Of a stretch of DNA of 32,537 nucleotides, positions 1 to 32,537 are shown piece by piece. The notes below the pieces were generated by a model. That model was given only the letters and a program-made list of their open reading frames with translations, made no database searches and had not been told where the DNA came from. The position numbers and the translations under genes were made by a program. The stretch is taken from positions 1 through 32,537 of the forward strand of contig JAEUPC010000002.1 of assembly GCA_016789865.1 (NCBI GenBank). Reading direction: 5' to 3'. Origin of the DNA: Rubrivivax sp. Lineage in GTDB: Bacteria > Pseudomonadota > Gammaproteobacteria > Burkholderiales > Burkholderiaceae_C. Each line of letters begins with the position of its first letter. Within the stretch, counting starts at the first letter, position 1.

Positions 1-1
1 C

Positions 2-415
2 TCGTTCGCCACGCACCTGCTGCAAGGCGGCTACGACATCCGCACCGTGCAGGAACTGCTCGGCCACATCGACGTGAGCACGACGATGATCTACACGCAT
101 GTGCTGCGGCTGGGCGGCGGCGGGGTGCGCAGCCCGCTCGATGTGCTGGGCGGGGCGCCGGGCAGCGCTGCGCCGGGTGCGGCGCTGATTGGTGGGGCCG
201 GCGGCTTTGCACCGGTGGGCGGCATGGGCGCGATGGAAGAGCGCTTCCATCCTTCGCGGCCGTATTCACCCGATCACCGGAACGACCACCGGCCAGATCA
301 GCACCGAAGCCCGGGTGCCGACATGCGCCACGGCGCAGCGGTGGCCCGTGGCCGGCCGCCAGCGCGGCGCGTGGAAGAGCCGGCCGGGTGCTACGTGGTG
401 GAACCGGTGGAGTAG
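2..415 (+). CDS. intI: Integron-type tyrosine recombinase, 3' end only
   Basis: This is the C-terminal end of a site-specific tyrosine recombinase; the gene begins outside the window. Read from base 2 it opens with [20 protein letters not shown] and continues through [17 protein letters not shown] to GVRSPLDVL. The TTMIYTHVL...GG.GVRSPLD pattern is the hallmark of integron integrases (IntI) rather than XerC/D. The visible catalytic residues are the His of LLGH (residue 22 of the fragment) and the nucleophilic Tyr of MIYTH (codon 92-94). The HxxR box lies just before the window. Most IntI proteins have Ser after LLGH; here it is Ile. IntI1 stops soon after SPLD, but this frame runs about 83 residues further through a Gly/Ala/Pro- and His/Arg-rich tail with no recognised domain. 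In integrons the cassettes lie on the 5' side of intI, so any array would be outside the window. It could also be an orphan IntI-like recombinase. Confidence 0.8.
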
Positions 416-456
416 GTTGTGCGGGAAATGGCGCAAGGAGCGGCTCGTTCACCACC

Positions 457-3400
457 ATGGTTTCCCCGCTCCCCGGCTACGCCGAGCTGCATTGCCGCAG
501 CAACTTCAGCTTCCTCACCGGCGCCTCGCACCCTGAGGAACTGGTGGCGCGCGCGCATGCGTTGCGCTACGCCGCGCTGGCCATCACCGACGAGTGTTCG
601 CTCGCCGGTGTGGTGCGCGCCCATGCCGAGGCCCGGCGGCTGGGCCTGCACTTCATCGTCGGGGCCGAGATGCGGCTGTCGCGCGCGGCCAGGCCGCCGG
701 CGAGCGTGCCCGCGCACGCGCCGGCGCTGGCCGCGAAGGCGCCGCTGGTGGTGGTGCAGCCGCCCCCGGCGGCGCGGTCAGCCTCGCTGGCCTCGCCGGC
801 CTCCGCCACCCGGCCGCCATCCACCCCGGCCATGGGCGCAGCCCCCCAGCCCGATGCCCAACCCGGCAGCAAGCCGGACACCAAGCGCGCCGCCAAGGCG
901 CGCCGCAAGGTGCCGCCGGCGATGAGCGCGGCCACTGCCGCGGTGGCCGCCGCCGCGATCCCCACCGAGCCCGGCGGCGTCGCGCCCACCACCGCCGAGG
1001 CGCAGGGCCCGCACCTCGTGCTGCTGGCGCAGACGCGCCGCGGCTACGGCAACCTCTCGCAGTGGATCACCGTGGCGCGCCGCCGCGCCGGCAAGGGCGC
1101 GTACCTGGCGCTGATGTCCGACCTCGAAGGCCGCGTGCCGCACCTGCCCACGCTGGCCGGCCTGCCCGACTGCCTGGCGCTGCTGCTCACACCCTCGGTT
1201 CTCGGCACCGCGCAGCCGTTCGAAACGCTGCTGGCGCAGGCGCTGTGGCTGAAGACCTGGTTCGGCAGCGGCCCCGAGGGTCGCGCCGCACTCGCGCTGC
1301 CGCAGCTGCTGCACGCGCACGATGCGCTCCTGGCCGACATCACCGAGCAGGTGTCGCTGCTCACCGGCGTGCCCATCGTCGCCGTGGGCAGCGTGCTGAT
1401 GCACGCGCGCTCGCGCAAGCCGCTGCAGGACGTACTCACCGCGACAAGGCTGAACAAGCCGGTGGCCGACTGCGGCTTCGCGCTGGAACCCAACGCCGAA
1501 GCGCACCTGCGCTCGCGCACCCGCCTCACGCAGCTGTTCCGCCCCGAGTGGCTGCAAGCCAGCGTGCAGTGGGCGGCGCGCTGCGCGTTTTCGCTCGACG
1601 AGCTGCGCTACGAATACCCGGAAGAGATCGTGCCCGCCGGCCACACGCCGGCCACCTGGCTGCGCCAGCTCACGGAAGACGGCGCCACGAAGCGCTTTGC
1701 GCATCTGCCCGGCGGTGTGCCGCCGGCGGTGCGCGCGACCCTCGAGCACGAGCTGGCGCTGATCACCGAGCTGCGCTACGAGCCCTACTTCCTCACCGTG
1801 GCCGACCTCGTGCAATGGGCGCGCGCGCAGGGCATCCTGTGCCAGGGCCGCGGCAGCGCGGCCAACTCGGCGGTGTGTTATTGCCTGGGCGTGACGGAAG
1901 TCGACCCGGCGCGCATGACGCTCTTGTTCGAGCGCTTCGTCAGCCGCGAGCGCAACGAGCCGCCGGACATCGACGTCGACTTCGAGCACCAGCGCCGCGA
2001 AGAGGTGATCCAGTACGTCTACCGCAAGTACGGCCGGCACCGTGCCGCGCTGACCGCGGTGGTCATCAGCTACCGGCCGCGCAGCGCGCTGCGCGACATG
2101 GGCCGCGCGCTCAACATCGACCTCGACCGCATCGACGCGGTGAGCAAGAGCCAGCACTGGTTCGACGGCCGCCGCATCCAGCCCGAGCGCCTGGCCGAGA
2201 ACGGCTTCGACCCCGAATCGCCGATCTGCAAGCTGTGGGTGGAGCTCACCACGCAGCTCATCGGCTTTCCGCGGCACCTCTCGCAGCACCCCGGCGGCTT
2301 CGTCATCGCGCGTGACGACCTGGCGCGCCTGGTGCCGGTGGAAAACGCCGCGATGGAAGACCGCAGCGTCATCCAGTGGGACAAGGACGATCTCGATGCG
2401 CTGGGCCTGTTGAAGGTGGACCTGCTGGCGCTGGGCATGCTCAGCGCCATCCAGCGCGCGCTCGTCTTCATCGCGCAGAAGAAGGGTGACCCGGCGCCGG
2501 GCCGCCCCAAGCCGGGTCAGCTCCCCTCGGGGGACGACGCCGAAGGCGTCAAGGGGCCGATCATTCGCGAGTTCCGCATGCAGGACGTGCCCGCCGAAGA
2601 CCCGGCCGTCTACGACATGCTGTGCGCCGGCGACAGCGTGGGCACCTTCCAGGTCGAAAGCCGCGCGCAGATGAGCATGCTGCCGCGGCTCAAACCCCGC
2701 AACTTCTACGACCTGGTCATCGAGGTCGCCATCGTGCGCCCCGGCCCCATCCAGGGCGGCATGGTCCACCCCTACCTGCGCCGCCGCAGCGGCGAAGAGC
2801 CGGTGGACTACCCCAGCGACGAAGTGCGGCAGGCGCTCTCGCGCACGCTGGGCGTGCCCATCTTCCAGGAGCAGGTGATGCAGCTGGCGATCCTCGCCGC
2901 CGACTTCACCCCCGGCGAGGCCGACGCACTGCGCCGCGCGATGGCGGCGTGGAAGCGCAAGGGTGGCCTCGGCCCCTTCTACGAGCGGCTGGTGGGCCGC
3001 ATGGTCGAGAAGGGCTACCCACCCGAATTCGCCGAACGCATCTTCAAGCAGATCGAAGGTTTTGGCGAATACGGCTTCCCCGAAAGCCACGCGGCGAGCT
3101 TTGCGCTCCTCGTCTACGTGAGTGCGTGGATCAAGCGCCACCACCCCGACGCCTTCCTCGCCGCGCTCTTGAACAGCCAGCCGATGGGCTTCTACGCGCC
3201 GGCGCAACTGGTGCGCGACGCCAAGGAGCACGGCGTGCAGGTGCGGCCGGTGGATGTGACGGTGAGCGGGTGGACGAGCGAGATCGAGCGGCCTTCGGAA
3301 GCCACGCCAGAACCCTCGACAACTGAGCCGCTCGCGTGCGGGCCAGGTACCGCAGCGCACACGGCGGCGCACACGGCGGCGCCCCCCGGCCTGTGGCCCG

Positions 3401-4101
3401 TGCGTCTGGGCTTCAGCCGCATCAGCGGCTTCACTGAAGACGCCGCCACACGCCTCGTCGCCGCGCGCCATCAAGCCCCGTTCACCAGCCCCGAAGACCT
3501 CACCCGCCGCGCCGCGCTGGACGCCCATTCGTTATCGCTGCTGGCCGGTGCCAACGCACTGGCGCCACTCACCGGCCACCGCCACCAGGCCGCCTGGGCC
3601 GTGGCCGGCATCGACACGCGCGCCACGCCGATGCTGGCCAGGACGCGCACGCACGAAGAGCACGCCGAGCTTGCCGCGCCGGGCCTCGCCGACATCGTGC
3701 TCGCCGACTACCGCGCCACGGGCCTGAGCCTCGCGCAGCACCCCGTTGCCCTGCTGCGCGATGAACTCACCGCCTTCAAGGTGCAACCGGCCGCCGTGCT
3801 GCGCACCTACCCGCACGGGCGGCTCGCGCGCGCCAGCGGCATCGTCACCCACCGCCAGCGGCCGGAAACCGCCAAGGGCGTGGTCTTCGTGACGCTGGAA
3901 GACGAGACCGGCGCCGTCAACGTCATCGTCTGGCCCGCGGTGGCCGAGGCGCAGCGCAAGCCGCTGCTGGCCAGCACGCTGATGACGGTGTTCGGCATCT
4001 GGCAGCGCGAAGGCGAGGTGCGCCACCTCGTGGCGCGCAAGCTGGTCGATCACTCGGGGTTGCTGGTGGGGTTGGCTTCGCGGAGCAGGAATTTCCGGTG
4101 A
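457..4101 (+). CDS. dnaE2: Error-prone DNA polymerase III alpha subunit DnaE2 (ImuC)
   Basis: A C-family translesion polymerase of 1214 residues that copies damaged DNA during the SOS response, normally together with ImuA and ImuB. It starts MVSPLPGYAELHCRSNFSFL, a typical DnaE2 PHP-domain start. The polymerase motif PPDIDVDFE is at 502-510 with metal-binding Asp506 and Asp508, and the third catalytic Asp is in LLKVDLLALG (Asp655). A C-terminal OB-fold follows, ending in SRNFR as usual for the family. AAGGAG at 435-440 lies 16 bases before the chosen ATG; an in-frame ATG at 388 would overlap the integrase gene and adds non-homologous residues. Two oddities stand out. An Ala/Pro-rich stretch of about 110 residues (about 75-185) is inserted in the PHP domain, and about 23 residues near 678-701 are encoded by a palindromic repeat. 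imuA and imuB are not adjacent. Confidence 0.96.
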   Translation: MVSPLPGYAELHCRSNFSFLTGASHPEELVARAHALRYAALAITDECSLAGVVRAHAEARRLGLHFIVGAEMRLSRAARPPASVPAHAPALAAKAPLVVVQPPPAARSASLASPASATRPPSTPAMGAAPQPDAQPGSKPDTKRAAKARRKVPPAMSAATAAVAAAAIPTEPGGVAPTTAEAQGPHLVLLAQTRRGYGNLSQWITVARRRAGKGAYLALMSDLEGRVPHLPTLAGLPDCLALLLTPSVLGTAQPFETLLAQALWLKTWFGSGPEGRAALALPQLLHAHDALLADITEQVSLLTGVPIVAVGSVLMHARSRKPLQDVLTATRLNKPVADCGFALEPNAEAHLRSRTRLTQLFRPEWLQASVQWAARCAFSLDELRYEYPEEIVPAGHTPATWLRQLTEDGATKRFAHLPGGVPPAVRATLEHELALITELRYEPYFLTVADLVQWARAQGILCQGRGSAANSAVCYCLGVTEVDPARMTLLFERFVSRERNEPPDIDVDFEHQRREEVIQYVYRKYGRHRAALTAVVISYRPRSALRDMGRALNIDLDRIDAVSKSQHWFDGRRIQPERLAENGFDPESPICKLWVELTTQLIGFPRHLSQHPGGFVIARDDLARLVPVENAAMEDRSVIQWDKDDLDALGLLKVDLLALGMLSAIQRALVFIAQKKGDPAPGRPKPGQLPSGDDAEGVKGPIIREFRMQDVPAEDPAVYDMLCAGDSVGTFQVESRAQMSMLPRLKPRNFYDLVIEVAIVRPGPIQGGMVHPYLRRRSGEEPVDYPSDEVRQALSRTLGVPIFQEQVMQLAILAADFTPGEADALRRAMAAWKRKGGLGPFYERLVGRMVEKGYPPEFAERIFKQIEGFGEYGFPESHAASFALLVYVSAWIKRHHPDAFLAALLNSQPMGFYAPAQLVRDAKEHGVQVRPVDVTVSGWTSEIERPSEATPEPSTTEPLACGPGTAAHTAAHTAAPPGLWPVRLGFSRISGFTEDAATRLVAARHQAPFTSPEDLTRRAALDAHSLSLLAGANALAPLTGHRHQAAWAVAGIDTRATPMLARTRTHEEHAELAAPGLADIVLADYRATGLSLAQHPVALLRDELTAFKVQPAAVLRTYPHGRLARASGIVTHRQRPETAKGVVFVTLEDETGAVNVIVWPAVAEAQRKPLLASTLMTVFGIWQREGEVRHLVARKLVDHSGLLVGLASRSRNFR
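2501..2556. repeat. Palindromic dispersed-type repeat inside dnaE2
   Basis: This stretch contains a C4/G5 inverted repeat (2523-2526 with 2529-2533), followed by a perfect six-base stem GACGCC-GAA-GGCGTC at 2536-2550. It reads in frame through dnaE2 as a Gly/Pro/Asp-rich insert (PGRPKPGQLPSGDDAEGVKG) that DnaE2 proteins do not normally carry. From memory, the GCCGCCCCAAG...TCAGCTCCCCTCGGGGG pattern resembles the short repeats scattered between genes in Comamonadaceae and Rubrivivax-like genomes. That identification is recall, not a search. Confidence 0.55.
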
Positions 4102-4325
4102 GCGTCGAGGTGCTCAGGGTGGTGCGGCATCGTCGGTGCTGCGTGGGGGCCGCTGCGCGTGAGCCTTGGCACTCCGGCCAGTCGCAGCCGCACCGCGGCG
4201 CAGTCTTGCGGCCATGTCAGCTCTTGCATGGCGTAATGATGCCGAGGTGGCGCCGGTGTCGTGCTGGTGCGATTGCGGACGCGGGGGGTTGCCGTGGCGC
4301 CGCCGGGGACCGCGGTTGCGCAGCA

Positions 4326-4625
4326 CTAGCGGCCCGGCGTGCCGATGGCTCGCGGTGCCGCATCGCGCTCCGTCAGCTGCCGCAGGCGCCACAGGTTCAC
4401 CGGTGCCAGCGACAGATGCAGCGTCAGGACCGGCAACAACCCGGCCCCCGCGCCGTAAGCGATGAACGCGACGTTGGCGCACACGGCCAGGACGTGCCAT
4501 GGCAGTCTCCTCTGGGCGGTTGGGGCCGAGTGCCCGGCCTTCGGGCATCGAAGGCGTGAGGAGACTGTGGGGCGGGGTGTTATTGCATCGTTAGTCGGGC
4601 CGCCGGCGGCCCGCGGCGCCGTCAA
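4326..4625 (-). pseudogene. Fragment of a small membrane protein
   Basis: On the minus strand an open frame ends in a recognisable membrane segment, HVLAVCANVAFIAYG, then AGLLPVLTLH and PVNLWRLRQLTE. This order (SNxxFIAYG, LPVLxLH, PxNLWRL) is that of small two-to-three-helix membrane proteins of about 80-100 residues whose function is unknown to me. The expected N-terminal helix is absent: the residues before LPWHVL are a low-complexity run with no hydrophobic segment. The only ATG behind a good Shine-Dalgarno (GAGGAG) is in a different frame. I read it as a 5'-truncated relic, though a short gene with a GTG start near 4500 cannot be excluded. It sits between dnaE2 and an IS91 relic, so decay by rearrangement is plausible. 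Confidence 0.4.
4503..4567. repeat. Long imperfect hairpin with 10-bp outer arms
   Basis: CAGTCTCCTC at 4503-4512 is exactly complementary to GAGGAGACTG at 4558-4567. Inside lies a second stem, TGCCCG (4531-4536) with CGGGCA (4542-4547), around a five-base loop. The structure falls over the upstream end of the membrane-protein relic and about 110 bases from the IS91 transposase relic. It has no T-tract, so it is not a normal terminator, and it lacks the GTTRRRY/RYYYAAC core pair expected of an integron attC site. Confidence 0.5.
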
Positions 4626-4631
4626 GGATCA

Positions 4632-4790
4632 GCGGCGGCGCAGCGGCAGCCGTTGGCCGATGAGCTGTGTCTGGCCCAGGCAGTGCCGTTGGATGTTCGG
4701 GTTGGCGGCCGAGCCGAAGCGCTGGAACAGCGTGATGGCGCCGCCGTGGCCTTCTTCGGCCGTCAGCTCAGCGCGCCCGCACAATCCGAG
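4632..4790 (-). pseudogene. IS91-type transposase relic (internal segment)
   Basis: Read on the minus strand, 4656-4772 gives ELTAEEGHGGAITLFQRFGS, then AANPNIQRHCL. This matches my memory of the conserved core of IS91-family rolling-circle transposases, which reads GAVTLIQRFGSAANLNIHLHCL. The match stops abruptly at about 4680, where the expected VLDGVY continuation is lost, and nothing recognisable precedes it. It is therefore a short fossil of the internal part of the gene. It overlaps the 5' end of the longest plus-strand frame of the next gene, which argues that the true start of that gene lies further downstream. Confidence 0.7.
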
Positions 4791-7700
4791 GGTCAGTCGG
4801 GCGCCGAACGCCGCTCGACAGGGAGCAGGGAGGCAGCCATCTCCGACAGCGACGCTTCCGCGCCGCCCGGATCCGAGCAACGCGTACATTTGCTCGGGGC
4901 TGCGCGCATCGAGCGGCCGGCCGCGGCGCCGCACGTGCTCGAACGCAAGGACGCCGCCCTGCTGACCTTGCTTGCGCTGGACGGCCCCACGGCGGCGGCG
5001 CGGGCCGCCGCGCTGCTGTGGCCCGATACGGCCGCCCAGCAGGCACGCAACAACCTGCGGCAGCGCCTGTTCAGGCTGCGCCGGGCCGCCGGGAGCGTCG
5101 TGGTCGCCACAGGCCCGATGCTCAAGCTCGCACAGGCCCCGTGGGTGGACATCGTGCGCCTCGATGACCTGCTCACTGCCGACGCGGGCGCCGCCACCGG
5201 CGACCTGCTCGGCGGCCTGGACTACAGCGACACGGAGGGCCTCGAGCAATGGGTGCAGGCGGCCCGTGCCCGCTGCCACGCCACACGGCTGAACATCCTG
5301 GCGCGGCGGGCCAGCGAGCTGGAGGCGCAGCACGAGATCGCCGCCGCGCTGGTCTACGCGCAGCGCATGCTCGCGCACGACCCGCTGCTGGAGCACGCGC
5401 ACCGGCGTCTGATGCGGCTGCACTACCTGCGCGGCGACCGCGCCGCGGCGTTGGCCGCCTTCCAGCGCTGCCGCGAAGCGCTGCACGTCGAACTCGGCAC
5501 GCAGCCCGACGGCGAGACGATGCAACTGGCGGCGCTGATCGAGTCCAGCCATCCGCTGCCGCAGCCCGCGCCGCCGGCCAGGGCGCCGGCCACGCTGCGG
5601 CCGCCGCGGCTGGTCGGGCGCGACAGCGAGTGGCAGCGGCTCGAATCGGCACGGCGCGCCGGCCATGCGGCGCTTGTCATCGGCGAGCCTGGTGTGGGCA
5701 AGACCCGCCTGCTCGCCGACTTCACCGCGGCGCGCGGCACCGTGCCACCCGTAGGCGCCCGGCCGGGCGACGCGCGCCTGCCGTATGCGCTGCTGGCCAG
5801 GCTCGTGCGCGGCCTCCTCGCAACGCTCGGCCCACCCGGCACCGCGTGGGCCGTGTCGGAACTGGCCCGCGTCGTACCCGAACTGGGCCCCGCCACGCCA
5901 GGCCCGCTGCTGCCCCTGCGGCTGCGCCAGGCCTTGCACCAGGCTCTTGCCGAGGGGCTCGCCGCGGGGCTCGCGCTCGTGGCCCTGGACGACCTGCATC
6001 ACGCCGACGAGGCCACGCTGGACCTACTGCTGCCGCTCATCGCGGCGGCGCATGCCGGTGGGCCGGCCTGGCTGCTGGCCGTGCGCGCCGCCGAGATGCC
6101 GCCGGCCCTCGCCGCGTGGGCCGACGCGACCGCGGCCGACGGGCAACTCGATCGCTTGCCGCTCGAGCCGTTGCCGCTGCCGGCGGTGCAGCAGCTGCTC
6201 GAGTCGCTCGCCGTCCCCGGGCTCGACGCGGCGCAATGGGCCGCAGCGCTGACCCGCCACACCGGCGGCAACCCGATGTTCCTGCTGGAGACGCTTATCG
6301 CGATGCTGGGCGAAGGCGCCGGCCGCTGGCCGGTGCGCGACGGACCACCAGTGCTGCCCGGCTGGCCGGCCTCCACACGGATCGGCGCGCTGATCGAACA
6401 GCGCCTGCAGCGGCTCAGCCCGGGCGCGCTGAAGCTGGCGCGCACCGCGGCCCTGGCCGGCTCCGACTTCAGCGCCGAGCTGGCCGCCGCCGTGCTCGGC
6501 CGGCACGTGCTCGACATCGCCGACGACTGGCGCGAACTCGAGGCGGCGCAGGTCATCCGCGACGACGCCTTCGCGCACGATCTCATCCTCGAAGGCACGT
6601 TGCGCTCCATCCCCGCGCCGATCGCCGGCGCAATGCACCGCGATCTGGCCGAGGCGCTGCGGCAGCGGCGCGCGCCACCAGCCCGCGTGGCTGCCCATTG
6701 GGCCGAGGCCGGCGAGTGGGCGCAGGCGGCGCTCGCCTTCCGCGAAGCCGCCGGCGCAGCCTTTGCCGCTGCCCGCCCCGCCGACGAGGTGCAGCTGTGG
6801 CAACGGGCCATCGATTGCCACGAGCGCGCCGGCGACCGTGCCGGCGCCTTCCGCGCCCGCCACGCCAGCTTTGAGGCGGTGATGGCAGCGCAGCCGCTCG
6901 AACAGGCGGATGCGCTGGCCGAGCGCCTCGCCGGCGATGCGCGCGACGACAGCGAAACGCTCGATGCGCGCCTGGCCCAGGCCTGGGTGGCGCTCGGCGC
7001 CGGCGATGCGTCACGGGCGCACGACCTGGCGACGCAGGCGCAGGCGTTGGCGCGGTTGCTCGCCAGGCCGGCGAACGAGTTCGACGCCACCCGCACGCAG
7101 GCGCTGGCCTTGGCGCAACTGCGCCGCGCTGCGGAAGGCGCCGCAGCATTGGAGCCGCTTGGCACCTGGGTCGAGGCCCACGGCAATGCGACACAGCAGC
7201 ACCGCTACTGGTCCGACCTGGCCTACGTGCTCAACCTGGCGAATCGCCGCCGCGAAGCGGCCAAAGCATGGACCCGTGCCATCGAGACCGCACGGCTGCT
7301 GGGCGATCAGCAGGAAGAGGCCACTTGCACCACCAACCTCACCGGCATTGCCGGCCAGCTCGGGCAGCCGGCTCAGGCGCTGCAGTACGCCGAGCGCGCA
7401 CAGCGGCTGCAGGCACGTCTCGGCGAGGCGCAGGGCATCGGCGCCGGCGCGGTGGACATGAACCTCGCACTCTTCGAAGCACTTCACGGGCGCTTCGACC
7501 GCGCGCTGGCGCTCTTCGAAGCGGTGCTCGAACGGTTCCGCGGCGGCAGCGCCACGAGCTGGCAGGCCGCCTGCGAGCACAACTTCGCCGTGACCTGGCT
7601 GCAACTGGGACAGACCGCTCGCGCCGGGCGCCAGCTGACGCCGGTCTCCGAGCGGGCGTTGCTGTCGACGCGCGCCCGGCGCCTTGTCGTCGAGGGGCGG

Positions 7701-8216
7701 ATCGGGCGCGCGCTCGGCCGCTCGGCGTTGCCGCGGCTGCGCGAGGCGATGGCACTGCTCGGCGAGCGCGGCGACCCGTACACGCGCATGGTGGCAGAGC
7801 TGGACGAGAGCCGCGAGCTCGAGCCCGACCTGGCGGCGCGGCAGTGCCTGCGCGTCGCTGACGAGGCCGACGCGCTGGAGCATTTCGCCGCCGGCATGCG
7901 GGCCCGCGTGCTGGCCGTGGAGGCGATGCTGCGTGGCGCGGACCCGCCGGCGGCGCTGCCGCTGGCGCAGGAAGTCCGCGCACGCCTGCCGGACTGCGCC
8001 GCCGGCGACTTCTACGCCCCCGAGGCGATGTGGATCGTGCAGCAAGCGCTGGCGGCCGGCGGCGACCCGGCCGGCGCCGCCGCGCTGCTCGTGCAGGCGC
8101 GCGCCTGGGTGACGCGGACCGCCCTGCCGCACGTGCCACCATCGTTTCGCGAGAGCTTCCTGCAGCGCAACCCGGTCAACCGGGCCCTGCTGATCAACGC
8201 CCCTGAAGTCCCCTGA
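4653..8216 (+). CDS. BTAD/AAA/TPR transcriptional activator (STAND-type regulator)
   Basis: A very large regulator, 1187 residues from the first ATG, predicted to be cytoplasmic and DNA-binding. Residues about 77-155 look like the winged-helix part of SARP-type activators (VHLLGAARIERP onward). About 160-295 is the helical bacterial transcriptional activator domain (BTAD), including LEHAHRRLMRLHYLRGDRAA. A STAND-type ATPase follows with Walker A GEPGVGKT (344-351) and Walker B ALVALDDLHHAD (441-452), then the sensor-like RHTGGNPMFLLE. The C-terminal 550 residues are alpha-helical TPR-like repeats. Such proteins usually switch on a nearby gene set when ATP and an unknown ligand bind. The start is uncertain: the first ATG lies inside a transposase relic, and the best ribosome-binding site points to an ATC codon at 4839. 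The three secreted-protein genes downstream on the same strand are possible targets (inference). Confidence 0.85.
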   Translation: MADELCLAQAVPLDVRVGGRAEALEQRDGAAVAFFGRQLSAPAQSEGQSGAERRSTGSREAAISDSDASAPPGSEQRVHLLGAARIERPAAAPHVLERKDAALLTLLALDGPTAAARAAALLWPDTAAQQARNNLRQRLFRLRRAAGSVVVATGPMLKLAQAPWVDIVRLDDLLTADAGAATGDLLGGLDYSDTEGLEQWVQAARARCHATRLNILARRASELEAQHEIAAALVYAQRMLAHDPLLEHAHRRLMRLHYLRGDRAAALAAFQRCREALHVELGTQPDGETMQLAALIESSHPLPQPAPPARAPATLRPPRLVGRDSEWQRLESARRAGHAALVIGEPGVGKTRLLADFTAARGTVPPVGARPGDARLPYALLARLVRGLLATLGPPGTAWAVSELARVVPELGPATPGPLLPLRLRQALHQALAEGLAAGLALVALDDLHHADEATLDLLLPLIAAAHAGGPAWLLAVRAAEMPPALAAWADATAADGQLDRLPLEPLPLPAVQQLLESLAVPGLDAAQWAAALTRHTGGNPMFLLETLIAMLGEGAGRWPVRDGPPVLPGWPASTRIGALIEQRLQRLSPGALKLARTAALAGSDFSAELAAAVLGRHVLDIADDWRELEAAQVIRDDAFAHDLILEGTLRSIPAPIAGAMHRDLAEALRQRRAPPARVAAHWAEAGEWAQAALAFREAAGAAFAAARPADEVQLWQRAIDCHERAGDRAGAFRARHASFEAVMAAQPLEQADALAERLAGDARDDSETLDARLAQAWVALGAGDASRAHDLATQAQALARLLARPANEFDATRTQALALAQLRRAAEGAAALEPLGTWVEAHGNATQQHRYWSDLAYVLNLANRRREAAKAWTRAIETARLLGDQQEEATCTTNLTGIAGQLGQPAQALQYAERAQRLQARLGEAQGIGAGAVDMNLALFEALHGRFDRALALFEAVLERFRGGSATSWQAACEHNFAVTWLQLGQTARAGRQLTPVSERALLSTRARRLVVEGRIGRALGRSALPRLREAMALLGERGDPYTRMVAELDESRELEPDLAARQCLRVADEADALEHFAAGMRARVLAVEAMLRGADPPAALPLAQEVRARLPDCAAGDFYAPEAMWIVQQALAAGGDPAGAAALLVQARAWVTRTALPHVPPSFRESFLQRNPVNRALLINAPEVP
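4827..4841 (+). promoter_or_regulatory. Strong ribosome-binding site before a possible ATC start
   Basis: AGGGAGG at 4827-4833 is followed after five bases by ATC (4839-4841), in frame with the BTAD/AAA/TPR gene. The resulting product would begin 15 residues before the first conserved strand (VHLLGAARIE), a normal N-terminus for this family. No ATG, GTG or TTG in this frame has comparable spacing. ATC starts are rare, so this is a suggestion that also fits a recent ATG-to-ATC change. Confidence 0.4.
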
Positions 8217-8360
8217 AGCCTCCCCCCATTGAAGGGCGTTCGCGCGCCCAGGCACTGGGGCAGCAGCGCCGGTAACGCTTTGGGAACGCACGCCCCGCGA
8301 CAGTGGCGGCGAGCCGGGCACTCCGAGCCCGGACATCGACACTGTCATCCCGGGGAGGTC

Positions 8361-9737
8361 ATGGTGGAACAGGTCAATCGATCGAGGCAACGCAGGCGGA
8401 CGATCTGGGTGGCGCTGGCAGCGCTCTCGTTGGCCGGCTGCGGCGGAGGTGGCGGCAGCGACCCGCCGGTCGGTGAGGGCGCTGCACCTGCACCTGCACC
8501 TGCACCTGCACCTGCACCTGCACCTGCACCTGCACCTGCACCGGGACCTGGACCTGGACCTGGACCTGGACCTGGACCTGGACCTGGACCTGGACCTGGA
8601 CCTGGACCTGGACCTGACCCTGCGCCCGCACCGGGACCCGCGGCGAGTCCAACCACCAAGCGAATCAGCGCCAGCAATCGGCACACCCTGCTGTTGCGGG
8701 CGGATGGTCAGCTTCTATTGCTGGGCGGACAGATGAACGGCGGCTCAGCAGGGGTCAGCGTCCCAGGAACTTCGGCGAGGACGGTGTCGGGGTTACCGGC
8801 GCTCGCGGCGGTCGTCGCCGAAACGAACGCCGTTGGCGGCATGACGCTCGCCGTGACGCCGACGGGGGCCGCGTGGGGATGGGGAAACAACGCCGACCGA
8901 GGCCTCGGCGTGCCGTACTCGGCCTCCAATCCGATCACGCAGGTGAACACTCCGGTGGGCGTGGGCTTGTTGGGTGCGGTGGTCGAGGCCGCACCGTGCG
9001 GAACGACATCGTTCGGCCTGCGCAGCGACGGCACGGTCTGGCATCTGCCGAGCCTGGTCGCCGCGGGCGGCGCACCTTCGGCCAGCCTGGTTGTCGGCCT
9101 CCCTGCCATCGCCAGCATGGGCAGAAGCGGCACGGCCCTGGTGGGTTGCAGCTTGCCGCTCGTCGGGCGCGACAAGACGGTCTGGGAGATGACAACCGCG
9201 CCGGGAGGTGGCGGCACCGGAGTCCTACGGGCCTGGAACACCACGGTCAGGCAGATCACCGGCCTGCCGGCGATCGAGCAGGTGTCGTGCACCGGCAACC
9301 AGGAAGACCGGGGCACCTGCCTCGCGGCGGCATCCGACGGAACGGTGTGGGCGTGGGGTGCGCAGGCCGGCACCTTCGTCGGCGACTACACGAGCCCGGG
9401 GCGCACTTTGCCGATCCAGTTGCCGGCGCCGGTGAACGTGGCCGACGTGCACATCGGCGGCGCCTGCACTCTGGCGCGCCTGCGCACGGGCGAGGTGTGG
9501 GCGCTCCAGGAATGCAGGACCTTCTTCGACCCCGTCAACCCGGGTGTCCAGGCGGGGTTGTTCCCGGGGCTCGCAGGCGTGGTCGAACTCTCCGTCGGCA
9601 ACGAGCATGCGGTTGTGCTGAAGGCCGATGGCTCGGTCTGGAGCTTCGGCCGCAACGTGCTCGGCGCGTTCGGGGACGGCCTCGCGGGCAATGCGAGCAA
9701 CGTGCCGGTTCGAGCGGTCGGCATCAACCTGAACTGA
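8361..9737 (+). CDS. RCC1-like beta-propeller lipoprotein
   Basis: A predicted lipoprotein of 458 residues. An Arg-rich start and hydrophobic helix lead to the lipobox LSLAGC with acylated Cys27, followed by a short Gly/Ser spacer. An Ala-Pro then Gly-Pro linker (about residues 40-95) precedes a domain with repeated WGWGNN, DGTVWHL, DGTVWAWG and DGSVWSFG segments. That is the signature of RCC1-type seven-bladed propellers, here with irregular blades. Bacterial RCC1-like proteins of this type are surface or periplasmic; their partners are mostly unknown. GGGGAGG at 8352-8358 is very close to ATG 8361 and better spaced for GTG 8364, so the start could be one codon later. It lies 144 bases after the STAND regulator and 71 before a DUF1036-like gene on the same strand, and may share regulation with them. 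Confidence 0.88.
   Translation: MVEQVNRSRQRRRTIWVALAALSLAGCGGGGGSDPPVGEGAAPAPAPAPAPAPAPAPAPAPGPGPGPGPGPGPGPGPGPGPGPGPDPAPAPGPAASPTTKRISASNRHTLLLRADGQLLLLGGQMNGGSAGVSVPGTSARTVSGLPALAAVVAETNAVGGMTLAVTPTGAAWGWGNNADRGLGVPYSASNPITQVNTPVGVGLLGAVVEAAPCGTTSFGLRSDGTVWHLPSLVAAGGAPSASLVVGLPAIASMGRSGTALVGCSLPLVGRDKTVWEMTTAPGGGGTGVLRAWNTTVRQITGLPAIEQVSCTGNQEDRGTCLAAASDGTVWAWGAQAGTFVGDYTSPGRTLPIQLPAPVNVADVHIGGACTLARLRTGEVWALQECRTFFDPVNPGVQAGLFPGLAGVVELSVGNEHAVVLKADGSVWSFGRNVLGAFGDGLAGNASNVPVRAVGINLN
8484..8615 (+). repeat. Hexanucleotide repeat tract coding an Ala-Pro/Gly-Pro linker
   Basis: Nine copies of GCACCT (8484-8537), one GCACCG, then twelve copies of GGACCT (8544-8615), all in frame, give alternating Ala-Pro and then Gly-Pro dipeptides between the lipid anchor and the RCC1 domain. 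Because the unit is six bases, slippage would change linker length without changing frame. The switch from one hexamer to another suggests two separate expansions. Confidence 0.95.
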
Positions 9738-9808
9738 AGGGCAGAGGGCCGACAGGCGTCAGCACTCACCATCTCCTCTTTCGATCACACGCGTTGAGGG
9801 CTGTCTCC

Positions 9809-11227
9809 ATGCTGCTTCGACCCACGCCACTGAGCCGCGCCATCACCGCCTTTGCGATCTTGGCCGCGTCTGTCGCCTTCTCGAGCACAGTGCGTGCGCA
9901 GGCCGGGAGAGCCTCGCTCACCCTGTGCAACGACAGCCAGCGGCACACCCTCAATGCGGCGGTCGTGCACCGGAACATCGGGCTGGGCGGCATGCTCAAC
10001 GGCTACCCTTGGACCGGGGCAGGCTGGCAGTCCATCCGACCAGGCGCCTGCAGCCTGGTCCTGAGCAACTTCGGCGCAGACGACCTCATCTGGCTACGCC
10101 TGGAAGCCAAGAACAGGGTTCTGCCCGCGACTTCGCAGTCGAACATCTGGACCGGGGTGCAGGTGCGCGAGTCCGGTGACCACTACTGCATCAATCCGCA
10201 GAACAAGTTCAGCTGGAGACGGCGCGATGACCACTCGCTGCAGCGTTGCGCCGAAGACGCCGGGCTCGCCGTGTTCCCGGTGCTGATCCGGGTGACGAAG
10301 AACACCGACCTCACCTTACGCACGAACCCGGACTCAGCGGTCGAGACGCTGAAGCCCGAAACGGTAAGCATCGACTACCAGACCTGGCTGGCACAGACCC
10401 CGGAGGGCTATCCACCGGGCCCGGCGCAGTTGCCGCACGACCAGGTTCCGCTGACGTTCAAGCAGGTCTTCGATATCGGGCCCGAGGTGGAGATCGCCCG
10501 GGTCTTCGACGCGGAACCCGCGCGCCGCGACAACGTGCAGCAGCACCTGCTTCAGTTGAAGCGAGCGGGTGCGCAGATGGTCCAGTGCTTCTACGGCCCG
10601 TTCTCCGCGGGCGGCGTAGGCGGTGACGTTGGAGGGTGGTTCTGGCAAGGCCGCGTGCACGCGACACAGGCGGCCCTGTCGCGTATCGCGCTCAACCATC
10701 CGCTGCTGCGCCTGGGCGACACAGCGAACGGCTGCCCGCCCAACTACGCCCTTGCGCGGGCGGCCCGACTTGCCGCACTGACTTCCGCGCGCAAGATGGC
10801 GCTGCGGGGTGCGACCGGGGTTTCAACGCCGCACCAAGATGTGGACCCGTCCCCGGCGCCCGCGCAACGCCCGACCGCCGCGACCACGCCCAGCGTGGAT
10901 GACAGTGCCAAGCTTCTGAAGCAGTTCGTGCGCCCGTTCAAACCCTACGACTTCGTCAGGGTGCCGAAGAGCGAGACGACGCTGCTGGCACTGGCCGAGC
11001 GGATCAGGGCGGCGCAGCAATCCGTCCTGGGCTGCAAGTACGGCGATGCGACGTACCACGAGTTCTGGCATCAGAGTCCGCCGCCGCAGATCGACGAGCT
11101 GATCCTGGCCGACCGGCACCGGTTCCTCAGCGGCGGCATCCGTACCCGGAAGGCCCGCACCGAGTGCCCGAGGACGGAGCGCGAAGCCAGGACGGCGGTC
11201 GGTGACCACGCAACGAGCGCGCGTTGA
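9809..11227 (+). CDS. Secreted DUF1036-like protein
   Basis: An exported protein of 472 residues with a clear Sec signal peptide: a hydrophobic run near 11-25 and a likely cleavage site VRA-QA after residue 30. Residues 36-85 resemble DUF1036 (ASLTLCNDS..., GWQSIRPGACSLVL), a small periplasmic beta domain with paired Cys, here Cys40 and Cys81. The remaining 350 residues contain scattered Cys but no domain I recognise. A Pro/Ala/Thr-rich linker near 345-370 separates a C-terminal segment. TGAGGG at 9795-9800 supports ATG 9809. It follows the RCC1 lipoprotein by 71 bases and precedes another secreted protein by 67, so the three probably form one unit. The function is unknown. Confidence 0.8.
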   Translation: MLLRPTPLSRAITAFAILAASVAFSSTVRAQAGRASLTLCNDSQRHTLNAAVVHRNIGLGGMLNGYPWTGAGWQSIRPGACSLVLSNFGADDLIWLRLEAKNRVLPATSQSNIWTGVQVRESGDHYCINPQNKFSWRRRDDHSLQRCAEDAGLAVFPVLIRVTKNTDLTLRTNPDSAVETLKPETVSIDYQTWLAQTPEGYPPGPAQLPHDQVPLTFKQVFDIGPEVEIARVFDAEPARRDNVQQHLLQLKRAGAQMVQCFYGPFSAGGVGGDVGGWFWQGRVHATQAALSRIALNHPLLRLGDTANGCPPNYALARAARLAALTSARKMALRGATGVSTPHQDVDPSPAPAQRPTAATTPSVDDSAKLLKQFVRPFKPYDFVRVPKSETTLLALAERIRAAQQSVLGCKYGDATYHEFWHQSPPPQIDELILADRHRFLSGGIRTRKARTECPRTEREARTAVGDHATSAR

Positions 11228-11294
11228 TCTGCGGGTCACGGCTCCGCGATGAAGGCACGAGACAGGCAGACCACCGCCACTGCGGGACACCGCT

Positions 11295-11912
11295 TTGCGA
11301 GCGAGGCTGCGCGATGCGCTGTGCCGCCCGGTGTGTAGGGCGCGCAGCGGCCGGTCGTTTGCGCTCGCTGCCTTGGCGCTGGCAACCGCAGGCCCGGGCC
11401 ATGCGCAAATCGCCTGGATCGGCAAGCCGACGATCGGCGACAACCTGCGGCGCGACCTCGCGCAGGTGGCCGACGCCTGGCGGCGCCTGCGCGACCAGGC
11501 CCCCGCGGCGCAGGCCTTCGCGGCGGAGAACGTCGCCGCGCGCAAGGCCTTCTTCGCCGCCGCACCCGACAGCGAGGCGCGCGCGGTGGCGGGCCGGCGC
11601 TTCGCGGAACTGTTGCATCAGAAGGACAAGTTCAACGTCGTGATCGCCATCAGCGGCCTCGATGCGTTGGGGGTCCTTCTGAGTGCCAGCGGCACGCAGA
11701 TCGACGGCGGCGGTCCAGAGGCTGTGCGTCCCGCGTTCCGACTCTGGGTCGCCGCCGTGTCGCGCGACGTGCTCGCGGCGGTTCCCGACAGGGCGAGAGT
11801 CGCCGCAGCGCTGGTCCGCCACGACGATGCCTACCAGGTCTATCGGGCGGAGCACGATCAAGTCGAGATCCAGGCTCACCTCGAGTCGTTGGCAGACGCC
11901 CAGGGCGCATAG
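11295..11912 (+). CDS. Small secreted protein of unknown function
   Basis: A predicted exported protein of 205 residues with no family I recognise. The N-terminus carries an Arg-rich start and the hydrophobic run FALAALALATAGPGHA, with a likely signal-peptidase site at HA-Q. The mature part is mostly alpha-helical and rich in Ala/Arg/Asp, with no Cys. The open frame needs a TTG start at 11295; a GTG at 11331 would give a more compact signal peptide (MCRARSGRS...) and may be the true start. Coding bias matches the two preceding secreted-protein genes on the same strand, and it is the last gene before an IS91 relic. Hypothetical, but probably real. Confidence 0.6.
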   Translation: MRARLRDALCRPVCRARSGRSFALAALALATAGPGHAQIAWIGKPTIGDNLRRDLAQVADAWRRLRDQAPAAQAFAAENVAARKAFFAAAPDSEARAVAGRRFAELLHQKDKFNVVIAISGLDALGVLLSASGTQIDGGGPEAVRPAFRLWVAAVSRDVLAAVPDRARVAAALVRHDDAYQVYRAEHDQVEIQAHLESLADAQGA

Positions 11913-11984
11913 GAACTTCAACGGCCTCTTGGCTGCCCGAGTCACGCCTGCGCGGGCGGTCGATCCGGCCCGGAGGGCTTGGAA

Positions 11985-12250
11985 CTGGCGCCTGGGCTTG
12001 AGCAGCTGCGCCCAGCTGATGCGGTGCGGCCGGGCATGGGCGGTCTCGACTTCGCACTCGGGTGGCGCCCCCCAGCTTCAGTGGCCGCCTGTGCGGGTGA
12101 TGCAGAAACCGCGGCAACTCGGCGCCGGTGCTGGCTTCGGTGTGGGCGATGAAGCTGGCCGCGTGCTGCTGCACCCGGCGGTACAGCGTGGTCTGCTCCG
12201 GGCGGTGGCGCTCGTAGTGAAGCGGGGCGCGATCCGGCGCCCGTTGGGGC
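11985..12250 (-). pseudogene. Frameshifted IS91-type transposase relic (N- and C-terminal parts)
   Basis: Minus-strand 12100-12231 reads HYERHRPEQTTLYRRVQQHA followed by ASFIAHTEASTGAELPRFL. This fits the N-terminus of IS91-family transposases (Y.PR.PE.T.LYR.VQ.H...F, then LP.FV). The expected zinc-binding Cys cluster is missing. In a different frame, 11997-12029 reads PHRISWAQLLK, the segment that in these enzymes lies just before the C-terminal zinc motif (RLSWAELLKRVF). The middle of the gene is deleted and the two parts are out of frame, so this is a fossil. It fills most of the 438-base gap between the secreted-protein gene and the isochorismatase gene; I see no other gene there. Confidence 0.7.
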
Positions 12251-12350
12251 TGCCGGCCAGTGGCTTGCACGCCGGGCTCTCGAAGGGATGTGCCCGCACG
12301 GTCTCTTCACGGTCGCAAGCAGCCAGCCGCGCCAAGCGCGCCACGAGCCC

Positions 12351-12950
12351 TCAACCCGCACCCTTGATGATCTTCAGCACCTCGCGAAAGCGCGGATGCG
12401 CGCAATCGCCCAGCCACTCGAAGAGCACCATCTCGTGCGTCACGATGGTGGCCCCGGCGCGGCTCAGGCGCGCCATGGCCGCGGCGTGGTCGGCCGGGCG
12501 GCGCGAGCCACTGGCGCTGGACACCACCCAGACACGCTCGCCGGCGCGCAGCAGGCCGAGCGCCGTCTGCATCATGCACACATGCGCTTCGCACCCGGCG
12601 ACGACGACCTCGCGGCGGCCTTGCGGCTTCGCAGCGCCGAGGGTGTCGAGCAGGCCGTCAGCGCAGGCGTCGAAGTGCGTCTTGGCCAGCGTCACCGGGC
12701 ATTCGGATCGGATCGACTCGACATTCGGTCCGAGGCCGGCGGGGTTCTGCTCGGTACCGATGACCGGGATGCCCAGCGAGTGCGCCGCCTGCGCGAGCAG
12801 CACGCCGTGGGCGACCACGGCCTGGGCGTCATGGATGGCGGGCATCAGCCGCGCCTGGTAGTCCACCAGCACCAGCACGGCGGCGCCGGCCTGCATGGCT
12901 GCCATCGCTTCCTTCGCTTCCATCTGCCGCGTCCCTTCCATCGGTTCCAT
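12351..12950 (-). CDS. Isochorismatase-family cysteine hydrolase (YcaC-like)
   Basis: A cytosolic hydrolase of 199 residues with the isochorismatase/nicotinamidase alpha/beta fold. The catalytic triad is visible: Asp30 in VLVLVDYQ, Lys90 in TLAKTHFD and Cys125 in AGCEAHVCMMQTA. The IGTEQNP segment after the second strand and the VVSSASGSR loop are typical of the YcaC-like branch, whose substrates are mostly unknown amides. ATG 12950 is chosen because AAGAGG lies seven bases upstream; a TTG two codons earlier is also open. The gene begins two bases after the TetR stop, so the two are almost certainly cotranscribed, with the hydrolase second. The context suggests a role in the same catabolic or detoxifying step as the divergent hydroxylase-like gene. 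Confidence 0.9.
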   Translation of the reverse strand: MEPMEGTRQMEAKEAMAAMQAGAAVLVLVDYQARLMPAIHDAQAVVAHGVLLAQAAHSLGIPVIGTEQNPAGLGPNVESIRSECPVTLAKTHFDACADGLLDTLGAAKPQGRREVVVAGCEAHVCMMQTALGLLRAGERVWVVSSASGSRRPADHAAAMARLSRAGATIVTHEMVLFEWLGDCAHPRFREVLKIIKGAG

Positions 12951-12952
12951 CG

Positions 12953-13630
12953 TCAAGCCTCTTGGCCGCCGGTTGCGCGGCTCAGCAGTTGCCCGAGGTA
13001 GGCGTCGAACAGTTCCCGCGACCCCTGCTTGAACATGCGGATGCGGCCCGTGTGGCTGAGCACGAGCAGGCCCACGGTGTGGGCGAAGAGCGCGGTCACC
13101 TCCGCCAGCGCGAGCTTGCTCGGCAGCCCCAGCGCCTGCAGCGCATCCTGGGTCGGCTGCAGCGCGGCGCGCAGGCGCGCGTTGAGCTGCTCGTTCAGCT
13201 GCGGCGTCAACCCGCGCGGCTTCATGCCCTGGAAGAGGTAGAAGCCGAGGTCCAGATCGCGCGGGTTCTCGCGGTAGAAGTCGAAGAAGGCGGTGGCCGC
13301 GCGCTGCACGCGCTCGGCCTCGCTGCGGCGGCCGGCAGCCGCACGCTCGACGCTGTCGTTCAGCCGCTCCAGCGACTCGGCCAGCAGCGCCCCGTAGACC
13401 TCTTCCTTGCTGGCGAAGTAGCTGTACAGCGCGCCGACGGTGTAGCCGGCACGTTGGGCAATCTCGCGCATGCTGGTCTTGTCCATGCCGAGCTCGAAAA
13501 AGGCCGTGCGTGCGGCGTCGAGCACCGACCGGCGGCGCGCGTCGGCCGGCGCCTGCGGGCCAAGCTCCCGCGCGGCGGCTCTGCCTGCCTTGTTGGCCAG
13601 GCGGCGAGGGCTGATCGACGACGCGGCCAT
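12953..13630 (-). CDS. TetR-family transcriptional regulator
   Basis: A one-component repressor of 225 residues. After a basic N-terminal tail of about 30 residues, the TetR DNA-binding domain spans about 33-80: RRRSVLDAARTAFFELG, then TSMREIAQRAGYTVGALYSYF with the helix-turn-helix at 53-72, and SKEEVYGALL. The helical C-terminal half, which would bind the ligand and dimerise, follows. Strong match to the family in the N-terminal half only, as usual. Transcribed divergently from the hydroxylase-like gene at 13790 and upstream of the isochorismatase gene. A perfect 17-bp palindrome 29 bases before its start codon is the obvious operator, so autoregulation and control of the divergent gene are likely (inference). 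Confidence 0.93.
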   Translation of the reverse strand: MAASSISPRRLANKAGRAAARELGPQAPADARRRSVLDAARTAFFELGMDKTSMREIAQRAGYTVGALYSYFASKEEVYGALLAESLERLNDSVERAAAGRRSEAERVQRAATAFFDFYRENPRDLDLGFYLFQGMKPRGLTPQLNEQLNARLRAALQPTQDALQALGLPSKLALAEVTALFAHTVGLLVLSHTGRIRMFKQGSRELFDAYLGQLLSRATGGQEA

Positions 13631-13646
13631 GCCCGCAGTGTAGACG

Positions 13647-13675
13647 TTGACGCGCTGGATTGAACAGTGTTCAAT
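13647..13675 (+). promoter_or_regulatory. Candidate sigma-70 promoter for the hydroxylase-like gene
   Basis: TTGACG (13647-13652) and TTCAAT (13670-13675) are separated by 17 bases, giving a plausible -35/-10 pair reading towards the gene at 13790. The -10 box matches the consensus at four of six positions. It overlaps the palindromic operator, which would fit repression by TetR. Confidence 0.45.
13659..13675. promoter_or_regulatory. TetR-type palindromic operator
   Basis: ATTGAACA-G-TGTTCAAT is a perfect inverted repeat with eight-base arms and a one-base centre, AT-rich against a very GC-rich background. It lies between the divergent TetR and hydroxylase-like genes and covers the spacer and -10 of the candidate promoter. 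Length and position are typical of a TetR dimer site. Confidence 0.7.
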
Positions 13676-13699
13676 GCCGGCGATCCGCCGCCCTCTCGG

Positions 13700-13776
13700 C
13701 GCCAGTTCGTCGCCAGATCGCCGCCAGATCGCCGCCAGATCGCCGCCAGATCGACGCCAGATCGCCGCCCGTTCAC
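13700..13776 (+). repeat. Array of 11-bp direct repeats in the leader of the hydroxylase-like gene
   Basis: Five tandem copies of CGCCAGATCGC occupy 13711-13765; the fourth ends in A instead of C. One degenerate copy flanks each side (13700-13710 and 13766-13776). The period is close to one helical turn, so every unit presents the same face of the DNA. The array starts 24 bases after the palindromic operator and ends just before the ribosome-binding site TGGAG at 13779-13783. It may bind a regulator, or be a slippage product in the leader RNA. Confidence 0.85.
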
Positions 13777-13789
13777 CCTGGAGTCCGCC

Positions 13790-15418
13790 ATGCCCGCGTT
13801 TGCCTCCGCCTCACCCGCCCCTGCGACCCAGGTCCCGCTGATGTCCGGCGATGCCTACCGCGAATCGCTGCGCCGCTACAAGCCGAAGGTCTTCGTCGAC
13901 GGGCGCGAGGTGGCCAGCGTCGCCGACGAGCTGGCGCTGCGCCCCGGCGTCAACGCGCTGGCGTTCACCTACGACGCCGCGCTGCGCCCCGAGCTCGCGC
14001 CGATCGCCCTGGCCACGCAGTCGCGGCGGCAGCGCGTGGTCAACCGCATGCTGCACGTCGACGAGTCGGCCGGCGACCTGCTGAACAAGCTGGAGATGGT
14101 GCGCCTGCTGTGCCAGGAGACCGGCTGCGCGCAGCGCTACCTGGCGCACGACGCGCTCAACGGCCTGGCGCAGGCAGTGGCCCGCATCGACGACGCACGG
14201 GGCACCACCGAGCACCGTGCCCGCTTCGACGCCTACCTGGCCCACGCCCAGGACAACGACCTGTCGCTGGGCATCGCGATGACCGATGCCAAGGGCGACC
14301 GCAGCAAGAAGCCGCACCAGCAGGCCCAACCCGACACCTACGTGCACATCGTCGAGCGCAGCGCCAAGGGCATCGTCATCAGCGGCACCAAGGCCATCGT
14401 CACCGGCGGGCCGTACATGCACGAGTTCCTCGTCATGCCCAGCCGCCACATGGGGCCCGAAGACGCCGCCTTCGCGGTGTGCTGCGCCGTGCGAGTGGAC
14501 GCGCCCGGCATCACCATCGTCTCGCGCCCCGCCGGGCGCCCTGGCGAGAAGCTGGAGCATGGCGATGCGCTCTTTTCGCGCAAGTACGGCCAGGCCACCG
14601 CGGTGGTGATCTTCGAGCGCGTCTTCGTGCCGTGGGAGCGCGTGTTCTACGCCGACGAGTGGGAGCTGAGCCACGTGCTGACCTACAGCTACGCCACGCA
14701 CCACCGCCACACCTGCATCGCGGCGCGGGCGGGCTTCGGCGACCTGCTGATCGGCGCCGGCGCGCTGATGTGCGAGGCCAACGGGCTGGACCCGGGCACC
14801 CAGAGCAGCCTGCGCGAGCCGATGGTCGAACTCATCACCATCATCGAGGGCTTCTTCGCCTGCGGCGTGGCCGCCAGCGTGTACGCGGAGAGAGACCCGC
14901 ACAGCGGCACGTTCATGCCCGAGCCGGTGTTCGCCAACATCGGCAAGCTGCTGCTGGCCACCAAGATCTACGACATGCACCGCCTCGCGCACGAGGTCTC
15001 GGGCGGGCTCATCGTCGCGCTGCCCGGCCCGGACGAGGACCACAACCCCGCCACGGCCGCCAAGCTCTCCGAGGTGCTGCAGGCCGCGCCCGGCATCCCG
15101 TACGACAAGCGCATCCAGGCGGCGCGCTTCATCGAGGACCTCACGGCGTCGTACCAGGGCGGCTGGTACTCGGTCATCAGCCTGCATGGCGGCGGTTCGC
15201 CCGCGGCGATGAAGCAGGAGATCTGGCGCAACTATCCGCTCGGTTCCAAGGTGGACCTGGTGGAACGGCTGCTCGAACGCGGCGTGTTGCACGACGAACA
15301 TCGCGCCATCACGCGGAACCGGCAGCCCGGAAAGTGCTGCGACACGGGATGCACCGCCCCCGGCCAGCCGGTGATGGTGCCGCTGCCGGAAAGCCGCAAG
15401 GGCGGGGCTGCCGGCTGA
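13790..15418 (+). CDS. 4-hydroxyphenylacetate 3-hydroxylase / 4-hydroxybutyryl-CoA dehydratase superfamily protein
   Basis: A 542-residue flavoprotein of the HpaB/AbfD superfamily, which shares the acyl-CoA dehydrogenase fold. Family marks include the N-terminal SGDAYRESLRRYKPKVFVDG, the IVISGTKAIVTGGPYMHEF substrate/FAD region and VFVPWERVFY. Clostridial 4-hydroxybutyryl-CoA dehydratase binds a [4Fe-4S] cluster through three Cys and one His. By my alignment from memory, the equivalents here are Cys113, Tyr117, His305 and Ala312, so two ligands are missing and a cluster is unlikely. A flavin monooxygenase, which would need a separate reductase, or another acyl-CoA-type reaction is more probable; the substrate cannot be named. 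The tail QPGKCCDTGC is Cys-rich and unexplained. ATG 13790 follows TGGAG at 13779. Transcription is probably controlled by the divergent TetR. Confidence 0.85.
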   Translation: MPAFASASPAPATQVPLMSGDAYRESLRRYKPKVFVDGREVASVADELALRPGVNALAFTYDAALRPELAPIALATQSRRQRVVNRMLHVDESAGDLLNKLEMVRLLCQETGCAQRYLAHDALNGLAQAVARIDDARGTTEHRARFDAYLAHAQDNDLSLGIAMTDAKGDRSKKPHQQAQPDTYVHIVERSAKGIVISGTKAIVTGGPYMHEFLVMPSRHMGPEDAAFAVCCAVRVDAPGITIVSRPAGRPGEKLEHGDALFSRKYGQATAVVIFERVFVPWERVFYADEWELSHVLTYSYATHHRHTCIAARAGFGDLLIGAGALMCEANGLDPGTQSSLREPMVELITIIEGFFACGVAASVYAERDPHSGTFMPEPVFANIGKLLLATKIYDMHRLAHEVSGGLIVALPGPDEDHNPATAAKLSEVLQAAPGIPYDKRIQAARFIEDLTASYQGGWYSVISLHGGGSPAAMKQEIWRNYPLGSKVDLVERLLERGVLHDEHRAITRNRQPGKCCDTGCTAPGQPVMVPLPESRKGGAAG

Positions 15419-15544
15419 GGGAGTACCAACCAGGCCCTGCGCGGACGAATGGGCATCATCGTCCCGTCTACATGGAAACCCTTCTCGGCGTCTGCCTCCT
15501 TTCTGCCAATCTAGCCGCTCCGCGGACCACCAGGAGCGGTCGAC

Positions 15545-16633
15545 ATGAAATCGGAGGGATCGCAAGCCGCGAGCCACGGCTCGGCCTTCAGTCTCAAGAT
15601 GGCGCTGGTTGTCGCCCTTGCCGTATTGATCACCATCGCGGCGGTGGCCGCCATCGAGGAGGTGGCGAAGGTGTCCGACGCGCTCCATCGTTGGGCCTCG
15701 CTCATCCAGCATTCGTTCGTGACGTTGCTGGTCGTGTTTGTCTTCCACGCCATCGACAAGTTCCAGACGGAGAAGAGCACGGCAGGAATCCTGGGCGACA
15801 TCCAGGTCGAACTGGAATCACAGTTGCGCAAGGTGATTCCCTATGGAGTTGCCGCCAAGGAGCTTGGTCTGGTTGGCCTGTACCCGTCGAGAAGACATGC
15901 GATGGAGGCGGTGCGCGAACGCATCCAGCGCGCCGAAAAGAAGATCCGGCTCCTGGGCGTGGCGTTCAAGGAGCAGCTCGAACTGTCACGGGATGCCGGG
16001 GGCATCAGCGCCGAACTGCGCAACTTCGCGGTTCGGCACGCCGGTGAGGACGGCATGCAGATTCTCGTGCTGCATCCACTGACCAGCCCGGCGGTTTTTC
16101 GGGCGTTTCTCGAGACGCCCGCTTCGATCGTCGCGCAAATACTCCGGTACCACGCCCAGGACCCGGCAGCTCCGGGGGCTGCGACCTACTTCGACACGCA
16201 GCTGTTCGCCGACTGCAACCTCACACGCCTGAACCTGGATGGCAACGAAAGCCAGCTGGCCAAATGTGTTCGCTACTATCGACGCGACCCAACCCTGTGG
16301 ATGATCCTCATCGACGACGAGGTGTTTGTCGAGTCGTACACCTTCGGGCGCAGCGATGACCAGAAGGAAGCGTCGCAGAACACGATGCGGCTCGGCGGCC
16401 ACATGCCGGTATTCAGGTTCCGAGGCTACGACATTGCGCCGTACAAGATCCTGGATGACCACTTCACCCGCCTATGGGCCACATCCACCGACAGCTTGCC
16501 GGACCTGGCGCGGCAGTTGGACCCGGCCAAGCGCGAGCAGAACATCAACGACTGGGTCTTCGACCAGCGCCGTGAGTGGTTGAACAAGGTGGCCGCGGCG
16601 CTTGCTGACCTGGAGGCTCGCAAGAAGCCCTAA
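15545..16633 (+). CDS. Two-helix membrane protein with a C-terminal cytosolic domain, function unknown
   Basis: A 362-residue inner-membrane protein. Two hydrophobic helices lie near residues 16-40 and 47-70, leaving a cytosolic domain of about 290 residues. That domain begins LGLVGLYPSRRHAMEAVRER and contains KKIRLLGVAF, MQILVLHPLTSP and MILIDDEVFVESYTFG. It ends with PYKILDDHFTRLWATS. This strand order resembles phospholipase-D-superfamily folds that have lost the HKD motifs, but that is a weak impression, not a match I can prove. No HKD motif is present. AGGAG at 15532-15536 supports ATG 15545. The cupin gene starts 17 bases after the stop, so the pair is likely an operon. Confidence 0.75.
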   Translation: MKSEGSQAASHGSAFSLKMALVVALAVLITIAAVAAIEEVAKVSDALHRWASLIQHSFVTLLVVFVFHAIDKFQTEKSTAGILGDIQVELESQLRKVIPYGVAAKELGLVGLYPSRRHAMEAVRERIQRAEKKIRLLGVAFKEQLELSRDAGGISAELRNFAVRHAGEDGMQILVLHPLTSPAVFRAFLETPASIVAQILRYHAQDPAAPGAATYFDTQLFADCNLTRLNLDGNESQLAKCVRYYRRDPTLWMILIDDEVFVESYTFGRSDDQKEASQNTMRLGGHMPVFRFRGYDIAPYKILDDHFTRLWATSTDSLPDLARQLDPAKREQNINDWVFDQRREWLNKVAAALADLEARKKP

Positions 16634-16650
16634 CGGCGAGAGGATGAGCC

Positions 16651-17007
16651 ATGGTCCAGAAGACACCCTGGGGGCACTGGGAGACATTCGCAGAGGGCCC
16701 AGGCTACAAGCTCAAGCGCCTGCACATCGACTGTGGCGAGTGCTTCTCGCTGCAGTACCACGAGCATCGCGAGGAGCATTGGGTCGTCGTCGAGGGTGCG
16801 GGCACCTACACGCATGGTTGGAGCGAGTCCGCCCTGAAGGAGCCTGAAGGTGTCGGGCCAGGCATGCACATCCATGTCCCGGCCCGTTACCTGCACCGCC
16901 TGACGGCGGCGCAGCACTCGCCCCTGGTCGTTGTGGAGGTTCAAACCGGCGAGCGATGCGAGGAGGCCGACATCGTCCGATTGGCCGACAAATACAAGCG
17001 CTCGTGA
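16651..17007 (+). CDS. Stand-alone cupin (mannose-6-phosphate isomerase type II-like)
   Basis: A 118-residue single-domain cupin. It matches the C-terminal isomerase domain of bifunctional mannose-1-phosphate guanylyltransferase/mannose-6-phosphate isomerase: TPWGHWETFAEGPGYKLKRL, SLQYHEHREEHWVVVEGAG and HIHVPARYLHRL. It ends EVQTGERCEEADIVRLADKY. The metal ligands expected in cupin motif 1 are His and Glu (QYHEHREEHW) and in motif 2 His (LHRL). No guanylyltransferase gene lies nearby, so it may be a sugar-phosphate isomerase on its own or a sugar-binding partner of the upstream membrane protein. GAGAGG at 16639-16644 is the likely ribosome-binding site. It follows the membrane-protein gene by 17 bases. 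Confidence 0.88.
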   Translation: MVQKTPWGHWETFAEGPGYKLKRLHIDCGECFSLQYHEHREEHWVVVEGAGTYTHGWSESALKEPEGVGPGMHIHVPARYLHRLTAAQHSPLVVVEVQTGERCEEADIVRLADKYKRS

Positions 17008-17053
17008 CCGTCGAATCAGGCGCCTGCCGCCATGCGCCAGGCCACAAGAGGTG

Positions 17054-17085
17054 GCGCAAGGGCGCAAGGGCGCAAGGGCGCAAGG
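17054..17085. repeat. Four tandem copies of an 8-bp unit
   Basis: GCGCAAGG is repeated four times without change between the cupin gene and the 3' end of the SGNH hydrolase gene. These two genes converge. I see no gene, and no terminator hairpin with a T-tract, in 17008-17208. Confidence 0.9.
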
Positions 17086-17208
17086 GCATCGGGGGCCGAT
17101 GCTCGTCGCCGAGCACGGCGAGTGGCAATGCGCGATCCCGCCGACCTGATTGCTCTGGGGAGGCCGGCGTTCCGCAGGCGGTGCCAACGTTCCGTCCCCG
17201 TCGAAGCC

Positions 17209-20088
17209 TCACGGCGGCGGCGTGTTCGTCACCACGAGCGTTCCCACCCGGTAGGTGTGGAAGTTCCTCTCGTCCAGCACGCCCACGCCGCTGATGAGTG
17301 CGAAGTCCTTCCACGGGTTGCCGCCCGAGAGCCCGACGCGGATCTCGTAAGTGCCCAACGCGGTTGGTGCGGTGATCGTCCGCGTCTGGGCGAATGGTCC
17401 CGGCGCCCATGTCGCCGAGGTGGTGAAGTGGTCATCGACCGATGCCGCCGGCACGCTGTTGACGCTCAGGTGCATGAACTGCATCAGGTTGGCCGCCATC
17501 GGCATGCGGTACCAGTTCAGGTTGATGCCCACCCGGGCGCCGGGCAGCGCGTAGTAGGTGGACGGCGTGGCGAGTTCCGCGCGCGTGGTCAGCGGCACGG
17601 CCGAGACCGTCGGCAACGGCACGTTGCCCGTCTGCACGTAGCTCAGCACGGCGTCCTTCCAGTGGTTCATGGCGATCAGGCGGCCGGAGTCGTTCGGGTG
17701 AACGCCGTCACTCACGTACATCGTGCCCAGCACCCCGGTGAGCGACGGCACGAAGAAGACCTTGTAGAAGATGCCGCTGCTGTTGGCGGCCTTCGCCTGC
17801 ACCATCTGCTGGATCTTGCTGTACACGGTGGGCATCGGGTCCGATGAACGCTCGAAGTTGGAGACGAACACTGCGGTGCGCGAGTTGCGCGCGTGGATCA
17901 TGTCGACAATCGTCGCGATGCGGCCGACCACCGCGTCCTGCGCGGCCGGGTCGTTGGGGAAGTACCCGTCGTTCACGCCGATGTTGAGCAGCACAATGTC
18001 CGGCGTGACCTGGTCCACCCAGCCGTTGATCTGGGAGATGACATGGCTGGTGTTCCAGCCGCTGCGGCCGACTTGCGGTGCCGTCACCGGGCTGACGACG
18101 ACCGGCTCGTTGGCGTTCATGTAGCCGAACACCTGCGAGTTCCTGCCGCTGGCGCTCAAGGCCTGGGTGATGGTCTGGTAGCCGGGGAAGGTGGCCAGGT
18201 TCTCGGTGTTCGAGTCCCCCACCGGCATGATTCGCCAGGAGTTGCCGATCTGCGGTGACGGGCTGGCGCTGGTGGCCACCGTGACCGTGAACGACTGCGT
18301 CGCCGCCAGCCCGCCGGGGTCGGCCACGCGCGCCGTGACGGCGTGGCTGCCGGTCTGCGTGGAGGTCGGCGTCCAGGTGATCTGGCCTCCGGTGGCGTTG
18401 ATCGTCATGCCGGCCGGGGCCTGCGTGAGCGAGTAGCTGAGCGGGTCGCCGTTCGCATCGGTGGCCGTCACGCGGTAAGAGTAGGCGGCGCCCACCGTGG
18501 CGCCGGTGACCGGCGAGGACGTGATCTGCGGGGCCACGTTGGCGCTGGCCACGGTCACCGTGAACGACTGCGTCGCTGCCAGCCCTCCGGGGTCGGCCAC
18601 GCGGGCCGTGACGGCGTGGCTGCCGGTCTGCGCGGAGGTGGGTGTCCAGGCAATCTGGCCGCTCGTCGAGTTGATCGACATGCCCGCGGGTGCCTGCGTG
18701 AGCGAGTAGCTGAGCGGGTCGCCGTTCGCATCGGTGGCCGTCACGCGGTAGGCATAGGCGGTGCCCACCGCGGCGCTTGTGACCGGGGTGGAGGTGATCT
18801 GCGGCGCCACGTTGGCGCTGGCCACCGTCACTGTGAACGACTGCGTCGCCGCCAGGCCGCCCGGGTCGACCACGCGCGCGGTCACGGCGTGGCTGCCGGC
18901 CTGCGTGGACCCGGGTGTCCAGCCGATCTGGCCGCTGGTCGAGTTGATCGTCATGCCGGCAGGTGCCTGCGTGAGCGAGTAGGTCAGCGTGTCGCCGTTC
19001 GCATCGGTGGCCGTCACCCGGTACGCGTAGGCTGCACCCACGGTGGCGCTGGTGATCGGTGTCGAAGTGATCTGCGGCGCGACGTTGGAAGACGTGACGC
19101 TGACGGTGAACGACTGCGTTGCCGCCAGCCCACCCGGGTCGGCCACGCGCGCGGTCACGGCGTGGTTGCCGGCCTGCGCGGACCCAGGCGTCCAGGCGAT
19201 CTGGCCGCTTGCCGAGTGGATCGACATGCCGGCCGGCGCCTGCGTGAGCGAGTAGCTCAGGGTGTCGCCATTCGCATCGGTGGCCGTCACGGTGTAGGCG
19301 TAGGCCAGGCCCACCGCGGCGGCAGTGACCGGTGTGGAGGTGATCTGCGGCGCCACGTTGCCGCTGGAGACGGCGATGGTGAACGACTGCGTCGCGGCCA
19401 ATCCGGCCGGATCGGCCACGCGCACGGTCACAGAGCGGTTGCCCGTTTGCGCAGACGTGGGCGTCCAGGCGATCTGGCCGCTGGTCGCGTTGATCGTCAT
19501 GCCGCTGGGCGCGCGCGTCAGCGAATACCGCAGCGTGTCGCCGTTGGCATCGGAGGCCGTCACCCGGTAGGCATAGGCCACGCCCACCCGTGCGGTGGTC
19601 ACCGGCGTGGAGGTGATCTGCGGCGCCACGTTGCCGCCGGACGAGACCGTGAGCGTGCCCACCTTGTAGCGGCGGTCGTTGCCCGGGTCGGTGACGCCGG
19701 CGCCCATGGCCAGCGCGATGTCGGCCCAGGGATTGCCGCCCGACAGCCCGACCCGCACGTCGTAGGTGCCTGCGGTCAGCGTGGCAGGCAAGGTGATGGT
19801 GCGCGTCTGCGAAAAGGGCCCGGCCGTCCAGGTGGCCGAAGTCGTCATGTGGTCGTCCACTGACCACAGGGCACCGCCCGAACCCACCAGGTGCATGAAC
19901 TGCAGGTAGTTCGCCGCCATCGGCAGGCGGTACCAGTTCAGCGTGATCGCCACCGTGCCCCCGGGAGCTGCGGAGTAGGTGGTCGGGGTGGCCAGGTCCA
20001 CGCGTGTCTGGGAGGGCGCCTGCGCCCACACCGGAAAGGCCAGGGCCGCTGCGGCGGCCAGGAAGATGGCGAGCAGGCGCTTGATCAT
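17209..20088 (-). CDS. Secreted multidomain SGNH/GDSL hydrolase with five Ig-like repeats
   Basis: An exported 959-residue protein. A signal peptide (MIKRLLAIFLAAAAALAFPV, cleavage near WAQA) is followed by a beta domain at about 28-150. Five tandem 91-residue cadherin/He-PIG-like repeats fill 153-607, each starting NVAPQITS and containing DANGD. The SGNH hydrolase domain is at about 613-820: GDSN with nucleophile Ser626, the NIGVND block with Asn706, and SDGVHPN with Asp794 and His797. A C-terminal domain (835-959) is a second copy of the N-terminal one; both share NWYR.PMAAN..QFMHL and VRVGLSGGNPW or its close variant. Such enzymes deacylate polysaccharides or hydrolyse esters outside the cell, and the repeats act as spacers. 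AGGGAGG lies five bases before ATG 20088. Monocistronic, as both neighbours point away or converge. Confidence 0.92.
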   Translation of the reverse strand: MIKRLLAIFLAAAAALAFPVWAQAPSQTRVDLATPTTYSAAPGGTVAITLNWYRLPMAANYLQFMHLVGSGGALWSVDDHMTTSATWTAGPFSQTRTITLPATLTAGTYDVRVGLSGGNPWADIALAMGAGVTDPGNDRRYKVGTLTVSSGGNVAPQITSTPVTTARVGVAYAYRVTASDANGDTLRYSLTRAPSGMTINATSGQIAWTPTSAQTGNRSVTVRVADPAGLAATQSFTIAVSSGNVAPQITSTPVTAAAVGLAYAYTVTATDANGDTLSYSLTQAPAGMSIHSASGQIAWTPGSAQAGNHAVTARVADPGGLAATQSFTVSVTSSNVAPQITSTPITSATVGAAYAYRVTATDANGDTLTYSLTQAPAGMTINSTSGQIGWTPGSTQAGSHAVTARVVDPGGLAATQSFTVTVASANVAPQITSTPVTSAAVGTAYAYRVTATDANGDPLSYSLTQAPAGMSINSTSGQIAWTPTSAQTGSHAVTARVADPGGLAATQSFTVTVASANVAPQITSSPVTGATVGAAYSYRVTATDANGDPLSYSLTQAPAGMTINATGGQITWTPTSTQTGSHAVTARVADPGGLAATQSFTVTVATSASPSPQIGNSWRIMPVGDSNTENLATFPGYQTITQALSASGRNSQVFGYMNANEPVVVSPVTAPQVGRSGWNTSHVISQINGWVDQVTPDIVLLNIGVNDGYFPNDPAAQDAVVGRIATIVDMIHARNSRTAVFVSNFERSSDPMPTVYSKIQQMVQAKAANSSGIFYKVFFVPSLTGVLGTMYVSDGVHPNDSGRLIAMNHWKDAVLSYVQTGNVPLPTVSAVPLTTRAELATPSTYYALPGARVGINLNWYRMPMAANLMQFMHLSVNSVPAASVDDHFTTSATWAPGPFAQTRTITAPTALGTYEIRVGLSGGNPWKDFALISGVGVLDERNFHTYRVGTLVVTNTPPP
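18268..19632 (-). repeat. Five tandem 273-bp coding repeats
   Basis: The Ig-like repeats of the SGNH protein are each exactly 91 codons. They are very similar at DNA level, especially the second to fifth copies, where phrases such as GCGTGAGCGAGTAGCTGAGC recur. The constant length and high identity point to recent unequal crossing-over. Copy number may vary between strains and may be wrong in short-read assemblies. Confidence 0.9.
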
Positions 20089-20406
20089 CGAAGCCTCCCT
20101 GAAGTCGGCGCCCGCCCGGCTGTCTCATGCCCGAAGAAGTTCGCGGGGCGTAACCCTCAACAGCATATGCCCGCTGGCGAGCGACTGCCACCGCCATGCC
20201 CTGCTTGCGGGGGGGGGGGGTGGCCGGCGCTCGGCGTCGGCGCGCGCGGCCCTCGGGTTTCGTCAGGTGTAAGCTCCCGGCCAGACGTCAGGCGTCTACT
20301 CGACTTCTTTGGCAGGACGCGGGCCGCGCATCGCCGTTTCTCGCTGGTTGGCGCCGCGGCCCTGGTTTCCCCGTCCGACCCTCATTTCCCCGGCAGGAGA
20401 CGATCC
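20089..20406. other. Intergenic region with a 12-G homopolymer
   Basis: The 318 bases between the divergent SGNH hydrolase and thiolase genes hold no convincing gene. The only standout is a run of 12 consecutive G at 20209-20220. The minus side carries the AGGGAGG ribosome-binding site of the hydrolase. The plus side ends in AGGAG (20396-20400) before the thiolase ATG. No promoter pair was clear enough to report. Confidence 0.7.
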
Positions 20407-21594
20407 ATGAGCAAGCGTGATGTGGTGGTGTTGAGCGCGGTGCGCTCGGCAGTCGGCAGCTTCGGCGGCAGCCTCGCAGACACCGAGCCGGCCGAACTGG
20501 CCGGCATGGTGATGAAAGAGGCCGTCAAGCGCAGCGGCGTCGACCCCAAGGTCATCAACTACGTGACGGTGGGCAACACCATCCCCACCGAGAGCCGCTT
20601 CCCCTACGTTGCGCGCGTGGCCGCCATCCAGGCCGGTCTGCCCATGGACAGCGTGGCGATGTCGGTGAACCGGCTTTGCAGCTCGGGCCTGCAGGGCATC
20701 GTGACGACGGCGCAGAACATCCTGCTCGGTGACTGCGACTACGGCGTCGGCGGTGGCGTCGAGGTGATGAGCCGCGGCGGCTACCTCAGCACCGCCATGC
20801 GCACCGGCGCGCGCATGGGCGACACCAAGGTACTGGACATGATGGTGGCGACGCTCACCGACCCGTTCGGCGTCGGCCATATGGGCATCACCGCCGAGAA
20901 CCTGGCCGCCAAGTGGGGCATCACCCGCGAGCAGCAGGACGCGCTGGCCGTGGAGAGCCAGCGCCGCGCCGGCGTGGCCATCGCCGAGGGCCGCTTCAAG
21001 AGCCAGATCGTGCCCATCGTCAAGGAGACGAAGAAGGGCCCGGTCACCTTCGACACCGACGAGTACGTGAAGGCCAGCACCACGATGGAGACGCTGGCCA
21101 AGCTGAAGCCGGCGTTCAAGAAGGACGGCACGGTCACCGCGGGCAACGCCAGCGGCATCAACGACGGTGCGGCCTTCTTCGTGCTGGCCGATGCCGAGGT
21201 GGCCGCCAAGGCCGGTTATGGCAAGCCGCTGGCGCGCCTGGTGAGCTACGCGGTGGCGGGCGTGCCCAACGAGATCATGGGCGAGGGGCCGATCCCGGCC
21301 TCGAAGCTGGCGCTGAAGAAGGCCGGCCTGTCGGTCAGCCAGATGGACGTGGTCGAGAGCAACGAGGCCTTCGCCGCGCAAGCCATCGCCGTCTCGCGCG
21401 GGCTCGAGCTCGACCCGGCCAAGACCAACGCCAACGGCGGCGCCATCGCGCTGGGCCACCCGATCGGCTGCTCGGGCGCATTCATCGCCACCAAGGCGCT
21501 GTACGAGCTGCAGCGCGTCAACGGCCGCTACGCGCTGGTCACGATGTGCATCGGCGGCGGGCAGGGCATCGCGGCGGTGTTCGAGCGGCTCTGA
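20407..21594 (+). CDS. Acetyl-CoA acyltransferase (thiolase, PhaA/BktB-like)
   Basis: A cytosolic thiolase of 395 residues, the usual length. It catalyses condensation of two acyl-CoA molecules or thiolytic cleavage of 3-ketoacyl-CoA. The nucleophile is Cys91 in VNRLCSSGLQ. The NEAFAAQA block, His351 in GHPIGCSGA and the base Cys381 in MCIGGGQG complete the active site. Overall sequence is closest in my memory to the biosynthetic-type beta-ketothiolases of Burkholderiales (BktB/PhaA) used in polyhydroxyalkanoate and branched pathways, but degradative use cannot be excluded. AGGAG at 20396-20400 precedes ATG 20407. It stands alone: a strong terminator lies 40 bases after the stop, and no phaB or phaC gene is nearby. 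Confidence 0.95.
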   Translation: MSKRDVVVLSAVRSAVGSFGGSLADTEPAELAGMVMKEAVKRSGVDPKVINYVTVGNTIPTESRFPYVARVAAIQAGLPMDSVAMSVNRLCSSGLQGIVTTAQNILLGDCDYGVGGGVEVMSRGGYLSTAMRTGARMGDTKVLDMMVATLTDPFGVGHMGITAENLAAKWGITREQQDALAVESQRRAGVAIAEGRFKSQIVPIVKETKKGPVTFDTDEYVKASTTMETLAKLKPAFKKDGTVTAGNASGINDGAAFFVLADAEVAAKAGYGKPLARLVSYAVAGVPNEIMGEGPIPASKLALKKAGLSVSQMDVVESNEAFAAQAIAVSRGLELDPAKTNANGGAIALGHPIGCSGAFIATKALYELQRVNGRYALVTMCIGGGQGIAAVFERL

Positions 21595-21633
21595 TCGTCG
21601 CGCCGGGCGCACGCCGCGCTCGAAGGGTGCCAG

Positions 21634-21662
21634 GGGCCCCGCGCCAACGCGGGGCCCTTTTT
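21634..21662 (+). terminator. Intrinsic terminator of the thiolase gene
   Basis: GGGCCCCGCG (21634-21643) pairs perfectly with CGCGGGGCCC (21648-21657) across the four-base loop CCAA, followed directly by five T. It separates the thiolase transcript from the DyP-P450 gene. Confidence 0.93.
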
Positions 21663-21861
21663 CGTTTCCGGGCCACGTCGCGGGCCCGTCGGGCTTCGGC
21701 GTCGGCATCATCCGTCATCGGCATGATGACCCGGGCTGCCGCGCATGCCCGAATCGCTGCGGCCGTGGCCCCCCAGAGCCCCTGTGTTGCGCGGGCCTTG
21801 CGGGGTGGCCCGCCGGCCCGCAGGGCAGCGGCCCGAACCATCGAGAGCAGGAGCGAGGTCC

Positions 21862-24800
21862 ATGCGCCCCGACATCAAGAGCACCGCCCTCAACGGCACG
21901 GCCAACCTGGCGCTGGTTGCGCCGGTGAAGCCGGGCTTCATCCCCGGCGCCGACACCGTCACCTACGCGCGCCGGCTGGAGGCGCTGCTGAAGACGCTGA
22001 TGGCCATCCGCGTGGGCGGCCGCGAGACGGCGCGCTTCACCACGCCATTCCCCGACGCCGTCGGGCGCCTGGGCCTCCTGCAGTCGTTTCGCTACGCGGT
22101 GATTCCGCCGCGCGTGGGCTCGCGTGGCGAAGACCCGCTGCCGCCCGGCGTGCTGGTTGCCGGCACCTACCGCCTGTACCTCAACGTCGTCTTCGACGGC
22201 GGCTGGGAGCCGTACATGCGCGTCATCTACCGCGACCTGGGCTACCTGCTCGATGCGATCTTCTGCAACACGGCGGGCTACCGCCTGAGCACGCAGCACA
22301 GCTACGACGCCTACTGCCGCTGGGTGCGCGACCACGAGGTGCCCGCCGGCATCCTCTACACCGAGAGCGCCGGTTCGGTGCTCGACACGCGCTATGCCGA
22401 GGCGGTGGAGCGCTGCCAGCGCGAGCAGGCCGACCCCGCCGCCGCACGCCGCGCGATCGCCGGCTACGCGCTGCCCGCGCCGATCGACACGCCCACTGCG
22501 TTGAAGAATCTGGCCGCCGCGGCGCCCGAGGTGCGGCGCGAAGTGGTGGCCAACAACCTGCGCGCGCTGAAGGGCCTGTACGACCTGCGTGTGCTGCATC
22601 CCCGAAACCAGGAGCGTGACGACGAACGCCTGCTCAATTTCGCGCAGCGCGCGATGCCCGAATTCCGCGCCTTCCTCACGCAGGCGCAGGCCGAGCCCGG
22701 GCTGCAGCCGCACCGCGACCATGTGCGCTGGCTGCTCGGCCCGCCCACGGGCGAGGGGCCGCCGGCCGGCAAGCCGGCGCGCTTCGACCCCGCCGACATC
22801 CAACGCGGCATCCATCAGCGCTGCGAAGGCGTCACGCACGGGAGCCTGCTGCTGCTGCGCGTAAGCAGCGCAGCGCAGGCCCGCCAGTGGGTCGGCCGGC
22901 TGGGCCGCGACACTGCGCAGCACGCTACTGCGCTCGGCGAGCCACTGACCTGGAACATCGCCTTCACTGCCAACGGGCTGCGCGCGCTGGGCGTGCCGCC
23001 CTCGCGCATCGACCGCTTCCCGCAGGAGTTCATCGAGGGCATGGAAGCGCGCGCCGGCCTGCTGGGCGACGTGCGCACCAACCACCCCGAACATTGGCGG
23101 CGGCCAAGGCTGCGTGTGCCCGCTTCGCAGGCCGCCGCTGCGCAGGCCGCCGCTGCGCAGGCCGCCACGTCGCCGGCCGCGCCGCCGCCGCCGATCGAGG
23201 TGGATCTCGGCGCCGTGCACATCGTGCTGCAGTACCGGCTCGCGTCGAAGAGCGAAGCCGACCGCCCGCTGCACAGCGCGCTGCAAGAGCTCGCCGAGGC
23301 CATCGACCCGGCGCGCGATGGCGTGCTGCTCCTGGCCGCCGAACCGATGCGCAGCTACGCCCAGCAGCCCGGCGGCGGCACCGTCACCGAGCACTTCGGT
23401 TTCCAGGACGGCTTCAGCCAGCCCGAGCCGCGGCATGGCACCGCGCCGGCGCCGGCTTTCCGCGCCTGGGACAACAGCGTCCAGCCCGGCGAGCTGTATC
23501 TCGGCCACCCGGGTGACCGCGACCCGGGGCGCTTCCCCGATGTGGCCGACCGGTTGATGGACAACGGCAGCTTCCTCGTCGTGCGCAAGCTGCGCCAGCA
23601 TGTCGGCCGCTGGCAGGCGATGCTGGCGCGCGCCGCGGCGGCCGGCGACCCGCAATACCCCCAGCGCCCGGCCGCCGAGCAGCGCGCCGCGCGCGACGCC
23701 ATCGCCGCCAGGCTGATGGGCCGCCGCCACGACGGCACCGTGCTTGCCGACGACGCCGTGGGGACCAGCAACGACTTCAACTACGACGCCGACCCGCACG
23801 GCGCACGCTGCCCGTTCGCGGCGCACATCCGCCGCGCCAACCCGCGTTCGCCGTGGCGCGCCGAGCAGGGGCGCAAGCTGCCGCGCATCCTGCGCCGCGG
23901 CATGTCGTACGGGCCGCGCTGGGCTGGCGAAGGCACGCCCGACGCCGAGGCCGAACGCGGCCTCATCTTCATGGCCTACTGCGCGAGCCTGGCCGAGCAG
24001 TTCGAGACCCTGCAGCGCTGGGTGGCCGGCGGCAACAGCAGCGGCGTGCACTCGTCGCACAGCGACCCGATGCTCGGCGTGCCGGTCACGGGCACGCCGC
24101 GCCTCATGCAGTGGGCCGAGGCCGATGGCCGCGTCGTCACCGTCGACCTGGGCGACCTGCCGATGGTCGATCTGGAATGGGGCCTGTACCTCTTCGCGCC
24201 CTCGCTCACGGGGCTCGAGGCGCTGGCGGCCGGGTTCGACGCCGACACGCCCGCGCCTCCGGCGGCCACCTGCCCGCTGAAGGGCGAGCGCTACCGGCCC
24301 GCCGGCCCCGCGTTCGACGAACGCAAGCTCATGCTGCAAGGCCGCCGCGACGACAAGGACACGCTGTGGCGTGCCGTCAACGCCTGCGGCGGCCGGCTGC
24401 AGACGGCCTACGGCCAGCTCGAAGGGCGCAAGGCAAAGGTGCGCACGGTGCTGCGCGACGGCGGCACGCGGCATTCGGTGTGCGGCTACGGCCGCCGCTT
24501 CGCCGCCGGTGTAGGGCCGGGCTTCCTCGGCATGGACGACCCCGATCACCAGCGCCTGGCCGAGGACTCCGGCATCAAGGCGGCCATCGCCGCCATCGAC
24601 GAGCCGAAGGCCTTTGCCACCGCGCGCGCGGTGGCCGCCGGTGTGCTCGACACGGTGCTGAAGAACCTGGCCGCCGTCGGCCAGCCGGCCACCATCGACC
24701 TCGTGCGCCTGAGCGAAGCGGTGATCCTGCGGCTGTACCGCGCGTGGTGGGGCCTGCCCGACGCCGAAGGCAAGTTCATGCAGGAAGGCTACAGCGCCCA

Positions 24801-25557
24801 GACGCATCTGGACGACAGCGCCCAGGCGCACTGCCCGCGCGACTTCGTCTACGTGGCCCGGCTGAACTTCGGTGCGCACCCGTCGCCCACCGAAGTCGAT
24901 CTCGGCGTGAAGCGCGGACAGGCCATCCAGCGCGCGGTGCGCAAGTACCTCGAGGCCACGCCCCCCGAGCAGCTGGTCGGCCTGTCGAAGTTCATTCACG
25001 AGGCCCTCGTGCAGAGCCACCCGAAGCGCAAGAAGGCGTTCGAAGAAGCGGTGTGGACCATCGGCGGCACGATGCTCGGCTTCGGCCCTTCGACGCACCA
25101 GCACTTCGTGCAGGTGGTGCGCGACTGGATCGACCCCTCGCGCACCGGCGGCACGACGCTGTGGGACCTGCAGGCGCTGCTGTGGGCCCAGGGTGCGGCT
25201 GCGGCGCCCACGCTGGCCGGCGCGCACCGGGTGCTGCGCGAGCCGCTGGTGGCGCAGATGCGGCGCGAGCCGGTGCCGGGCGTCATCTGGCGCGAGAAGC
25301 CCGGCACGAAGAAAGGCCGCAACGCACCCGAGCCGCCCAAGCTCGTGCTCGGCCTGCATGGGCTGATGGACGACCCCGACGCCGAGCTGCTGATGTTCGG
25401 CGGCACGATGGATCGCCGGCACCCGCTGTTCGGCAAGCATGCCTGCCCCGGCCACGGCATGGCCATCGGCGTGCTGCTCGGCGTGCTGTCGGCGCTGCTC
25501 ACCGCCGGGCGGCTGAAGCGCACGCCGTCGTCGACGATCGTGATGGTCGAGCGCTGA
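21862..25557 (+). CDS. DyP-type peroxidase / cytochrome P450-like fusion protein
   Basis: A 1231-residue soluble protein with two predicted haem domains and no signal peptide. Residues 1-290 form an alpha/beta domain (LNVVFDGGWEPYMRVIYRDL) of a kind I recall beside DyP peroxidases. DyP peroxidase spans about 310-800: TEHFGFQDGFSQP with catalytic Asp516, CPFAAHIRRANPR with proximal haem ligand His655, and ILRRGMSYGP with distal Arg678/679. A P450-like domain spans about 815-1231: FLGMDDPDHQR (C-helix), an I-helix around 1063-1085 and GKHACPG (1191-1197) with thiolate ligand Cys1195, which fits GxHxCxG. The I-helix reads LGFGPSTHQ without the usual acid before Thr, and the ExxR position reads AQMR (1131-1134). 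AGGAG at 21849-21853 supports ATG 21862; an ATG at 21745 would add 39 poorly biased residues. No ferredoxin or reductase gene is nearby. The substrate is unknown. Confidence 0.9.
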   Translation: MRPDIKSTALNGTANLALVAPVKPGFIPGADTVTYARRLEALLKTLMAIRVGGRETARFTTPFPDAVGRLGLLQSFRYAVIPPRVGSRGEDPLPPGVLVAGTYRLYLNVVFDGGWEPYMRVIYRDLGYLLDAIFCNTAGYRLSTQHSYDAYCRWVRDHEVPAGILYTESAGSVLDTRYAEAVERCQREQADPAAARRAIAGYALPAPIDTPTALKNLAAAAPEVRREVVANNLRALKGLYDLRVLHPRNQERDDERLLNFAQRAMPEFRAFLTQAQAEPGLQPHRDHVRWLLGPPTGEGPPAGKPARFDPADIQRGIHQRCEGVTHGSLLLLRVSSAAQARQWVGRLGRDTAQHATALGEPLTWNIAFTANGLRALGVPPSRIDRFPQEFIEGMEARAGLLGDVRTNHPEHWRRPRLRVPASQAAAAQAAAAQAATSPAAPPPPIEVDLGAVHIVLQYRLASKSEADRPLHSALQELAEAIDPARDGVLLLAAEPMRSYAQQPGGGTVTEHFGFQDGFSQPEPRHGTAPAPAFRAWDNSVQPGELYLGHPGDRDPGRFPDVADRLMDNGSFLVVRKLRQHVGRWQAMLARAAAAGDPQYPQRPAAEQRAARDAIAARLMGRRHDGTVLADDAVGTSNDFNYDADPHGARCPFAAHIRRANPRSPWRAEQGRKLPRILRRGMSYGPRWAGEGTPDAEAERGLIFMAYCASLAEQFETLQRWVAGGNSSGVHSSHSDPMLGVPVTGTPRLMQWAEADGRVVTVDLGDLPMVDLEWGLYLFAPSLTGLEALAAGFDADTPAPPAATCPLKGERYRPAGPAFDERKLMLQGRRDDKDTLWRAVNACGGRLQTAYGQLEGRKAKVRTVLRDGGTRHSVCGYGRRFAAGVGPGFLGMDDPDHQRLAEDSGIKAAIAAIDEPKAFATARAVAAGVLDTVLKNLAAVGQPATIDLVRLSEAVILRLYRAWWGLPDAEGKFMQEGYSAQTHLDDSAQAHCPRDFVYVARLNFGAHPSPTEVDLGVKRGQAIQRAVRKYLEATPPEQLVGLSKFIHEALVQSHPKRKKAFEEAVWTIGGTMLGFGPSTHQHFVQVVRDWIDPSRTGGTTLWDLQALLWAQGAAAAPTLAGAHRVLREPLVAQMRREPVPGVIWREKPGTKKGRNAPEPPKLVLGLHGLMDDPDAELLMFGGTMDRRHPLFGKHACPGHGMAIGVLLGVLSALLTAGRLKRTPSSTIVMVER

Positions 25558-25577
25558 GGGTGCCGACCTGCAGCGCC

Positions 25578-25642
25578 GACGAGCCGCGCTGACGAACCGC
25601 GCTGACGAACCGCGCTGACGAACCGCGCTGACGAGCCGCGGT
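25578..25642. repeat. Five tandem 13-bp repeats between convergent genes
   Basis: The unit GACGAACCGCGCT is repeated five times: three exact copies in the middle (25591-25629) and outer copies with one or two changes. The array lies in the 104-base gap between the convergent stops of the DyP-P450 and cyclase genes. It contains no hairpin with a T-tract. Confidence 0.92.
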
Positions 25643-25661
25643 GAGGGCGCAGGCGGCGGCG

Positions 25662-28600
25662 CTACAGGCCCGCAAGCAGTTGCCGGGCCTGCTCGGCGTG
25701 CCAGGCCATGCCCAGCGGCTCGAAGGCCGACAGCGCCGCGTCGGCTTCTCGCCGCGCGGTGGCGCGGTCCTCCGCAGCCAGCGCCAGGTCGGCGGCGCAC
25801 AGGCGGTTGGCTGCGGCCTCGTGCAACGACTCGCGCCAGGTGGCGATGCGCGTGGCGCGGGCCAGCCAGTGCTGCGCGCGTTCGGGCCGGCGCCACTGGG
25901 CGGCGTCGCGCGCCAGCGCGCGGCAGGCCTGGGCCACGCCGATCACGTCGCCGGCGCGGGCGCGCAGCAGCGCGCGCGCGCCATGCTCGCGGGCCAGCGC
26001 CCGCTCGCCGCGGGCGAACCAGGCCTCGGTGAGCCAGCCGTGGTCGAGCGAACGGAACAGGCCGCTTTCGCGCGGCACCAGCCAACGCGTGCTTTCGGCC
26101 AGACGATCGACCGCGTGCTCGTCGCCAGTGGCCACCCAGCCGGCGTAGGCCGCCGTGGCGCGGCCCTGGCAGAACTGGAACAGGCTGTGCGTGCGTTCGG
26201 CGATGGCCGTGGACTCGTCGGCTGCGGCCACGGCCTCGGCCCAGCGCCCCTGCCAGGTGAGGATGACGGCGCGCCAGCCCTGGATGGATGCGCCGATCTG
26301 ATGCCCGGCACCCTGGCCCTGCAGCAGCGCCCAGGCGTCGTCGAGCAGCTCCGCGGCCGGCCCGAAATTGCCGCGGTCGCCATGCACCGAGGCCAGGCAA
26401 ACCAGCGAATAGGCCAGGCCCACCGGCGCCTTGCTGCCGCGGCGGTGCGCGCGCTTCACCGCCACCGCATGGGCCAGCAGCGGCTCGGCGCTGCCGTAGT
26501 GGCTGGCCGCGGCCAGCGCCTGGCCCAGCGTGGCGCCGATCTGCACCGCCAGCGGGTCGGTGCCGTCGCCGGCCAGCGCCGCGGCGCGTTCACAGTGGCG
26601 CACGGCATCGCGCGCCTGGCCCAGCGCGTAGAGGATGTAGCCGAGCCAGTACTCGGCGCGGGCGCGCTGCGAAGGGTCGGGCTGGCCGGTGGCCAGCCGG
26701 ACCGCGCGCTCGAACACCGGCAGGTCCTTGCGTGCGGCGTCGAACACGCACACCAGGCCCAGCTTGTTGGCGATCTGCAGCCAGCGCGCCGTGCGGGCGG
26801 CGGCCGGGCCGCCGGCACCACCGGCAACATCGGCGTCGGCGGCACCCTCGGATCCGTCTTCGATGCCCAGCGCCTCCAGGTGCGCCAGCGCGGCGTGGTA
26901 CAGCGCCTTCGCGCGGTCCAGCGCCGACAGTGCGGCGGCGCGGTCGCCGCCGCTTTCGGCGTGCAGCGCGGCCTCGGCGCTGCGCCCGGCGGCGCCCAGG
27001 TGGTAGGCCAGCGCCTCGTGCGGGTCTTCGCTGGCCTGGCTGGCGTGGCGCGCCAGCGCATCGGCCACACGGCCATGCAGCACGCGGCGCTCGTGCAGGC
27101 CCACCGAGTCGTAGATGACGTCGCGCGCCAGGCCATGCTTGAAGCGCAGCGACGCACCCGCCGGCTCGGGGTACAGCAGGTCCTGCTCGGCCAGCTCGCG
27201 CAGGGCCTCGTCGTCCGGCGCCAGCCCGGTCACGGCGCGCAGCAGCCATGTCGGCACCACGTTGCCGATGACCGCCAGCTGCCGCACGAGGGCCGCCAGC
27301 CCGGCCGGCAGCCGCGCCACGCGCGACTCGATCAGCAATTGCAGCCACGCGGCGCCGGCCTGCTGGCCCGGCTGGCGCACGCGTTCGTGCCGGGCCGAGT
27401 GGCACAGCTCCTCGATGAACAGCGGGTTGCCGCCGGAGTGCCGGTAGATCTCGTCGGCGAGGAACGGGTCGGCCTGGGGCAGCAGCGCGCGGATGCTGAG
27501 CGCGCCCTCTTCGGCCGAAAGCGGCGCGAGCTCGAGGACCTCGACATGGCGCATCGACACCTCGCCGGCGTCGACGCTGCGGTGGGAACTCAGCACGAAC
27601 AGCCCCAGCGCCGGCGTGGCGGCCACCGTGGCCGTGAGCGTGGCCAACGCCTGGCGCGTTGCGGCATCGGCCCAATGCCAGTCGTCCAGGAAGAGCACCA
27701 GCGGCTGACGTGCGGCGCAGGCCACCAGCACTTCGGCAGCGGCTTGCGAGACGGCTTCGAGGCCGACGAGGGCCGCCGAGGCCGGTGGGCGCTGGGCGGC
27801 GCAAGCGGTGCTTCCCGGATCGCCGCCAGTCCCCACCGCCGGGCCACCCACCAGCGGCTGCAGCGTGGTGGCGAGCCGGTCGAGCCCCAGCCGCTGCAGC
27901 GCCGCAGCAAGGGCCGATGGCGTGGCGATGCGCGTGGCCATGCGGTCGCAGGTGTCGTCGGTCTCGCCGGTTTCGCCGGCATCGCCGGCATCACCGGCAT
28001 CACCGGCATCACCGGCATCACCACGCCCACGGTCATCGTCACGGCCGCGATCTCGGCCGCGATCTCGGCCGCGTTCGCCATCGTCCTCGCCACGGCCGCC
28101 CTCATCGGCCTGCGCCGAGCTGCTTTCCACGTGGGCAGCACCCGCGGTCACGGCGTGGCCCGCGCCGCCCTCGGCGCCCGGGGCGCCGAGGTGCAGCGCG
28201 GCGCGCAGCAGCTGCACCCAGGGCGCCAGCGGCGCCGCGTCGAGCTCGCTGTCGCAGCGGGCCTCCAGCAGCCGGCAGCCCTTGCGCTCGGCCTGTCGCA
28301 GGAACTCGGCGGCCAGGCGCGTCTTGCCCACGCCCGGCGGGCCGACGATGGCCACCTGCCGCAGTGCGCCGCCCAGCGCTTCGCCCAGCCGCTGATCGAG
28401 CCGCTGCAGCTCGCGCGTGCGGCCGACGAAGACGTGCGCGGCGCCGCGCGCCGGCCCGGGCGGGTGCAGTGCACGCGGCTGGGCCCGCCCCTCGATCGGC
28501 CAGCACTCGATCGGCCGCTCGTGGCCGTGTGCGTGCACGGCTCGCGCCGCGCCGGTGGCGAAGAATGCCCGGTCGCGGCCGAGCGTCTCGTCGCTGACCA

Positions 28601-29132
28601 GCACCTCGTCGCGGCCGGCCGCGGCCGACAGGCGCGAGGCGATGTTGGGCACCATGCCCAGAAGCTCGAGCCGGCCGATGACGACGTTGCCCTCCTGCAC
28701 CAGCACCAGCCCGGCGTGCACGCCGCTGTGCAGCCTGAGCTTCAGGCGCCGGTTGCTGGAAGCCGGCGCGGCCAGCGCGCGCACCGCGGCGCGCAGCTGC
28801 AGCGCGGCCTCCACTGCGCGGCGGCCGTCGCCTTCGCGCGGCTGCGGATGGCCGAACACGGCCAGCATGCCGTCGCCCTGGATGCGCACCACCGTGCCGC
28901 CGTGGCGTGCGACCACGCCTTCGTAGGCTTCGCGCAGCTGGCCCAGCAGCTCGGCGTACTCCTCGGCTTCCAGCGCGGCCGACAGCGCCGTCGAATCGCA
29001 CAGGTCGCAGAACAGCACCGCAAGCCGTTGGCGGCGCGCCGGCGGCTGGGTCTTCGACGGCGGATCGGCGCGGTCGGTGCGTGCGGGCTCGTCGGGCGGT
29101 GCCGGGGGCATCGGGGCGGGGCGGGTGGGCAC
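25662..29132 (-). CDS. Class III adenylate/guanylate cyclase-AAA ATPase-TPR protein
   Basis: A cytosolic signalling protein of 1156 residues. The cyclase homology domain is at about 36-210: LFCDLCDSTAL with metal Asp43, VRIQGDGMLAVFG with metal Asp87, and VPNIASRL with transition-state Asn163 and Arg167. The core residues for catalysis are therefore present; nucleotide preference cannot be read. A STAND ATPase follows from FVGRTRELQRL, with Walker A GPPGVGKT (264-271), Walker B VLFLDDWHWAD and the HSGGNPLFIEEL sensor. The last 550 residues are helical TPR-like repeats. An Arg/Asp/Gly-rich insert (about 340-395) splits the ATPase between Walker A and B. The longest frame starts at GTG 29132; ATG 29111 is equally possible. 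Family members link ligand sensing to cyclic-nucleotide output. It is convergent with the DyP-P450 gene and the last gene of a minus-strand run. Confidence 0.88.
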   Translation of the reverse strand: MPTRPAPMPPAPPDEPARTDRADPPSKTQPPARRQRLAVLFCDLCDSTALSAALEAEEYAELLGQLREAYEGVVARHGGTVVRIQGDGMLAVFGHPQPREGDGRRAVEAALQLRAAVRALAAPASSNRRLKLRLHSGVHAGLVLVQEGNVVIGRLELLGMVPNIASRLSAAAGRDEVLVSDETLGRDRAFFATGAARAVHAHGHERPIECWPIEGRAQPRALHPPGPARGAAHVFVGRTRELQRLDQRLGEALGGALRQVAIVGPPGVGKTRLAAEFLRQAERKGCRLLEARCDSELDAAPLAPWVQLLRAALHLGAPGAEGGAGHAVTAGAAHVESSSAQADEGGRGEDDGERGRDRGRDRGRDDDRGRGDAGDAGDAGDAGDAGETGETDDTCDRMATRIATPSALAAALQRLGLDRLATTLQPLVGGPAVGTGGDPGSTACAAQRPPASAALVGLEAVSQAAAEVLVACAARQPLVLFLDDWHWADAATRQALATLTATVAATPALGLFVLSSHRSVDAGEVSMRHVEVLELAPLSAEEGALSIRALLPQADPFLADEIYRHSGGNPLFIEELCHSARHERVRQPGQQAGAAWLQLLIESRVARLPAGLAALVRQLAVIGNVVPTWLLRAVTGLAPDDEALRELAEQDLLYPEPAGASLRFKHGLARDVIYDSVGLHERRVLHGRVADALARHASQASEDPHEALAYHLGAAGRSAEAALHAESGGDRAAALSALDRAKALYHAALAHLEALGIEDGSEGAADADVAGGAGGPAAARTARWLQIANKLGLVCVFDAARKDLPVFERAVRLATGQPDPSQRARAEYWLGYILYALGQARDAVRHCERAAALAGDGTDPLAVQIGATLGQALAAASHYGSAEPLLAHAVAVKRAHRRGSKAPVGLAYSLVCLASVHGDRGNFGPAAELLDDAWALLQGQGAGHQIGASIQGWRAVILTWQGRWAEAVAAADESTAIAERTHSLFQFCQGRATAAYAGWVATGDEHAVDRLAESTRWLVPRESGLFRSLDHGWLTEAWFARGERALAREHGARALLRARAGDVIGVAQACRALARDAAQWRRPERAQHWLARATRIATWRESLHEAAANRLCAADLALAAEDRATARREADAALSAFEPLGMAWHAEQARQLLAGL
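27948..28115 (-). repeat. Low-complexity repeat block inside the cyclase gene
   Basis: The block contains a 9-bp repeat (CATCACCGG with variants, about 27975-28020) and three copies of a 12-bp unit (CGGCCGCGATCT, about 28045-28080). They code for Gly-Asp-Ala triplets and Arg-Gly-Arg-Asp quartets between Walker A and Walker B. Both units keep the frame, as expected for replication slippage under selection. Confidence 0.85.
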
Positions 29133-29319
29133 AACGATTCTGCCGCCTGCCCCGCGCGCATCCGCTGCTGGCTAACCCACCCGAATCGCGGGGCCGCGGC
29201 GCGCGCCCCATCGCGCGCCCCAGCGTGTGGGCGCGCCGGTACCTTGGCACGCCTGGCTTGGTGCCGCCGCCGGCGACCCAGGCGCCGGCACCGAAGCTGC
29301 CTGGCTCCGGAGGCCAGGC

Positions 29320-31320
29320 TCAAGCCGCGGCCCGCAGCGCGGTGCCGCCCTCGTCAGCGCCGCGCCGGGCCGTGTCCACGCAGTGCACCAGCGCTTCGAT
29401 CAGCGCCGTGCCGTGCAGGGCCGATTCGCCGCGGATCAGCCCGCCCACATCCACCGGCTCGCGCGGCCCCACGCCCAGCGCCACGCGCACGGCGAGCATG
29501 TCGGTGCTGTCGTCCACCAGCAACACCGTGCGGGCCAGCGCCCGCCGCTGCATCAGCAGGCCCAGTTCGTAGGCCGTGCCGCCGCGCTGCGCGGTGAAGC
29601 CGCGCAGGTCCAGCACCACCGCGTCGCTGGAGTCCAGCAGCAACTGCACGGCGTCCTTCCACAGGTCGTCGAAGCAGAAGAACTCGTTGACGCGGTAGCG
29701 GCCGTCGGGGTCGGGGTGCTCGTCGAGCGCGGCCACGCGCTTGTGCAGCTCGTGCACGCTGGGCACGAAGGTGTCGCGCAGGCGTCGGCGCAGGAACTGC
29801 GCCGCCTTGGCCGGGTCGATGGTGCGCGCGGCGGTGTCGGGGCCGCCGATCAGCACGATCGGGCCGACGAAGCGCCAGCGGTACTCGATCTCGTCGAGCA
29901 GGCGCTCGCTGCGCCCGTCCTTGGAGAACACGCGCAGCACCAGCAGCCGCTTGTTGGCCGCGATCGGCCGCACCAGGTAGCGCGTGGCCAGCCAGTAGCC
30001 CAGCAGCGCCAGCACCGTGGCGCCCAGCAGCCAGCGCGACAGCGGGTCGAACAGCTGGGCCTCGTTGACCAGGGTCTCGATGGCGATCACCACGCCGGCG
30101 ATGGCCAGCATCCAGGCGAAGACCTGGAACTGGGCGTCGGAGAAGAGCTTGCGCTCGTAGGCCAGGCCGATCCAGCTGAGGGCGAAGGTGGCCGGCAACC
30201 AGGCCAGGGCGAGGCACGCCAGCGCGCCGGGCACCACTGCCCAGTCGGGCAGCGCGCCCAGCAGGGCCATCGCCAGCACCGCGGCGGTGAACAGCCACGC
30301 GAACAGGCCCACGGCGATCATCGGCACCACGATGCGCTTGATGCGGTCGACCATCGTCACGTAGCACGCGCCGATGGCCAGCGCCGCGCCCACGCTGCCG
30401 GCCACCAGCACCTGTGCCACGCTGATGCGGTAGCCCTGCACCTGCGCCTTGGCCGGACCCTCCTCACCGAGCAGGCCGATCACCACCAGCAGCCCGAAGG
30501 TGCCCAGCGCGCCGCCCGCCCACGCCGTCTTGCGATGGCCGGCCAGCCAGGCGCGCGCGCCCGTCCACCACGATGCCGGAGTCCACTCGCGCAGTGCCAC
30601 GGCGGCCAACGTCAGCAGCGGCACGCCGGCCAGCGCCCACAGCAGCCGCGGGTCTTCGTTCTCGCCGCCGGCCAGGCCGTTGATGATGACGATCTGCATC
30701 GCCACCGAGGCGAACGCCCACGGCGCGATCCACACCCAGAACAGGTGCGCGAAGTTCGCCGCCGACACGCCCAGCAGCACCACCGGCGCGGTGAGCGCGG
30801 TGAACATCGCCACCGACACCGCGTGCGACAGGACGTTGTAGCGGGCGCTGCCATAACCCCAGGCCAGGCCCGCGGCCAGCGAGTACAGCAGCACCATCGT
30901 GACGAGGATGGCAAGCACCAGGCGGCGCTGGCCTTCCATCGCGGCCAGCAGCCGCGGCGCCGACCACGGCGGCTCATCGTCGAGCGCGGCCAGCCCCAGC
31001 GCCTTGCGCGAGGCGGCGCCCATGAAGCCCAGCAGCCGCCGCCGATAGCGCCTGAGCACCCAGCCGGCGGCCAGCTGGGCCGCGACCACGGTGGCGATGC
31101 CCAGCCACACCAGCACCTGCGTCAACTCCTTGGCGAAGTTGTCTTCGGCCGCCGGCGGGGCTGGTGCGGCCGGCGCCGTCGATGCAGCCAAGGCGCCATG
31201 CGCCGCGGTGACAGCCCAAGCCGCGCCCGGCGTTGCGGGCTCGCCGGCGACACGGGCCGCCGCGGCGCCGAGGAGATCGGCCAGCGGCTCGATCACGGCT
31301 GCGAGCAGGGCGGCATCCAT
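29320..31320 (-). CDS. Polytopic membrane protein with a cytosolic alpha/beta C-terminal domain
   Basis: An inner-membrane protein of 666 residues and unknown function. One helix near 68-90 is followed by about nine to ten more between 137 and 455. From about 462 a cytosolic domain begins, LLVLRVFSKDGRSERLLDEI, and continues through FVGPIVLIGGPD and NEFFCFDDLWKDAVQLLLDS. It ends SDAVVLDLRGFTAQRGG, GTAYELGLLMQ and ARTVLLVDD. That strand/helix order resembles TIR-like or nucleoside-deoxyribosyltransferase-like Rossmannoid domains that sense or process nucleotides, but I cannot assign a family. ATG 31320 is chosen; a TTG just before it is also open. It starts 64 bases after the NCS2 permease stop and may share its transcript. 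The 187-base gap to the cyclase gene holds only a seven-base hairpin (29300-29319) without a T-tract. Confidence 0.8.
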   Translation of the reverse strand: MDAALLAAVIEPLADLLGAAAARVAGEPATPGAAWAVTAAHGALAASTAPAAPAPPAAEDNFAKELTQVLVWLGIATVVAAQLAAGWVLRRYRRRLLGFMGAASRKALGLAALDDEPPWSAPRLLAAMEGQRRLVLAILVTMVLLYSLAAGLAWGYGSARYNVLSHAVSVAMFTALTAPVVLLGVSAANFAHLFWVWIAPWAFASVAMQIVIINGLAGGENEDPRLLWALAGVPLLTLAAVALREWTPASWWTGARAWLAGHRKTAWAGGALGTFGLLVVIGLLGEEGPAKAQVQGYRISVAQVLVAGSVGAALAIGACYVTMVDRIKRIVVPMIAVGLFAWLFTAAVLAMALLGALPDWAVVPGALACLALAWLPATFALSWIGLAYERKLFSDAQFQVFAWMLAIAGVVIAIETLVNEAQLFDPLSRWLLGATVLALLGYWLATRYLVRPIAANKRLLVLRVFSKDGRSERLLDEIEYRWRFVGPIVLIGGPDTAARTIDPAKAAQFLRRRLRDTFVPSVHELHKRVAALDEHPDPDGRYRVNEFFCFDDLWKDAVQLLLDSSDAVVLDLRGFTAQRGGTAYELGLLMQRRALARTVLLVDDSTDMLAVRVALGVGPREPVDVGGLIRGESALHGTALIEALVHCVDTARRGADEGGTALRAAA

Positions 31321-31384
31321 CAACCGTGCCTGCCAGGGTGGGTGCCGCTGCGCGCGCGCCGGTGTTCGCCGCCGGCGCCGGCTG

Positions 31385-32537
31385 TCACCTCGTGCCGCCG
31401 GCGCGCCGCAGCAGCGCCCACAGCAGGATGGCGCCGAAGGTCGCCGTGCCGATGCCGCCCAGCGTGAAGCCGCCGAACTTGAGCGTGAAGTCGCCCGTGC
31501 CCAGCACCAGCGTGATGGCCACCAGCACGAGGTTGCGGTTGTCGCTGAAGTCGACCTTGTTGTCGACCCAGATCTTGGCGCCGGCCACCGCGATGAGGCC
31601 GAACACGACGATCGACACGCCGCCCATCACCGCCAGCGGAATGGCCTGGATCAACGCGCCGAACTTCGGGCTGAAGCCCAGCAGGATGGCGATCAGCGCG
31701 GCGACGATGAACGTGGCGGTGGAATAGATCTTCGTCGCCGCCATCACGCCGATGTTCTCGGCATAGGTCGTGACGCCGGTGCCGCCGCCGGCGCCCGAGA
31801 CCATGGTGGCGATGCCGTCGCCGACGAAGGCGCGGCCCATCAGCGGGTCGAGGTTGCGGCCGGTCATCGCGCTCACCGCCTTCACGTGGCCGAGGTTTTC
31901 GGCCACGAGGATGATGGCCACCGGCGCGATGAGCAGCATCGCGTTGGCGCTGAACTCGGGCGAGGCGAACTTCGGCGCCCCGAACCACGCCGCGCCGGCG
32001 ATGCCCGAAAGATCGAGCGGCTTGCCCAGGCCCGCGCCGTTGGTCAGCACGGCGTAGATCACGCTGGCGACGATGAGGCCCACCAGGATCAGCAGGCGTT
32101 GCGTCATGCCGCGCGTGAACACCGCCACCGCCGCCACGCTGACGAAGGTGACGGCCTGCATCCAGGCGTCGAACGGCGTGGGCGCCATGTTCTTCACCGG
32201 GATGCCGGCCAGGTTCAGGCCGATCACCGCGACGACGGCGCCGGTGACCACCGGCGGCATCAGGGTCTCGATCCACTTCGTGCCGGTGCCCATCACCACC
32301 AGACCGATGAGCGTGTAGAACACGCCGCACGCGATGATGCCGCCCAGCGCCACCGCGATGCTGGCGTTGGCTCCCTTGCCGGCAAAGCCGGTGGCCGCGA
32401 TGACCACGCCGATGAAGGCGAAGCTGGAACCCAGGTAGCTGGGCACCTTGCCGCCGGTGACGACGAAGAAGATGAGCGTGCCGATGCCGCTCATCAGGAT
32501 GGCCACGTTGGGGTCGAAGCCCATCAGGATCGGCGCC
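31385..32537 (-). CDS. NCS2-family uracil/xanthine permease, 5' end outside the window
   Basis: An inner-membrane proton symporter for nucleobases; the N-terminal part is cut by the window edge. The visible 383 residues match the UraA/UapA fold: GKVPSYLGSSFAFIGVV (the first half-helix strand pair), TGTKWIETLMPPVVTGAVVAVIGL, and LVAENLGHVKA with the substrate-binding Glu. VSGAGGGTGVTTYAENIGVM follows with the second conserved Glu, then IPLAVMGGVSIVVFGLI. The GGxGVTTYAENIG block fits uracil permeases better than xanthine permeases, where Gln and Asn are usual, but I leave the substrate open. It ends LLRRAGGTR, shorter than UraA at the C-terminus. It is the first gene of the minus-strand run within the window. 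Confidence 0.93.
   Translation of the reverse strand, partial: APILMGFDPNVAILMSGIGTLIFFVVTGGKVPSYLGSSFAFIGVVIAATGFAGKGANASIAVALGGIIACGVFYTLIGLVVMGTGTKWIETLMPPVVTGAVVAVIGLNLAGIPVKNMAPTPFDAWMQAVTFVSVAAVAVFTRGMTQRLLILVGLIVASVIYAVLTNGAGLGKPLDLSGIAGAAWFGAPKFASPEFSANAMLLIAPVAIILVAENLGHVKAVSAMTGRNLDPLMGRAFVGDGIATMVSGAGGGTGVTTYAENIGVMAATKIYSTATFIVAALIAILLGFSPKFGALIQAIPLAVMGGVSIVVFGLIAVAGAKIWVDNKVDFSDNRNLVLVAITLVLGTGDFTLKFGGFTLGGIGTATFGAILLWALLRRAGGTR

Follow-up and report, generated by a model that had tools for sequence, protein, structure and literature searches.

Background

Proteins that join a peroxidase to a cytochrome P450 are already known from fungi and oomycetes, on a different peroxidase fold from the one considered here. 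The fungal Ppo proteins or linoleate diol synthases (DOX-CYP, CYP6001-6005) carry an N-terminal peroxidase and a C-terminal P450 in one chain, according to excerpts of PMC5919972 and PMC4420034, and their Cys loop retains HxC (excerpt of PMC13049297). The first of these excerpts also describes oomycete CYP5619, in which the order is reversed, with the P450 ahead of a haem peroxidase (PMC5919972). The Nostoc 10S-DOX is accompanied by a catalase-related hydroperoxide lyase, a further haem protein, which uses up the hydroperoxide (PMC13049297). The CYP152 peroxygenases are P450s that act on fatty acids with H2O2 and have a conserved active-site Arg (PMC5343568).

Here we describe a bacterial protein in which a DyP-type peroxidase and a predicted P450-fold domain share one chain. 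It lies in a window of 32,537 nucleotides, the whole stretch of Rubrivivax DNA that was analysed. Among the open-access literature matches listed (titles and abstract starts) there was no report of a DyP-P450 fusion. We believe the protein is a soluble enzyme with two haems that uses peroxide to oxidise fatty acids or lipids, analogous and not homologous to the fungal dioxygenase-P450 fusions, and we put the probability of this reading at about 0.5.

Results and discussion

The gene occupies 21862..25557 on the + strand, stop included, and is a single open frame of 1231 residues with no interruption. The frame stays open upstream as far as an ATG at 21745. The start is likely to be 21862, since the proteins of close relatives start at this Met and AGGAG, a probable ribosome-binding site picked out by eye (21849..21853, +), stands 8 bases before that ATG. 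The chain has three parts: an alpha/beta N-domain (residues 1-300), the DyP part (301-812) and the P450-fold part (815-1231). An earlier note on this DNA had placed the DyP and P450 motifs in one uninterrupted frame and had named a frameshift between the halves as the thing to look for. The window does come from a draft genome that is 77% complete, and this is what an explanation by assembly or frameshift artefact could point to. The same single frame is nevertheless present in many independent isolate genomes, such as those of Variovorax, Roseateles and Pelomonas; these records refute the artefact, to which we give next to no weight, and no frameshift was found.

The N-domain (21862..22761, +), which the earlier note had seen as a domain of about 290 residues, is real and conserved in relatives. 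It is homologous to a separately encoded protein of about 200 residues that adjoins DyP genes elsewhere. The PDB yielded no convincing relative for it (best E 0.97).

The peroxidase half (22762..24297, +) ends in a variable Pro/Ala-rich linker that we include in these coordinates. It matches Pfam Dyp_perox_C at 6.3e-9, scoring 36.2 bits where the cut-off is 20. Pfam DyP_N (4.9e-4, 20.7 against 27.5 bits) and NCBIfam TIGR01413 (87.1 against a curated 100.5 bits) fall under cut-offs that are thresholds of annotation models and do not define chemistry. PDB sequence matches are peroxidases, to 3e-32, and the PDB and structure-model matches of this half are DyPs. Of the residues that the earlier note had picked out, three are invariant: catalytic Asp516 in GFQDG (23407..23409, +) in 72 of the 72 aligned rows with a residue there, the proximal haem ligand His655 (23824..23826, +) and the distal Arg678 (23893..23895, +) each in 71/71. 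Arg679, which it gave together with Arg678, is kept in 67 of 71 rows. The roles of the Asp, His and Arg are taken from an excerpt of PMC4420034. By domain and catalytic residues this half is a DyP-type peroxidase, with peroxidase activity as a prediction.

The fold of the C-terminal half

Residues 815-1231 (24304..25554, +) are predicted to have a P450 fold, as the earlier note had proposed. The AlphaFold2 model has pLDDT 88.8 and pTM 0.91, and Foldseek with this model returned P450s in 50/50 among the matches listed (best E 6e-8; TM on the query 0.50-0.63), including CalO2 and PbdA, which we take to be P450s. The expectation of separate Pfam matches for the two halves was borne out for Dyp_perox and not for p450: Pfam and NCBIfam searches of the P450 half gave no match, and one single-sequence PDB match to a P450 was weak (E 0.09). 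Profile searches of the PDB were also weak and gave P450s, identified mostly by entry title, in 43/46 rows with one alignment of this half (A1, best 6.8e-4) and in 41/42 with another (A4, best 1.2e-3). Profile-profile comparison ties the half to relatives whose sequences mark them as ordinary P450s. A profile of the order-reversed and split relatives described below matches normal bacterial P450s to 3.3e-32, and Pfam p450 does match the order-reversed L107 protein and the Skermanella P450.

The Foldseek matches listed also include P450Blt and RufO, presumably peptide-coupling P450s, and DyPs usually oxidise aromatics. One could therefore suppose that the two halves perform radical coupling on an aromatic or peptide secondary metabolite. 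Two neighbours would suit this, an 'ester cyclase' gene adjoining the peroxidase of locus L146 and a radical SAM gene at the edge of the L141 stretch. The structural matches are nonetheless mixed and modest (TM about 0.6), NRPS or PKS genes are named in 0 of 14 stretches inspected (one of the 14 carries no annotation), and hydrolase and fatty-acid genes are present instead. We consider radical coupling improbable.

Motifs kept and lost

The thiolate ligand Cys1195 in HACPG (25444..25446, +), the core of the earlier claim for a P450, is invariant in the 67 of 67 rows that reach that place, and His1193 is likewise kept in 67/67. The FG...HxCxG loop is present but lengthened in proteins of the window type. 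The haem ligands of both halves, the DyP His and the P450 Cys, are thus kept in every row that covers them, which supports the reading as a two-haem enzyme oxidising lipids.

The I-helix reads GFGPST (1073-1078; 25078..25095, +) in place of AGxDTT. GFxP[TS] is found in 64/69 window-type rows, with five deviating, and an acid at 1075 or 1076 in 0/69, so the acid-alcohol pair of O2-activating P450s is missing; both observations support a P450 that does not use O2. Order-reversed P450s have GFxPT in 8/8 of those compared and stand-alone P450s AGxDT/AGxET in 2/4; the Skermanella P450 (GGPPQP) and the Sphingopyxis P450 (GAIPPM) deviate from GFxP[TS]. It could be argued that an ordinary O2/NADPH monooxygenase with an outside redox partner has been fused to a DyP by chance, given the P450 fold and the strong match of the order-reversed and split relatives to normal bacterial P450s. 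The acid-alcohol pair is missing in either order, however, and the linkage is maintained across orders, fusions and split genes, so we find this very improbable.

A missing acid-alcohol pair would also suit an H2O2-driven peroxygenase like CYP152, with the DyP half mainly setting or scavenging the peroxide level and no hydroperoxide passed between the sites, and the acyl hydrolase links given below would suit fatty-acid substrates. Against this, the aligned I-helix places offer no equivalent of the Arg required by CYP152 enzymes (PMC5343568), and it would seem wasteful for one chain to hold two haem enzymes that compete for H2O2. We judge this alternative unlikely, though it is the one we take most seriously. 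Membership of CYP152 itself, raised by a 'PTV' run in the I-helix, was dropped: in a comparison of the aligned I-helix places, most rows show P/L/A/G and P there, with no conserved Arg. CYP74 was set aside on a comparison of motifs, as GFxP[TS] stands where the Asn of the FN(T)xGG motif (PMC13049297, in excerpt) would be.

The K-helix ExxR reads A..R in the window protein; E..R occurs in 1/68 rows and the Glu is missing in 67/68. We therefore call this half P450-fold and assign it to no CYP family, and its haem binding is not assured, given this loss together with the absent Pfam match. ExxR is retained in all eight order-reversed relatives compared, and the full FGxGxHxCxG loop in 7/8, Novosphingobium deviating.

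Relatives and arrangements

A scan with one pattern yielded 71 named loci, most of them in Burkholderiales, among which the N-DyP-P450 order sought on the earlier note's suggestion was recovered. DyP is present in 71/71 and the P450 part in 70/71, the exception being cut by a contig end. These counts are of loci and not of independent events, because several loci are near copies; the only strictly identical pair in the tree is L089/L090. Judging by the titles of their records, the hosts come from groundwater, ponds, leaves and roots.

There are three arrangements: N-DyP-P450, P450-N-DyP and separate adjacent genes. In alphaproteobacteria the modules are either reversed in order or encoded by genes next to each other. 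Separate adjacent genes occur in Skermanella, and matches lie in separate frames in genomes G1026, G991, G970 and G1020. Because the modules recur in either order and also split into neighbouring genes, we believe they belong together. N-DyP also occurs without a P450 (L137, L141), and in L140 beside neither a P450 nor a catalase-annotated gene. On four plasmids a 'catalase family'-annotated gene and an N-DyP gene pair are divergent from an oleate hydratase, 3-hydroxyacyl-CoA dehydrogenase and thioesterase set. The catalase name is annotation alone: the L139 protein gave nothing against Pfam, NCBIfam and the PDB. Annotation of the plasmid records listed gives only one half, 'cytochrome P450' or 'Dyp-type peroxidase domain', and this may be why such proteins were overlooked.

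Neighbouring genes

Genes in the loci were called by a codon-position rule that may miss or mis-start some. A patatin phospholipase gene on the same strand ends 17-58 bases upstream of the fusion in 12 of the 66 loci that have 1.5 kb or more of upstream DNA. An SGNH/GDSL hydrolase is fused to the protein in 4/71 named loci, and also in L113, and is a separate gene 47 bases upstream in L036. Patatin or SGNH is joined to the fusion in 17/71 named loci; in most, the window included, neither was found joined to it. These links and the plasmid oleate hydratase set support a lipid substrate. In a quick tree (truncated L072 and L055 omitted, hydrolase state unassigned for five rows that lack upstream DNA) the hydrolase state changes at least 4 times; the number of origins is unsure because of long branches, including L066, L077, L099 and L036.

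The nearest gene upstream of the window fusion encodes a thiolase, and a terminator-like inverted repeat with a T-run (21630..21664, +, by eye) lies between the two. Downstream, a convergent gene with a class III cyclase domain, AAA_16 and TPR (25662..29132, - strand) has a family member at the same place in 46/62 loci, the window counted. The other 16 have one elsewhere downstream in 11 (two directly adjacent on the same strand) and none in 5. A 1318-residue + strand ORF (25641-29597), considered as a conserved partner, is the antisense shadow of this cyclase gene. The neighbour offers a route to asking whether bacteria sense oxidised lipids. Together with the lost ExxR Glu and the absent Pfam match, it would also fit a P450 half that is non-catalytic, a structural or haem-sensing domain tuning the DyP half or signalling with the cyclase. 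The invariance of the loop Cys and His over deep divergence, and the motifs retained by the order-reversed relatives, speak against this, and we think it unlikely.

A proposed mechanism

Sequences and models establish the domains and how well they are conserved, the lost motifs, the modules reordered or split, and the neighbouring hydrolase and cyclase genes; we infer haem in both halves, a lipid substrate, the use of peroxide and a direction of transfer between the sites. An acyl chain would be freed by an acyl hydrolase, which in some relatives is encoded separately (patatin or SGNH) or fused on as an SGNH domain. The DyP half with its N-domain would carry out peroxide-dependent one-electron chemistry, and the P450 half, its thiolate kept and O2-activation groups lost, would rearrange or spend a hydroperoxide in place of using O2 and NADPH. 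The whole would work like a dioxygenase-P450 (oxylipin) enzyme made from an unrelated peroxidase.

Several points count against this two-haem lipid reading. Most loci have no joined hydrolase, and the window gene follows a thiolase behind a terminator-like repeat. N-DyP occurs without a P450. The ExxR Glu is lost, Pfam p450 is absent, the I-helix has deviants and the AlphaFold2 model of residues 1-812 is weak near the active site of the DyP half. We know of no DyPs that make fatty-acid hydroperoxides.

The earlier note's idea of a bacterial Ppo analogue on an unrelated peroxidase fold fits the DyP fold, the missing acid-alcohol pair, the acyl hydrolases and the modules in both orders or split. 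Its suggestion that one haem site makes or consumes a peroxide for the other is a hypothesis. What it describes is wider than one fusion, taking in the N-domain, hydrolases and cyclase neighbour. More tentatively, and with some doubt, we suggest that bacteria have an oxylipin-type system with a DyP core. It would combine an acyl hydrolase with an N-domain-DyP unit and a second haem enzyme that can be exchanged, either a catalase-family protein or a P450 that performs no O2 chemistry. Its parts, fused in one order or the other or set in operons, would be joined to class III cyclase signalling, and the system would have invented the cyclooxygenase/linoleate-diol-synthase logic separately.

Comparison with known systems

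Relatives that tie DyP and P450 to fat-cutting enzymes suggest a bacterial route to oxidised-lipid products, which fungi and animals make with unrelated parts. If true, such an arrangement, recurring on a peroxidase of unrelated fold in two orders and alongside lipases, would mean that bacteria convergently invented a lipid-mediator enzyme; the P450 half would be a new natural P450 working without O2 or NADPH, useful for catalysis.

Bacterial DyP peroxidases, such as that of Deinococcus (8re3), share the domain and catalytic residues of the DyP half; unlike the fusion they stand alone, without N-domain or P450. The P450 half differs from CYP152 in missing the conserved active-site Arg. The Nostoc pair resembles the rows with a catalase-annotated gene, N and DyP in combining a haem oxygenase with a second haem protein, but it has a COX-like fold and separate genes. 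The P450-N-DyP relatives are like oomycete CYP5619 in placing the P450 first and the peroxidase second; CYP5619 differs in its haem peroxidase/dioxygenase partner, with no DyP mentioned in PMC5919972, and in its degenerate Cys loop with E-V-K/Q-R present. Ppo and the linoleate diol synthases, fatty-acid dioxygenases and hydroperoxide isomerases by activity, have a domain of the peroxidase-cyclooxygenase superfamily, whereas the fusion has a DyP fold and an extra N-domain and is known from sequence and models. It is like them in running from peroxidase to P450 in one chain, in the HxC of the Cys loop, in a P450 that is probably not a monooxygenase and in a suggested link to lipids.

A single chain with two putative haem domains

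The initial observation, that a DyP peroxidase and a cytochrome P450 are joined in one chain, is sound. The gene at 21862-25557 (+) is a single frame that stays open for all 1231 residues, as the earlier note had claimed, with a start methionine common to its close relatives and an AGGAG 8 bases 5' of the ATG. A terminator-like repeat, recognized by eye, separates it from the upstream thiolase gene, so the fusion is probably its own transcript in this genome. The genome is a 4.59 Mb draft, 77% complete, of which the window is one entire contig, and the nearest named relatives are Rubrivivax MAGs. A hydropathy scan finds a single stretch barely above 1.8, at 1200. Since the stretch corresponds to the helix that follows the thiolate of the P450 part, we read the protein as soluble; a stretch of at least 1.8 also occurs in 29 of 71 named relatives.

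The DyP half matches Pfam Dyp_perox_C (E 6.3e-9) and TIGR01413 (E 1.3e-24, under its curated cut-off), and a PDB search returns peroxidases down to 3e-32, the top one being the Deinococcus DyP 8re3. The model of residues 1-812 has a pLDDT of just 69.8 and is poor near the active site; Foldseek with this model names a dye-decolorizing peroxidase in 47 of the 50 listed titles. The proposed DyP motifs are borne out, since Asp516 (72 rows), His655 (71) and Arg678 (71) are unchanged in every covering row.

Sequence family searches of the C-terminal half (Pfam, NCBIfam) gave no match, so the Pfam p450 match expected for it was not obtained. By prediction and profile comparison it is nonetheless a P450, on three lines of evidence. 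The AlphaFold2 model of 815-1231 (pLDDT 88.8, pTM 0.91) has a P450 fold: all 50 listed Foldseek matches are P450s at probability 1.00, with modest query TM of 0.50-0.63. Profile searches of the PDB return nearly all P450s (43 of 46 rows and 41 of 42 rows), weakly and mostly across the region from the K-helix to the Cys. Finally, a profile of this half aligns at 99.4% probability over 334 columns with five P450s from relatives in which the P450 precedes the N-domain and DyP (order-reversed) or the modules are neighbouring genes (split). In turn, a search with the profile of those five finds structures of ordinary bacterial P450s with E-values down to 3.3e-32, and a Pfam p450 match is present for the L107 and Skermanella proteins.

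The thiolate Cys1195 and His1193 are invariant in the 67 rows that extend that far, Arg1144 is kept in 68 of 68 and Trp1143 in 69 of 69. The P450 half is without two usual P450 features, the ExxR Glu and the acid-alcohol pair. The Glu is retained in just 1 of 68 window-type rows. P450s that activate O2 carry the acid-alcohol pair at the I-helix place matching 1075/1076, and none of the 69 window-type rows has an acid at either position. GFxP[TS] is the I-helix sequence in 64 of these 69, and the remaining five have GLPAT (three), GFVPV and GLLPT. All 8 order-reversed P450s compared have both GFxPT and ExxR; GFxPT is not kept in the P450s of Skermanella (split) and Sphingopyxis (window order).

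Distribution and module order

Among 198 relatives searched, own genome included, 36 had some match: 19 loci sets (L001-L019) with DyP and P450 parts and 17 genomes with the DyP region only. Scanning GTDB genomes with one N-domain peptide pattern gave 71 named loci, a lower bound in which the N-domain is present by construction. All 71 have the DyP and 70 the P450 part; homologues with the same module order do exist. The HxCxG loop is found in 66, the other five being frames that hit a contig end. Record titles are mostly Burkholderiales (Variovorax, Roseateles/Pelomonas, Rubrivivax, Pseudorhodoferax, Xenophilus), with Bradyrhizobium and Sphingomonas members as well. One record (L092) carries the title of a Bordetella parapertussis MAG, but its protein clusters closely with Ideonella in the tree, and the name may be wrong. 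The P450-half profile has matches in 3 of the 369 class genomes and in 8 of the 398 phylum genomes; 2 and 5 of these, respectively, match only in part, in frames of 414-501 residues with the appearance of stand-alone P450s.

The same modules occur in other orders. The phylum relative L112 is a 1533-residue frame with a P450, two hydrophobic stretches, an N-like domain and a DyP. Coverage of its protein reaches 80% or more in 9 of 118 matching plasmid records, seven of them Sulfitobacter, and its family has some match in 42 of 149 genomes. Near-full-length matches occur in four more genomes (L115-L118, L115 with one internal stop). Within this family, P450, N and DyP matches lie in separate adjoining frames in G1026, G991, G970 and G1020, and N and DyP share one frame with the P450 in another in G827, G1031 and G1036; there is a stop in some of these stretches. 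On a Skermanella plasmid the three are genes overlapping end to end. A small N-type protein, which matches the window N-domain at 98.8% in profile comparison, also precedes DyP genes on other plasmids. N-DyP proteins without the P450 also occur, as 974-residue Rhizobium proteins (L137 8833-11757, L141 8155-11079) with genes annotated as heparin lyase and as DNA/RNA non-specific endonuclease nearby. A Sphingopyxis plasmid copy (L102 8112-10541) without the N-domain and DyP start abuts a Tn3 transposase gene and was probably truncated by Tn3 insertion.

Neighbouring genes

A patatin-like phospholipase gene on the same strand ends 17-58 bases 5' of the fusion in 12 of the 66 loci that have 1.5 kb or more of upstream DNA; Pfam Patatin is found in all four genes examined, three over the cut-off and one slightly under. 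An additional SGNH/GDSL domain is present at the C-terminus of four of the 71 named proteins. Pfam sees it in two, under cut-off; motifs and a home-made profile, built from these same four, see it in all. L113 is a fifth such protein, and L036 has a separate SGNH/GDSL gene 47 bases upstream (Pfam slightly under cut-off). Overall 17 of 71 named loci have an acyl hydrolase link. It was probably gained or lost more than once, because a quick tree, with a long-branch warning, requires at least 4 changes of hydrolase state. Near the fusion the window has a 959-residue frame (17209-20088, -) that combines Ig-like domain repeats and a GDSL lipase domain; only L031 among the 71 has a similar one.

Convergent with the fusion is a cyclase-AAA-TPR gene (25662-29132, -). 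Such a gene adjoins the fusion in 46 of the 62 loci that have 1.5 kb or more downstream, lies elsewhere downstream in 11 and is absent in 5. Two Asp motifs of the cyclase, which we take to be its metal-site motifs, seem conserved across 39 aligned members. The window also encodes a BTAD/AAA/TPR (SARP-like) regulator (4653-8216, +) and, on this bacterial contig, an RCC1-repeat protein (8229-9737, +).

Relatives on Pararhizobium and Sphingopyxis plasmids are flanked by a cyclase and a Crp/Fnr gene. On Novosphingobium and Sulfitobacter plasmids, a SARP-annotated gene and a TPR-repeat gene stand before the order-reversed relatives. Gene contexts were inspected in 13 of the 118 matching plasmid records, one unannotated. 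In four of the 13 (Agrobacterium, Novosphingobium resinovorum, Roseomonas, Shinella), a 'catalase family'-annotated gene, a small protein and a DyP form a row, and genes for oleate hydratase, 3-hydroxyacyl-CoA dehydrogenase and acyl-CoA thioesterase lie divergent to it. A fifth record, from Terrarubrum, lacks these fatty-acid genes and has 'catalase', ester cyclase, a small protein and peroxidase. The name catalase comes only from annotation, and searches of one such protein gave no confirmation. L139, L143, L144 and L145, on plasmids of four genera, share a near-identical layout of this row with the divergent oleate hydratase set; metal ATPase or transposase genes lie near, and the row looks mobile.

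Discussion

We regard as established the domain set, the conserved haem ligands, the missing O2-activation motifs, the module linkage and the hydrolase links. The interpretation of the fusion as a two-haem enzyme resembling dioxygenase-P450 systems is plausible and has gained support. Both halves would bind haem, the substrate would be a fatty acid or lipid, and the P450 half would spend a hydroperoxide. Because DyPs normally consume peroxide, the DyP half could initiate a radical oxygenation of the lipid; alternatively, it could reduce the product released by the P450 half.

Searches of an open-access library turned up no earlier description of a fusion between DyP and P450. The closest working analogues (PMC13049297, PMC5919972) are the fungal dioxygenase-P450 fusions, the oomycete P450-peroxidase fusions, in which the order is reversed, and a Nostoc dioxygenase paired with a catalase-related lyase. 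Judged by its peroxidase fold, the window fusion is none of the three. There is a real chance that it is an independent invention of oxylipin-type chemistry.
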